From an uncultured Verrucomicrobia subdivision 3 bacterium (GTDB taxonomy: Bacteria > Verrucomicrobiota > Verrucomicrobiia > Limisphaerales > UBA11358), in NCBI GenBank assembly GCA_903875465.1, contig CAIQWB010000069.1:1-52562 (forward strand): DNA of 52,562 nucleotides, in the 5' to 3' direction. The notes below the pieces were generated by a model. It saw only the letters and a program-made list of their open reading frames with translations, did no database searches and had not been told where the DNA came from. Shown piece after piece: positions 1-52,562 of this stretch; position 1 is the first letter of the stretch, and every line of letters starts with the position of its first letter. The position numbers and the translations under genes were made by a program.

Positions 1-216
1 ATTAAAACGGCCGGTCTGCATCAATCTCTTGGGCATAAACGCTTTGGAAAATTGGCTTCCCAAGCCACTGCCAAGCAGTTGCCCATTTAAGGATGCGCGC
101 TTCGCGCAGAGGCAGTCTCACCAGACCACTGCGGGTATGCCGGCGATTTTTCAAAAGTGTTTCTGCTCTAACATCTTGACACATCCCAGCCATTTTACTT
201 TCGGAGTTCGGGTTAA
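1..216. repeat. Palindrome-bounded repeat element, long form (left end cut by window)
   Basis: The right end (189-216, ending in TTCGGAGTTCGGGTTAA) and the left end (ATTAAAACGGCC, 1-12) match the two arms of the short copy at 48854-48924. There the arms are inverted repeats of each other. By that comparison the left arm of this copy starts about 17 bases before the window. Relative to the short copy this one carries about 163 extra bases (22-184) with small hairpins, such as TGGCTT-ccc-AAGCCA near 51-66 and TGCGCG-CTT-CGCGCA near 96-111. On the minus strand a 63-codon ORF (193 down to 2) starts in one arm and ends in the other. No transposase is visible. I infer a non-autonomous, MITE-like or REP-like dispersed element; whether the ORF is translated is unknown. 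Confidence 0.7.
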
Positions 217-496
217 AGTGACCGGCCAGCAGTTGGGCGGTGGCACCGCGGTGCATGGCGAGGTCGAGACTCCGGCAGTCGGGGCACCAATTGGCACCGA
301 AGACGACGATGACCGGAATCCGGGCGGCGGCGGCCGCGGTGAGGGCCTGTTTGATTTCGGCGCGGGCGTCGGCTTTTTCGTTGTAGGGATTTTCGCCGGC
401 GGGGGCGGTGAGAGCGGTGAGAGCGGTGGCCAGAAAGGTGAGGGCGCAGGCTGAAAGGATATGCATAAATTTCTTTAGGTTAAGGTTTCGTCCCAT
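2..496 (-). pseudogene. Thioredoxin-like secreted protein, 3' end replaced by repeat element
   Basis: The reading frame from 496 has a basic N-terminus, a hydrophobic signal peptide (ACALTFLATALTALTA) and the start of a thioredoxin fold. It includes a beta strand (IPVIVVFGANW) and the redox motif WCPDC. Homology-like sequence stops at LLAGHF (about position 217), exactly where the repeat element begins. The remaining residues, to the stop at 2, are encoded by the element. The second half of the thioredoxin fold (central strands, cis-Pro loop, last helix) is therefore missing. A second possible start is 466. If intact it would be a periplasmic disulfide or thiol protein. The divergent neighbours with Cys motifs (622-2034) suggest a thiol- or metal-related context, but this is inference. 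It may be a broken gene or a tolerated C-terminal replacement. Confidence 0.6.
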
Positions 497-621
497 ACGG
501 GGAACCGTAATGATTAGCCAGAAAGCAGGCAAGCTCAACCGGTGGGGCCACCGGGTTGGCGCGGGCCATGATCCGGGCAATTTCTGCTTGAGTTTCCTGG
601 CTTTCAAATTAGGTTGCTGCT

Positions 622-1002
622 GTGATTCAACGGATTGGCAACCTGCTCCTGATCGTGGCGCTGCTGGCGACCACCGGCGGGCATTGGGCGGTGCTGCAAT
701 CCGTGGCGTGGACCGCGATGCTGGCGGAGCATTGGCAGGCCGATCCGCTGGCCACTGCGGTGGAAAAGACCTTTGACGGCCAGCATCCGTGCAAACTGTG
801 CCAGGCGATTCAAGCCGCCAAGAAATCCGACAAAAAGACGGAATTTCCCACGGGAGCGCAAAAAATTGAATTTCCCCCGATGCCTGGCCACTTGAAGCTT
901 TACGCCCCGACGGCCTTTCAACTCTTGCCGGTTTCCGACACTTTTGCTGATGCTCCCTTGCTAACGCCGCCGACCCCGCCGCCCCGCTGCCTGCCCGTTT
1001 AA
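622..1002 (+). CDS. Small membrane-anchored or exported protein with HPCKLC motif
   Basis: The protein has 126 residues and starts at a GTG. A hydrophobic segment near the N-terminus (LLLIVALLATTGG) suggests a signal anchor or signal peptide. In the middle it has the motif HPCKLCQAI, a CxxC preceded by His-Pro, followed by a Lys-rich stretch and a Pro-rich C-terminus (PTPPPR). I do not recognise a named family. The CxxC could bind metal or haem-like ligands or act as a thiol pair. It lies 111 bases before a beta-barrel gene that also carries a Cys cluster, and diverges from a thioredoxin-like remnant. A shared role in metal or thiol handling in the envelope is inferred from that grouping only. 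Confidence 0.55.
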   Translation: MIQRIGNLLLIVALLATTGGHWAVLQSVAWTAMLAEHWQADPLATAVEKTFDGQHPCKLCQAIQAAKKSDKKTEFPTGAQKIEFPPMPGHLKLYAPTAFQLLPVSDTFADAPLLTPPTPPPRCLPV

Positions 1003-1113
1003 TTCCCTTCGCTTTGAAATTGGCTGCCCGTTCACTGATGGCCGGGCGTGAATTGTTTCCATTAACCTCGGGTCGCAGTGTGTGCTGCCGGCCTGAACTT
1101 TAGCTTTTAATTT

Positions 1114-2034
1114 ATGAAATTTTTAAATGGTCGGAATTTGATGGTTGGTACGGTTTCGGGTGCGGTATTGCTGCCCAGCATGGGGTGGGCCTGTGCATGT
1201 GGCTGCGGGGTGTTTGACGTGGGCACCAGTGCCATGTTTCCCAATAGCACCGGGGGCATGGCCTATGTGAATTATGATTACCAGGATCAAAATCACAATT
1301 GGAGCGGCACTTCCCAGGCACCGGCGGACAATAATGATGACAAACGGATTCAGACCCACTTGGTCACCACCGGGGTGCAATACTTGTTTAATCGCAGTTG
1401 GGGGGCCAGCCTGGAAATCCCGTATGCCAACCGTAATTTTTCCACAGCGGGGAATACGCCGGTCAATCTCAGTGGCTTGGGCGATATCCGGATCAAGGGC
1501 ATTTACACTGGCTGGTCGGAAGATTTGTCCACGGGAATTACATTTGGGCTGAAGGTGCCGTCGGGGAGTTTTACGGATCTGGCTGACCTGGTGGACCGGG
1601 ATACGCAGATTGGCACGGGCAGCACGGATCTCCTGTTGGGTGGCTATTACCGCCATAACCTCTTGAGTCTGGAACATTGGAGCTGGTTTGGTCAGGCCGA
1701 GCTGGATGTGCCCCTGGCCACGCAGGACGATTACCGGCCCGGCACCGAACTGGATACCGCCGCCGGGGTATATTATCACGGTTGGTCAATTGGCCGGACC
1801 ACCATTACGCCAGTGGCGCAAGCCATCTTCTCGGAGCGTACGAGCGATGGGGGACTGGCTGCGAGTCCGGAAAATTCGGGTTACCAGCGCTTACTGCTGT
1901 CCCCCGGGCTGGAATTTCACCTGCATCCGGTCATTATCTATGCCGATGTGGAACTCCCGGTTTACCAAAATGTGACGGGCAATCAATTGGTGGCGCCGTA
2001 CTTGTTAAAAATCAGCGTCAGCTATCATTTTTAA
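1114..2034 (+). CDS. Outer-membrane beta-barrel protein with N-terminal Cys cluster
   Basis: The protein has 306 residues and starts at ATG 1114. A signal peptide ends near GWA and is followed at once by the Cys-rich sequence CACGCGVFDVG. The rest alternates polar and hydrophobic residues in beta-strand style (for example GASLEIPYANRNF, DIRIKGIYTGW, ITFGLKVPSG). It ends in SVSYHF, and a terminal aromatic residue is the usual outer-membrane insertion signal. It resembles the transporter/porin-like barrels of the phenol-degradation MetA type, but I cannot assign a substrate. The Cys cluster just after the cleavage site and the HPCKLC protein upstream suggest metal-linked function, possibly copper; this is a guess. 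Confidence 0.65.
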   Translation: MKFLNGRNLMVGTVSGAVLLPSMGWACACGCGVFDVGTSAMFPNSTGGMAYVNYDYQDQNHNWSGTSQAPADNNDDKRIQTHLVTTGVQYLFNRSWGASLEIPYANRNFSTAGNTPVNLSGLGDIRIKGIYTGWSEDLSTGITFGLKVPSGSFTDLADLVDRDTQIGTGSTDLLLGGYYRHNLLSLEHWSWFGQAELDVPLATQDDYRPGTELDTAAGVYYHGWSIGRTTITPVAQAIFSERTSDGGLAASPENSGYQRLLLSPGLEFHLHPVIIYADVELPVYQNVTGNQLVAPYLLKISVSYHF

Positions 2035-2136
2035 CAGGGCAAGGCAGGTTGCCGCCGGGCGGGGAAGCCTGCCCGGCGGCACAACCGGTGCATTTCCCGG
2101 CTTTCCACGGGAGAAATTTGGGGTATTTTACCGGTC

Positions 2137-3423
2137 ATGAGTTTATTGGAACAGATGACGCAACTGGCCCGGCAAGGGCGGGCGGCGTCGCGGGCGCTGA
2201 GTCAATTGACGACGGCCCAGAAGAACGTCTGCCTGCTGAAGATGGCGGAGGCGCTGGAAGCGCCGGCGGCAGTGGCGGCGATTCAGGCAGCCAATGCGCT
2301 GGACATGGCGGCCGGGGCGAGCAGCGGGCTGTCGTCGGCGATGCTGGACCGGCTGAAGCTGGATGCCAAACGCATTGGCGGGATGGCGAAGGGGTTGCGC
2401 GAAGTGGCCGCGTTGCCGGACCCGGTGGGCCGGATTCTGGACGAACGGGTGCGTCCCAACGGCTTGCGATTGCGCAAAATTTCCACGCCCATTGGGGTGG
2501 TGGTGATTATTTACGAATCGCGCCCGAACGTGACGGCGGATGCGGCGAGCCTGTGTTTTAAGTCGGGTAATGCCACGATTTTGCGCGGGGGCAAGGAAGC
2601 GTTGAACTCCAACCGCGTGATCGGCGATTTGCTGGTGCAGGTGGTTGAGGCAGAAACGGGGGTCCAGCATGCCATTCAAGTGGTGCCGACCACTGATCGC
2701 GAAGCCATCCCGGTTCTGCTTTCCCTGACCCAATACATTGACCTCTGCATGCCGCGCGGGGGGGAAAGCCTCATCCGCGCCGTGGCGGAATGCAGCAAAG
2801 TGCCGGTGATCAAACATTACAAGGGCGTGTGCCATGTCTTTGTGGATGCGGCCGCCGATCTGGCCATGGCGGAGGCCATTGCGGTGAATGCCAAAATCCA
2901 GCGTCCCGGGGTGTGCAACGCCATGGAAACCCTGCTGGTGCACCGGGCCGTGGCCGACACCTTCCTGCCCCAACTGGCGGGGCAATTCACCGCGAAGCAA
3001 GTGCAGTTGCGGGCCGATGCGGCGAGTCTGGCGATCTTGCACGCGCGCCTGGCGCCGAACACCCTGCCGTTGAAAGCGGTTACGGAGCAGGACTATTTTA
3101 CGGAATACAACGATTACATTTTGAATGTGCGGGTAGTGGACGATCTGCCGGCGGCCATTGACCACATCAATCATTACGGTTCGGGCCACTCGGATAGCAT
3201 TGTGACGGCGGACGAGGCGAAGGCGCAACAGTTCATGGCCGCCGTGGACTCCGCGACCGTGTATTGGAATGCCTCCACCCGGTTCACCGACGGTGGCGAA
3301 TTCGGCATGGGTGCCGAAATCGGCATCAGCACCGATAAAATCGGTGCGCGCGGCCCGATGGGGTTGGAGGAGTTGACCACTTATAAATGGCAGGGGTTTG
3401 GCACTGGGCAGGTGCGGGGGTGA
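2137..3423 (+). CDS. proA: Glutamate-5-semialdehyde dehydrogenase (gamma-glutamyl phosphate reductase)
   Basis: This cytosolic enzyme catalyses the NADPH-dependent reduction of gamma-glutamyl phosphate to glutamate-5-semialdehyde, the second step of proline synthesis. The 428-residue length is normal for ProA. Family signatures are clear: PIGVVVIIYESRPNVTADAA, CFKSGNATILRGGKEA, MPRGGESLIRAV, and the catalytic cysteine within RPGVCNAMETLL (Cys260). The C-terminus has the usual GPMGLEELTTYKW. The start at 2137 gives the typical N-terminus. proB is not adjacent. The next gene is an unrelated toxin-antitoxin pair, so proA appears to be transcribed alone. Confidence 0.96.
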   Translation: MSLLEQMTQLARQGRAASRALSQLTTAQKNVCLLKMAEALEAPAAVAAIQAANALDMAAGASSGLSSAMLDRLKLDAKRIGGMAKGLREVAALPDPVGRILDERVRPNGLRLRKISTPIGVVVIIYESRPNVTADAASLCFKSGNATILRGGKEALNSNRVIGDLLVQVVEAETGVQHAIQVVPTTDREAIPVLLSLTQYIDLCMPRGGESLIRAVAECSKVPVIKHYKGVCHVFVDAAADLAMAEAIAVNAKIQRPGVCNAMETLLVHRAVADTFLPQLAGQFTAKQVQLRADAASLAILHARLAPNTLPLKAVTEQDYFTEYNDYILNVRVVDDLPAAIDHINHYGSGHSDSIVTADEAKAQQFMAAVDSATVYWNASTRFTDGGEFGMGAEIGISTDKIGARGPMGLEELTTYKWQGFGTGQVRG

Positions 3424-3502
3424 CCCAACGTTTTGATACGGCCCTAATGGCCAGCCCAAAACACAACTTGCCAGTCCCAGGTTGGCGCGTTAGGTTCAAT
3501 TA

Positions 3503-3688
3503 ATGAGTGCGGTTGAGATTTTTGCGGAATTGCCCCGACTGACGGACGACGAGCGGTCGGCCGGGCGCCGCCGTTTGCTGGAACTGGAGGAGCAAAAAGA
3601 CCGGCAATTTCTGCATGCATCGGCCGCAACTATGTTTCTAGAGATGGACCAAAAGGAAACCGAAAATGGCAGCCGCCAAACCCGGTGA
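3503..3688 (+). CDS. Antitoxin of a MazF/PemK-type toxin-antitoxin pair
   Basis: This is a 61-residue, highly charged helical protein (LPRLTDDERSAGRRRLLELE). Its opening, with VEIFAELPRL followed by an acidic/basic helix, is typical of small antitoxins paired with MazF-like toxins in this phylum. Its 3' end overlaps the toxin gene by 23 bases in another frame, a usual sign of translational coupling in such pairs. No DNA-binding domain is obvious, so autoregulation cannot be read from sequence. The assignment rests mainly on the partner and the overlap. Confidence 0.65.
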   Translation: MSAVEIFAELPRLTDDERSAGRRRLLELEEQKDRQFLHASAATMFLEMDQKETENGSRQTR

Positions 3689-3983
3689 AGTTTGGATGGA
3701 AAATCTGGGCAGGGCGGCGAAAATGCGCTCTTGCCTCATGATCACCCCACCACCACACAGCAAGGACTTGGATGTTTTCACCCTGGTTTCCCATACGACG
3801 GCAGTTCGGGGAAATCGCTGGGGAATTTTCATGGCCAAACCGTTGCTCGACCGGGAGAGGGTGTTTGATGTTCAGCGCCTGGCGACGGTTGCCAGCGTCA
3901 AGCTGGAGCGCCAGTTGGGTTCGCTTAACACTACTGAAATGGATTTAATTCTCGAGCGGTTGGCGGAACCTTTTGGCATATAA
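3666..3983 (+). CDS. MazF/PemK-like endoribonuclease toxin
   Basis: The protein has 105 residues, the normal size for MazF/PemK toxins, which cleave mRNA at short sequence motifs. It shows the family pattern of an SH3-like barrel: KPGEVWMENLG at the N-terminus, then an Arg-containing strand (KMRSCLMITPP), FTLVSHTTAVRGNRWGI, and VFDVQRLATVASVKLERQLG with the conserved short C-terminal helix. It overlaps the antitoxin by 23 bases. The pair sits between proA and an unrelated gene, consistent with a small mobile stabilisation module. Confidence 0.8.
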   Translation: MAAAKPGEVWMENLGRAAKMRSCLMITPPPHSKDLDVFTLVSHTTAVRGNRWGIFMAKPLLDRERVFDVQRLATVASVKLERQLGSLNTTEMDLILERLAEPFGI

Positions 3984-3989
3984 TTATCG

Positions 3990-5312
3990 ATGTCACCCAA
4001 AGACTCATCCCAGTTCGTCCGCAACGCCATGCCGGCCGGAGGATTGTTTGCCGGCGAGGATTGGCGGGTCAGTCCGCAGCCTTTGGCGCTCGGCCCAACG
4101 CTGGCTCAAGAAATCGAGGACCTTGGGCGGGTGCTGCTGCAGTTTTATCGCGCAGTCAATTTGCTGTATCGTAAAAGTGCGGAGGGCAAGCAGCCGGAAT
4201 GGGTGGCCCGCTGGCTGGACTTGGGCAAGCCGCCGGAATTGATTGCGCGGCAACGCGCGGCCGCGTTTAAAAATGATTTGCCGCGGGTGATCCGGCCGGA
4301 TTTGCTGCTCACGGAAACCGGCCTGGCGGTGACGGAGCTCGACAGTGTGCCCGGGGGCATCGGGCTCACGGCGTGGTTGAATCAAACTTACGCCGCCATT
4401 CCCCGCGAGACCGCCGGCCCCGGGGTGCTCGGCGGGGCGGAGGGGATGCTCACAGGTTTTGCCAGTATTTTTGGCGCGGCCAAAACCGTTCATATTGTTG
4501 TCTCCGAGGAGGCGGCCACTTACCGTCCAGAGATGGCGTGGGTAGCGGCGCAATTGGGGGCAGACCGGTTCAAGGTGCAGGACGGTGCGTTCACGGATTT
4601 TCAAGACGGCGATGCCGTCTACCGTTTCTTTGAATTGTTTGACCTGCCGAACGTGCCCAATGCCGGCGGCATTTTTGATCGGGCGGCGGAAAAGCGGGTT
4701 CGCGTGACACCCCCGCCCAAGCCGGTGTTTGAGGAGAAGATGCTCTTTGCCCTGTTGTGGAACCGCAACCTCCAGGAATTTTGGCGGCAGGAACTCGGCG
4801 AGGGTTTTCTCAAGCAACTTAAAAAAATTGTGCCTTACACCTGGCTGGTGGACCCGGCACCGCTCCCGCCGCACGCGGCGATTCCCGAGTTGAACCTCAC
4901 GGACTGGCGGCAGTTGAAAACTCTATCGCAGAAAGAGCGGGAGCTGATCTTGAAAGTTTCCGGGTTTTCGGAAACCGCCTGGGGCGCGCGCGGGGTGTTT
5001 CTTGGCAGCGATTTATCGCAGGCCGACTGGAGCGCGGCAGTGGATGCCGCATTGCGTGATTTTCCGACTTCGCCCAGCGTGCTGCAACGCTTTCACAAGC
5101 CGGCCCTGGTCGAGGCCAGCTGGTTTGATTTTGCGGCCAATGCCGTGGTGCCGATGAAAGGCCGCGTGCGGTTGTGCCCTTATTATTTTGTGGCCGGTGA
5201 GGGTGACGCGGCCCGCCCGCAACTGGGCGGGGTGCTGGCGACCATCGTTCCGGCCGACAAAAAGATCGTGCACGGCATGACCGACGCCATTCTGGCCCCG
5301 TGCAGCGCGTGA
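3990..5312 (+). CDS. ATP-grasp-like ligase family protein of unknown substrate
   Basis: The protein has 440 residues, with no signal peptide, so it is probably cytoplasmic. The pattern resembles circularly permuted ATP-grasp enzymes of the glutathionylspermidine-synthetase type: LAVTELDSVPGGIGLTAW, then ELILKVSGFSETAWGARGV (a likely nucleotide-binding lysine strand with a Gly-rich loop), VLQRFHKPALVEASW, and a C-terminal RVRLCPYYFV followed by QLGGVLATIV. This resembles the Mg2+/ATP site order of the superfamily, but I see no residue set that fixes a substrate. It starts only 7 bases after the toxin gene. A peptide-bond ligase role is inference, and a structure-based search would be needed to confirm the fold. 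Confidence 0.5.
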   Translation: MSPKDSSQFVRNAMPAGGLFAGEDWRVSPQPLALGPTLAQEIEDLGRVLLQFYRAVNLLYRKSAEGKQPEWVARWLDLGKPPELIARQRAAAFKNDLPRVIRPDLLLTETGLAVTELDSVPGGIGLTAWLNQTYAAIPRETAGPGVLGGAEGMLTGFASIFGAAKTVHIVVSEEAATYRPEMAWVAAQLGADRFKVQDGAFTDFQDGDAVYRFFELFDLPNVPNAGGIFDRAAEKRVRVTPPPKPVFEEKMLFALLWNRNLQEFWRQELGEGFLKQLKKIVPYTWLVDPAPLPPHAAIPELNLTDWRQLKTLSQKERELILKVSGFSETAWGARGVFLGSDLSQADWSAAVDAALRDFPTSPSVLQRFHKPALVEASWFDFAANAVVPMKGRVRLCPYYFVAGEGDAARPQLGGVLATIVPADKKIVHGMTDAILAPCSA

Positions 5313-5375
5313 TGAGCGCTCCCCGTGGTGCCAATTAAGATTGACATGCACGGCCATTCATGGAGCCATTAGCGG

Positions 5376-6515
5376 ATGCAATTTACCCGGGATTATATGG
5401 TCCGCTTTTTTGCACTCCGGCGTGGCCGGAAGGGCGGGCAGTTGCTCCTGCTCGCCGCCGGTTTATGGCTGGGTGGCCCGGCCCTGGCCCTGGATCATAC
5501 CATCGCGCCGTTTAAAATATTTCAGTTTCCACCGGACAAAATTCCCACGATTGATGGCCAGACCAACGATTGGAATATCGTGCCGGAAAGTTATGTGATC
5601 GGCACCGACCAACTGATTGATGACAGTGGCAAGCATCCGCATCCGGATCCGGCGGGTTTAAATGTCCGGGTGCGGGTGGGTTGGGTAAAAGGTTTGAACC
5701 GGCTGTATTTCCTCTACGAGGCGGACGATAATTACTGGGATTTTTCCGAACCGGGCCTGCACAATGACACCTTCGAAGTGGTGGTGGATGGCGACCTTTC
5801 CGGCGGTCCGTTGATTGCAAAATTTTTACCTGCCCGGGCGTTAGTGGGTGAATGGGAGACCTACCTGACCCTCCAAGGCACACATGCCCAGAATTACCAC
5901 ATTTTCACCCCGGCGGAGGGCAAGGATTGGTGCATGGTCTGGGGCCCGGCGCAATGGCTCAAGGAACTGCCTTACGCCAATGCGGCTTGTTCCTACCATT
6001 TCCGGCCCGGCCAGCCGGGGCACCTCGTGTTGGAATTTTGGATCACGCCCTTTGACTATGCCGGGGCGGAAGGTCCCCAGCGTGCGGTGGAATCCGTGCT
6101 CCAGGAAAACAAGCTCATTGGTCTCTCGTGGGCGGTCATTGACTATGACGACGTTCATTCTGGCGACACCAACAACGGTTTCTGGAACCTGGCCAGCCAT
6201 CACACCATGTACGGGAATGCCGACCAACTGGTGGCCTTCCAACTCATGCCCTTGGAACTGTCGCTCCGCAAAACCCTGGACGCCCAATGGTCCTTCCAGG
6301 TTTTGGACATGGACCGCCGGTTGGTGGCCTTCAAAGATTTGTCGGTGGGCACCGTTAACTCCTGGCAATGGGATTTCGGGGATGGCACGACTTCGACGGA
6401 GCAAAATCCCATTCATGCCTATCACGATCCGGGGCATTATGTGGTTGTCCTCTGGGTGGCGGGGCCGGCGGGCAAGTCGCGCCGGGCCAAGGTTTGGGAT
6501 GTGGTTTTAAAATAA
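5376..6515 (+). CDS. Secreted CBM9-like protein with C-terminal PKD domain
   Basis: The protein has 379 residues. A long basic N-region is followed by a hydrophobic signal segment ending near PALALD. Residues about 45-300 resemble the carbohydrate-binding family 9-like sandwich found in exported proteins (TIDGQTNDWNIVPESYV, then LYFLYEADDNYWDF and NDTFEVVVDGDLSGG). Residues about 315-379 are a PKD domain with the hallmark WQWDFGDGTTSTEQNPIHAY. No catalytic motif is visible. It lies 9 bases before a GH28 gene, so the two are probably co-transcribed. It may bind plant cell-wall polysaccharide for the hydrolase. Calling the first part CBM9-like is moderately sure; the PKD call is strong. Confidence 0.7.
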   Translation: MQFTRDYMVRFFALRRGRKGGQLLLLAAGLWLGGPALALDHTIAPFKIFQFPPDKIPTIDGQTNDWNIVPESYVIGTDQLIDDSGKHPHPDPAGLNVRVRVGWVKGLNRLYFLYEADDNYWDFSEPGLHNDTFEVVVDGDLSGGPLIAKFLPARALVGEWETYLTLQGTHAQNYHIFTPAEGKDWCMVWGPAQWLKELPYANAACSYHFRPGQPGHLVLEFWITPFDYAGAEGPQRAVESVLQENKLIGLSWAVIDYDDVHSGDTNNGFWNLASHHTMYGNADQLVAFQLMPLELSLRKTLDAQWSFQVLDMDRRLVAFKDLSVGTVNSWQWDFGDGTTSTEQNPIHAYHDPGHYVVVLWVAGPAGKSRRAKVWDVVLK

Positions 6516-6524
6516 TTGAACAAC

Positions 6525-7907
6525 ATGAAGTTACCTCATTGGCGGTTGATGCCACGCTGGCTGCTCGTCCTGGCCCTGATGGCCGGGTTGTCCGGTCTGC
6601 GGGCAGCCGAGACTTTCAATCCGTTTAGCTATGGCGCCACCGGCAACGGTGTGACCCTGGACACGGTGGCAGTGCAAAAAACCATTGATGCCGCAGCCCG
6701 GGCCGGGGGCCGGGCCCAGGTGGACATTCCGCCGGGCTTTAGTTTTTTGGTGGGCACCCTGGTGTTGCGCGGGGGCATCGATTTTCATCTGGAGGGCCAG
6801 CTCGTGCTCAGCACCAACCAGGCTGATTACTCGGGCGACGCCGTAATCACCGCTTCGAATGCGGTGAATTTGCAAATCAGCGGGACGGGCAGCATTGTGG
6901 GCCGGTCATTGTCCTGGATGACGGGCTACGACCGGGCAGGGGAATGGTGGCTGTTCGCGCCCTGGCGGCCCAAAATGTTCATGCTCACTGGTTGCACGAA
7001 TCTCACCGTGCGCGACCTCACGTTTGGCGACTCTCCCTACTGGGGACTGCACATGCTCGGCTGCCACAACGTGCTGGTGGATCATGTCACCGTCCGCAAC
7101 CGCCTCGATGTTCCCAACTGCGATGGCATTGACCCGGATCATTGCCAGCAGGTGGAAATTCGCAATTGCGACGTGCTTTCCGGCGATGATGCCATCGTGG
7201 TGAAGAACACACGGCAGACTAATGACTATGGGCCGAGTGCGTTTGTGTATGTGCATGACTGCACCTTGCAAACCCAGGATGCCGGCGTGAAAGTGGGCAC
7301 CGAGACGGTGAGCGATATTCACGACATTCTCTTTGAACGTTGCCGGGTGCTCAGTGCCAGTCGCGGCATTTGCATCCAACTGCGGGATGAAGGCAGCATT
7401 TCGAATGTGGTATTTCGGGACATCCAGTTTCTTTCCCGGTTTTATGCTGATCCCTGGTGGGGCCGGGGTGAGGGGATTTCCCTAACCGCCATTCCGCGCA
7501 CGCCCGCCACGAAGCTGGGAAGCATGCAGCACATCATCATCACCAATGTCACCGGCCGGGCGGAAAACAGCCTGCGCATCAATGGCACGCCGGACAGCCA
7601 CATCCGCGACGTGCGGCTGGACAATGTCAACGTCACGCTGGATCGCTGGACCAAATATCCCGGTGGCCGTTATGACAACCGCCCCACCAAAGTGCTGGAG
7701 CCCATAGAACTCCACAACACGCCAGGTTTCAATCTGCGGTATGCCGATGGCGTGGTGTTCAAGAACTGCACCCTGCGCTGGGGCAAGAATATCCCGGATT
7801 ACTTCACCAGCGCCGTGGAAACCGACCATGTGACCGGGCTGGAATTATGGGGCTTTAAAGGCGTGTCCGCGCACCCGGAGAAGTTTCCGGACTTCCTGAA
7901 TCGGTGA
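6525..7907 (+). CDS. GH28-family polygalacturonase-like glycoside hydrolase, secreted
   Basis: This is an exported right-handed beta-helix enzyme of about 460 residues. An upstream TTG (6516) is possible, but the ATG at 6525 gives a clean signal peptide (LLVLALMAGLSGLRA). GH28 signatures are present: FNPFSYGATGNGVTLDT at the N-terminus, then NCDGIDPDHC (Asp200) and SGDDAIVVK (Asp221, Asp222), which are the three catalytic aspartates of inverting GH28 enzymes. These are followed by the beta-helix turns CTLQTQDAGVKVGTET. The usual GHG motif is not obvious, so substrate may differ from plain polygalacturonan (for example rhamnogalacturonan or xylogalacturonan). It follows the CBM9-like/PKD gene closely, suggesting a two-gene pectin-related operon. 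Confidence 0.85.
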   Translation: MKLPHWRLMPRWLLVLALMAGLSGLRAAETFNPFSYGATGNGVTLDTVAVQKTIDAAARAGGRAQVDIPPGFSFLVGTLVLRGGIDFHLEGQLVLSTNQADYSGDAVITASNAVNLQISGTGSIVGRSLSWMTGYDRAGEWWLFAPWRPKMFMLTGCTNLTVRDLTFGDSPYWGLHMLGCHNVLVDHVTVRNRLDVPNCDGIDPDHCQQVEIRNCDVLSGDDAIVVKNTRQTNDYGPSAFVYVHDCTLQTQDAGVKVGTETVSDIHDILFERCRVLSASRGICIQLRDEGSISNVVFRDIQFLSRFYADPWWGRGEGISLTAIPRTPATKLGSMQHIIITNVTGRAENSLRINGTPDSHIRDVRLDNVNVTLDRWTKYPGGRYDNRPTKVLEPIELHNTPGFNLRYADGVVFKNCTLRWGKNIPDYFTSAVETDHVTGLELWGFKGVSAHPEKFPDFLNR

Positions 7908-8012
7908 GTTTTTGCGGTTAATGTGTTCAACCATCAGAGCAGGAAATCCATGGTTGAAAACCAAGCTGACACGCCTTTCGAGATTGGGCACCAAGCACGC
8001 CCCAATTACCGG

Positions 8013-8431
8013 CTATGAGAACAATTTGCGAATATTGGTTTTCACTTGCTCCAACCGGGCCGGTTTGATTGTTCCAGCCACATACAGAAACCCGGATTGC
8101 TCCAAGGCGAAGAGTTTTTGCGGACGGATAAAACTATCCTGGGACAGCCGCCTGGGGAAAAAGCGGCAACCGGCAGCGGCGCGGAAAAGCCAAAGGCGTT
8201 TGCCGGTCTGAAGGTTGGTTTGGGGCAATGGCAAAACCACCACCTCGCCCACGATAGGCCGGCCCACGCTGCATCCGCATCGCGTTTGCCCCGGAGGAAA
8301 CGCGCAAAGTCAGAGACCTCACGCGGAAACGATTCTGGCAGCGCGGTCACTTCTTTATCGCTCAGCTCCCGCCTATTAATCACTTGAATCGGCAGGCCAG
8401 GTAAATTGCTTGCCAGGGCGGCCAGTCTCAT
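8013..8431 (-). pseudogene. Second gene of the MoxR operon, apparently frameshifted
   Basis: An ATG at 8431 overlaps the moxR stop in an ATGA arrangement, typical of translational coupling. That frame reads plausibly (MRLAALASNLPGLPIQVINR ... VSDFARFLRGKRDADA) until about 8268. It then turns into Trp-rich nonsense. The frame that looks real continues from 8267 (GRPIVGEVVVLPLPQTN ... LFALEQSGFLYVAG) to the stop at 8013. Restoring one missing base near 8268-8290 would join them into about 139 residues. I do not recognise the family. It may be a sequencing or assembly error, a true frameshift mutation, or two short genes with a GTG start at 8267. Confidence 0.5.
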
Positions 8432-9543
8432 TCGGGCACCGGGGTTTGCTCCAGGATTTGCTGCACCACATCGGTGGTTTTCAGGCCTTGCCAGGGCGCT
8501 TCGCTGCGGACGATCAAGCGGTGTGCCAGGACGGTAGTGGCCAGCTCGCGGACATGCTCCAGGGTCACGGTGTCGTTCCCTTGAATGGCAGCCAGGGCCT
8601 GGGCGGCCCGGAACAAGCCCAGTGACCCGCGCGGGCTGGAACCGAGCACCAAAGCCGGATGCCGTCGCGACGCCTGGACGAGCGCGAGAATATAATCGCA
8701 CGCGGACGAACTGACCTTTACCTCGCGCACGGCCTGCTGGCATTCGGTGATGCGATCTGGGTTGGTCACCGCCGGCAGGGTTTCAATGGGATGCCGCATG
8801 CGGAATCGTTCCACCATCAGCTTTTCATCCGCCAGCTGGGGATAGCCCAGGGACATGCGGGTGAGGAAGCGATCTTTTTGGGCCTCGGGCAATTCAAAGG
8901 TGCCTTCCTGGTCGATCGGATTCTGGGTGGCGATGACCATGAAGGGCCGTTGCAGATGATAAGTTACCCGTTCCATGGTGACCATGCCCTCACCCATGGC
9001 CTCCAGCAAGGCCGCCTGGGTGCGGGGGTTGGAGCGGTTCACTTCATCCACCAGGACAATTTGGGCAAAGAGCGGGCCAAAGCGAAATTCCGTGCGTCCG
9101 GTTTGTGCATCCAGGTAATTGCCGCCCAGGACATCCGCGGGTTGCAGGTCCGGGGTGCATTGAATGCGCTTGAAGGTGCAGCCAGCGCTCAGGGCCAGGG
9201 CGCGGGCCAGCATCGTTTTGGCCACGCCGGGAACGTCTTCCAACAACAGGTGACCCTCGGCCATCAGGGTCGCCACCGCCAGCTTGATTTGCGCGTGCTT
9301 GCCCACAATCACGCGTTCGACATTCTCAATGAGCTGGCGGGCCACCGGGGCCACTTGCGGAAGCAAGAACACCTGGGGTGCTTCCACGGGAGGCACAATC
9401 AATTTCGCGCGGGCCACAGCCGGGGTGGCATCAAAGACGAGCACCGTCAATTTGCCGCACACCGGGCAGGTGACCTCCGGGCCGGTCATTTTGGCCGTCA
9501 CCTCGAAGGGTTGGCGGCAACGCTGGCAGAAAGATTTCGGCAT
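8428..9543 (-). CDS. MoxR-family AAA+ ATPase with N-terminal zinc ribbon
   Basis: This cytoplasmic AAA+ ATPase has 371 residues. Residues 6-30 form a zinc ribbon (FCQRC ... VTCPVCGK), which most MoxR proteins lack. The AAA+ core has a MoxR-type Walker A (LEDVPGVAKTMLARA, about 101-115), the sequence RIQCTPDLQPADVLGG, Walker B (IVLVDEVNRS, about 162-171), FMVIATQNPIDQEGTFELPE and DRFLTRM. MoxR proteins act as chaperones that mature metal- or von-Willebrand-domain proteins, usually with DUF58/VWA genes downstream. Here the coupled downstream gene is short and apparently frameshifted, and no DUF58 or VWA gene is present. Confidence 0.9.
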   Translation of the reverse strand: MPKSFCQRCRQPFEVTAKMTGPEVTCPVCGKLTVLVFDATPAVARAKLIVPPVEAPQVFLLPQVAPVARQLIENVERVIVGKHAQIKLAVATLMAEGHLLLEDVPGVAKTMLARALALSAGCTFKRIQCTPDLQPADVLGGNYLDAQTGRTEFRFGPLFAQIVLVDEVNRSNPRTQAALLEAMGEGMVTMERVTYHLQRPFMVIATQNPIDQEGTFELPEAQKDRFLTRMSLGYPQLADEKLMVERFRMRHPIETLPAVTNPDRITECQQAVREVKVSSSACDYILALVQASRRHPALVLGSSPRGSLGLFRAAQALAAIQGNDTVTLEHVRELATTVLAHRLIVRSEAPWQGLKTTDVVQQILEQTPVPE

Positions 9544-9636
9544 AGATGGATATAAGTTTGGTTGTTTGAATAGCAGATTTTATCCCGGGGCAATAGTTGA
9601 ATTATCGAGTTTTGGTGCGGGGCAGAGGCCGGTTGA

Positions 9637-11928
9637 ATGCCACCATTCGCCGAGTCCCGGCTTTACAGGGTGGGTGGAGCAATTTACTGTGCTGGCCGCA
9701 TGAGCAATTATCCTTTGCGAAAGATCATGACCCAGGACCAGCCCGTCACAGCGTTGCCGCCACGCACGCCCCCCTTTCGCCGCCCCCGGTGGGCCATGCT
9801 ACTTGGCGGTGTTTTAAACCTGGTCTGGCTGCTGGCCGGGCCAAACCAAACCGTTGCGGAAGCGGCGGGCACCAATCAAATATCCATGGAAACTGCCGAC
9901 CCCTACCTCTGGCTGGAAGACATTCACGCCCCCAAGTCCATGGCCTGGGTGAAAGACCAGAACGCCAAGTCTACCGGCGTGTTGCAGGCGGACCCGGACT
10001 ACCGGCCGGATTATGACGCCCTGCTCAAGGTCATGGATGCGACGGACCGTATTCCGTTCGGCAATTTTGATCATCAATATATCTTCAATTTCTGGCAGGA
10101 TGCGCCGCATCCCAAGGGAGTTTGGCGGCGCACGACGATTACGGATTACGCCCAGGCCCAACCGACGTGGGAAACCTTGATTGATGTGGATCAACTGGCC
10201 AAGGACGAAAAGGAAAACTGGGTTTGGAAAGGAGCGGACAGCGCCCCCTCGCTCAAGCATTCGCTGGTCAATCTGTCGCGGGGTGGTGGCGATGCGGTGG
10301 TGGTGCGTGAATTTGACCACGCCAGCGGGACGTTTATCAAGGATGGTTTTACCCTGCCTGAGGCGAAATCCGCCATTACTTACCTGGACGATGACACCGT
10401 GCTCTTCGGGACGGATTTTGGCCCCGGCTCCCTGACCAAGAGCGGTTATCCCCGGATCGTGAAATTATGGAAGCGCGGCGAGCCACTGTCCGCCGCCCGG
10501 ACGGTTTACGAAGGCCAGGTCGATGATGTGTCGGACAACGGCATCGTGTTCCGGCAGCCCGCTGGCAACATCGCCCTGATCAACCGGGGCATCACCTTCT
10601 ACACCCAGGAATATTTTTATCTGCAAGCGGATGGCTCCACGCTGAAGCTCCCGCTGCCGCTGGGAGCCGACCTGAAAGGCGCGCAAAACGGCAACCTGAT
10701 CTTTACTTTGCGCGATGACTGGACGCCCCCGGCGGGCAAGCTGATCACGAAAGGGTCGCTAGTCGCCTTCCCCCTGCTTCCCTTCGTGAGGTCGCAACAA
10801 CCGCCCACCTTTTCCGTGCTGTACACGCCGGATGAGCGGAGCTCGGTGGATGCCGTGGCCGCCGGGCGCGATGCGGTGTATGTTTCCATTTATAGTAATG
10901 TGACGGGGAGCATTCACGCTTTCCACGGTGGAGCCGATGGCACTTGGAGTGATACCAAGCTGGATCTGCCCGCCGGGGGTTCCACCAGCATCGCCGCCGC
11001 CAATGATTGGGGTCCGGAGGCGCAATTCACGTTTGAAAGTTACATTCAGCCGCCCACCTTGTATGCCGATGCGGGTGACCATCATTTGGTGGCGATCAAA
11101 TCGCTGCCTGCCCGTTTCGAGGCGGCCAACCTGGCGACGGAACAGTTTTTCGCCACCTCCAAGGACGGCACCAAAATTCCTTATTTCGTCACCAAAGCCA
11201 AATCGGTCACGGGCCCCGCGCCCACGGTGCTGTATGGCTATGGCGGCTTTGAGATTTCGCTGACCCCGAAATACTCGCCTAATTTCGGGCTGCTCTGGTT
11301 GAACCGGGGCGGGATTTTTGTGGTGGCGAATATTCGCGGCGGTGGAGAGTTTGGCCCGGGCTGGCACCAGGCCGCCCTGCTGGAGCACCGGCAAAATGCC
11401 TATGATGATTTCCAAGCGGTCGCCATGGATCTGGTGAAGCGCGGTTTCTCCACGCCCAAGCAACTGGGCATCATGGGCGGCTCCAACGGGGGGCTGCTGG
11501 TGAGCGCCAACATGGTCGAGCGTCCCGAGCTCTTTGGCGCGGTGGTCTGCCAGGTCCCGCTGATTGACATGATTCGCTTCACCCAAATCGGGGCCGGGGC
11601 TTCGTGGAGTTCGGAATACGGCGATCCCGCTGATCCGGCGGCGCGTGCCTGGATTCTCAAATATTCACCCTACCAGAATGTGCAGGCGAACAAATCGTAT
11701 CCGCCGGTGTTCTTCGTCACTGCCACCAGCGACGATCGGGTGACGCCGGTGCATGCCCGTAAAATGGCGGCAAAGATGGAAGCCCAGGGTCACGAAGTGC
11801 TGTTTTATGAAAGCACGGATGGCGGACATGCCGCCGCCGCCAATCATAAACAATCGGCTGAAATGTGGGCGCAAAGTTTTGTGTATTTGAAGCAGAAGCT
11901 GGGATTGGGAGAAGGACTGAAACCATGA
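9637..11928 (+). CDS. Prolyl oligopeptidase (peptidase family S9A), exported
   Basis: This is a serine peptidase cleaving after proline in short peptides. From about residue 80 it shows the S9A start (DPYLWLEDIHAPKSMAWVKD), then a seven-bladed propeller region. The C-terminal alpha/beta-hydrolase domain has GGSNGGLL (Ser616), SDDRVTP (Asp699/700) and GGHAAA (His731). At 763 residues it is slightly longer than usual because of an N-terminal extension with a hydrophobic segment (AMLLGGVLNLVWLLAG), which suggests export. I kept the start at 9637 because AGAGG lies 8 bases upstream; starts at 9700 or 9727 are also possible. It is divergent from moxR. Confidence 0.92.
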   Translation: MPPFAESRLYRVGGAIYCAGRMSNYPLRKIMTQDQPVTALPPRTPPFRRPRWAMLLGGVLNLVWLLAGPNQTVAEAAGTNQISMETADPYLWLEDIHAPKSMAWVKDQNAKSTGVLQADPDYRPDYDALLKVMDATDRIPFGNFDHQYIFNFWQDAPHPKGVWRRTTITDYAQAQPTWETLIDVDQLAKDEKENWVWKGADSAPSLKHSLVNLSRGGGDAVVVREFDHASGTFIKDGFTLPEAKSAITYLDDDTVLFGTDFGPGSLTKSGYPRIVKLWKRGEPLSAARTVYEGQVDDVSDNGIVFRQPAGNIALINRGITFYTQEYFYLQADGSTLKLPLPLGADLKGAQNGNLIFTLRDDWTPPAGKLITKGSLVAFPLLPFVRSQQPPTFSVLYTPDERSSVDAVAAGRDAVYVSIYSNVTGSIHAFHGGADGTWSDTKLDLPAGGSTSIAAANDWGPEAQFTFESYIQPPTLYADAGDHHLVAIKSLPARFEAANLATEQFFATSKDGTKIPYFVTKAKSVTGPAPTVLYGYGGFEISLTPKYSPNFGLLWLNRGGIFVVANIRGGGEFGPGWHQAALLEHRQNAYDDFQAVAMDLVKRGFSTPKQLGIMGGSNGGLLVSANMVERPELFGAVVCQVPLIDMIRFTQIGAGASWSSEYGDPADPAARAWILKYSPYQNVQANKSYPPVFFVTATSDDRVTPVHARKMAAKMEAQGHEVLFYESTDGGHAAAANHKQSAEMWAQSFVYLKQKLGLGEGLKP

Positions 11929-12248
11929 AAATGGGTTTCAATTGTATATCTCAACATTCCGCGCACGTAATCCCCCGGCGAGCGTTTGCGAGTGACGCTG
12001 ATTGGAATGCCTTTTATGATTTTTCCAAGCAGGCCACGGAACCGCGCGCGAAATCGTAGCGGCGGCCCGGAGGAGGCTTGCCTTATTTTCCGCATCCTCG
12101 GCGCACCAATGACCGAACTGGCGGGTCTCCAGCCAGCCCGACCAAGCCTGGTTGCTGACCATTCCTCGCTTGGGAAAATCGATTGAATCAATCTTTGGAT
12201 TGATTTTATCCATTTTCCGATCAGCCGGCTTAGTGGTAAGTTGCGTTT
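11929..12248. other. Intergenic stretch with one AT-rich hairpin
   Basis: I see no convincing gene here. Short ORFs on both strands show no family signature. At 12186-12205 there is a perfect 8-base stem (AATCAATC / GATTGATT) with a four-base loop and a short T-rich run after it. It could be a weak terminator or an operator for the membrane-protein gene that starts at 12249. Confidence 0.4.
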
Positions 12249-12785
12249 ATGAATGTAGATGCAGGTATTAGTAAACCAAGCTTTGGCTCCCGTCTGTCAA
12301 TCACCTTGGGCAGTCTCGCCATGCTAGTCGGTGCGATCGACCCCATGGAAGGTTCCGTCATCATTCTACCCGGCAGTGCCCTGGTCGCGCTTGGTTACTG
12401 GCTTGGCCACCGAGAACGCCGTTTGACCCTTTACCGGGCTTGGGGGTTTATCCTCATTGCGTTTGGAGTCGCCGCGCTCTTCGGCTTGAGCCAGCTGGGG
12501 GGCATTGGGGGGCATTCCGGTTATTCCATATGGTGGGGCATCCTGTTCCTGCCCTATCTGATTGGCTGGTCCATGGGCGTTTGGGGTCCAGGCACGCCGC
12601 GATGGTTGCCGGGCTTGGGCAGCGTGGTGGGGCTCTGGTATTTGGTCCTGGCATCCATGGTGCTAAAACATGGGATTGCCCGGCCCGCTGGGAGTAATCT
12701 GCCGGCCTTTATTATTGGTGCGTTTGGCGTTCTGACGATGGCTGGTTGTCTTTGGCGGCTGAACCGGGGCGTGGCCAAACCCTAG
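12249..12785 (+). CDS. Small integral membrane protein of unknown function
   Basis: The protein has 178 residues and about five hydrophobic segments: SITLGSLAMLVGAI, GSALVALGYWLG, GFILIAFGVAALFG, WWGILFLPYLIGW with LGSVVGLWYLVLASMVL, and FIIGAFGVLTMAGCLW. No catalytic or transport motif is visible and I do not recognise a family. It stands alone between the peptidase gene and hemB. The codon use and hydrophobic pattern look like a real gene. Confidence 0.6.
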   Translation: MNVDAGISKPSFGSRLSITLGSLAMLVGAIDPMEGSVIILPGSALVALGYWLGHRERRLTLYRAWGFILIAFGVAALFGLSQLGGIGGHSGYSIWWGILFLPYLIGWSMGVWGPGTPRWLPGLGSVVGLWYLVLASMVLKHGIARPAGSNLPAFIIGAFGVLTMAGCLWRLNRGVAKP

Positions 12786-12904
12786 ACACCCCCGCGAGGG
12801 AAAAGCGGACCGTAAGCGAGCCAAGCCGGCATTGGCGGCAGCATCCGCCCAAGCAGCGTCACTTTCTGCTTTTGTGAGGTCCCGGCAAAACTTACAATCG
12901 GGCC

Positions 12905-13900
12905 ATGAACATACAATCTCTGGCGTCCTTTCCGGTCGCTCGCCCGCGGCGTTTGCGGCAGTCGCCGGCGTTACGGCGGTTGGTGGCGGAAACGCAGTTG
13001 AATGTTTCCCAACTGGTCCTGCCGCTCTTCGCCCGTAGCGGCAGCAAGTTGCGCCGGCCGGTGGATGCCATGCCCGGGGTGTTTCAACTCTCGCCGGATG
13101 AAATTGTGCGGGAGGCCACCACGGCCTATGAATTAGGTGTGCCCGCCGTGCTGCTGTTTGGCATTCCGGACAAAAAAGATGCCAAGGCTTCCGGTGCTTA
13201 TGCCAAAAAGGGGATTGTTCAGGAAGCGGTGCGTTTGTTGAAAAAGGAATTGCCGGGGCTACTGGTCATCACAGACGTGTGTTTGTGTGAATATATGAGT
13301 CACGGGCATTGCGGCATTGTGGATGGTGGTAAAATTTTGAATGATCCCTCCCTGAAATTGCTGGCGCGCACGGCTGCGAGTCATGCGGAGGCCGGGGCGG
13401 ACATGGTGGCGCCCAGTGATATGATGGATGGCCGGGTGCGGGCGATTCGCGCGGAATTGGATCAGGCGGGATTTTTGGACACGCCGATTATGTCTTACGC
13501 GGCAAAATTCGCCTCGGCGTTTTATGGACCCTTCCGGGAGGTGGCGGAGTCCACGCCGCAGTTCGGCGACCGGCGGAGTTATCAGATGGATGCGGCCAAC
13601 GCCAACGAAGCTCTGCGGGAAGTGGCCCAGGATATCCAGGAGGGGGCGGATCTGGTCATGGTCAAACCAGCGCTAGCCTATCTGGATATTATTCAGCGGG
13701 TTAAAGCCGAGTTTGGGCTGCCCACGGCGGCCTACGCCGTGAGCGGGGAGCATGCCATGATCAAGGCGGCGGCCCAGCGGGGTTGGATCGATGAAAAGGC
13801 GGTGACCTTGGAGAGTTTGCTGGCCATGCGGCGGGCGGGGGCGGATATTTTGATCACCTATGCGGCGATGGATGTGGCCCGCTGGCTGCGCCCGGGGTGA
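12905..13900 (+). CDS. hemB: Delta-aminolevulinic acid dehydratase (porphobilinogen synthase)
   Basis: This cytosolic enzyme condenses two 5-aminolevulinate molecules to porphobilinogen in haem synthesis. The 331-residue length is typical. The zinc-site cysteines appear in DVCLCEYMSHGHCG (about residues 124-136), marking the Zn-dependent rather than the Mg-only type. The Schiff-base lysines are in MSYAAKFASAF (Lys201) and VMVKPALAYLD (Lys254). SAAMDVARWL-like sequence closes the protein (YAAMDVARWL). No other haem genes are adjacent. Confidence 0.97.
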   Translation: MNIQSLASFPVARPRRLRQSPALRRLVAETQLNVSQLVLPLFARSGSKLRRPVDAMPGVFQLSPDEIVREATTAYELGVPAVLLFGIPDKKDAKASGAYAKKGIVQEAVRLLKKELPGLLVITDVCLCEYMSHGHCGIVDGGKILNDPSLKLLARTAASHAEAGADMVAPSDMMDGRVRAIRAELDQAGFLDTPIMSYAAKFASAFYGPFREVAESTPQFGDRRSYQMDAANANEALREVAQDIQEGADLVMVKPALAYLDIIQRVKAEFGLPTAAYAVSGEHAMIKAAAQRGWIDEKAVTLESLLAMRRAGADILITYAAMDVARWLRPG

Positions 13901-13975
13901 AATTCCTGCCTTTTTGGTTTGACCCACCTTGCTTCGACTGGGTAGGGTTGACATTCCTATTTTAGAAAAAGACAT

Positions 13976-15595
13976 ATGATCGGTACGATTCGCAAACATT
14001 CGGGCTGGCTTTGGCTGGTTATCATCACGGCCACCATTATTTCATTCGTTTTCTGGGGTGCCAGCTCGGCGCGCGTCGGCGGCGGCGGTGGCGGCACCAA
14101 TTTGGGAACGGTCTATGGCAAAAAAGTCACCCCGGAGGAATACTACCGGGCGAAAAAGGATTTTTATTTGTCCTATTGGTTTGGCTCGGGGCGCTGGCCG
14201 GATGACGCGGCGATGGCCCCGACCGAAATGGAGCAGCAAATTTACCTGAGCCTGCTGCTCACGAAAAAGGCCGAGCAATTGGGGGTGCATGTGGATGAAA
14301 ATGCCACGGCCGCCTCCGCCAGTTCCCGCCTGGCTGGCTTGGGTCGCAATGGCCAAACGGTGCCGCTGGATGCACTGGTGGAGCAAGCGCTGGCTCCGAA
14401 AGGATTTTCCGCCGCCGACTTTGAGAGCTATGTGCGCCATGATTTGATGATCCGCCAGTTGGTGCAAGCCCTGGGCTTGCCCGGCGAACTGGTGACCCCG
14501 CAGGAGGCCAAGGCCGCCTATCAGCGCGAAAATGAAGAGTTGTCCAGCCAGATCGTGTTTTTCAGCTCCTCCAATTATGTGACTTTGGTTAAACCCACGC
14601 CGGCGGCCATTGGTCAATTTTACACGAATTATCAGGCGCAATACCGCCTGCCGGACCGTGTGCAAATCAATTACGTGGTCTACTCCCTTTCCAATTATTT
14701 GACCCAAGCCCGGGCCGAATGGGCCAAAACCAATTTGAGTGACAATGTGGACGCTTATCTGCACAAGGTTGGCGAGAATTACAAAGGCTCCACCAACGCG
14801 GCGCAAGCCAAGGCCAAAATCACCGAGGAGTTGGTGCAGGCCCGCGCCATGGCGGATGCCCGAAAAGCGGCCAATGAATTCGCCACCGCCGCCTTCGCCC
14901 TGGACCCGGTGAAGCCGGAAAATCTGGCCACAATGGCCAACCAAAAGGGGTTGAGTCTGCACCAGACCGCTCCGTTTGCCAAGAGCACCGGCCCGGAAGA
15001 ATTTGATGGTTCGGGCAGTTTCACGAAAGCCGCCTTTGAATTGACCGCCGATTCACCGTTGGCGGGGCCGGTGACGGAAGGGGACTCAGTTTATGTCATT
15101 GGACTGGCCAAAACGCTGCCCAGTGAAATTCCTTCCCTGGACCAAATCCGCTTCCGGGTGGCCTTGGATTATCAGTCCCGCCAAGCCACTTTGATGGCGC
15201 AACAAGCGGGTCAGGCGTTTTATCAGTCCTTGACCAATCAAATGGCCTCGGGCCATTCCTTCGCCTCGGTGGCGGTGGCGGCGGGTCACCAAGCCACCGT
15301 GCTGCCGCCTTTCTCCATCAGCACCCAGGAACTTCCGGAATTGGGTGAGCACGCCAGTTTGGGTCAGGTCAAGCAGGTGGCATTTACCTCCGCCCTGGGC
15401 AAGCCAGCGGGTTTTGTGCCGACAGCGGATGGCGGTTTCATTCTGCTGGTGAAATCCAAGTTGCCGGTGAATCAGGCGAAGTTAACGGCGGATTTGCCCC
15501 AGTTTACCCTGAGCTTGCGCCGGTCACGCCAAAACGAGGCATTCAATCAATGGTTGCAGGGCGAAGCCTCCGCCAATATGCAGATGCCCAAATAA
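13976..15595 (+). CDS. SurA/PpiD-like periplasmic foldase (peptidyl-prolyl isomerase family)
   Basis: The protein has 539 residues. A single N-terminal membrane anchor (WLWLVIITATIISFVFWG) follows a short basic start, MIGTIRKHSG, the layout of PpiD-type inner-membrane chaperones facing the periplasm. Residues about 40-200 resemble the SurA/PpiD N-terminal chaperone fold (VYGKKVTPEEYYRAKKDF). A parvulin-like segment is plausible at about 330-430 (GSFTKAAFELTADSPLAGPV ... VYVIGLAKTLPSEIPSLDQI). It would assist outer-membrane or secreted protein folding, fitting a genome with many exported proteins. The next gene starts directly after its stop codon, so the two are co-transcribed. Confidence 0.75.
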   Translation: MIGTIRKHSGWLWLVIITATIISFVFWGASSARVGGGGGGTNLGTVYGKKVTPEEYYRAKKDFYLSYWFGSGRWPDDAAMAPTEMEQQIYLSLLLTKKAEQLGVHVDENATAASASSRLAGLGRNGQTVPLDALVEQALAPKGFSAADFESYVRHDLMIRQLVQALGLPGELVTPQEAKAAYQRENEELSSQIVFFSSSNYVTLVKPTPAAIGQFYTNYQAQYRLPDRVQINYVVYSLSNYLTQARAEWAKTNLSDNVDAYLHKVGENYKGSTNAAQAKAKITEELVQARAMADARKAANEFATAAFALDPVKPENLATMANQKGLSLHQTAPFAKSTGPEEFDGSGSFTKAAFELTADSPLAGPVTEGDSVYVIGLAKTLPSEIPSLDQIRFRVALDYQSRQATLMAQQAGQAFYQSLTNQMASGHSFASVAVAAGHQATVLPPFSISTQELPELGEHASLGQVKQVAFTSALGKPAGFVPTADGGFILLVKSKLPVNQAKLTADLPQFTLSLRRSRQNEAFNQWLQGEASANMQMPK

Positions 15596-16399
15596 GTGAG
15601 TGACGTCATTAAACTCTCCTCACCGGCCACCCGCGAATTTTGGGAAATCGCGGTGCTCCACGAGGATGAACACTTGCTCGCCCTGGACAAACCGTCGGGC
15701 CTGCTCACTTCCCCTGACCGCTATGATGCGGAACGGCCCAACTTAATGCGGTTGCTGCATGAGGCCATTGCGGCCGGCAAGCCGTGGGCCAAGTCGCGCA
15801 ATCTCACTTACCTGAGCAATGCCCACCGCCTGGATTTTGAAACTAGCGGGGTCATTCTGCTGGCCAAAACCAAGCCGGCCCTGGTGGCGCTGGCCAACTT
15901 GTTTGGCACGGAAAAGCCCGAGAAAAAATATCTGGCGCTGGTGCGGGGTGAACCGTTGGAAACCCATTTCACCGTGGAAGTGAAGCTGGCCCCGCATCCG
16001 GTCAAACTCGGCATGATGCGGGCTGATTTCAAAGGCGGCAAACATGCCAAAACGGTCTTTGAAGTGCTGGAAAATTTCATGAAATTCGGCTACGCACTCC
16101 TCTCCTGCCAGCCGCTAACCGGGCGGACGCACCAGATTCGGGTGCATGCCAGCCATGTTTCCCTGAAAATTGTCGGGGATGAACTTTACGGCGGCAAGCC
16201 GCTGTGGCTCTCGCGTTTGAAATCCGATTACCGGCTGAAACCCGGCCGGGAAGAGCGTCCGCTGCTCGCCCGCGTGGCCCTGCATGCCGAGCAACTCAAG
16301 CTTAACCATCCCATCACCAACGAGCCGGTGACCATCCAGGCACCCATTCCGAAGGACATGAAGGTGGCGCTGAAGTATTTGCGGCAATACTCGATCTGA
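15596..16399 (+). CDS. RluA-family RNA pseudouridine synthase
   Basis: The protein has 267 residues and a GTG start that abuts the upstream stop. It converts specific uridines in rRNA or tRNA to pseudouridine. The catalytic motif is HRLDFETSGVILLAKT with the essential Asp80. The later family motifs KKYLALVRG and LTGRTHQIRVHASHV are present. There is no N-terminal S4 domain, as in RluA/TruC-type members. The exact target base cannot be told from sequence. Confidence 0.9.
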   Translation: MSDVIKLSSPATREFWEIAVLHEDEHLLALDKPSGLLTSPDRYDAERPNLMRLLHEAIAAGKPWAKSRNLTYLSNAHRLDFETSGVILLAKTKPALVALANLFGTEKPEKKYLALVRGEPLETHFTVEVKLAPHPVKLGMMRADFKGGKHAKTVFEVLENFMKFGYALLSCQPLTGRTHQIRVHASHVSLKIVGDELYGGKPLWLSRLKSDYRLKPGREERPLLARVALHAEQLKLNHPITNEPVTIQAPIPKDMKVALKYLRQYSI

Positions 16400-16511
16400 G
16401 TTTGCCCCGGCCGGGAGTTGCCAAAAAGCATTTGGCTAAAGGGCGGTGGTTTGTAAATTTTTCTGGCGCAGGCGGCGTCTTTCCGTCCACGCTTCCGCCA
16501 GAAGTTATGAT

Positions 16512-17063
16512 ATGAGCCATTTTCCTAAAACCGCTTTATCGCTCATTGGTTGCCTGCTGGCAACACTCAGCCTGATTGCTGCCGAAAATCCCGCGGCCCA
16601 GTCTGGCTTGTCGATGACCACCACGGAATCCTACCAGATTCGGAATCATAAATTCGGCGACCTCCTGCGTCCGGAAGGAGCGAACGGCGCGGACGGCACC
16701 AGCATTGTGTTATATTCCGCGGAACCTTGGAAATGCATGACTTGGAAGCTGCATCCGGCCGGTGGCACGGGTTTTCATGTGCAAAACCATTTCACCGGCA
16801 AAACCTTTGTCGTGAACGCAACGCCGGGTGGCACCAATGTGATCCAGGTCAAACTGGTCCGGGTTCAGGAGGAACAGCCGGTCTGGGTATTTGAGAAGTT
16901 ACCGGACGGATTTTATAAAATTAGGGCGGCCAAATCCGGCGGGGTCCTCACCGCCATTGAAACGGTTGGCCAGTCCGTTCACATCGTGATGGCCCCCTGG
17001 CAGGATCGCGATGAACAAAAATGGCAGTTGGAAAAGATTGATCCGGCGACACTGACGATGTAA
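16512..17063 (+). CDS. Secreted ricin-B-lectin-like protein
   Basis: The ATG at 16512 gives a 183-residue protein with a signal peptide (ALSLIGCLLATLSLIAA). The rest looks like one ricin-type beta-trefoil. YQIRNHKFGDLLRPEG, GFHVQNHFTGKTFVV and GFYKIRAAKSGGVLTAIE resemble successive lobes of the form Y-I-N-x-x-S-G-K-x-L, and the end DEQKWQLEK is typical of the closing Q-x-W motif. It probably binds a sugar at the cell surface. It is monocistronic and convergent with argF. Confidence 0.65.
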   Translation: MSHFPKTALSLIGCLLATLSLIAAENPAAQSGLSMTTTESYQIRNHKFGDLLRPEGANGADGTSIVLYSAEPWKCMTWKLHPAGGTGFHVQNHFTGKTFVVNATPGGTNVIQVKLVRVQEEQPVWVFEKLPDGFYKIRAAKSGGVLTAIETVGQSVHIVMAPWQDRDEQKWQLEKIDPATLTM

Positions 17064-17091
17064 CTCAGGAGCTTAGACTTGCCTCAAGAAT

Positions 17092-17988
17092 TTAACTCAC
17101 CGACCAGTTCAAAATGGATTTTTGCACGTGCAGGCGGTTTTCGGCCTGGGTGAAAATGGTGTTGGCATGGGCCTCAAAGGTTTCAGCGTCGATTTCCTTG
17201 CCGCGATAGGCGGGCAAGCAATGCATTACCAAGGCTCCCGGGCGGGCGAGTTTTACCAGCCGGGCATTGATTTGATACCCTTGCAACACGGCCAGGCGGT
17301 CAGCGGCTTCCGCCTCTTTGCCCATGGAAACCCAAACGTCGGTATATAATAAATCCGCGCCTGCCGCCGCCGCATCCAAATCAGTGGTGCAATGAATGTT
17401 ACCGCCGGCGCGGGCAAGGATTTCCGGGGCGGGTTGAAATTCCTTGGGCGCGGCGATGCGCAGTTCAAAGCCGAGTTTGGCGGCGGCAAAAATCCAAGAA
17501 ACCGGCATGTTGCAGGCCCCATCACCAATGAAGGTAACTACTTTCCCCGCGATGGGGCCGTTGGTTTCCTCGAAGGTGAAAATATCGGTCAACACCTGGC
17601 AGGGATGCTCGTCGTCGGTGAGGGCGTTGATGGTGGGAATCTTGGAATATTCCGCAAACTCCTCCACGTCCGACTGGGCATAGGTGCGGATGACTGCGCC
17701 GTGAATCATCCGGCCCAGCACGCGGGCGGTATCCATAATCGGTTCACCGCGACCGAGCTGGATGTCATTGGCATTCAGGAACATCACCTGGCCGCCGAGT
17801 TCGCGAATACCGACCTCAAAGGACACCCGGGTGCGGGTGGAGGATTTGGAAAAGATCAGAGCCCACGTCTGGCCGGCCAGCGGCTGGGTGGAGTGCTGGC
17901 CGCGTTCGCGTTTGAACCCGACCGCGTCCTGCAGGATGCGGGTGAATTCCGGCGCCGCTAATTTCTCAAGAGACAACAAACTTTTCAT
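17092..17988 (-). CDS. argF: Ornithine carbamoyltransferase
   Basis: This enzyme carbamoylates ornithine to citrulline in arginine synthesis. The 298-residue length is normal. The carbamoyl-phosphate site is KSSTRTRVSFE (STRTR at 50-54), followed by DDEHPCQVLTDIF, and the ornithine-binding HCLPAYRGKEI lies near the C-terminus. It is the last gene of the minus-strand group argB-argD-glycosylase-argF and starts 61 bases after the glycosylase stop. argC, argJ, argG and argH are not in the window. Confidence 0.95.
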   Translation of the reverse strand: MKSLLSLEKLAAPEFTRILQDAVGFKRERGQHSTQPLAGQTWALIFSKSSTRTRVSFEVGIRELGGQVMFLNANDIQLGRGEPIMDTARVLGRMIHGAVIRTYAQSDVEEFAEYSKIPTINALTDDEHPCQVLTDIFTFEETNGPIAGKVVTFIGDGACNMPVSWIFAAAKLGFELRIAAPKEFQPAPEILARAGGNIHCTTDLDAAAAGADLLYTDVWVSMGKEAEAADRLAVLQGYQINARLVKLARPGALVMHCLPAYRGKEIDAETFEAHANTIFTQAENRLHVQKSILNWSVS

Positions 17989-18049
17989 TTCGCAAATTTT
18001 TCGGGACTACCACCCAAAGTAGCTTTATAGACCAAAACAGGGTAACTCG

Positions 18050-18670
18050 TCACTTCTTTTTCTTGGCATCCGCCGCCCGCCAGAGGTACCAGGCGGCCGT
18101 GGTACGGTGGGGCCGCCAGCATTCGCCAAAGGCCAGCAGCTCTTTCGGCTTGGGCATGACCCCTTGTTGGTAGGCCAGGCCAAAACCATGGCGCACCCCA
18201 AAATCGTCCACGGGCAGGACATCCGGCCGGCCCAACTGGAAAATGAGCAGCATTTCGACCGTCCAGCGGCCCACCCCGCGCACTTCGGTCAGCCGGGTGA
18301 TGATCTCCTCATCGGATAATTTGACGATCTGCCGGGAAGCCGGCACGACCCCGGAAAGAGTCTTTTCAGCAATGTCCCGGATGGCTTTGATTTTGGCGAA
18401 AGAAAAGCCGCAGCCGCGCAACTGGTCATCCGTCACCCCGGCCAGGTCGGCTGCGCGTGGGAAGCGGCGGCCGGGAAACAGTTTTTTGAAGCGGCCGAGA
18501 ATGTTCTCGGCCGCGGTGCCATGCAGTTGCTGGTGTGCCACGGCTTGCACGAGCGATTGAAAGGGCGAACGCCGGGTTTCCGGGGCCAGACCGCATGCGC
18601 CGATTTCCTGAATCAGCCGCCGCATGACGGGATCGGCGGCGGACAAGTGCTGCAGGGCGGCGGCGTTCAT
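18050..18670 (-). CDS. AlkA-like DNA-3-methyladenine glycosylase (HhH-GPD family)
   Basis: The protein has 206 residues, similar to the short AlkA/MAG enzymes that lack the N-terminal domain. It removes alkylated purines from DNA. The helix-hairpin-helix is LTEVRGVGRWTVEMLLIF, and the catalytic Asp lies in VLPVDDFGVRHGF. A fold-typical SLVQAVAHQQLHGTAAENIL lies upstream. Its ATG overlaps the argD stop codon (ATGA), so this DNA-repair gene is translationally coupled to arginine synthesis. The coupling may be chance operon growth. Confidence 0.88.
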   Translation of the reverse strand: MNAAALQHLSAADPVMRRLIQEIGACGLAPETRRSPFQSLVQAVAHQQLHGTAAENILGRFKKLFPGRRFPRAADLAGVTDDQLRGCGFSFAKIKAIRDIAEKTLSGVVPASRQIVKLSDEEIITRLTEVRGVGRWTVEMLLIFQLGRPDVLPVDDFGVRHGFGLAYQQGVMPKPKELLAFGECWRPHRTTAAWYLWRAADAKKKK

Positions 18671-19959
18671 CCCGATCCAACCAGGGATTTGACGATTTCC
18701 TCGATCAAGCTAAGGCCTTCGCCCGCTTCCTGGGGCTTGAGGTTCAAGGGCGGCAGCAACCGTACAATTTGGGTGCCGGCTGGCACCGAGAGAACTCCGG
18801 CGAGGTGCAGCCGGTTGACAAATTGGAGCGCCGCCGTTTTATCTGATTTCTGGAACGCGGGAATGTTCTCGGCCAGCTCAATGCCCAGCATAAAGCCCAG
18901 CCCCCGGACGCGTTTGACCACGGTCGGGTACTGAACGGCCAGCCGGCCCAGTTCATTGGCCAGCCATTCGCCGAGTTTTCGCGAGTTGTTCGCCAGTTGC
19001 TCCGCTTCAATGACTTCCAGAATTCGCAAGGCCACTGCACAGGCCAGCGGCGTGCCGCCATAGGTCGAGCCATGCGTGCCCGGCCCCAGCAAATCAGCAT
19101 ACGGTGCCCGGACCCAAAAGGCGCCGATGGGAAAGCCGCCGCCGAGGGACTTGGCCATGGAAATACCATCCGGCAGAAACGTTTCCCCTTGAGGATAACC
19201 TTCAAGAATCCGCTCGTAGCTCTGAAACCGTCCGGTCCGGTAATGCCCGCACTGCACGCCATCCATGAGCAGTAATAACTTCTTTTCGTCGCACAACGCG
19301 CGCAGGCCCAGCAGGTACTCAGGCGTGGCGGGGGTCACGCCACCTTCGCCTTGCACCCCTTCAATCATAATGGCCACGGTGGCCGGGCTGATGGCCGCGC
19401 GGGCCGCCGCCAAATCATTGTATGGAATATGCCGAAAGCCGGGCATGATGGGTTCGAACCCTTTTTTCACCTTGTCCTGCCCCGTAGCGGCAATGCCGGC
19501 CAGGGTGCGGCCGTGGAAAGAATTCACGGCGGTGAGGATTTCGAACCGGCCCTCGTCGTGGCCAAATTTCCGGGCCACCTTGAACAAGCCTTCGTTGGCC
19601 TCGGCACCGCTGTTCGCAAAAAAGCATTTGCCGGGGCCGATGCGTTTGACGAGTTCGGCCGCCAGGCGGCCTTGCGGTTCGGTGAAGTAGAGGTTGGAAA
19701 CATGGATGAGTTTCCGGGATTGCTCCAGCAGCGCCTCGGTGATGGCCGGGTGGGCGTGGCCCAGGCAGCACACGGCGATGCCGCTGCCCAGATCCAAATA
19801 GGGTCGGCCACCGACATCGAACAAATAACTGCCCTGGCCGTGGCTGAACACCAGTTCAAAACGGCCGTAGCTCGGGATCACGTTCTTTTTAAACAATTCC
19901 CGAACTTTTTCAAATTCGTTGTGCACAATGGCCGGCGGGATGGGAACAATTTCCTTCAT
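18667..19959 (-). CDS. argD: Acetylornithine aminotransferase
   Basis: This PLP enzyme converts N-acetylglutamate semialdehyde to N-acetylornithine. At 430 residues it is slightly longer than usual. Class-III aminotransferase marks are YLDLGSGIAVCCLGHAHP, FFANSGAEANEGLFKVAR, FHGRTLAGIAATGQ, the Asp in LLLMDGVQCG, and the PLP lysine in SMAKSLGGGFPIGAFW. Related enzymes such as GabT or AstC share these motifs, but the position between argB and argF fixes the role. It is preceded by argB with a 92-base gap. Confidence 0.93.
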   Translation of the reverse strand: MKEIVPIPPAIVHNEFEKVRELFKKNVIPSYGRFELVFSHGQGSYLFDVGGRPYLDLGSGIAVCCLGHAHPAITEALLEQSRKLIHVSNLYFTEPQGRLAAELVKRIGPGKCFFANSGAEANEGLFKVARKFGHDEGRFEILTAVNSFHGRTLAGIAATGQDKVKKGFEPIMPGFRHIPYNDLAAARAAISPATVAIMIEGVQGEGGVTPATPEYLLGLRALCDEKKLLLLMDGVQCGHYRTGRFQSYERILEGYPQGETFLPDGISMAKSLGGGFPIGAFWVRAPYADLLGPGTHGSTYGGTPLACAVALRILEVIEAEQLANNSRKLGEWLANELGRLAVQYPTVVKRVRGLGFMLGIELAENIPAFQKSDKTAALQFVNRLHLAGVLSVPAGTQIVRLLPPLNLKPQEAGEGLSLIEEIVKSLVGSG

Positions 19960-20051
19960 GTTAAAACACCCGTCCGGTGGTTAAATGACATTGCATGGTT
20001 GCGTTTTTAGCGAATGCTGGCGGAATGGCAAGGATTTCCTTGGGAAAATGA

Positions 20052-20936
20052 TCAGGGCACGATTTCCGTGCCGACGCCTTGGTCGGTGAAAATTTCGAGC
20101 AACACGGCGTGCGGCACGCGGCCATCGACGAAGGACACCTTTTCCACACCAGATTGCAGGGCGGCCACGGCACTGTCGGCCTTGGGAATCATGCCTTTGT
20201 CAATGACCCCCGATTGCTTCAAGGCCGCGACCTCACTGACGGGTAAGTGGGCGATGACCGTGGCGGGATTTTTGGGGTCCAACATGAGCCCAGGCACGTC
20301 ACTCATGAACACCAGACGTTTGGCCTGAAGGGCGATGGCGGCCTGGGCGGCGGCGACGTCGGCGTTGCAATTGTAAACCTTGCCCCCGGCATCCCGGGCA
20401 GTGGGGCTGATGACCGGCGTAATGCCCCGCGCGATGCAATCCAGCAGCGGGGCGGTGTTCACGCCGATGACCTCGCCAACGTAGCCGATATCAATTTTGC
20501 GACCGGGATTTTGTTTGTCGTCCAGTAACAACTTGCGGCAGGTGAAGATGTCCGTGCCGGCAAAGCCCTGCACGCGGCCGCCCCAGGATGCGATGGTGGC
20601 GACGACCTCGGGATTGATCTGGCGCGAGAGCACTTCATCGACAATGGCGACAATGGCTTCATCCGTAACGCGCTGGCCCTGAATGAAGCTGGCTTGGAGG
20701 CCGGATGCTTCCATGGCGCGGGTGATGGCCTTGCCGCCGCCGTGAACCACCACGGGGTTGATGCCGGCGGCTTCCAGAAACACAATGTCGCGGGCCACGC
20801 CGTTGCGCACGGCGGGATCGGGCGAGTCCATGAAACTGCCGCCGTATTTCACGACGAACGTGGCTCCACAAAATTTTTGGAGGTAGGGCAACGCTTCGAG
20901 GAGCGTATCCGCTTTGGCGATTAAATCTTGCACCAT
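20052..20936 (-). CDS. argB: Acetylglutamate kinase
   Basis: This enzyme phosphorylates N-acetylglutamate, usually the controlled step of arginine synthesis. The 294-residue length is typical. Amino-acid-kinase motifs are VVKYGGSFMDS, NPVVVHGGGKAITRAME, YNCNADVAAAQAAIAL, LVFMSDVPGLM and GMIPKADSAVAAL. The N-terminal helix LIAKADTLLEALPYLQKFCG is the kind found in arginine-sensitive hexameric enzymes, so feedback inhibition is plausible. It is the first arg gene of the group and lies 70 bases downstream of xseA on the same strand. Confidence 0.96.
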   Translation of the reverse strand: MVQDLIAKADTLLEALPYLQKFCGATFVVKYGGSFMDSPDPAVRNGVARDIVFLEAAGINPVVVHGGGKAITRAMEASGLQASFIQGQRVTDEAIVAIVDEVLSRQINPEVVATIASWGGRVQGFAGTDIFTCRKLLLDDKQNPGRKIDIGYVGEVIGVNTAPLLDCIARGITPVISPTARDAGGKVYNCNADVAAAQAAIALQAKRLVFMSDVPGLMLDPKNPATVIAHLPVSEVAALKQSGVIDKGMIPKADSAVAALQSGVEKVSFVDGRVPHAVLLEIFTDQGVGTEIVP

Positions 20937-21006
20937 GTATTGTTAAAAAAAATTCCCCGGAAATGAAAGCGCGATTATTCGTTTGATGGGGGCACGAAGT
21001 TAACCT

Positions 21007-22434
21007 TCAAAATTCTATCTGCCGGTCAGGCTCGATGGGTTGAACGGGGGAGTTGAAAGTTTTAGCGTCCTTCCGCTTTTTTACCGGTGCCGGCTCCAGC
21101 TCAACGCGGCTCAGCACTTCGCCGCTGCTTAATTTCGTGCGGAGCTGTTGGCCGGGCCGGGAATCCGCGGGATGGCGCAGGATTTTGCCGGTGGCGGCAT
21201 CCAGGGTAATCGAGTAGCCACGAGCCAGCACTTGGTCGGGGCCGAGCAGGTTCAGGCGGCGTTCCAAATGACGGAGCGACTCGCGGCGTTGTTTGAGTGC
21301 TTGAGCCGGACGCACGCGGTGAAAACGCCCGGTCAAATGTTCCAGCGCCACGGTGCGGGCCTCAGTGCCGGTCTGGACGGAGCGCAGCAGGCTGGTTTGC
21401 AAATCATCCAGCCGCTGCAAGGCGTCGTCCAGCCGGCGGCGGGGATGGCGGCGGGCCAGGCGGAGGTGCCACGCGGCCAAGTCCTCGTGGACCGACCGCA
21501 TGCGGCGCTGCACGCGGTTGCGCAGCCAGTCGGGGGCGTCGGCGATAAATGAGCGGCTGGCGAAGAAGCCTTCGGTGATGATTTCCGCCGCCGCACTGGG
21601 GGTGGCGGCTCGGAAGTCGGCGACGAAATCGCTAATGGTAAAATCAATTTCATGGCCGATGGCGGAAACCACGGGCAAGGCTGATTCAAAAACTGCCTGG
21701 GCGACCACTTCCTCGTTGAACGCCCATAAATCCTCCAGGCTGCCACCACCCCGCGTGATCAGAATCAGGTCAAGCGGGTCCTGTCCGGCGTGGGGCGCGA
21801 GGTTAAATTCGTTCAGCCAGCGGATGGCCTCGGCGATTTGCGCTGCTGCGCCCTCGCCCTGCACCCGGCAGGGGACCAGCACTATTTCCAGGCCGGGGTG
21901 CCGCCGTTCCACCACGTGAAGCACATCGCGGATGGCGGCGCCGGTGGGGGAGGTCACCAAGCCGAGGCGTTGGGGATAACGGGGCAGGGGACGTTTCCGT
22001 TCCGGGGCGAACAGGCCGGCGGCGGCCAGCTTTTGTTTGAGTTTTTCAAAGGCGAGCTGGAGCGCCCCGACGCCTTGCAATTCCACCGCCCGGACGATCA
22101 TTTGATACTGGCCGCGGGCCTCGTAAACCGTGAGGTCGCCTTGCAGCAAAACCTTCTGTCCATCTGCCAGCAAGGACCGGGCCTCGCTGGCGGTGCCCCG
22201 AAATAGCACGCAGCTCAACTGGGCGGAGGCATCCTTGAGCGAAAAATAAACGTGCCCGGAACTTTGGGCCCGGAGATTGGTGATTTCGCCGCTGATCCAC
22301 ACCAGCCCGATGGATTTTTCGAGCAGCCGTTTGACCTGGGTGGTGAGCTCGCTGACGGAGAGAACCTTGCGCAGTTCCGCAGCGGGAAACAGCTCGCCAA
22401 AGTCCCATTGGGATTTCGAGGATTTACTACTCAC
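21007..22434 (-). CDS. xseA: Exodeoxyribonuclease VII large subunit
   Basis: The protein has 475 residues. An N-terminal OB-fold (VWISGEITNLRAQSSGHVYF, about 43-62) is followed by the catalytic core (RLGLVTSPTGAAIRDVLHV, LILITRGGGSLEDLWAFNEE, VSAIGHEIDFTISDFVAD) and a long Arg-rich coiled region. It ends with LARGYSITLDAATGKILR. It degrades single-stranded DNA with the small subunit XseB, which is not next to it. It is divergent from the symporter operon, with a 323-base region between. Confidence 0.95.
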   Translation of the reverse strand: MSSKSSKSQWDFGELFPAAELRKVLSVSELTTQVKRLLEKSIGLVWISGEITNLRAQSSGHVYFSLKDASAQLSCVLFRGTASEARSLLADGQKVLLQGDLTVYEARGQYQMIVRAVELQGVGALQLAFEKLKQKLAAAGLFAPERKRPLPRYPQRLGLVTSPTGAAIRDVLHVVERRHPGLEIVLVPCRVQGEGAAAQIAEAIRWLNEFNLAPHAGQDPLDLILITRGGGSLEDLWAFNEEVVAQAVFESALPVVSAIGHEIDFTISDFVADFRAATPSAAAEIITEGFFASRSFIADAPDWLRNRVQRRMRSVHEDLAAWHLRLARRHPRRRLDDALQRLDDLQTSLLRSVQTGTEARTVALEHLTGRFHRVRPAQALKQRRESLRHLERRLNLLGPDQVLARGYSITLDAATGKILRHPADSRPGQQLRTKLSSGEVLSRVELEPAPVKKRKDAKTFNSPVQPIEPDRQIEF

Positions 22435-22757
22435 GCGGTTTGGCCTTCGGTGGCCGACTGGCCGGGCATTAATGGGCTTGCGTCCATGGTAGCATGTTAT
22501 CCCGAGCCTCGGGGGCTGCCAAGGTTATTTAGGCGGGGAGGCGCGGGATGCAGCTCATAAAATATTCGGCTGGCACCGAATTGCACCAAGTGCCTGGACT
22601 TCCAAAAGAGGGCGGCTAGCTTCCGGTTTTCGATGGAGCGGCAAGCTGGCTTGCCAGGGCTTTGTAATAGGGAATTATTTGCGCAATATGTCCCACCTTT
22701 GCGCAAAATGGTCGTTGGCCCGCAGGGAGGTAGTGGCTAGCCTAATACGACTACACT
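22435..22757. other. Divergent intergenic region between xseA and the glycan operon
   Basis: The region has no convincing gene. It contains a perfect short palindrome, GGCAAGC-TG-GCTTGCC, at 22640-22655, and the tandem TTGCGCAA operator at 22679-22706 listed separately. The promoter of xseA must lie in its left half, but no clear hexamer pair stands out. Confidence 0.5.
22679..22743 (+). promoter_or_regulatory. Operator site 1: tandem TTGCGCAA before the symporter operon
   Basis: TTGCGCAA occurs at 22679-22686 and again at 22699-22706, a direct repeat with a 20-base period. The second copy is followed by AATGGTCGTTGGCCCGC, matching the block after the other three sites (TTG at offset 9-11, CGC at 15-17). 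TTGGCC (22715-22720) could be the -35 and TAGCCT (22738-22743) the -10, with a 17-base spacer. The symporter ATG is at 22758, so the leader would be very short. The repeat spacing of two helical turns fits an AraC-type activator. Confidence 0.75.
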
Positions 22758-24341
22758 ATGTTCAATCCAAAAATTTCGGCCGTCGACTTGGTCGTCATGT
22801 TGATTTACCTGCTCGCGATTGTGGGCTGGGGATTGTTCAATGCGAAGCGCCGGAGTGCGGAGGAGTATTTTCTCGGCGGCCGGGGGATGCCGTGGTTCGT
22901 GGTGGGGCTTTCGATGTTTGCCACGGTGGTCTCGAGTTCTTCGCTGGTGGGGTGGTCGGGGGATGCCTATGACACGGGCATTGCGGTGTTTAATTATGGG
23001 ATTTCGGCCGCGATTGTGCCCATTGTGTTTTTTTTGGTGTTTTTCCTGCCGTTTTATTTGCGGAACAAGATTTACACCCTGCCGGAATTTTTGGAGGGGC
23101 GTTTTGACGCCCGCAGCCGGATTTATCTCTCGGTGCTGACGGTGGTGGGCTACATGTTCGCCGACTTGGCGGTGACTTTGTATGCGGGCTCCTTGATGCT
23201 AAAAATGGTTTTGCCCCAGTTTAGCCTGCCGGTATTGATCTGGGGGCTGGCCATCTTCGGGGCTTCTTACACGCTCGTGGGCGGACTTTCGGCGGTGATG
23301 CGCGTGGAATTAATCCAGGCATTCGTGCTGATGGGCGGGTCGGCGGTTTTGACGGTGACCGCCTTTGCCCGGGCGGGTGGTTGGACGGCCGTTATGCAGG
23401 CGGTCCCGCCCGGGCACCTGAGTTTAATCCGGCCGGTGAATGATGTGTCGGTGCCCTGGCCGGCCTTGTTGATCAGCCTGCCGTTGGCGGGTTTTTATTT
23501 TTGGGGATTGAGCCAGACGATGGTGCAGCGCACGTTGAGCGCGCGTAATACGAACCACGGGCGCTGGGGTAATCTGCTGGCGGGAGCGCTTAATTTTGTG
23601 ATTTTTTTCCTGATGGTATTGCCGGGGATTGCCGGCCGGGTGCTTTATCCCCATCTCGAAAAAGGCGACCAAGTTTATCCCAAGCTGGTGTTTGACATGC
23701 TGCCGCCGGGGATTCTGGGGTTGGTGTTGATCGGTTTTATCGCCGCCATGACTTCGGTGCTGACTTCCACGCTAAATTCGGCGCAGACGCTGGTGACGAT
23801 GGATTTGCTCAGCAAATTGTGGCCGGGAATGACCAGCCGCCAACAGGTGACGGCCGGCAGCATGGCGGGAGTGATCATCATTGCCGTGGCGGCCTTTTGG
23901 GCGCCGCACATCCATCAATTTGATTCCATTGTGAAGTATTTTCAGCAAATCCTGGCTTACATGGCCCCGCCAGTGGTGGCCGTGTTTCTCACGGGGTTAT
24001 TCTGGAAACGAGCCAGTGCCACCGGAGCGTTTGCGGGCCTCCTGGCGGGTTTGGTCATCGGCATCAGCTTGATGCTGGGCATCCTGCACACGCCGCTGGG
24101 CAGTTGGAATTTTTTATATGTCGCTCCGGTGGTGTTGTTGCTGACGCTGGTAATCATTATTGCAGTCAGCCTCGCGACGCCACCGCCCAGCGAGGCGGTG
24201 GTCAGCCGCTATGTCTGGAATCCGGCCGTGTTCCGGGAGGAATCGCGGGAATTAGCCGGGGTGCCTTGGTTCAAAAATTTTCGAATTCTGTCGCTGCTCC
24301 TATTGGGGGCCGCGGGCGTGTTTGTTTTTATCTGGCGATAA
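22758..24341 (+). CDS. Sodium:solute symporter (SSS family), probable sugar importer
   Basis: This is a 527-residue polytopic inner-membrane protein with about 13-14 hydrophobic segments. SSS hallmarks are RRSAEEYFLGGRGMPWFVVG near the N-terminus, the substrate/Na+ segment MFATVVSSSSLVGWSGDAY, YTLPEFLEGRFDARSRIYLS, and IGFIAAMTSVLTSTLNSAQT around TM8. It would couple Na+ entry to uptake of a small solute. It is the first gene of the glycan operon and sits just after operator site 1. GH130 follows 7 bases later, suggesting import of mannose-containing products, though substrate is not readable from sequence. Confidence 0.92.
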   Translation: MFNPKISAVDLVVMLIYLLAIVGWGLFNAKRRSAEEYFLGGRGMPWFVVGLSMFATVVSSSSLVGWSGDAYDTGIAVFNYGISAAIVPIVFFLVFFLPFYLRNKIYTLPEFLEGRFDARSRIYLSVLTVVGYMFADLAVTLYAGSLMLKMVLPQFSLPVLIWGLAIFGASYTLVGGLSAVMRVELIQAFVLMGGSAVLTVTAFARAGGWTAVMQAVPPGHLSLIRPVNDVSVPWPALLISLPLAGFYFWGLSQTMVQRTLSARNTNHGRWGNLLAGALNFVIFFLMVLPGIAGRVLYPHLEKGDQVYPKLVFDMLPPGILGLVLIGFIAAMTSVLTSTLNSAQTLVTMDLLSKLWPGMTSRQQVTAGSMAGVIIIAVAAFWAPHIHQFDSIVKYFQQILAYMAPPVVAVFLTGLFWKRASATGAFAGLLAGLVIGISLMLGILHTPLGSWNFLYVAPVVLLLTLVIIIAVSLATPPPSEAVVSRYVWNPAVFREESRELAGVPWFKNFRILSLLLLGAAGVFVFIWR

Positions 24342-24348
24342 TTTTTAT

Positions 24349-25356
24349 ATGAAACTTGAAAAGTTTTCCGGCAATCCGATTCTTTCCCCGAATCCCAAGC
24401 AGGCCTGGGAGAGCCTGGTCGTATGCAATCCGGGAGTGATCTATGACCAGGGTGAGTTTCACATGCTTTACCGGGCGGCGGGAAATGATGCCGAACATGT
24501 GATCCGGTTTGGGCTGGCGCGCAGCAAAGACGGATTCAAGTTCAAGCGAGCCCAAAAAGGGCCGGTGCTTTCCCCCAGTGCAGATGGCGAGGATGCGGGA
24601 TGTATTGAGGATCCGCGGATTGTAAAGACGAACGGGCATTTTCTCATTACCTATGCGTACCGGCCCTATTTCCCGCAGCAGTACTGGCTGGCACCCGGGA
24701 ATGCGGCGTTCAATCCGCGGGACAAAAGCCAGCCACGGGCGTTTGGCGAAAACCTGACTTCCTCGGGGCTTTTGATGTCCACCGATCTCAAGACCTTCCG
24801 GCGGTTGGGGCGGATCACCGATCCCACACTGGATGATCGGGACGTGATTTTATTTCCCGAGAAAATCAATGGCAAGTTTGTGCTCTTGCGGCGGCCGATG
24901 CAGTGGACGGGGGCGAAGTACGGGACCAAGTATCCGGCTATCTGGATTTGTTTTGGGGATGATCCTTTAAAATGGGGCCAGGATTATTTGCTGGCGAAGG
25001 CACAGTTTCCCTGGGAGCGCAAAATTGGCGGATCCACCCCACCGCTCAAACATAAAAAGGGCTGGTTGATGATTTATCACGCGGTGGATGCCAAGGGGGT
25101 CTATCATGTGGGCGCGATGATGCTGGATTTGAAAGATCCGCGCAAAGTCCTGGCCCGGACGCCGGAGCCGATCATGTCGCCCGAGGCCAAATATGAGTGG
25201 GAGGGACTTTATCCGCACGGGGTGGTGTTTCCGACGGCCAACGTGGTGGTGGACGGCCGGCTATTTGTTTATTACGGGTGTGCGGACAAATTTATCGGCG
25301 TCGCCACGGTGGATTTTGACGCCTTGGTCCATTATGTTTTGCAGTTCAAGGCTTAA
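24349..25356 (+). CDS. GH130 family beta-mannoside phosphorylase/hydrolase
   Basis: The protein has 335 residues and no signal peptide, so it is cytoplasmic. The ATG at 24349, 7 bases after the symporter stop, gives the natural start MKLEKFSGNPILSP. The five-bladed propeller signatures of GH130 are present: NPGVIYDQGEFHMLYRAAG, GLARSKDGFKF, CIEDPRIVKTNGHFLITY, DDRDVILFPEKINGKFVLL, GGSTPPLKHKKGWLMIYHAV and LYPHGVVFP. GH130 enzymes phosphorolyse or hydrolyse beta-1,4- or beta-1,2-mannosides. Beside a symporter it would process imported mannosyl oligosaccharides. Phosphorylase versus hydrolase cannot be decided here. Confidence 0.9.
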   Translation: MKLEKFSGNPILSPNPKQAWESLVVCNPGVIYDQGEFHMLYRAAGNDAEHVIRFGLARSKDGFKFKRAQKGPVLSPSADGEDAGCIEDPRIVKTNGHFLITYAYRPYFPQQYWLAPGNAAFNPRDKSQPRAFGENLTSSGLLMSTDLKTFRRLGRITDPTLDDRDVILFPEKINGKFVLLRRPMQWTGAKYGTKYPAIWICFGDDPLKWGQDYLLAKAQFPWERKIGGSTPPLKHKKGWLMIYHAVDAKGVYHVGAMMLDLKDPRKVLARTPEPIMSPEAKYEWEGLYPHGVVFPTANVVVDGRLFVYYGCADKFIGVATVDFDALVHYVLQFKA

Positions 25357-25374
25357 ATTCCGCATTCCATTTTC

Positions 25375-26628
25375 ATGAAATTAGCGATTCCCGCCCTGGT
25401 GTTGGCAGCGGCGCTTCTGACAAAGGGCGCGCTGGCGGAGCCAGTGTCGGTCACAGTGGACACGGGCACGCCGGTGTGCACCAACTTTCTTGGGTTCGGC
25501 GTGCAATGGAGTGCATACCCCTGGTTTGACATTTCCGAGGCCGCCTGGCAAACGATGTTTGACCGGCTGGATTACATGCGGGTGCCGATGGTCCGGTTGA
25601 TGACACGCGCTTATACCTATTGCGATGGTTTTGACACACAGGGCCAGCCCATTTATCAATGGGATAACAACCGGATGAAGAAGCTGTACCGGCTGCTCGA
25701 CTATTGCGAAAGCCGGCACGTGAAAGTCATTCTGGGTGAGTGGGATCATCCCTCGTCGCAGCAGGACCGGCCGGACATCGCGACGGACAAGTTGCAGTCC
25801 TATCACATGGACGAGAATGATCCGCGCTGGCACCGGATCATCGGGGACCTGGTGGCGCACCTGAGGAAGGACAAGCATTACACCTGTATTGTTTATTTCA
25901 ACCTTTTGAATGAGCCGAACAGCAATTCCTCAGGGCATATTGAATTTGGCAAATGGAAGGCTGCCATCACGTCGCTGAATGCGGAATTTGCCCGGCGGGG
26001 TTTGGGGCAGGATGTGAAAATTATTGGACCGGATGTGTGTTTTTTGCCGCGCGATGGTTTCTGGATTGATTTTACGGTGCAGCAATGTCCGGAACAGGTG
26101 GCCGCGTATGATTTTCATTATTATGCCCCGGTAGCCGACCTGGAATCAGATTATTTGGAAAAGTATTGCTGGATGAAGAAGGACTACATTGACCGTTTTG
26201 ATCCCAAAGGACGGGCAAAACCATTTTTCATGGGGGAAGCCGGCATGACGGGCGGTCCGGTCCAACCACACGGAGGTAATGACAGCCAGCCCCATATTTA
26301 CGAATATAATTACGGCGTGTGGATGGCGGATTACAACATTCAGTGTGCGCGGGCCGGTATGGCGGGAACCATTGCGTGGGATTTGGATGATGCCATGCAC
26401 ATTAACAAGGACAAGGACACACACTGGCCGGATGTGACCCGGACTTTGTTCAAGAAATGGGGTTTCTGGAACAGCCTGGCGAAGGAGATCGGGCATCCGG
26501 AGGATGCAAATCTGCGGCCGTGGTATTACACCTGGTCATTAATGTCCCGGAGTTTTCCGCCGGGCTGCCGGACGGTGAAAACCCCGGGAACCCTGGTGGC
26601 CGGATTGCGCACGCTGGCGGCCCGCTAG
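25375..26628 (+). CDS. Clan-A (TIM-barrel) glycoside hydrolase, ends at in-frame TAG
   Basis: The product is 417 residues with a signal peptide (LVLAAALLTKGALA). The barrel has the clan GH-A pair: an acid/base glutamate in FNLLNEPNS (Glu180) and a nucleophile in PFFMGEAGMTGG (Glu288). FLGFGVQWSAYPWFD resembles the entry of GH5/GH30/GH39-type barrels, but I cannot fix the family. The frame stops at TAG 26626-26628, yet coding-like sequence continues in the same frame for 80 codons (see next entry). The barrel is complete, while the C-terminal beta-domain would be cut. It lies 18 bases after GH130. Confidence 0.82.
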   Translation: MKLAIPALVLAAALLTKGALAEPVSVTVDTGTPVCTNFLGFGVQWSAYPWFDISEAAWQTMFDRLDYMRVPMVRLMTRAYTYCDGFDTQGQPIYQWDNNRMKKLYRLLDYCESRHVKVILGEWDHPSSQQDRPDIATDKLQSYHMDENDPRWHRIIGDLVAHLRKDKHYTCIVYFNLLNEPNSNSSGHIEFGKWKAAITSLNAEFARRGLGQDVKIIGPDVCFLPRDGFWIDFTVQQCPEQVAAYDFHYYAPVADLESDYLEKYCWMKKDYIDRFDPKGRAKPFFMGEAGMTGGPVQPHGGNDSQPHIYEYNYGVWMADYNIQCARAGMAGTIAWDLDDAMHINKDKDTHWPDVTRTLFKKWGFWNSLAKEIGHPEDANLRPWYYTWSLMSRSFPPGCRTVKTPGTLVAGLRTLAAR

Positions 26629-26871
26629 GGAAATGAATTTTCTCTGGCGCTGGTTAACGACTCGGATATTCCGCAGGACGTACGCGTCACGGTTCCAGGC
26701 GGCCAAACAATTCCGGAATTACAGCGTTATGATTATTTTGCCAATGCCCGGAAGGTGGACGCCCTGGGTTTTCCGCGACCAGCAAAAATAATGCACGAGA
26801 TTGATTTACAAGCGGGATTGACCGCAAACCTGCCGGCGCGCAGCGTGGTGATTTTTACAACCGTAAAATAG
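26629..26871 (+). pseudogene. In-frame C-terminal continuation of the clan-A glycosidase after TAG
   Basis: Directly after the TAG, in the same frame, 80 codons read GNEFSLALVNDSDIPQDVRV ... ARKVDALGFPRPAKIMHEID ... LPARSVVIFTTVK and end at TAG 26869-26871. The content is that of a C-terminal beta-sandwich of an exported glycosidase, joining smoothly to the preceding AGLRTLAAR. A one-base change (for example CAG to TAG) explains it, as does a sequencing error. Stop-codon readthrough is less likely, because the final stop of the same frame is also TAG. Confidence 0.7.
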
Positions 26872-26931
26872 TGGCCAACCTCATTAAATTCAACGCTTTC
26901 TGGATTTAATCCCCTGCGGGCATCAATAAAA

Positions 26932-28533
26932 ATGAAACTAAAAAGTCTCTTTTGGTCGTTAGCGCTAACCTTGCCGCTGGGTGCCAGTGCCCTGGATCTC
27001 CCCATCACGGCCGGTCCCTACGCGGGGACAATGAAATCGCTGACTAATTATGCGTGTCCGGCCTGGTTCCGGGACGCCAAGTTTGGCATTTGGGCGCATT
27101 GGGGGCCGCAGGCCGTGCCGGAGATGGGGGACTGGTATGCGCGCAAGATGTATGTTTCGGACGAGGTGGACCGCAAGACCGGCGAGCACAAGGGGCCGAG
27201 CGCGGATTACAAGGACCATCTGGCCCGGTTCGGCCATCCCTCCACCAATGGCTATAAAGACATCATTCCATTATGGAAAGCGGAGAAGTGGGAGCCGGAG
27301 CAATTGATGAAACTTTACAAACAAGCCGGCGCGAAATATTTCGTCAGCATGGGGTCGCATCATGATAATTTTTTCCTGTGGAATTCCAAGCTGCATCGCT
27401 GGAATGCGGTGCAGATGGGGCCGCGTCGGGATGTGGTTGGTGAATGGCAGAAGGCGGCGAAGGCCAATGGCCTGCCGTTTGGGGTGTCCGAACATCTCGG
27501 CGCCAGCTTTACCTGGTTTCAGGACGCGCACCGGTCGGACAAGACCGGTCCCCTGGCGGGCGTGCCGTATGATGGCGCGAATTCCAACAACTGGGAACTT
27601 TATCATTTTCCGGCAGACAAGGGGGATAATGGCTGGTATTCCAAAAATCCCCGCTGGCAGCAGGAATGGTATTATGAAATCAAGGAACTGGTGGATAATT
27701 ATCATCCCGACCTGTTGTACAGTGACGGAGCCGTGCCGTTTGGCAATGAGGTGGGCTGGAGCCAGATTGCGAATTTATATAATGACAGCCTGCAGCAACA
27801 TGGCGGCCGGCAGATGGCGGTTTATAATTGCAAACAGGTTTCCGAAGGTCGCTGGGTGCAGGACTATGAACGCGGGGTCGGGGGCGGGATTGATCCGTAT
27901 CCGTGGCAGACCGACACTTCCATTGGCGACTGGTTTTACAATAAGAATTACAAGGACAAACAAACCGGTAAAATGTATGGTTCGCCGGAATGGGTGGTGC
28001 GGACGCTGGTGGACATTGTCAGTAAAAACGGCAACCTGCTGTTGAATGTCGTCCTGCGTCCGGACGGCTCGCTGGACCCGGACGCTGAGGCGATGCTCCA
28101 CCGGCTGGCCGACTGGACGGCGGTGAATGGCGAGGCGATTTATGGTTCGCGTCCATGGTTTGTCTACGGCGAAGGGGCGGTGAAACCCAAGGGTGGTTCG
28201 TTCAGTGAAAAATTTGATTTCTCGGCCAAAGACATTCGCTTCACAACGAAGGGTGCGACACTCTACGCGATTGCCCTGGGCTGGCCGGATGACGGCAAGG
28301 TGGTCATTAGGTCTCTGGCCAAGATGGCGGATGCCAGTGTGAATAGAATTCAGAGGGTCGAACTCTTGAGTGCGAAGGGCAACTTCTTCCACCGGTTGTT
28401 GGGCGGCGACAGCTTGAAATTCACCCAAACCGTGGACGGGCTAGCGGTGCAACTGCCGGACAAGGCACGGATGGACATGACTTGCGCGCTCCGCATCACC
28501 GGCAACAACCTTAAACCCGCCCCTTTGCCATAA
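26932..28533 (+). CDS. GH29 alpha-L-fucosidase (first of a tandem pair), secreted
   Basis: The protein has 533 residues with a signal peptide (LFWSLALTLPLGASA). GH29 marks are WFRDAKFGIWAHWGPQAVP (with the substrate-binding His of the family's HWG motif), FVSMGSHHDNFFLWNSK, WQKAAKANGLPFGVSEH, and the nucleophile Asp in YHPDLLYSDGAVPF. VSKNGNLLLNVVLRPDGSLD and NGEAIYGSRPW mark the barrel end, followed by a C-terminal beta-sandwich. It releases alpha-linked L-fucose from glycans in the periplasm or outside the cell. It is followed 21 bases later by a close paralogue. Confidence 0.95.
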   Translation: MKLKSLFWSLALTLPLGASALDLPITAGPYAGTMKSLTNYACPAWFRDAKFGIWAHWGPQAVPEMGDWYARKMYVSDEVDRKTGEHKGPSADYKDHLARFGHPSTNGYKDIIPLWKAEKWEPEQLMKLYKQAGAKYFVSMGSHHDNFFLWNSKLHRWNAVQMGPRRDVVGEWQKAAKANGLPFGVSEHLGASFTWFQDAHRSDKTGPLAGVPYDGANSNNWELYHFPADKGDNGWYSKNPRWQQEWYYEIKELVDNYHPDLLYSDGAVPFGNEVGWSQIANLYNDSLQQHGGRQMAVYNCKQVSEGRWVQDYERGVGGGIDPYPWQTDTSIGDWFYNKNYKDKQTGKMYGSPEWVVRTLVDIVSKNGNLLLNVVLRPDGSLDPDAEAMLHRLADWTAVNGEAIYGSRPWFVYGEGAVKPKGGSFSEKFDFSAKDIRFTTKGATLYAIALGWPDDGKVVIRSLAKMADASVNRIQRVELLSAKGNFFHRLLGGDSLKFTQTVDGLAVQLPDKARMDMTCALRITGNNLKPAPLP

Positions 28534-28554
28534 GGGGCGAGAACCAGCATTGAC

Positions 28555-30105
28555 ATGATGAAATGGGACCGGCTTGACATATCCGCGCTGCTGCTGGTCG
28601 GCGCGGCCACCGTGGCGGTGGCGCAGACCAGCGGTGGGCAATCATGGCCAGCCGACGCAAAGCCCTTCCGGTCGGAAGACGAATCGCTGAGGAATTACCA
28701 ATGCCCCGAATGGTTCCGCGACGCCAAGCTGGGGATCTGGGCGGTGTGGGGGCCAGAGTCGGTGCCGAGGCAAGGTGATTGGTATGCGCGCAATCTCTAC
28801 CTGCAGGGCAGCAGTCAAAATAAATTCCACGTCGAGCACTACGGTCCGCCGTCAAAATTCGGGTTCAAGGAGGTTATTCCACTATGGAAAGCAGAGAAGT
28901 GGGATCCCAATCGCTTAATGGGGCTTTATCAGCAGGCTGGGGCCAAATATTTCTGCATGATCGCCATGCATCATGACAACTTTGACTGTTGGAATTCGAA
29001 GTATCAGCCGAAATGGAATAGTTTGAACCTGGGGCCGAAGCGGGACATCGCTGGTGAATGGCAGCAGGCGGCGCGGAACCATGGATTACGTTTTGGCATG
29101 ACCGAACACCTGGCGGCCAGTTGGTGGTTTTACAGTGCCAACAAAGGCAGAGACACGAATGGTTCACTGGCAGGAGTGCCTTACGATGGGAATGATCCCC
29201 GGTTTGCGGACTTGTACTGGTCCGGCAACGAGCACCCCAGCTTCCACTACTACGGAGCGGATGTGCCTCTCGCTTACAAATTGAATTGGTACAACCGGAT
29301 CAGCGACATGATTGACCGGTACCATCCGGACCTGCTGTATTCGGACAGCCCGCTGCCCTATCCGGATGAAGTGGGCCGGAAATTACTGGCGCACTATTAC
29401 AATGACAACTTGCAACAGCACGATGGGAAGTTGGAAGCGGTTTACAACTGCAAGGAAGAATCCCAAGGGCGCTGGGTGCAGGATCTGGAGCGCGGGGTGA
29501 AGGATGGGATTGATCCGCATCCTTGGCAGACCGACACTTGTGTGGGCAACTGGTATTACAAAACGGGTTGCAAATACAAATCCACCACGACGGTGCTTCA
29601 GATGCTGGCGGACATTGTGAGCAAGAACGGGAACCTGCTCCTGAACTTTCCGCTACGTCCCGATGGCACGCTGGACGAGCAAGAGGAGAAGATTCTGGGG
29701 GATCTGTCGGACTGGATGAAGATTAATGGCGAGGCGATCTTTGGCACGCGTCCATGGAATATTTATGGCGAAGGTCCCGCGAAAGTGGTCAAAGCCGGCA
29801 GCTTTAACGAGGGGAAACTCGCATACACTGCCAGCGACCTGCGATTCACACAATCGAAGGACAAAAAAACGCTCTATGCCATCGCCTTGGGCTGGCCAAC
29901 TAGTGGCAGGCTGGTGGTGAAGTCACTGGCTATTGCCGTGGGAAAGATCAACGAGCTCAACCTGCTTGGGCAGGCCGGTCAAATCGATTGGCGGCAAACG
30001 GCGGAAGGACTCGAGGTTGTGTTGCCACCACAAAAACCGAACCAGAGTATTTTTGCCCTAAAAATTACCGGAGTGGACCTTCAGCCGGCGACGGTTGCAA
30101 ATTGA
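28555..30105 (+). CDS. GH29 alpha-L-fucosidase paralogue (second of pair), secreted
   Basis: The protein has 516 residues with a signal peptide (ALLLVGAATVAVAQ). It parallels the upstream fucosidase along its length: YQCPEWFRDAKLGIWAVWGP, FCMIAMHHDNFDCWNSKYQ, GLRFGMTEHLAASWW, DLLYSDSPLPYPDE (nucleophile Asp), VSKNGNLLLNFPLRPDGTLD. The family's HWG is VWG here, so a conserved substrate-contacting His is replaced by Val, while HHDNF and the nucleophile are kept. This suggests altered linkage or sugar preference, or reduced activity. It is in operon with the first copy and with GH92. Confidence 0.92.
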   Translation: MMKWDRLDISALLLVGAATVAVAQTSGGQSWPADAKPFRSEDESLRNYQCPEWFRDAKLGIWAVWGPESVPRQGDWYARNLYLQGSSQNKFHVEHYGPPSKFGFKEVIPLWKAEKWDPNRLMGLYQQAGAKYFCMIAMHHDNFDCWNSKYQPKWNSLNLGPKRDIAGEWQQAARNHGLRFGMTEHLAASWWFYSANKGRDTNGSLAGVPYDGNDPRFADLYWSGNEHPSFHYYGADVPLAYKLNWYNRISDMIDRYHPDLLYSDSPLPYPDEVGRKLLAHYYNDNLQQHDGKLEAVYNCKEESQGRWVQDLERGVKDGIDPHPWQTDTCVGNWYYKTGCKYKSTTTVLQMLADIVSKNGNLLLNFPLRPDGTLDEQEEKILGDLSDWMKINGEAIFGTRPWNIYGEGPAKVVKAGSFNEGKLAYTASDLRFTQSKDKKTLYAIALGWPTSGRLVVKSLAIAVGKINELNLLGQAGQIDWRQTAEGLEVVLPPQKPNQSIFALKITGVDLQPATVAN

Positions 30106-30167
30106 ACTCAATCAACCGGGCTGGTTGCCGACCAGGCGACCCAACCGGTGCAACCAATCTTAATCTT

Positions 30168-32525
30168 ATGAAACCCGGGAATAATAAATATTTATCAGGA
30201 TTGGTTACAGGGCTGTTCGCCGCATTTGCCACCCTGCACATGGTCGCCGAGCCGATGCCCGAGGCCCCGGTAGATTGGGTGCATCCGCTGATTGGGTCCG
30301 AACGCTGCCGCAACTTCTTCATGACGGCGGCGGCCCGGCCATTCGGCATGGTCAAACTCGCCCCGGATACAGAAATTACCGGCTATTACCACACCGGTTA
30401 TCAAAACGCCCAGACCAATATCTTTGGTTTCAGCCATATTCATGAATTCCAGATGGGTGGGCTGGCAGTCATGCCGGTGTCAGGCGCGGTTAACCCGATT
30501 CCCGGGCCCGAACGATGGAAATCTCCATTTTGTCCGGCGGCACAGACCGTGGCCCCAGGCTATCAGCGAGTGCATCTGGACCGCTATGGCATTGATGTGG
30601 AGCTTACGGCCACACGGCGGGTGGGTTTTCATCGCTACACCTATGAGCGGGCGGACGAGGCCGCAATCCTCCTGCCACTTTCCGGGGTGTGGAACGAGGG
30701 GCGGATGTACGCGGCGGAGGTCAAACGCACGGCGCCGGAAACCCTGGAGGGCAGCCTGATATTCGCAGACGCGCGGCTTTCTACGGATTCCCGGCTGGTC
30801 ATTCCGACGAAGGTTTTCTTTGTCATCACAACGGACCGCCCCGGGAAGGTGCTGAATGGCTGGCATACGCAGCAACTGTTGGGTAACATCAGTGGCATCA
30901 ATGGGGAGAACAGCGGCCTGGTGCTGGATTTCGGCACCGTTCGCGCCGGCACCACAGTGCAAATGAAAGTGGCCATTTCCTATTGTTCGGTTGAGCAAGC
31001 GCGTTTGAACCTGAACACCGAACTGCCCGGCTGGGACTTTGCGGCAGTGCGCAACGCTGCCCGTCAGGAGTGGAACACCGCGCTGAGCCGCATCGAAATC
31101 GCCGGCTCGGACCAGCGCAAAGTCAAGTTTTACACTGACCTTTGGCACAGCCTGCTGGGCCGAGGCATCTTCAGCGACGTGAATGGAAAATATCCGATTT
31201 ACCATGACGACCAGTACAGTGAGATCAATCATGATGTCAACGGGCAGTATCCCGTGGGCAGCAAACAACCGTTGTTCGAAATAAAAACCGTGCCGCTGGA
31301 CCCCAGGGGCCAGCCGGCCTTTGCGATGCATGTTTCGGATTCCTTTTGGTGGACACAGCAAAATCTCGACACGACCTGGGGGCTGGCTTATCCCGAGGTG
31401 CTGCGCGAGTTTTGCAATTCTTGGCTGCGGTTTTATGACGACACTGGCGAACTGCCCATGGGGGCGACTGCCGGGCGGCTGGATCACATTATGTCGGGTG
31501 ACCAGGCTGCGCCCTTGCTCGGCCGGGCGGTACAGATGGGACTGCCGGGGGTGGATGGCGAACACGCTTTGAGGGCGATGAAAGCCCTGCACCAAGGCAA
31601 GAATCGACCGATGGGTGATGTGGACATCTACGCGAAATATGGCGGCTGGATGCCGGCGAATTTGGGCGAACACAAATGGTCGGTCACCCGCACCGTGGAA
31701 AATTCCTTTTGCGACTGGATTCTCGGGGAGGTTGCGCAAAAGCTGGGGCATGCCGCCGACGCGGACATTTATCTGCGCCGCTCGTTGGGCTGGACCAACT
31801 TGTACAATCCGGCGAGCGGCTGGCTCCAACCGCGGAATTCGGATGGCACGTGGGTTGAGCCCTTCGATCCGCTGCCGTATAATAGCCCGGGTTTTCTCGA
31901 GAGTTTCTCGGCGGTGCTGACCTGGTTTCCCGTGAACGACCTGTCTGGCATGATGCAAATCATGGGCGGACGGGAGAAAACCATCCAACGGCTCAACGAG
32001 CAATTTGAGCGCGCCGAGCCGCAGCATTTTCGCTTCGGCTGGTTGCAATATGAGAACAACACCGGCTTTCATCATGCGCATCTATTCAATTTGCTCGGTG
32101 ATCCCGTGAAGTCCCAGCGCTGGGTCCGCGAGGTTTATCAGGCCAATTACAGCCTGACCAATGCCTCGTCCGATGCTTATGCCCACGACGATGAGGATCA
32201 AGGCCAGATGGGGGCACTGAGCGCACTCATGGCCATGGGGTTGTTTCAATTGCGCGGGGGGTGCGAGGTCAATCCGAGCTATGAACTCACGGCTCCCATG
32301 CTGGACCGGGTTTGCATTCACTTGCAACCTGACTCTTATCAGGCAAAGGACTTGGTTATCACCGCGGGGCCGGATCCTGAAAAGAATCCCTATATTCAGT
32401 CGGTTACCCTCAACGGGCAACGGCTCAGCAAACTGGTGGTCACCCAGGCGCAGATCAATCAGGGTGCACAGTTGAATTTTGTACTCTCCGACAAACCCAA
32501 TCTCGCATGGAACCAAGCGCAATGA
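30168..32525 (+). CDS. GH92 family alpha-mannosidase, secreted
   Basis: The ATG at 30168 gives 785 residues with a signal peptide (LVTGLFAAFATLHMVA). GH92 marks are DWVHPLIGSERCRN ... ARPFGMVKLAPDTEIT at the N-terminus, FGFSHIHEFQMGGLAVMPV, TTWGLAYPEVLREFCNSWL, YDDTGELPMGATAGR, and the (alpha/alpha)6-domain end DDEDQGQMGALSALMAMGLF. GH92 enzymes are Ca2+-dependent exo-alpha-mannosidases on N-glycans and yeast mannan. The usual Gly-rich N-terminal loop is replaced by SERCRNFFMTAAA, so linkage specificity is uncertain. Its stop overlaps the next start (ATGA). Confidence 0.9.
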   Translation: MKPGNNKYLSGLVTGLFAAFATLHMVAEPMPEAPVDWVHPLIGSERCRNFFMTAAARPFGMVKLAPDTEITGYYHTGYQNAQTNIFGFSHIHEFQMGGLAVMPVSGAVNPIPGPERWKSPFCPAAQTVAPGYQRVHLDRYGIDVELTATRRVGFHRYTYERADEAAILLPLSGVWNEGRMYAAEVKRTAPETLEGSLIFADARLSTDSRLVIPTKVFFVITTDRPGKVLNGWHTQQLLGNISGINGENSGLVLDFGTVRAGTTVQMKVAISYCSVEQARLNLNTELPGWDFAAVRNAARQEWNTALSRIEIAGSDQRKVKFYTDLWHSLLGRGIFSDVNGKYPIYHDDQYSEINHDVNGQYPVGSKQPLFEIKTVPLDPRGQPAFAMHVSDSFWWTQQNLDTTWGLAYPEVLREFCNSWLRFYDDTGELPMGATAGRLDHIMSGDQAAPLLGRAVQMGLPGVDGEHALRAMKALHQGKNRPMGDVDIYAKYGGWMPANLGEHKWSVTRTVENSFCDWILGEVAQKLGHAADADIYLRRSLGWTNLYNPASGWLQPRNSDGTWVEPFDPLPYNSPGFLESFSAVLTWFPVNDLSGMMQIMGGREKTIQRLNEQFERAEPQHFRFGWLQYENNTGFHHAHLFNLLGDPVKSQRWVREVYQANYSLTNASSDAYAHDDEDQGQMGALSALMAMGLFQLRGGCEVNPSYELTAPMLDRVCIHLQPDSYQAKDLVITAGPDPEKNPYIQSVTLNGQRLSKLVVTQAQINQGAQLNFVLSDKPNLAWNQAQ

Positions 32526-33958
32526 AATCCCGGTGCAGCAGGAAGTTTTTCCCGGACATTTTCATTGACTGGTGGCTGGCTGGTGGTCGGCCCTTGGCCG
32601 GCATGCGTGAAGCGATACTGGTGGCCTGGTTGAGCCTGGTCATTACCACCGTTGCGCAAACTGGCCCGACCAATGCCGTCACCGCCCTGGCACCAGTGAG
32701 TGTGTCGACCAGCCGGGCCAGTGGAATTTACCGAGTGGGCGAGCCCATCCGGGTGCGGATTCAAGCGCGCCGACCAGCGGATGAAGCCGTGCGATCAATT
32801 GACTACACGGTTAAGTTGCACGGGGCGAAGTGGCTGGCGGGCGGTGAGCTCCCGCTGACGAATGGCCTGGCGGAATTCACCACACAGCTCACCGAACCGG
32901 GATCCTTGCTGTTTACCATCAACGGCACCAATGCCGCCGGCCAGAAGTTTTCGACCCTGGCCGGGGCGGTGGCCGACTATCGGGAAATTCGCTGGCCACA
33001 ACCGGCGCCGGATGATTTTGATGTATTCTGGGATGCCAAACTGGCCGAGTCGGCGCATTTGCCGCTGAATGCCCGGGAGGAGCCGGTACCCCTGCCGGCG
33101 GAACCTGCGATTGATTACAGCAAAGTCACGCTGGATAATATTCATGGTTCGCACGTTTACGGCCAGCTAGCGCATCCGCACACAGCGGGAAAATATCCCG
33201 CCATCTTACTGGTGCAGTATGCCGGGGTGTATCCGCTCAAGCGTGACAATGTCACCGCCCTGGCCCGAGAAGGCTGGTTAGTTTTGAATATCAGTGCGCA
33301 TGATTTTCCTTTTGATTTGCCGGATAATGAGATGCAAAAACTCGCGGATGGTGAGCTTAAGGAATACACGACGATCGGTCAGACGAACCGGGAGACCAGT
33401 TATTTTCTTAGAATGTTCATTGGCTGCCAGCGGGCGGTTGAATATCTCACCACGCGGGGGGATTGGAACGGCCGGGTGTTGGTGGTCAAGGGTACGAGCC
33501 AGGGCGGGTTGCAGTCGATTGTGGCGGCGGCGCTGGACCCCAGGGTGACTGCCATCATGGCTTTGGAACCGGCGGGTTGCGGCAACACGGCGCAAAGCAG
33601 TGGGCGGGCGTGGGGCTGGCCTTACTGGCAGGCGCATGCCCATGGACCCGAGGCGGCGGAGATCATGGAGACCAGCCGCTATTTTGATGCCATCCATTTC
33701 GCGCACCGGGTGAAATGCCCGGCGCTGATAGGTCCAGGTTTGATGGAAACCACCTGTCCGGCCTCGAATGTGCTGGCGATGGGCAATTTATTGTCTGGTC
33801 CGGTGGAGATGGTGATCCTGCCGCAAGCGGGACACCAGGCGCACAATGACAAGCGGGGTGAAACGCCGTTTAACAAGCGATCGGCAGCCTGGCTGAAAGC
33901 GCTGAAAGCGGGACAAATGTTTGGTGAATTTGCTCCTGTTAATATGCCAGCCAAGTAA
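32522..33958 (+). CDS. CE7-like acetyl esterase (AXE1 family), secreted
   Basis: The ATG at 32522 overlaps the GH92 stop, giving 478 residues; 32507 is a less likely start. A hydrophobic export segment (ILVAWLSLVITTVA) is followed by an N-terminal beta domain, then the alpha/beta hydrolase: DDFDVFWDAKLAE, NIHGSHVYGQLAHP, the nucleophile elbow KGTSQGGLQ (Ser326), and AGHQAHND (His438). The triad acid is normally Asp in this family, but here the position reads GLMETTCPAS (Glu409). The role is removal of acetyl groups from sugars so that glycosidases can act. It is co-transcribed with GH92 and the next esterase. Confidence 0.85.
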   Translation: MKSRCSRKFFPDIFIDWWLAGGRPLAGMREAILVAWLSLVITTVAQTGPTNAVTALAPVSVSTSRASGIYRVGEPIRVRIQARRPADEAVRSIDYTVKLHGAKWLAGGELPLTNGLAEFTTQLTEPGSLLFTINGTNAAGQKFSTLAGAVADYREIRWPQPAPDDFDVFWDAKLAESAHLPLNAREEPVPLPAEPAIDYSKVTLDNIHGSHVYGQLAHPHTAGKYPAILLVQYAGVYPLKRDNVTALAREGWLVLNISAHDFPFDLPDNEMQKLADGELKEYTTIGQTNRETSYFLRMFIGCQRAVEYLTTRGDWNGRVLVVKGTSQGGLQSIVAAALDPRVTAIMALEPAGCGNTAQSSGRAWGWPYWQAHAHGPEAAEIMETSRYFDAIHFAHRVKCPALIGPGLMETTCPASNVLAMGNLLSGPVEMVILPQAGHQAHNDKRGETPFNKRSAAWLKALKAGQMFGEFAPVNMPAK

Positions 33959-33987
33959 GTTCCAAATAATACAATCAGTAAGGTTCC

Positions 33988-35523
33988 ATGAAAAAAATCC
34001 AAATGTGTTTAGGGCAACTCAAGTACGGGTTGCTATTGCTCCTGGTAGGCGGTCCAGTTTTGGGGGAGGTGCGGCTGCCGGCGTTGTTTTCCGATCACAT
34101 GGTTTTACAAGGCGGCGAGCCGGTGCCGATTTGGGGTTGGGCGGTGCCGGGCGAGCAGGTGGCCGTGGAAATCGGGGGGCAAACCCTGACCGCCACTGCG
34201 GATGCCCAAGGCGACTGGCGCGTTGACTTGGCACCGTTGCAAACCGGAGCGAAACTCACGCTGACGGTCCAGGCGGCCAACCTCATCACGATCAGGGACG
34301 TGCTGGTGGGCGAGGTTTGGCTCGGATCGGGCCAGTCCAACATGGGGCTGCGCGTGAGCGGTGCCAATAATTTCGCGGGGGAGCAGGCCCGGGCCGAATT
34401 GCCGGAGCTGCGTATGTTCACCGTGGCTTCCAAAGCCAGTCCCACACCGCTGGGGGATTGCCGAGGCAAGTGGCAGGTGTGTGAGGCTCAATCGGTGGGC
34501 AACTTTTCCGCGGCACTTTACTTCTTTGGACGGGAACTGCAGGAACATTTGCATGTGCCGGTGGGGTTGATTCACGCCTCCTGGGGAGGCACGCCCATTC
34601 AGCCGTGGATGCCTCTGGATGTGGTTCAGGCTTATCCCGGATACGCGGCTTTGCTGGAGCGTAAAAAGCGGGAATTGGCGGTCTGGCCAGCGCGGGAAAA
34701 AGCGATTCAAGCTGACCTGAAGGCCTGGGAAATCCAGGCTGCTGCGGCGAAGGCGGCGCACACGCTGGAGCCGCCCAAGCCCTGGAATCCGGGTCCGCCA
34801 GATGCTGGCCAGTATATGCCGGCCCAGCTTTACAATGCGATGATTCATCCGTTGATTCCATATCGATTGCGCGGGGCAATTTGGTATCAGGGCGAAGCGA
34901 ACGCGGGTGGCGGGGCAGCGGGCGCGGCGGATTACACAGATTTGCAGAGCCGCCTGATTGCGGGCTGGCGGCGGGACTGGGGCAGGGGGGATTTTCCATT
35001 TTACTATGTGCAACTCCCGAATTGGAACAACGATGGCGACCGCAGCGGCAACAGTTGGGCCTATTTTCGCGAGGGGCAGGAGAATATCTTGCAGGTGCCC
35101 AACACCGGCATGGCGGTCACTCTGGACATCGGCGAGGCGGACAATATTCATCCTAAAAACAAGCAGGAAGCGGGGCGGCGGCTGGCGTTGCTCGCCCTGG
35201 CGGGAACGTATCATCAGCCGGTCGTTTGCGAGGGGCCGCAGTTTGACCACTGCACGACGAACGGGGCCGAGATCGCGATCTGGTTTACCCACGCAGATGG
35301 CGGGTTGGTGGCGCGGAACGGCGATTTGCGGGGCTTTGGGATTGCGGGCGCGGACAAACAGTGGTACCCGGCTGTGGCACGGATTGCCGGAACCGCCGTG
35401 CTGGTGTCAGCTTCGGGGGTGCCGGCACCGGCGGCGGTGCGTTATGGCTGGGCAAACAATCCAGTCGTTAATCTCTACAATGGTGCGGGGCTGCCAGCGC
35501 GACCTTTTCGCACGGACCGCTGA
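33988..35523 (+). CDS. Sialate O-acetylesterase-like (SASA domain) esterase, secreted
   Basis: The protein has 511 residues with a signal peptide (GLLLLLVGGPVLGEV-like stretch at 12-28). The SGNH-type serine is in WLGSGQSNMGLRVSG (Ser117), AIWYQGEANAG is the family's second block, and the Asp/His pair is in GEADNIHPKNKQ (Asp385, His388). An N-terminal beta-domain (LFSDHMVLQGGEPVPIWGWA) is typical. Such enzymes deacetylate sialic acids, but in polysaccharide loci they act on many O-acetylated sugars. It ends the operon that starts at the symporter. With the CE7 gene it implies a heavily acetylated substrate. Confidence 0.9.
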   Translation: MKKIQMCLGQLKYGLLLLLVGGPVLGEVRLPALFSDHMVLQGGEPVPIWGWAVPGEQVAVEIGGQTLTATADAQGDWRVDLAPLQTGAKLTLTVQAANLITIRDVLVGEVWLGSGQSNMGLRVSGANNFAGEQARAELPELRMFTVASKASPTPLGDCRGKWQVCEAQSVGNFSAALYFFGRELQEHLHVPVGLIHASWGGTPIQPWMPLDVVQAYPGYAALLERKKRELAVWPAREKAIQADLKAWEIQAAAAKAAHTLEPPKPWNPGPPDAGQYMPAQLYNAMIHPLIPYRLRGAIWYQGEANAGGGAAGAADYTDLQSRLIAGWRRDWGRGDFPFYYVQLPNWNNDGDRSGNSWAYFREGQENILQVPNTGMAVTLDIGEADNIHPKNKQEAGRRLALLALAGTYHQPVVCEGPQFDHCTTNGAEIAIWFTHADGGLVARNGDLRGFGIAGADKQWYPAVARIAGTAVLVSASGVPAPAAVRYGWANNPVVNLYNGAGLPARPFRTDR

Positions 35524-35697
35524 AGGCCAAATAGTTTGGGCAAAAGCATTCTGGGACGAGATTTCAGCAATTGGCCGGCCTGATTTGATCATGCATGCAA
35601 CTGGTGTTTACGCAGTTGTGGCAACGATGGTGTGCCCGGCGAAGTGATCATAGATTTTGGGTGGTGTAGTTTCTTGACGCCCGATCAGGCATCCTCC

Positions 35698-36804
35698 TCA
35701 GCGCTGTGCTGGGCGGTGAGTTCTTAACAGTATAGCCTCCGGGTAAGCGGCAGCCATGCCGGCGATTTGGTCCAGAATGCCGGCTGGGTTTTCATCCGTA
35801 AAGGACCAGTCCAGGGCACCGGCATAGCCGCGGTCATGCAGTACGATATGCAAATTCTGGCCACAATTGGTGCAACCCACAAAGGAGAATTCCGCCACGA
35901 CCAGCGGCTTGTCCAGTTTCCAGGTGGCAGCGTCGTGTTGAAAGGGCGAACGGTTGGAACCGCCGGCCCAGTCATAATAATGCACCATGTAAAAATCCAG
36001 CGTGCCTTGGACATCCCCGCCAGCGGCAATCAACCGGTCATCCCGGTAATAATTAAAATTGTCGGGATGGGCGCTGCCGGGCAGCGTTACGTCGGTGGTG
36101 GAAAACAGCGCCCAGGCACCGTTGGACACCCGCGCGGATGGATCCGCCCGGTGGATGGCCCCGGCACATTGATTTACGAATTTTTGTATGTAAGCAATGT
36201 TCACCCGGTAAGTGCTCCAGCCGAATTGCGGGGTCATGCCTTCGGGTTCGTTGAAAACTTCCCAAGCCACAATCGCCGGATGCCTCTTCAGGCCTTGGAC
36301 AATGGGTGCCAGGGCGTTGGTGAGGTAATAACTGCGGCAAGTGTCGTTCGTAAGAAGGGCATAGGAACGGGCTGTGAGCCCTGGAAACTCGGTGTTGAAC
36401 TTGCCCTGCAACATGTCAAACGACCAAAGACATAAAATCACCCCAACCTGGTTCGTCTCGGCGCAATCCACGATTTTCTGCAGATCGCGGACTGTATTTG
36501 CGCCCGGTCCAGTGACTTTGTTTCCGCTCCAAACGGGCGTGTTTCCACCATGAATATGCACCCAGAGTCTTAAACAATTACCGCCATTGGAATGGACCTG
36601 GCGGAAAATACGGTTGAAATACGCCATGTCGGTTCTGGCGTTGGGACCAACATCGTTGGCATAATTTCGCCAGGCAATATTGGCGCCGTTCAGGAATCGA
36701 TTCTGACCATTAAACGTGATCTGGTTGGTTTGCGAACCCGCGCTGATTACCCATAAGTTTAGGCTCAACAGGGCGTAGATCGCGTATTTAATCATTTCTA
36801 TCAT
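35698..36804 (-). CDS. GH5-like secreted beta-mannanase or related glycosidase
   Basis: The start at 36804 gives 368 residues with GGGGA upstream and a signal peptide (IYALLSLNLWVISAGS); 36795 is the next choice. The barrel has FLNGANIAWRNYANDVG, LRLWVHIHGGNTPVW, the acid/base in VAWEVFNEPEG (Glu186) and the nucleophile in PLVVAEFSFVG (Glu305). This layout resembles GH5 mannanases of the GH5_7 type. It is convergent with the esterase operon and divergent from the CBM-rich gene at 36999. No TTGCGCAA operator is visible upstream. Confidence 0.82.
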   Translation of the reverse strand: MIEMIKYAIYALLSLNLWVISAGSQTNQITFNGQNRFLNGANIAWRNYANDVGPNARTDMAYFNRIFRQVHSNGGNCLRLWVHIHGGNTPVWSGNKVTGPGANTVRDLQKIVDCAETNQVGVILCLWSFDMLQGKFNTEFPGLTARSYALLTNDTCRSYYLTNALAPIVQGLKRHPAIVAWEVFNEPEGMTPQFGWSTYRVNIAYIQKFVNQCAGAIHRADPSARVSNGAWALFSTTDVTLPGSAHPDNFNYYRDDRLIAAGGDVQGTLDFYMVHYYDWAGGSNRSPFQHDAATWKLDKPLVVAEFSFVGCTNCGQNLHIVLHDRGYAGALDWSFTDENPAGILDQIAGMAAAYPEAILLRTHRPAQR

Positions 36805-36998
36805 GGTTTTTATCCCCGCTGCCCACCGACGGCTTGCAACAATGGAGTTCTTAAAAACCTTATGTGTCCATGGACCAGTAGTCACATCATGATTTGTCGT
36901 CAGTTTTAGTGACGTGCTAATTGTTTGCGGAATGATAACATCACAGTCTATCTCTAGCACGCCGTCAATTCGGACCATTCAAACTTTCACGGAAAATT

Positions 36999-38888
36999 AT
37001 GATTGCCACGCTAACTAAATCCCCAGGCCAGTTCATCCACCGAGTTCTCCGCTGCGGGTTGCTGGTCTTGTTAGGGTTGGCGATAAGCCAAGGTTTGGGG
37101 CAAGGCAAAGAAATCTCCGTTGACGGCTTCGAATCGGGCTTGACTTGGGAAGCCGATAATCCGGCCGATGGGGCTGTCTTGACAGTCGTTCAGACCAACG
37201 TGACTGAAGGTGCTCATGCCCTTTTGGTTACCTTTCCCAATCGGGGCATTGCCAAGGCGGTGATTCACCATACGGCAAACCGGGATCTTACCGGCATGGG
37301 CAGTCTGGTGCTGGATGCGATCAACCCGCAAACCAATGCAGTGGGTGTGGCGATTGCCCTTCAAACCGGGCCGGAATGGCAATGGTTTGAGTCCCAGTTG
37401 GTCAGCCTCCAGCCGGGGATTAATAAGGATATTCATTTTGATCTGACGGGGAAAACGTTTAAGTCAGACCGGACCAAAGGGTTGGAAACCGGGTTGGAAT
37501 ATACCGATGCTTTGACAAACTTGGCCCAACTGCAAAGGATCAGCATTGTGATTTACATTGGCCGCTCGGCAAAGATTTCCGTCTATTTCGATAACGTACG
37601 TTGGGAACTTTCGGGCTCCGCTTTCACCACAACCACAGCTGCAATGAACAACGCTGCGGAAGGAGTGCAAAAATCGGCGTCCCTGGCGTTGAACGTGGTT
37701 CCGGTTGAGATGCTGGTCAACGGGAACTTCGCCGCCGGATGGACCAACTGGGTTCTGGAACAAACTGAGGGCGCAACCGGCCGGTTGGGATGCGTGCCTG
37801 CGGGGCCGGACGGCCTGGCGGCCCTGCGTTTGCAGGTCCTCTCGATCGCCCCCAAAGCTTATCATTTGCAGTTGTTCCAGACCGGACCGCACATCAAGAA
37901 AGGTCGGACCTACGAACTAACTTTCTGGGCCAAGTCAGACCGTGACAGCAGCATCAAGGTGAATTGCATGATGAACCATGAACCATGGGAGCATCACACG
38001 CAGGAGTTGTTGCCGCTTGCCACCGAGTGGAAGCAACTCCACTTCAGGTTTGCCACCCCGTGGAGTGACAACAATATTCGCATCTCATTCACCGACCTCG
38101 GGGCCACGGTGGGGCAAACATACTGGCTGGCCAAGTGCTCGCTCGTTCCGGTCTCCGAAAATCCAGCGTCCGGTGTGACCGCACCTGCAACCACCGGGCC
38201 GGCCGGCTTCGGCACGCCGTTCATTTGGACCGGAGATTGCTCCAGCGAAGCCGCCTTCGTGTACTCCCATCATCCAACGATTCCGGGACATTATGAATAC
38301 CTGCCCGACCCGCGAGCACCGGAACGGGGAGTCGTATTCGTCGGGCATCTTACCCCGGATTTCAAGACCGCCGACCCTGAAAAGTTCCACATGCATCCGG
38401 AGATTTATTTTGACCATTTCACACCCGGCAACATCACCGTCAGTTTCGATGTGAAGGTGGATGACCTTTCGCCGGCCGGACTGGGGCCGTATGGCACCGA
38501 CCCCTGGCTGAATGTGATAACGTTGTTTGATGAAACCATCGTGGCGGGCGGAAGGTTCTTTCATCCCTCGGTGATGGTAAATCTGGTGGGGGAACCACAA
38601 AATTACCGATTGCAGGCTTACTCAATGGACGCCCAGGGAGCCGGCACATTTTATGACAAAATCGCCGAGGGGCCGGTGTTTCCAACCGGGAAGTGGGTGA
38701 CGGTGCGCGTGGAAGTGAATGTGAAAACGAGCCAGGTTTATGTTTATCAGAATAGCGTGCTCGCCTCCGCTGGTCCTTACATGGGAAAGCCGGGTTTGGC
38801 CGGAGCCCATATGGGCCTCTACGCCAACCACAAGATGACACGAGCAACCGTGTTTAATAGCAAAATCCGCATTCAGGTGGTCAACTGA
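36999..38888 (+). CDS. Large secreted carbohydrate-binding multidomain protein
   Basis: The protein has 629 residues with a signal peptide (CGLLVLLGLAISQGLGQG). Residues about 35-205 resemble a CBM11/CIA30-like jelly roll (VDGFESGLTWEADN ... ISVYFDNVRWEL). Residues about 235-385 resemble a CBM4/9/22-like domain (NGNFAAGWTNWVLEQTEG ... RTYELTFWAKSD). Residues about 405-629 look like a concanavalin-type sandwich (GNITVSFDVKVDDLSPAGLG ... YKIAEG-like loops ... LASAGPYMGKPGLAGAHMGL). No catalytic residue set is evident. It may be a glycan-binding scaffold or a lyase of a family I do not recognise. It is divergent from GH5, suggesting joint use on the same glycan. Confidence 0.6.
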   Translation: MIATLTKSPGQFIHRVLRCGLLVLLGLAISQGLGQGKEISVDGFESGLTWEADNPADGAVLTVVQTNVTEGAHALLVTFPNRGIAKAVIHHTANRDLTGMGSLVLDAINPQTNAVGVAIALQTGPEWQWFESQLVSLQPGINKDIHFDLTGKTFKSDRTKGLETGLEYTDALTNLAQLQRISIVIYIGRSAKISVYFDNVRWELSGSAFTTTTAAMNNAAEGVQKSASLALNVVPVEMLVNGNFAAGWTNWVLEQTEGATGRLGCVPAGPDGLAALRLQVLSIAPKAYHLQLFQTGPHIKKGRTYELTFWAKSDRDSSIKVNCMMNHEPWEHHTQELLPLATEWKQLHFRFATPWSDNNIRISFTDLGATVGQTYWLAKCSLVPVSENPASGVTAPATTGPAGFGTPFIWTGDCSSEAAFVYSHHPTIPGHYEYLPDPRAPERGVVFVGHLTPDFKTADPEKFHMHPEIYFDHFTPGNITVSFDVKVDDLSPAGLGPYGTDPWLNVITLFDETIVAGGRFFHPSVMVNLVGEPQNYRLQAYSMDAQGAGTFYDKIAEGPVFPTGKWVTVRVEVNVKTSQVYVYQNSVLASAGPYMGKPGLAGAHMGLYANHKMTRATVFNSKIRIQVVN

Positions 38889-38991
38889 GATCCGGGGGGC
38901 GTTAAACTGGTGATCCGTCCGACCTGAAATTGGGTGAACAACCTGGGAGCCCCAGACGACCGCAGGGGCGAAGGTTCCAGGGAGGCCCGGT

Positions 38992-40155
38992 TCACTCCGG
39001 CCGGAAGTCATTGGGGGAGGCATTGAGCACTCGTTTAAATGCCGCCCGCAGGTTTTTTCCAGTGCCAAAACCGCAATCGCGGGCAATATCCTCGGCCGAG
39101 CGTCGGTTGTGGGCGGTGAGCATGGCGCGCGCTTTTTGGAGGCGCAGGTTGATGAGAAATTCGCCGGGCGAGGTTTGGCGCTCCTCACGAAAGCGGGTTT
39201 CCAGGAACCGGCGGGAAACCCCAGCGGCCTCGGCAACGGCATTAATTTTGAAAGACCCAGCAAAATTCTGCTGCATGAATTGAATGGCCTTCCTGATGGC
39301 CGGGTTGTCCACGTGCAGCACATCCGTGGAGGCGCGGGCCGCCACTTCCGAGGGATCAATCAAAATGGGTTCGTGGTGGGCAAGGCGGCCTTGAATTAAA
39401 CGGTCCAGCAAACGGGCGGCCTCATACCCCATGCGGTAAGCGTTGACGCAGACGCTGGTGAGTGTGGGGGTGGAAAACTCGCAGACCATCAAGTCGTTGT
39501 CCGAGCCAATCACGGCCACTTCTTCGGGCACCTTCAGGCCGATTTCGCGACAGGCCGAGAGGACGATCAGGGCACGGTAATCATGCACTGCAAACAAGCC
39601 GACGGGCAGGGGAAGGGTCTTTAACCAGCGTTTAATCGGCTCGTAGCGCTCATTCCACAGGGCGTCACGGGTCATGTGGGGCAGGCAGAAGCTGTTGACT
39701 TTCAGGCGGGCCTCGCGGGCGGCGAGCTTGAACCCTTTTAAGCGTTCGTCCGAATACCACCGACCCTGAACGCCGTGGTAGGCCAGGTTTTTCAGGCCCA
39801 GGCCGATCAGGTGCTCGGCGGCCAGCCGGCCGACGAGCTGGTTGTTCTGCGCCAGCCGCGGAATGTCGCAATCAGTTCCCAGATCCTCCCCGATATTGAC
39901 CATGGGGATATCCCATTTGCGCAATTGCTCGGATTGCTTGCGATCATTGGCCTGTAAAATAATGCCATCCACCTGCCAGGATTTCAAACGGGACCAGTCG
40001 AGGGGGAAATCATCGGCGCTATCCGGGTTCACCGGGCAGGAGGTCAGCAGCCATTTGCGCTCGTGGGCGTACTCATTAACCCCATTGAAGAAACGGGTAA
40101 TGCCCCAGGGTTTGGAATCCGGCAGGGCGACGGCGATTTTGAGGGGTCGGCTCAT
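38992..40155 (-). CDS. XylR-type regulator (LacI-like sensor plus AraC HTH)
   Basis: I chose ATG 40155 (MSRPLKIAVALPDS), giving 387 residues, over the longer frame from 40245. Residues about 5-270 are a periplasmic-binding-protein-like sugar sensor (SWQVDGIILQAND, RLAAEHLIGLGLKNLAYHG, VPEEVAVIGSDNDLMVCEF). Residues about 285-387 are an AraC-type double HTH (INAVAEAAGVSRRFLETRF and ARDCGFGTGKNLRAAFKRV). Such fusions activate sugar-use operons when ligand binds. A tandem TTGCGCAA operator starts 15 bases before its start codon and is shared with the divergent pseudopilin gene, which suggests autoregulation. I infer that it controls all four such sites. Confidence 0.9.
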   Translation of the reverse strand: MSRPLKIAVALPDSKPWGITRFFNGVNEYAHERKWLLTSCPVNPDSADDFPLDWSRLKSWQVDGIILQANDRKQSEQLRKWDIPMVNIGEDLGTDCDIPRLAQNNQLVGRLAAEHLIGLGLKNLAYHGVQGRWYSDERLKGFKLAAREARLKVNSFCLPHMTRDALWNERYEPIKRWLKTLPLPVGLFAVHDYRALIVLSACREIGLKVPEEVAVIGSDNDLMVCEFSTPTLTSVCVNAYRMGYEAARLLDRLIQGRLAHHEPILIDPSEVAARASTDVLHVDNPAIRKAIQFMQQNFAGSFKINAVAEAAGVSRRFLETRFREERQTSPGEFLINLRLQKARAMLTAHNRRSAEDIARDCGFGTGKNLRAAFKRVLNASPNDFRPE

Positions 40156-40169
40156 GATGGAAATTGGGA

Positions 40170-40233
40170 TTGCGCAAAATTTACCACTCTTGCGCAAATT
40201 GTCCATTGCTACGCGCGGTGAATAATTTAAGGT
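40170..40233 (+). promoter_or_regulatory. Operator site 2: tandem TTGCGCAA between regulator and pseudopilin
   Basis: TTGCGCAA lies at 40170-40177 and 40190-40197, with a period of exactly 20 bases. The following block ATTGTCCATTGCTACGCG is almost identical to that of site 3. TTGCTA (40206-40211) and TAAGGT (40228-40233) form a candidate promoter with a 16-base spacer toward the plus-strand gene at 40265. On the other strand the left half-site is 15 bases from the regulator's start codon, so occupancy would also affect regulator expression. Confidence 0.78.
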
Positions 40234-40264
40234 AGATTTCGTCAACCAACATTCTTAACCACTG

Positions 40265-41257
40265 ATGAACGCGTTATTTCGTCCCTTCATTTCCGCTGAC
40301 CGCCAGTCCTGCCCCATGCAACCTTACGGTGGGTCTGCTGGCAGTTGGCGGGAAATACCCGGCGGCAGGAGTGGTAGTGACCGCCCACGGTGGGCCGGAT
40401 TCACCCTCATTGAACTGCTGGTCGTGATTGCCATCATCGCCATCCTGGCCGCAATGTTGCTGCCGGCCCTTGCCAAGGCGAAGCAGAAAGCCGCTTCGGC
40501 GGCCTGTCTCAGCAATCAAAAGCAAATGGGGCTGGCCTGGACCATGTACAATAATGATAACAAAGATTACCTGGTCAACATGAATAACATGACCAACTCC
40601 GACCCCTCCTACACCAGTGGCTTGAACCAAGTTCCCTGGCGCTTTCAATACGCTTCCAGCCAGGAACCCAACAACCTGCCCAAAGTACCGCCGCAAGGCA
40701 CCCTGGATGCCCAAACTTACACCAAGTTGCTGACTGAGCAATGCGTCGTCCAAGGTGCCTTTGGGGCCTATTTGAAAAATCCCGATGTGGTGAATTGCCC
40801 GGGGGACACGCGCAAGCAATTGAGCACCGCGAATTATGCTTTTTGCTCTTACTCGGGCGCCACCGGTCTTAATGGTCAAGCCTGGGGCAACGATCCGAGC
40901 AAGGCAGAAATCCTGACCAAAATCTCCGATGTGCTCCACCCGACCGACAAGTTTGTTTTCGTGGAGGAAAATGATCCACGCGGACAAAATGAAGGCACTT
41001 GGGTGATGAATGTCAGTGGTTCGGCGGCCAATAACTGGTCGGGTACCACCATTTTGGATTCGCCCGCCGCCTTTCACGGCACGTCCAGCACCTTCAGTTG
41101 GTCGGATGGCCATGCCACCTCGCGCCGCTGGCTGGATAGCGCCACGATTGCTTATGCGGCCAGCATGAATACTTCGAAATACAACAATCCCCCGCCGCCG
41201 ACGGACCGCGACGCGGCCTTTCTGATTTCTGGGTACGCCTTTCGCGGCAACCAATGA
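40265..41257 (+). CDS. Pseudopilin-like H-X9-DG protein (DUF1559-like), first module
   Basis: The protein has 330 residues. A long basic leader precedes a type IV prepilin/pseudopilin motif, [20 protein letters not shown], with normal Gly|Phe cleavage and Glu at +5, then [20 protein letters not shown]. The C-terminal part has the processing-associated H-X9-DG signature (H at [12 protein letters not shown]). Such proteins are exported by type II or type IV pilus machinery and are greatly expanded in Verrucomicrobiota and Planctomycetota; their roles are mostly unknown. It is driven by operator site 2 and precedes a giant beta-repeat protein, an arrangement repeated at 48015. Confidence 0.85.
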
Positions 41258-41807
41258 CTTGGATCCAACCTTGCTGAACCCCTAATTTCCTCGTTGCCGC
41301 ACCGGACTCTGCCCGCCCCAAGGAAAATTCCAAAAATGGAAATTCCTCCAACGGCGAAACCGGCACCCGCTAAACCAGCGCCAAACCTTGCGATGCAAAA
41401 GACCTTTCCAAACCTCCTCAATGTTACTGCAAAATTGATTAGTCTGCTGACCGCCGCCTCGGTCTGCGAGATTGTCTTAATCGCCCCGGCCAGCCAGTCC
41501 GGTATCCATTGGGTGAACCCGGCTCGATTTTTAACCCGCCTGGTCGGGGAAATGCGTTTGGTGCGCAAAAACTCCTGGTTTTGCGCAAAACGTCCATTGC
41601 TACGCGTGCCTATTACTTTAATGTAAGACCTGTTATCCAAAAACTCTGAACCATCGATGCCTACGATATTTTGTACCATTGTATCCGGATGCCGATTTGG
41701 GGTGGGGAAACCTGACCTTGTGAAAATTCGCATGCCGCATCACAAATCGCCGTCGCTTGTGCGACCCAACCTCCGTTCGTTTTAAATGATTCTTTCAATC
41801 CGCAACC
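41258..41807. other. 550-base intergenic region with operator site 3 and long leader
   Basis: No convincing gene lies here. ORFs on either strand (for example 41294-41626 plus and 41152-41733 minus) show no family signature and overlap the operator. The region holds operator site 3. Between the predicted start of transcription (about 41631) and the ATG at 41808 there is an untranslated leader of about 175 bases that could hold RNA structure. I see no strong hairpin in it by eye. Confidence 0.5.
41561..41624 (+). promoter_or_regulatory. Operator site 3: tandem GTGCGCAA/TTGCGCAA before giant protein 1
   Basis: GTGCGCAA (41561-41568, one mismatch) and TTGCGCAA (41581-41588) are again 20 bases apart. 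The block AACGTCCATTGCTACGCG follows. It shares the 14 bases from GTCC to GCG with site 2. TTGCTA (41597-41602) and TAATGT (41619-41624) make a candidate promoter with a 16-base spacer for the gene at 41808. Confidence 0.78.
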
Positions 41808-44800
41808 ATGAAAACCAAACCCAACGATAAAAGAGTAATGCCTATGCAAACCACACCTCGAACCCGCTCCCGCCGGCTGGTGGCTTGGATCACCTGCCTC
41901 TGCTTGCTACTGGGCACACTACCGGCGCTCCAGGCCCAAACCACCAATACTTGGGTTGGCTCCAACACCGTCTGGGGAACTTCCAGCGCCTGGTCACCGG
42001 CTAATATTCCCAACGCGGTGGATTCCGCAGTCACATTCAACAACACCACCAACACGATCAACAATCCCAGTTCCGGTGTGAAGTACACGGTGGGCACGCT
42101 GAATCTGACCGGGGGATCCACCATAGGCCTGGCGGGTGCCAACCTGGGGTTAAACTTCCAGACCTCCGCCGGCACGCCGGTGATTAATGTGTACAATAAC
42201 GGGGGCGTGTATTGGTATTGGACCCAGTCTGGCACGCAGGGCTTCACCAAACTGGGCGGGGGATCGTTGACGGGCCGTTTCAGCAACACACCCAACCCAT
42301 TCACCGGGCCGATAAATGTAGTCCAGGGTACAATTGGGCTTAATTGGGGGTATAATCTGGGTAATGCCAGCAGTCTGATGCTTTCCAACGGGACGACTCT
42401 CATCCTGCAGAATAGTGCCAACGCCTCGACCGCCGGCATCAATGCCGTGCTGCAACCATTTCCGGTTAATCTCACCGGGGGCGGCACGGTGACCCTGGCG
42501 TCCAGCTATGTTGGGCAAAGCTTGATCATTCCTGGCAACTTGCAGAGCAGTTCGGGCACGGCGGTGAAATGGAATGGGCCGGGCCTGGGCATCCTGGCCG
42601 GCAGTAACACCCTGGCCGGTCTCACGGTTAGCGGTGGCAACCTGGTCATCAGTACGGCCACTACCAATTATGGTTCCATAACAGTGGCCGCCAATGCCAC
42701 CAATGGGGTGCTCGCCACGGCGTCTAACAGTTCATTGACCGTTTCCAATTTGACGCTGGTCGGCACCAACAACTCGGTGTTGGAATTTAGCGGTGGCTGG
42801 TCGGGTACACCCACCGTGCCGATGCTGGTGGTGACCAACCAACTTTCCTTTGTAACTAATGTTCCCGCCCCCATCTTGCTGACGGGCGGTGGCTGGCAAC
42901 CTGGGAGCACCATTCCCTTATTGCAATTTGGGAATCTGGTGAGCACCAATGCCGCCGGAGTTTTTGGCTCCTTTGTGCTGGGACCGCTGCCCAAGGGTAT
43001 CGCGGCCACTTTGGTGGATGGCACGGCCAGCAACCAAATCAATTTGAACATTTCGGCGATCGCCCCCCTGATATGGAGCCCGACCACGGCGAATGCCAAC
43101 TGGACGGCGGCCGGCAATTGGACATTAAGCGGTGGGGCCACCGGACAGGCTTATACCGAAACGGTGCAATTTGGCCCGGCGGTGCTCTTTGATGATTCCC
43201 TCGCCCCGGCTGGCCCAAGTATTCAAGTCACCAACAACACATATCTTTCGCCGAATAGTGTGGTGTTTAATAACTCGACCCACAACTACACCTTGCTGGG
43301 CAGCGGGGGCATCGAGAACAATGCCAGTGTTACCTTGAATGGCAGTGGTTACGTGACCAACAGTCAGGCCAACACCTATTTCGGCAACACGGTTCTCAAC
43401 GCGGGTACGCTGGTGCTTAACAATATTCTCGCCTTGGGTGCGATCGGCACCAACGGTGGGGCCAATGCGGCTTTCGGCACCATTTATTTCAATGGCGGCA
43501 CCCTGCAGTTCACCGCCAACAACACCAATGATTATTCCAGCCGGTTCAGCACGGCCGCCAATCAGGCTTACTCACTGAACACTGGGGGCAAAAGTGTTGC
43601 GCTGGCCACGCCGCTGACCAGCAGTGGCGGCAGCTTGACCGTGGCCGGTAATGGCCTGCTGACCTTGAAGGCCGCTAATACCTATACTGGCAATACCACG
43701 AACAGTGGCACCCTCAGGTTGGGCATCGCCAATGCCCTGCCGGTTACCACCGCTCTGTCGCTCGGCGGCAATGATGGAACGTCCGGCACGCTTGATCTGG
43801 CCGGCTTCAGCCAGCAAATAAGTGGTTTAACCTTCAATCCCAACGCCAGCGCCGCCACCATCACCAATAGCAGCAAGCTCTCGCCTGCCATCCTGGTTTA
43901 CAATGGCGGCACGAGCACTTTCGCTGGGAGTATCGCGGATGGCACGGCGAATGGTGCCAATGGCGGCCAGGCCGTTTCCCTCACCGTTGCCGGCGGGGCT
44001 TTAACTTTAGCTGGGCAGAATACTTACACAAACATCACCACCATTACCAATGGGGCTAAACTCTATGTGACGGGTTCCCTTACCTCGACGAACATCACGG
44101 TGGCCGCTGGTTCCCTCCTGGATGTTTCTGCCATTACGTATGCGGTCAGCCCGGGCGCAAGCTTGAACGGCATTGGCAAGGTCAACGGCAATGTGGAGAT
44201 TGCCGGACTCGCAGCCATCCAACCGGATGCCCTGGGCGCGACGTTGAACCACGGCACGCTAACATTTAGCAATAATTTGACGCTGGACCAGGCGGCGACG
44301 TGCAACCTAAATGTCGCCCCCACCGCCGCGAGCGCCAACAATGACCGGCTCTTGGTGCTGGGGCAGTTAAACGCGAACGATCCGAATGGCAACACGCTTA
44401 ACATTCAAGGTCCGGCCGCCCCGGCCACTCTGGATACCGGCACCGATTACCTGCTGATTTCCTCCCCCAACAATACCATTTCCGGCACCTTTAATGCGGT
44501 GCCGAACTGGGTGGGCACCAAACCAGCCAATTATGCCCATTACACCGTCGTAACCTCGGCAAACTCGGTCATACTGCATTACTCCCAGGGGGTATTGCTA
44601 TCGGGCGCGGGCTCCGTGGCCCCGGCAGTGGGCCCCCACCAGAATTATGCGTTCACGGTCTTGGTGACTCCCGGCACCGGCAGTACTGGCATCGGTGTGA
44701 CGGCTGATTTCTCGGCGCTGGGCGGTTCGGTGCAAACTTTCGCGCATTCTGGCAACGTTTATAGTTACACTTATGCTGTACCGGGATCCGTGGCACCGGG

Positions 44801-47369
44801 GAATTATGCCGTGCCCTTCACGGTAACGGATGCCCAGGCCGACAGCTTTAACGGTTATTTCTATCTGACCATCGTTAATAGCACGTTGATTTGGAATGGC
44901 GGGGCCGACAACAATAACTGGAGCGGGTTAAACTGGCTCAATGGGGCCACCCCCGACACTTCGGGTGATGCCGGCGATGCCTTGGTGTTTACCGGGAACA
45001 CCCGGCTGACCCCGGTGATGGATAATTCATATAATGTTGCCGCGGTCACCTTCAGCAACAGCGCCGGCGCATTTAACATTACCTCGCCGGGCAACAGCCT
45101 GACACTAGCCGCGAATGGCGTGGTGGAAAATGATTCGCCGACCACGGAGTCGCTGGATGTGCCGATTAGCCTGACCTCCGGTTCGCAGTTCAATACTCCC
45201 GCCGGCACCCTCATCGTCGGTGCCCTGGGTGGCAGTAGCGACGGCTTTGCCAAGAATGGGAGCGGCAAATTAACCATCGATGGGGCGGCCGGCGCCTGCG
45301 GCTATTCCGGAACCACCACGCTGGCTGGTGGCACCCTGGCCATTACCAATGCGGATGAGGTCCTGCCCGCTGGCACTACCGTGGCCTTCACCGCTCCGGC
45401 CACGCTTGATTTGGGGGGCCATAGTCAGACGGTTGGCAATTTGAACAACTCCGGCTTGTCCGGTGGCAGTATCATTTTGACCAACGGCAATCTGACCGTT
45501 GCCGGTCCCGGGGTGAATTTAACACCCAACACGACGGCGCCACTGGCCACGACCATTGATTTGAGTGGTTTGAACAGCCTCACGCAAAACGCCGGAAGCA
45601 TGACCTTCTACGGCTCCCTGGCCGCCAATTCGACGGTCAAACTGGCGCAAACGAACTATCTCACGCTCAACGCGCTTTATCTCGCCAATGGCGGCCTGAC
45701 CGCCGCGGCTCCCAGCGACACGGCCACGCTGCTGCTTGGCCAGTCCAATGTCCTCAATATCTCCACCATCCAGTTGGGCGGTTACCATAATGCATCGGGG
45801 ACGATCGCTTTCAATGGGGGCTGGAACAATCCAACGCTGGTTTTGCGTGGCCTGACTGGATCCGGTTCGGCGGTTGGGAATTTTAATATTGGGGTTAATA
45901 ATAACGGCAGCAACCCCGCATTCTCGTTTGACACCCGGGCGGGTACGATTGATGCGGTGGTTAATAACCTTTATATTCTCAATAATAACTCCGGCGGCGG
46001 CACCTGGGTGGATACGCTGAGCCTTTCGAATGGGATATTTACGGCGGGCACCATTTATATGGGCTACGACAATGGCTCAACCGCCGCCACGGGTGGCTCG
46101 GCTGTGGTCAACCAGAATGGCGGCACCATGCTGGCGGGCAATCTGAAACTTAATGCGAATATATCGACGGGAATTCCGTCCCTGATTTCCACCTACAATC
46201 TTGGCTTGGGAGTGAACGGCAGTGGCCTGTTAAGCGCCGCTGCCATCAGCATTGGGGCCACTCAGCCCATCACGAACAGCACCGCCACGCTCAACTTTAT
46301 CAATGGAACCATTGAAAATTATGATCCTGCTTTGGGCCAGGCGGACAGCCTGGGGGTGGTGAATGGCGGCTCTACCAGCCCGGAAAACCTGGATATTGCC
46401 GGCCAGTCCGGTGCTGAGGTGGCCAATAATTCCACCACGCTGCACATTGTGCTGGCGGCCACGGGCACGCATAATTTTTATGCCGAGAGCGGGTACACCA
46501 TCACCGAAGAACCCTCCGTGCAGATCAGTGGCAGTGGCGGGTTGACCGCCAGCGGTCCCGGACTCGTCATCCTCGCGGGCACGAACAATTATACCGGCAA
46601 CACCACGGCGGGTGCGGGCACCTTGGAAATCGTTCAACCGGATTTATTCTGGCGGTCCAGTGTCACGGTGTCCAATGGCGCGGTATTGCAACTGGATTTT
46701 ACGGCCACCAATCAAATCGCAGCGCTCGTCATCAATGGTGTCAGCCAGGCACCCGGGCTTTATAACCGGAGCACCCACCCTGGTTTGCTGGCCGGGCCGG
46801 GCAGTTTGGTCGTGGTGCCGGTTCACACTAATGCCTGGCTGACCTCCCTGGCGCTCACCCCCGAGGACAATCTCACACCGGCGTTTGCCACCAACGTGTT
46901 CGCTTATAATGCGACCAATGGTTCGGGGGTCAAACCAACCGTGACGGTGGTAAACGCGGATGTGACGGCCACCAACCAGTTGATCCTCAACGGGCGCAAC
47001 CTGCAGTTACTGGCCTCGGGCGTGCCCAGCCTGGTAATCACCAATCTGGGGCCGGGCGCGACGAACGTCCTGAAAGTGCTGGTTACCGCGCAGGATGGGG
47101 TTACCACCAATCTCTATGTGGTAAACCTCACGCAAATCACGGTGAATGCCAACCCCTTCACCCTGACCAGCAGCCTGGGCGGTGGCAACCTGAACCTAAG
47201 CTGGCCGGCGGACCGTTTGGGCTGGCGTTTGCAGGTGCAGACCAATACGGTGACCACGGGTCTCAACAGTGTTTGGTATGACTGGCCGAATTCGACGAAT
47301 CTCACCACTGTGAGCATTCCGTTGAACCCGGGCAATCCCACGGTGTTCTTCCGGATGGTCTATCCGTAA
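41808..47369 (+). CDS. Giant secreted beta-repeat protein (autotransporter-associated repeats)
   Basis: The protein has 1853 residues. A signal peptide ends near PALQAQ (about 45). Residues about 46-1675 are Asn/Thr/Gly-rich beta-solenoid sequence with autotransporter-associated beta-strand repeats (ANTYTGNTTNSGTLRLG, NNYTGNTTAGAGTLEI) and two WSP/WNGG-type restarts (IWSPTTANANWTAAGNWT, WNGGADNNNWSGLNW). Residues about 1675-1780 look like a cadherin-like beta-sandwich (WLTSLALTPEDNLTPAFATN). The last 70 residues are a terminal module ending FFRMVYP. No outer-membrane autotransporter barrel is present. The N-terminal 300 or so residues resemble those of the protein at 48939. It is probably a surface adhesin or glycan-capture fibre. 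Confidence 0.82.
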   Translation: MKTKPNDKRVMPMQTTPRTRSRRLVAWITCLCLLLGTLPALQAQTTNTWVGSNTVWGTSSAWSPANIPNAVDSAVTFNNTTNTINNPSSGVKYTVGTLNLTGGSTIGLAGANLGLNFQTSAGTPVINVYNNGGVYWYWTQSGTQGFTKLGGGSLTGRFSNTPNPFTGPINVVQGTIGLNWGYNLGNASSLMLSNGTTLILQNSANASTAGINAVLQPFPVNLTGGGTVTLASSYVGQSLIIPGNLQSSSGTAVKWNGPGLGILAGSNTLAGLTVSGGNLVISTATTNYGSITVAANATNGVLATASNSSLTVSNLTLVGTNNSVLEFSGGWSGTPTVPMLVVTNQLSFVTNVPAPILLTGGGWQPGSTIPLLQFGNLVSTNAAGVFGSFVLGPLPKGIAATLVDGTASNQINLNISAIAPLIWSPTTANANWTAAGNWTLSGGATGQAYTETVQFGPAVLFDDSLAPAGPSIQVTNNTYLSPNSVVFNNSTHNYTLLGSGGIENNASVTLNGSGYVTNSQANTYFGNTVLNAGTLVLNNILALGAIGTNGGANAAFGTIYFNGGTLQFTANNTNDYSSRFSTAANQAYSLNTGGKSVALATPLTSSGGSLTVAGNGLLTLKAANTYTGNTTNSGTLRLGIANALPVTTALSLGGNDGTSGTLDLAGFSQQISGLTFNPNASAATITNSSKLSPAILVYNGGTSTFAGSIADGTANGANGGQAVSLTVAGGALTLAGQNTYTNITTITNGAKLYVTGSLTSTNITVAAGSLLDVSAITYAVSPGASLNGIGKVNGNVEIAGLAAIQPDALGATLNHGTLTFSNNLTLDQAATCNLNVAPTAASANNDRLLVLGQLNANDPNGNTLNIQGPAAPATLDTGTDYLLISSPNNTISGTFNAVPNWVGTKPANYAHYTVVTSANSVILHYSQGVLLSGAGSVAPAVGPHQNYAFTVLVTPGTGSTGIGVTADFSALGGSVQTFAHSGNVYSYTYAVPGSVAPGNYAVPFTVTDAQADSFNGYFYLTIVNSTLIWNGGADNNNWSGLNWLNGATPDTSGDAGDALVFTGNTRLTPVMDNSYNVAAVTFSNSAGAFNITSPGNSLTLAANGVVENDSPTTESLDVPISLTSGSQFNTPAGTLIVGALGGSSDGFAKNGSGKLTIDGAAGACGYSGTTTLAGGTLAITNADEVLPAGTTVAFTAPATLDLGGHSQTVGNLNNSGLSGGSIILTNGNLTVAGPGVNLTPNTTAPLATTIDLSGLNSLTQNAGSMTFYGSLAANSTVKLAQTNYLTLNALYLANGGLTAAAPSDTATLLLGQSNVLNISTIQLGGYHNASGTIAFNGGWNNPTLVLRGLTGSGSAVGNFNIGVNNNGSNPAFSFDTRAGTIDAVVNNLYILNNNSGGGTWVDTLSLSNGIFTAGTIYMGYDNGSTAATGGSAVVNQNGGTMLAGNLKLNANISTGIPSLISTYNLGLGVNGSGLLSAAAISIGATQPITNSTATLNFINGTIENYDPALGQADSLGVVNGGSTSPENLDIAGQSGAEVANNSTTLHIVLAATGTHNFYAESGYTITEEPSVQISGSGGLTASGPGLVILAGTNNYTGNTTAGAGTLEIVQPDLFWRSSVTVSNGAVLQLDFTATNQIAALVINGVSQAPGLYNRSTHPGLLAGPGSLVVVPVHTNAWLTSLALTPEDNLTPAFATNVFAYNATNGSGVKPTVTVVNADVTATNQLILNGRNLQLLASGVPSLVITNLGPGATNVLKVLVTAQDGVTTNLYVVNLTQITVNANPFTLTSSLGGGNLNLSWPADRLGWRLQVQTNTVTTGLNSVWYDWPNSTNLTTVSIPLNPGNPTVFFRMVYP

Positions 47370-47418
47370 ATGAATTAGCCTGGCCAGTTTGGGTTTGGCC
47401 GGGTTTGGGTCGGGTTAG

Positions 47419-47463
47419 ACGCGGGGCGCCGATTGGGTTGGGCGCCCCGCGTTTTGCTTTTTA
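47419..47463 (+). terminator. Strong rho-independent terminator after giant protein 1
   Basis: ACGCGGGGCGCC (47419-47430) and GGCGCCCCGCGT (47441-47452) form a perfect 12-base stem with a 10-base loop, followed by TTTGCTTTTT. It lies 50 bases after the stop of the 1853-residue protein and separates that transcript from the next operator-driven module. Confidence 0.93.
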
Positions 47464-47918
47464 TGGATGACGGGTGCGGTGACCCGCTCGCCGAACGAAG
47501 GTTGGCGGCTGAACCATGGTCAAATGAGTGGACGTTGGTGGCGCAAAGTCCTGCGGGACAGGTTTCGGGCAGTTCGCCTTGATCCCACTGACGGTTGCGT
47601 TCCAGCGGTTCCAAAGCGCGGGTGGTGCCGGCAGGAATCAGGGTGTCAAATTGCCAGCCGCCAGGTTTAGGGCCATTGGTGCAAAATCATTAAATAGCAG
47701 AAAGGATCATAAAATGGGCCGGTTTTGCTGGGTTTGCAACCAAGCTGACAGCCTCAGGAGGGCCGGCGGGGCCTGGAATGAGGGGGGGTGACCACAAAGA
47801 CCACGGGGGATTGCCAACAGGACGGTTGCCGGAAAACCCTGGGCTTGATCCGCGATTAATGATAAGTATAGATAATTCTAACGTGTGTAAAAATAAGTGG
47901 AAATAAAAAAGGACGAGC

Positions 47919-47984
47919 TTGCGCAAATTACCCCAGGTTTGCGCAAACCGTCCTTTGTTGCGCGGGCGTCTGGCGGGTTAGTAT
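47919..47984 (+). promoter_or_regulatory. Operator site 4: tandem TTGCGCAA before second pseudopilin
   Basis: TTGCGCAA lies at 47919-47926 and 47939-47946, with a 20-base period. The following block ACCGTCCTTTGTTGCGCG keeps the GTCC, TTG and CGC of the other sites at the same offsets. TTGTTG (47955-47960) and TAGTAT (47979-47984) form a candidate promoter with an 18-base spacer, about 30 bases before the start codon at 48015. Confidence 0.78.
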
Positions 47985-48014
47985 GGATGGATCATTCACT
48001 CACTGACTCATTTT

Positions 48015-48839
48015 ATGCCCAAATTAATTTCTGCCCCTGAATACCGCCAACCAGGACTGGGTTGGCCGCCAGCGCCAACCCGTCGGGATTCCCGGCGGCG
48101 GTTGGTGACGAGTGGTCGCCGGGCGTTTACGCTGATCGAATTGCTGGTGGTGATCGCCATCATCGCCATTCTGGCGGCCATGCTGCTCCCGGCGCTGGCC
48201 AAGGCGAAGGACCATGCCAAATCCATTCAATGTGTGAGCAATACCAAGCAACTGGGTTTGGCGGCCATGCTGTACGCGGGCGATAATCAGGATTATTTAC
48301 CGTCCATCAATTCCCAGCCTTATCAAGGGGGCATGATTAACTACACCAACTGGTGGTTTATCATGATCAAGGGCTATATTGCCGGTTTGAACACGACCAA
48401 CAATGCCACGGTCTGGCGCTGTCCGGTGGTGACGGATGCGGACATTAATGCCGGGGACACAGCCTATTTTGGTGTGACCTGGCAGGGGTATGGGCCCTGC
48501 CAGGGGCGGTATTTTAATTATCCCACGGTGCCCAATGGTTCGGGCAGCAAGAAACTGGGCAGTTTGCGGCGCTCCTCCCAGCTCTGGTTGTTTGGGGATG
48601 TGGGCACGCCCAAGGTAACCTGGCCGGATACCCAGCCCAAATGTGGGTATTGGACGGATGTTACCTTCGGGGCCAGCCTGACGGGCTGGAATGGCGACAA
48701 TCCCCAGAAGCAGCCGGCCATCCGGCATGACAGCAATACGCGGGCGGTGTTTGTCTGTTGCGACGGGCATGTGGAGAAATGGAATTGGCCGGCATTGCGG
48801 GGCGATCAAGCGGACTTCATGGGGGTGAATGCTTACTAA
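48015..48839 (+). CDS. Pseudopilin-like protein (DUF1559-like), second module
   Basis: The protein has 274 residues. A long Arg/Pro-rich leader precedes the prepilin motif [20 protein letters not shown], with Ala instead of Gly before the cleaved Phe, then [20 protein letters not shown]. The C-terminus has [19 protein letters not shown], a variant of the H-X9-DG signature with 11 residues between His and Asp-Gly and an unusual Cys-Cys. It belongs to the same family as the gene at 40265. It follows operator site 4 and precedes the second giant secreted protein by 99 bases, most of which is a palindromic repeat. Confidence 0.85.
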
Positions 48840-48853
48840 ACGCCGGACCACCC

Positions 48854-48924
48854 TTAACCCGAACTCCGAAATTAAAACGGCCGGTCTGCATCCCAGCCAT
48901 TTTAATTCCGGAATTCGGGCTTAA
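48854..48924. repeat. Palindromic repeat element, short form
   Basis: TTAACCCGAACTCCGAAATT (48854-48873) plus AAAACGGC pairs, with few mismatches, with GCCATTTTAATTCC plus GGAATTCGGGCTTAA (48896-48924). This gives a hairpin with stem of about 28 bases and a loop of about 14 (CGGTCTGCATCCCA). The element matches the ends of the long copy at 1-216, joined without the internal 163 bases. Both ends of that missing segment carry CAT. It fills most of the space between the pseudopilin gene and the GTG start at 48939. Confidence 0.85.
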
Positions 48925-48938
48925 CCGTAAATTATCCT

Positions 48939-51900
48939 GTGAAACGCTTCCTGATCCTGCTGGGCTTATGGCTGGGGGCAGACCTGGGGTTGCCGGCCCA
49001 AAGCACCTGGACCGGGCCGGCGGGCGGGCAATGGGGGGTGGCCACCAACTGGTCGCCCAATGGCATTCCCAATGCGGTGAACGCCGTCATTAACTGGACC
49101 AATAGTGCGCAAGCTTATCTGACGGTGGGAGGTCCCTTTACACTGGGCACGCTGAATTTTTTGACCGGTGGCGGCAGCCTGGCTTTTGGGGCCAACACGA
49201 GCAATGACCAGCTCACGGCCCAAACGAGCTCCGGCGCCCCCACCTGCTACGTGACCAACGGGGGGAATGTTTATTGTTACGTCCGGCTGGCTGGCACGCA
49301 AGGCTTCGTGAAGACCGGGCCGGGCACGCTGACGTTTCGCTATAATGGCATGACGCAGCCGTACACGGGCACGGTCGCCATCCTGGGGGGAGCGCTGGGT
49401 ATTCAGGCGGATTACAGCCTGGGCAATACGAACAACCCGGTCATCATCACGAACGGAGCGAGCTTGAATGAAGCCAGCAGTGCCAATGGCGGGGTATTCT
49501 GGCTGTCGCCGGTGCGCACCCTGACGCTGGCGGGTGCGCAGGCGCAGGTCGCGGTGGGGGGCGCCGCTTATACCTTGGTGATTCCGGGCGTCATTAATGA
49601 GAATTCCCCAGGCGCGGGTTTGCTCTGGAGCAGTGCGGGGGAACTCATTCTTTCCAATGCGAACACGTTTACCGGGGCTTTGACCATGACGGCCGGAACG
49701 GTGGACCTGGCCCAGGGCCAGGCCGCCCAGTTCGCCACACTGACGGTAAATGGAGGCACCCTCCAGTTTGACCAGGCGGTGCCGGGCAATGCTTTCACGC
49801 TGGGCGGTTTGGCCGGAACGGCGGGGTTTGCCCTGCAAAATAATGCCGTCCCACCGGCGCCCATCGCCCTCACGGTGGGGGGCAACCAAGCCAGCACCAC
49901 GCTGGCGGGCGGGCTGACCGGGCCGGGCTCGCTGACGAAAACCGGTGCCGGCACGCTGACGCTGGGCGGCGCGAACCAATATACCGGCACCACGACGGTG
50001 CTGGCCGGCAGGCTCAGCACCGCCACCGGCAGCACGGGGGCGGGGGCAGTGACGGTGGCGGATGGCGCGACGAACCAGGTGCAGGTCAGCACGCCGGGGC
50101 AGACCCTGATTACGGCCAGCCTCACGCTGGGGGCGCGCAGCGGGGCGACGTTGGAATTCAATCATTTGGTGCTGGCCAATCCGGTGGCCCCGATGATGCT
50201 GGCCACGAACCTGGTCTTGAACGGAACCAACACGGTCAATATTTACGGCCCGGCCTTTGCTTATGCCGCCGGAACCATTTCCTTGCTTGCCTATGCGAGC
50301 AAGAGCGGGAGCGGCAGTTGGGCCCTGGGGGTCCTGCCGACGGGCATGGCGGCCACTTTGCAGGATACCGGCTCGCAACTCCAACTGGTGATCACGGCGG
50401 CGGGCAATCCGACCGTAACGGAACAGGTCAGCTTCGCCACGACGAACGCGGGCAGGGTGATCAACCCCGCGTTTTGCGGGCTGAGTTATGAGAAGACCCA
50501 GTTGACCGGCAGTCTGTTTACCAGTGGCAACACGGCGCTGCTCCGGGTGTTTGGCCAACTGCCGGCTGGTGTGCTGCGGGTGGGGGGCAATTCGGTGGAC
50601 ATGGCGTGTTGCTGGGGCGGGGTGGCGAATTTGACCGCCATCACTCCGGCGCAAGTGAGCACTTTTGCGGGGTTCGTGAATGCCCTGCCGCCCGGCTGGC
50701 AGGTCATCTATGGCATCAACATGGCGGTGAATTCGCCGACCAATTGCGCGGCCGAGGCGGCTTATGCGGCGGCGGTGCTGGGCCCCCGGTTGCTGGGTTT
50801 TGAGATTGGCAATGAACCGGACCTTTATCACGACAATACGAATTATTTCCCGGCCAGTTATAATTATGGGAATTTTCTGCCGGCGTGGCGGACGCTCGCG
50901 GCCGGCCTTACCAAGGCGGTACCAGGCTGGGCGGTGACGAATGCCGGTCAGGGCTGGACACTGACCGGGCCGGCTGCTTCGTATAATACGGCGGGTTATA
51001 CCGTGCCGTTCGCCAGCAACGAGGCGGGGGTGGTCTCGCTGGTCACGCAACATTATTACCGCAACAGTGCGGCGGCCAGCAACGCCACCATGGCAGTGTT
51101 ATTGACGCCGGATCCGAACCTGCCGGTCACGGTAAGCAACCTGGTGGTGGCGGCGGCGGCCAATCACCTGCCCCTCGGTTTTCGGATGGACGAATCGGGT
51201 TCGTTTGCCGGCGGCGGGAACGGGGTCAGCAGTCAGTTTGGCGCCGCCCTGTGGACGTTGGACGTGATGTTCACTGAGGCCGTGGGGGGCTGCCAGGGGG
51301 TCAATTTTCACGGCGGCTGGGCGGGAACGTACAGTCCCATTTGGACCTCGGGTGCCACGGTGGTGGGGCTGGGTCCCGAATTTTATGGGCTAAAACTGTT
51401 CTCGCTCGCCGCCCACGGCAGTGCGCTGCCCGCGAGCCTGGCGCCGGTGCCCACGGTGAATTTCACGGCCTATGGCGTGCGCGAGACGAATGGGGCGATG
51501 AGCGCGGTGTTGCTGAACAAAGAAACGAACACCGGGGTGCAAGTTACGATTGATTTAGGGACAAATGTGGCCGCCGCGCAAGCCATGGTGCTCACCGGCT
51601 CCTCCCTGCAGAGCACGAGTGGATATACGCTGGGCGGCGCGCCCATCGCCCTGGACGGTTCGTGGGCGGGCAGCTTCCAGCCACCCCTGCCCGCGACCAA
51701 TGGGCAGGTGAGCCTTACCGTCCTGCCCATGAGTGCGGTGTGGTTGCAGCCACTGCTGCCGCCCAAACTCGCAGCTGTGGCCAATCGGTCCCTCATCGCC
51801 GGGGCGACGTTGACGGTGACCAATCAGGCGACCGATGTCAATGCACCGGCGCTGCCGCTGGCCTACAGTTTGCCGGTGGCACCGGCCGGTGCCACTATTA

Positions 51901-52256
51901 ACCCCACGAACGGCCTCGTCACGTGGCGTCCGCTGGCCGGCCAAAGCGGTTCCAGTAATCAGTTCACCATCGTGGTCGCCAATACGGCCAGTTTGTGGGC
52001 CACGCAAAGCTTCTGGGTGGGGCTGCTGGCACCGCAAAAGCCAACCTTAGCCGTGGCGGCAACGGCGGGCGGCCCGTTGCATTTCACCATCCGCGGCGAT
52101 GCGGGCCCGGATTACATTATTCAGGGCACGACGAATTTGGCTGCGGCGGCGTGGCTGTCGCTGTTCACAACCAATGCGCCGGCGGTGCCGTTTCAATGGA
52201 CGGCGACGAATGTCCTGAATCCACAGTATTTTTACCGGGTCCGGCTGGGACCTTAA
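48939..52256 (+). CDS. Secreted fusion of beta-repeat region and GH79-like glycosidase
   Basis: The protein has 1105 residues and a GTG start, with signal peptide FLILLGLWLGADLGLPAQ. Residues about 22-480 are autotransporter-associated beta repeats (NQYTGTTTVLAGRLSTATG), resembling the start of the 1853-residue protein (WSPNGIPNAV; GTQGF followed by a Gly/Leu-rich strand). Residues about 490-860 form a barrel like GH79 glucuronidases/heparanases: INPAFCGLSYEKTQLTG, VLRVGGNSVDMACCW, LLGFEIGNEPDLYH (acid/base Glu626), GFRMDESGSFAGGG (nucleophile Glu752), GGCQGVNFHGGW. A beta domain and a He_PIG Ig-like domain (about 940-1030) follow, then a terminal module ending FYRVRLGP. It likely cleaves uronic-acid-containing glycan at the cell surface. 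Confidence 0.85.
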   Translation: MKRFLILLGLWLGADLGLPAQSTWTGPAGGQWGVATNWSPNGIPNAVNAVINWTNSAQAYLTVGGPFTLGTLNFLTGGGSLAFGANTSNDQLTAQTSSGAPTCYVTNGGNVYCYVRLAGTQGFVKTGPGTLTFRYNGMTQPYTGTVAILGGALGIQADYSLGNTNNPVIITNGASLNEASSANGGVFWLSPVRTLTLAGAQAQVAVGGAAYTLVIPGVINENSPGAGLLWSSAGELILSNANTFTGALTMTAGTVDLAQGQAAQFATLTVNGGTLQFDQAVPGNAFTLGGLAGTAGFALQNNAVPPAPIALTVGGNQASTTLAGGLTGPGSLTKTGAGTLTLGGANQYTGTTTVLAGRLSTATGSTGAGAVTVADGATNQVQVSTPGQTLITASLTLGARSGATLEFNHLVLANPVAPMMLATNLVLNGTNTVNIYGPAFAYAAGTISLLAYASKSGSGSWALGVLPTGMAATLQDTGSQLQLVITAAGNPTVTEQVSFATTNAGRVINPAFCGLSYEKTQLTGSLFTSGNTALLRVFGQLPAGVLRVGGNSVDMACCWGGVANLTAITPAQVSTFAGFVNALPPGWQVIYGINMAVNSPTNCAAEAAYAAAVLGPRLLGFEIGNEPDLYHDNTNYFPASYNYGNFLPAWRTLAAGLTKAVPGWAVTNAGQGWTLTGPAASYNTAGYTVPFASNEAGVVSLVTQHYYRNSAAASNATMAVLLTPDPNLPVTVSNLVVAAAANHLPLGFRMDESGSFAGGGNGVSSQFGAALWTLDVMFTEAVGGCQGVNFHGGWAGTYSPIWTSGATVVGLGPEFYGLKLFSLAAHGSALPASLAPVPTVNFTAYGVRETNGAMSAVLLNKETNTGVQVTIDLGTNVAAAQAMVLTGSSLQSTSGYTLGGAPIALDGSWAGSFQPPLPATNGQVSLTVLPMSAVWLQPLLPPKLAAVANRSLIAGATLTVTNQATDVNAPALPLAYSLPVAPAGATINPTNGLVTWRPLAGQSGSSNQFTIVVANTASLWATQSFWVGLLAPQKPTLAVAATAGGPLHFTIRGDAGPDYIIQGTTNLAAAAWLSLFTTNAPAVPFQWTATNVLNPQYFYRVRLGP

Positions 52257-52562
52257 GGTGGCGGCCAGGCCCGAGAAACTTCAAAATCCCATATTCAAAC
52301 TTCAGGGTTCGGGTATTTCAGCCAGGAAATGGGGCGGGGATTTGGCCGCGAAAGAGCAGGTGTGCTGCGGCGCAGGGGGCTGGCACCCTTGTCGGGGTGC
52401 AAGGTGTATTGTGGTTGGTGTCCGGGGGTGTCACTTCGTTCAACCCCCGGCTACTGGCTGGCAACCCTCCGGGTTGAACTGGCGGGAAAGGGGGCAGGAC
52501 AGGCTGTAGGCTTTAGGCTCTGGGATTTGGCCGCAAAAGCTCACAAAGACCGCAAAAAGGCA
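52257..52562. other. Terminal intergenic stretch with competing hairpins
   Basis: No supported gene is present up to the window end. Three short perfect stems occur: GCACCC/GGGTGC (52383-52400), CCGGGGG/CCCCCGG (52422-52428 with 52444-52450), and GTTCAACCC/GGGTTGAAC (52438-52446 with 52471-52479). The second and third overlap and cannot form together. The segment could be a transcription-end region, a leader for a gene beyond the window, or a dispersed intergenic repeat. Confidence 0.5.

Follow-up and report, generated by a model that had tools for sequence, protein, structure and literature searches.

A predicted GH79 beta-glucuronidase joined to an autotransporter-type beta-helix in an uncultured Verrucomicrobiota bacterium

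Introduction

A gene at the end of a contig from an uncultured Verrucomicrobia subdivision 3 bacterium raises the question of what a glycoside hydrolase does behind repeats named for autotransporters, and how such a protein might be exported and presented. It lies in a 52,562-nucleotide stretch of DNA (the window; contig CAIQWB010000069.1), with the contig end only 306 bases past its stop codon. In an original prediction made from the sequence, a single open frame was read as beta repeats followed by a GH79-like catalytic barrel, an Ig-like domain and a terminal module; both the frame and this order of domains were confirmed (Table 1). One open-access library held no paper joining GH79 and autotransporters in this phylum, nor the repeat name with the phylum, and absence from print is not claimed.

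The N-terminal region of the 1853-aa PATR neighbour is about 32% like that of the GH79 gene, and this neighbour closes with a terminal module of the same kind. Elsewhere in the window are two GH29 fucosidases, an AXE1 esterase, a SASA esterase and a GH28 gene.

Table 1. Features of the GH79 gene and its neighbours (window coordinates)
Feature	Position	Strand	Basis
Whole gene: PATR beta-helix, GH79, Ig-like, terminal module; 1105 aa	48939..52256	+	GTG start; ortholog in L014
Signal peptide, residues 1-21, MKRFLILLGLWLGADLGLPAQ	48939..49001	+	sequence and cleavage read by eye
Beta-helix half, residues 22-489 (~470 residues)	49002..50405	+	PATR matches, models, fold comparison
PATR stretches (n=3)	49305-49397, 49635-49706, 49932-50018	+	profile matches
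GH79 (beta/alpha)8 barrel and C-terminal beta domain, residues 490-940	50406..51758	+	BpHep and AcGH79 similarity; PF16862
Short loop G549-P570, 22 aa	50583..50648	+	alignment; counterpart of AcaGH79 40-aa and BpHPSE 24-aa loops
Glu626, acid/base, GNEP motif	50814..50816	+	E in 14/14 aligned GH79 sequences
Glu752, nucleophile, DESG	51192..51194	+	E in 14/14 aligned GH79 sequences
He_PIG/Ig-like domain, residues 940-1023	51756..52007	+	He_PIG match of L014 ortholog; C-terminal alignment
C-terminal FYR module, 75 aa, residues 1031-1105	52029..52253	+	profile matches across own genome
Neighbour: prepilin-like protein, N-methylation motif	48015..48839	+	PF07963 E 7.4e-8; conserved neighbour in L014
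Neighbour: 1853-aa PATR protein	41808..47369	+	N-terminal region homologous to that of the GH79 gene

The catalytic domain

By sequence, the gene product is a member of family GH79 and a predicted beta-glucuronidase. In phmmer comparisons with PDB chains, residues 490-940 matched BpHep (7pr9/5bwi) at E 2.5e-75 and AcGH79 (3vny/5g0m) at E about 4e-60 (4.3e-60 for 3vny), bearing out the family first proposed. Pfam saw the GH79 part of the protein by PF16862 only, at 20.4 bits where the cut-off is 27, and in whole-genome scoring this family reached 27.2 with neighbours. The glutamates put forward as the catalytic residues, Glu626 (GNEPDLY) and Glu752 (RMDESGS), are exactly where they had been placed and align exactly with the GH79 catalytic pair. 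At the -1 positions the alignment gives E518, N551, G758, G759, H791 and Y798, with N625 flanking the catalytic pair. With residue roles taken from PMC9500389 and PMC10785800, the residues of a -1 subsite for GlcA are present, E518, N551, G759 and Y798 being the equivalents of Glu45/62, Asn97, Gly350 and Tyr391. These residues are not all fixed, since N551 is replaced by Ala in the related proteins of genomes G242 and G008, both of which share the whole frame.

A loop at the pocket bears on the mode of cutting. It has 40 aa in exo-acting AcaGH79, where it closes the pocket, and 24 aa in endo-acting BpHPSE (PMC9500389). The shortened loop that opens the cleft in endo-acting heparanase-type GH79 enzymes is found here by alignment, at 22 aa, and it is 21-22 aa long in 11/11 close GH79 barrels, which makes endo cutting probable. 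Over the whole barrel acidic residues outnumber basic ones (D+E 19, K+R 12), whereas human heparanase has a basic cleft (PMC9351465), and heparan sulfate may for this reason be an unlikely substrate.

The beta-helix half

The repeats were detected by PF12951 (E 1.2e-11, three stretches) and TIGR02601 (E 1.7e-14). A full-length model from a four-row alignment had a mean pLDDT of 40.9 and was used for helix comparison alone; a model of the N-terminal half had a mean pLDDT of 65.0 and a pTM of 0.67. In VIA-align the best match to the helix half of the full model was UpaB (6bea; Z 14.9, rmsd 6.0, 332 aligned, 10% identity), and the model also matched secretion domains of two-partner secretion (TPS) proteins, namely EtpA (Z 11.3), HMW1 (11.0), HxuA (8.8) and FHA (7.4); the N-terminal model matched EspP (Z 14.0), UpaB (13.2) and pertactin (12.6). 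In Foldseek the N-terminal model had no match at E<=0.001, and the helix assignment therefore rests on the PATR profiles, the strand pattern and VIA-align. In this half hydrophobic periodicity was no stronger than in shuffles, and viral contigs yielded no relative of it. The proposal that the repeats form a beta-solenoid is upheld by models of low to moderate confidence that resemble autotransporter passengers.

The helix half is 69-76% identical to those of three orthologs over 323-335 residues. Against the G012 ortholog, dN/dS is about 0.17 for residues 1-489 (dN 0.19, dS 1.12) and 0.15 for residues 490-940 (dN 0.20, dS 1.31), so that constraint on the repeat half matches that on the barrel.

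Ig-like domain and C-terminal module

A Pfam scan of the window protein at E<=1 found no Ig-like domain. The predicted domain gains its support by way of the L014 ortholog, in which He_PIG matches at E 3.7e-9 over residues 939-1027 and whose last 166 residues are 60% identical to those of the window protein. The terminal module, here called FYR, has no matching family in Pfam or NCBIfam. It occurs at no fewer than 95 places in the source genome, ends at most 8 residues from the stop codon in 86 of 90 places examined, and is also carried by frames in which the PATR profile matched nothing; a shared C-terminal signature that is part of it ends 32 of the 34 complete PATR frames of the genome. The module is a candidate sorting domain, and localisation is more likely set by it than by the PATR repeats.

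A rough regular expression for PEP-CTERM (VP-type motif, transmembrane helix, basic tail) found none in 34 PATR proteins of the genome, NCBIfam gave no PEP-CTERM match in the window protein and no match to the type IX (T9SS) C-terminal domain in the protein or its FYR module, and the SprA_N profile was silent in the source genome, as it was in control genomes.

Relatives and a lyase partner

Close GH79 barrels, 11 in all, turned up in 9 of 320 genomes from the order of the source, and the 9 belong to one genus. PATR repeats stand in frame with the barrel in 8 of the 11, the window protein included, and the architecture is not a singleton. Four GH79 proteins, the present one and those of G012, G242 and G008, share the entire frame, or chassis. 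In the last three genomes the gene adjoins one for a PATR-PL8 lyase that is built on this chassis too, in both gene orders. The ortholog on L014, from genome G012, is 71% identical in the barrel and 70% over the whole protein, with shared gene neighbours. The PL8 of these sister genomes resembles chondroitinase AC.

No PL8 was found in the source assembly with the catalytic part of the L014 PL8 as query, and the GH79-PL8 pair is therefore not present here as assembled; a Pfam PL8 search was silent in the source genome and in the controls too. The GH79 and PL8 proteins gave no sign of concerted evolution in the two measurable genomes (G012 and G242; G008 was not measurable), where within-genome C-terminal identity (55% and 58%, respectively) was no higher than between genomes. 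The source genome has five GH88 matches, in five frames, and these proteins could take unsaturated uronides. Xanthan is likewise attacked with PL8 and GH88 (PMC10881899), an observation counted against a substrate of hyaluronan or chondroitin type.

Proposed explanation and alternatives

The reading preferred here, at a probability of roughly 0.55, is a secreted, endo-acting GH79 enzyme on a modular frame of helix, Ig-like domain and FYR module, paired with PL8 in sister genomes. A retaining GH79 beta-glucuronidase, probably endo-acting, would be exported by Sec and presented extracellularly. Its N-terminal right-handed beta-helix, of the autotransporter-passenger kind, would serve as a spacer and possibly as a glycan-contacting arm, and behind the enzyme would come an Ig-like spacer and, at the C-terminus, a module for sorting or anchoring. 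Because the adjacent PL8 of the sister genomes shares the frame, GH79 and PL8 would most likely dismantle a GlcA-hexosamine polymer (hyaluronan or chondroitin type, low in sulfate), the one by hydrolysis and the other by beta-elimination. The matching lyase next door in the sister genomes suggests a modular toolkit against extracellular acidic polysaccharides. Family, catalytic residues, loop length, domain order, recurrence, the pairing of genes and the terminal placement of FYR are read directly from sequence, while the mode of cutting, the substrate, a surface location and the part played by the helix are proposals drawn from it.

Characterised bacterial or fungal GH79 enzymes are mostly exo-acting. 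The same frame might carry an exo-beta-glucuronidase, which would remove GlcA or 4-O-methyl-GlcA from the ends of side chains of plant or algal origin (arabinogalactan, xylan, flavonoid glucuronides), its short loop reflecting no more than a different pocket wall. Exo enzymes do occur within GH79 (PMC9500389), and the GH29, AXE1, SASA and GH28 genes of the window suit plant or algal glycans; this is nonetheless judged unlikely, given a loop that in all close barrels is shorter than that of the endo enzyme, an E-value better for BpHep than for AcGH79, and a PL8 partner in three genomes. Somewhat less probable still is a loose set of secreted domains in which the PATR half and FYR module are generic spacers, spread by recombination and without a specific role. 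On the GH79 tree PATR presence takes 3 changes, 2 of them forced, and shows hardly any clustering (a count as low arose in 80 of 500 shuffles); other GH79 relatives have different N-terminal halves or none, and in G003 the barrel is embedded within a repeat protein at least 5300 aa long. Against this stand a PATR half conserved like the barrel in four genomes and the fact that the barrels of those four form one supported clade (100/99).

The name of the repeats raises type V secretion. The label autotransporter-associated misleads, no autotransporter barrel being found in the window protein (Pfam, E<=1) or in 26 other PATR proteins of the genome (scanned at E<=1e-5). The protein has the beta-helical, PATR-bearing passenger of type Va systems (by profiles and VIA-align, Foldseek alone not being significant) and ends in the FYR module, lacking their C-terminal translocator beta-barrel. 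It is not a classical autotransporter, because that barrel is absent and because a helix before the enzyme reverses the type Va order. The helix could still be a passenger or TPS-like domain exported through a separately encoded outer-membrane barrel, with FYR irrelevant to export. PATR, which the helix of the subtilase Ssp is known to contain, aids passenger secretion in autotransporters (PMC9977779), and the full model matches TPS secretion domains; yet the 27 proteins scanned hold no barrel domain, and FYR also sits on frames negative for the PATR profile and is C-terminal in 86 of 90 places, so that this is the least probable of the readings weighed. An N-terminal SPNGIPN had been likened to the NPNG motif, which belongs to two-partner secretion domains; the likeness was dropped, an NW..G-type motif recurring, by eye, within other PATR proteins. 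The phylum does have true autotransporters, nine barrel-bearing outer-membrane proteins being described in Akkermansia muciniphila (PMC4960237), and these were counted against the preferred reading.

A bolder and more tentative reading is an undescribed Verrucomicrobiota sorting route with FYR as its signal, in which GH79 and PL8 would be swappable on barrel-less helices, forming a family of enzymes at the cell surface, and a uronic-acid polymer would be bound along the helix while cut. FYR would then do the work that falls to the type IX C-terminal domain or to PEP-CTERM in other systems. Should FYR be a sorting signal, a destination could be predicted for roughly a hundred proteins of the genome, and the display of very large repeat proteins becomes testable through one small domain.

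Comparison with known systems

A well-understood enzyme family is here joined to a type V secretion frame, inverted and minus the secretion barrel, and in three sister genomes neighbouring genes put a second, complementary enzyme on the same frame. Likeness to Burkholderia pseudomallei BpHep/BpHPSE (5bwi, 7pr9) extends over nearly the whole catalytic domain, the catalytic pair and a Gly at position 349, and the loop is short in both; as crystallised, however, BpHep is a chain of 438-446 aa that lacks the beta-helix, the Ig-like domain and the terminal module. Acidobacterium capsulatum AcaGH79 (3vny) shares most -1 subsite residues but is described as exo-acting, with its long pocket loop and a Gln at position 349 where the present protein has Gly.

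In type Va enzymes (subtilase, SPATE, sialidase NanB) a beta-helix is likewise joined to an enzyme, but the enzyme comes first, as described for type 2 autotransporters, in which it is N-terminal (PMC9289746); here the helix is N-terminal, the enzyme C-terminal and the C-terminal barrel missing. A predicted GH33 sialidase of an Akkermansia lineage is also a glycosidase on a predicted autotransporter in the same phylum, although it is described as a genuine autotransporter passenger and belongs to GH33, not GH79 (PMC10540074). The PATR-PL8 proteins of the sister genomes (L014:7846-12858, L129:14752-19500) share with the GH79 protein both the N-terminal half (45-50% for the G012 PL8 over ~310 residues) and the C-terminal 168 aa (54-61% alike), and differ in carrying PL8 as cargo. 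The passenger of uropathogenic E. coli UpaB, to which the helix half of the full model is structurally closest, is not known to carry a catalytic domain. Its helix has a groove in which UpaB can contact glycosaminoglycans (PMC6488583); for the helix of the window protein, glycan binding is a possibility.

The GH79 gene and its relatives

The gene is a single open frame in which Pfam recognizes the passenger-associated-transport-repeat (PATR, PF12951) in three stretches (E 1.2e-11), and NCBIfam the repeat model TIGR02601 (E 1.7e-14). The Pfam GH79 C-terminal domain (PF16862) scores 20.4 bits, under its cut-off. PDB chains of B. pseudomallei heparanase (BpHPSE; E 2.5e-75) and A. capsulatum beta-glucuronidase (AcGH79; E about 4e-60) match residues 490-940 near full length, and the NEP and DES glutamates fall precisely at Glu626 and Glu752, the pair that aligns with the GH79 acid/base and nucleophile. 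Purifying selection acts on both halves of the frame, dN and dS against genome G012 being 0.19 and 1.12 for residues 1-489, and 0.20 and 1.31 for residues 490-940. The frame, the PATR and GH79 matches, the glutamate pair and this selection together uphold the original prediction of a GH79-like glycosidase behind autotransporter-associated beta repeats, with those two catalytic residues; judged by its sequence, the protein is a genuine GH79 on an unusual, recurrent frame.

Coordinates of the features discussed (window positions unless a locus is named)
Feature	Position	Strand	Description
PATR-GH79 gene	48939-52256	+	single open frame, 1105 codons, GTG start
Prepilin-like neighbor	48015-48839		91% identical to its L014 (G012) counterpart over 249 aa
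Terminal module, two copies	52029-52253 and 47142-47366		75 aa, C-terminal, ends FYR-L/V/M-x-x-P
Carbohydrate block	22758-38888		sodium:solute symporter, two tandem GH29 alpha-L-fucosidases, AXE1 esterase, SASA esterase, CBM4/9 protein
PATR-PL8 lyase	L014:7846-12858		same frame as GH79, adjacent
PATR-PL8 lyase	L129:14752-19500		same frame as GH79, adjacent
PATR-PL8 lyase	L047:3-1346 with L085		same frame as GH79, adjacent

Among 320 genomes of the order, with up to five candidates scored per genome, there are at least 11 barrel matches at E<=1e-60 in at least nine genomes including the bacterium's own, and all 11 belong to its genus. PATR lies in the same frame in 8 of the 11 by our own profile; Pfam or NCBIfam confirms it in the window and in loci L014, L044, L045, L047 and L129, while for L043 and L130 only our profile calls it, and in L046 a PATR match by Pfam, under the threshold, lies behind the barrel. 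The N-terminal half is common to the own genome, G012, G242 and G008, the barrels of which form a single clade (support 100/99). On the GH79 tree, PATR presence takes three changes, two of them forced, and the label shows hardly any clustering (in 80 of 500 shuffles the number was as low). Genome G003 encodes a repeat protein no shorter than 5300 aa (L043:3-15905) with its GH79 barrel embedded between PATR repeats. In the sister genome G020, GH79 is matched 18 times at E<=1e-3, and LamG domains precede or follow the barrel in some of the frames concerned.

Elsewhere in the window, the carbohydrate block is possibly a fucose-rich glycan locus. Identity to the L014 counterpart is 91% for the prepilin-like neighbor, 74-81% for the PATR protein that precedes it and 71% for the GH79 barrel that follows. 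GH88 is matched five times in the own genome, each time in a separate frame, with two of the frames next to each other (G000:C33:9233-11443, plus three more contigs).

The helix half

AlphaFold2 models built from four alignment rows were weak for the full-length protein (mean pLDDT 40.9) and middling for the N-terminal half (mean pLDDT 65.0, pTM 0.67). With VIA-align, the full model matched UpaB (Z 14.9, rmsd 6.0, 332 aligned) and the N-terminal model EspP (Z 14.0), UpaB (13.2) and pertactin (12.6), but phage tailspikes (up to Z 12.2) and the metagenomic beta-helix 7jvi (Z 13.1 and 14.0) were interspersed with these autotransporter passengers, so that the modeled half is called a beta-helix and not an autotransporter relative. 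Foldseek gave no match to the N-terminal model at E<=0.001. The UpaB helix can interact with glycosaminoglycans, as described in part of PMC6488583, and by that example a similar contact by the window helix may be an attractive lead.

Catalytic site, PL8 partner and candidate substrate

Counterparts of the GH79 -1 subsite residues named in passages of PMC9500389 and PMC10785800 align in the window protein as E518, N551, N625, E626, E752, G758, G759 and Y798, and H791 as the counterpart of AcGH79 His327. In an alignment of 14 sequences (11 close ones, the window protein among them, and three remote), both catalytic glutamates are kept in all 14; among the close barrels N551 is replaced in five (Ala, Asp or Gly), G758 in six, and E518 (Asp) and H791 (Gln) in one each. 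PMC9500389 explains the exo/endo difference by one loop, which is 40 residues long in AcGH79 and 24 in BpHPSE; its counterpart has 22 residues in the window protein and 21-22 in all 11 close barrels, a shortness that on sequence grounds would favor endo cleavage. Asp105 of AcGH79, which holds the sugar 4-hydroxyl according to part of PMC10785800, sits inside the 40-residue loop. The window barrel is net acidic (K+R 12, D+E 19), as are all 11 close barrels (one of them truncated), which would speak against strongly sulfated substrates.

In L014, a locus of a Verrucomicrobia subdivision 3 MAG, the gene after GH79 encodes PATR followed by a PL8 lyase, with Ig-type domains and the tail that GH79 also has behind the lyase. 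The PL8 part matches Lyase_8 (E 1.2e-16), Lyase_8_C (E 1.8e-6), chondroitinase AC (E 1.7e-7) and NF043001 (E 2.9e-15, far under that model's cut-off). Such a gene adjoins GH79 in three genomes and in both orders: behind it with no gap in G012, and before it with 36 bases between in G242 (where the gene start lies beyond the fetched stretch) and G008 (the last 447 residues on the GH79 contig, the remainder on another). The catalytic part was found only in G012 and G008 among a set of 36 genomes that excludes G242, and no PL8 gene was found in the own genome as assembled. The N-terminal halves of GH79 and PL8 proteins agree at 45-50%, and those of GH79 orthologs with each other at 69-76% (89% for the close G242/G008 pair); for the C-terminal 168 aa the corresponding figures are 54-61% and 58-63%. 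The simplest reading of these sequences would be one frame, duplicated, with two enzymes as cargo. PL8 together with GH79 points to a GlcA-hexosamine polymer as candidate substrate; a xanthan-type polymer is a possible alternative, xanthan being also served by PL8 and GH88 as reported in part of PMC10881899.

The terminal module and comparison with autotransporters

The boldest proposal concerns the terminal module and not the enzyme. Profile A7, built from the C-terminal 75 residues of 30 proteins encoded in the own genome, matches that genome in at least 95 places at E<=1e-3 (150 of 259 candidates scored). The module ends within 8 residues of the stop codon in 86 of the 90 places measured (30/30 and 56/60), the other five of the 95 being rows of A7, and in 61 of 65 without the 25 rows of the model; the four that do not are L170, whose stretch contains no stop, L206, in which a stop falls within the match, and L204 and L207, at distances of 12 and 57 residues. 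It occurs on PATR frames and on frames without a match to our PATR profile, and such strict C-terminal placement on otherwise different proteins is the pattern expected of a sorting domain, making the module a candidate for sorting or anchoring; no machinery that would act as its partner came to light. Scans of 30 members against Pfam and NCBIfam gave no family (one chance-level match from each database, best E 0.08), and a PDB profile search gave weak matches, the best a glucanase/chitosanase domain (E 5e-4) and an Fn3-like protein (0.036). At E<=1e-8, 46 of 50 scored candidates in the own genome match, against 1-5 matches in six others among 115 genomes of the phylum, those listed from this sample belonging to other orders.

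Our six-seed PATR profile finds 34 own-genome frames complete in fetched stretches, overlooking at least two counted by another search (contigs C150 and C18). The motif [FY][FY]R[LVMI] stands in the last nine residues of 26 of the 34, with close variants in six and none in two; elsewhere in these frames it occurs three times in 55,199 residues. A domain scan of 27 of them (four very long and three broken-looking frames set aside) found no barrel families at E<=1e-5, and as catalytic matches only one GH43 and one Glyco_hydro_cc, at a threshold of which the window GH79 itself falls short.

Genuine autotransporters exist in the phylum, as described in parts of PMC4960237 and PMC10540074, the latter with a predicted sialidase as passenger. 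For the window protein a classical autotransporter was rejected, Pfam showing no translocator barrel in it and the enzyme lying behind the helix; in the type 2 type-Va enzymes, as presented in part of PMC9289746, the enzyme comes before the helix, whereas in the window protein it comes after.
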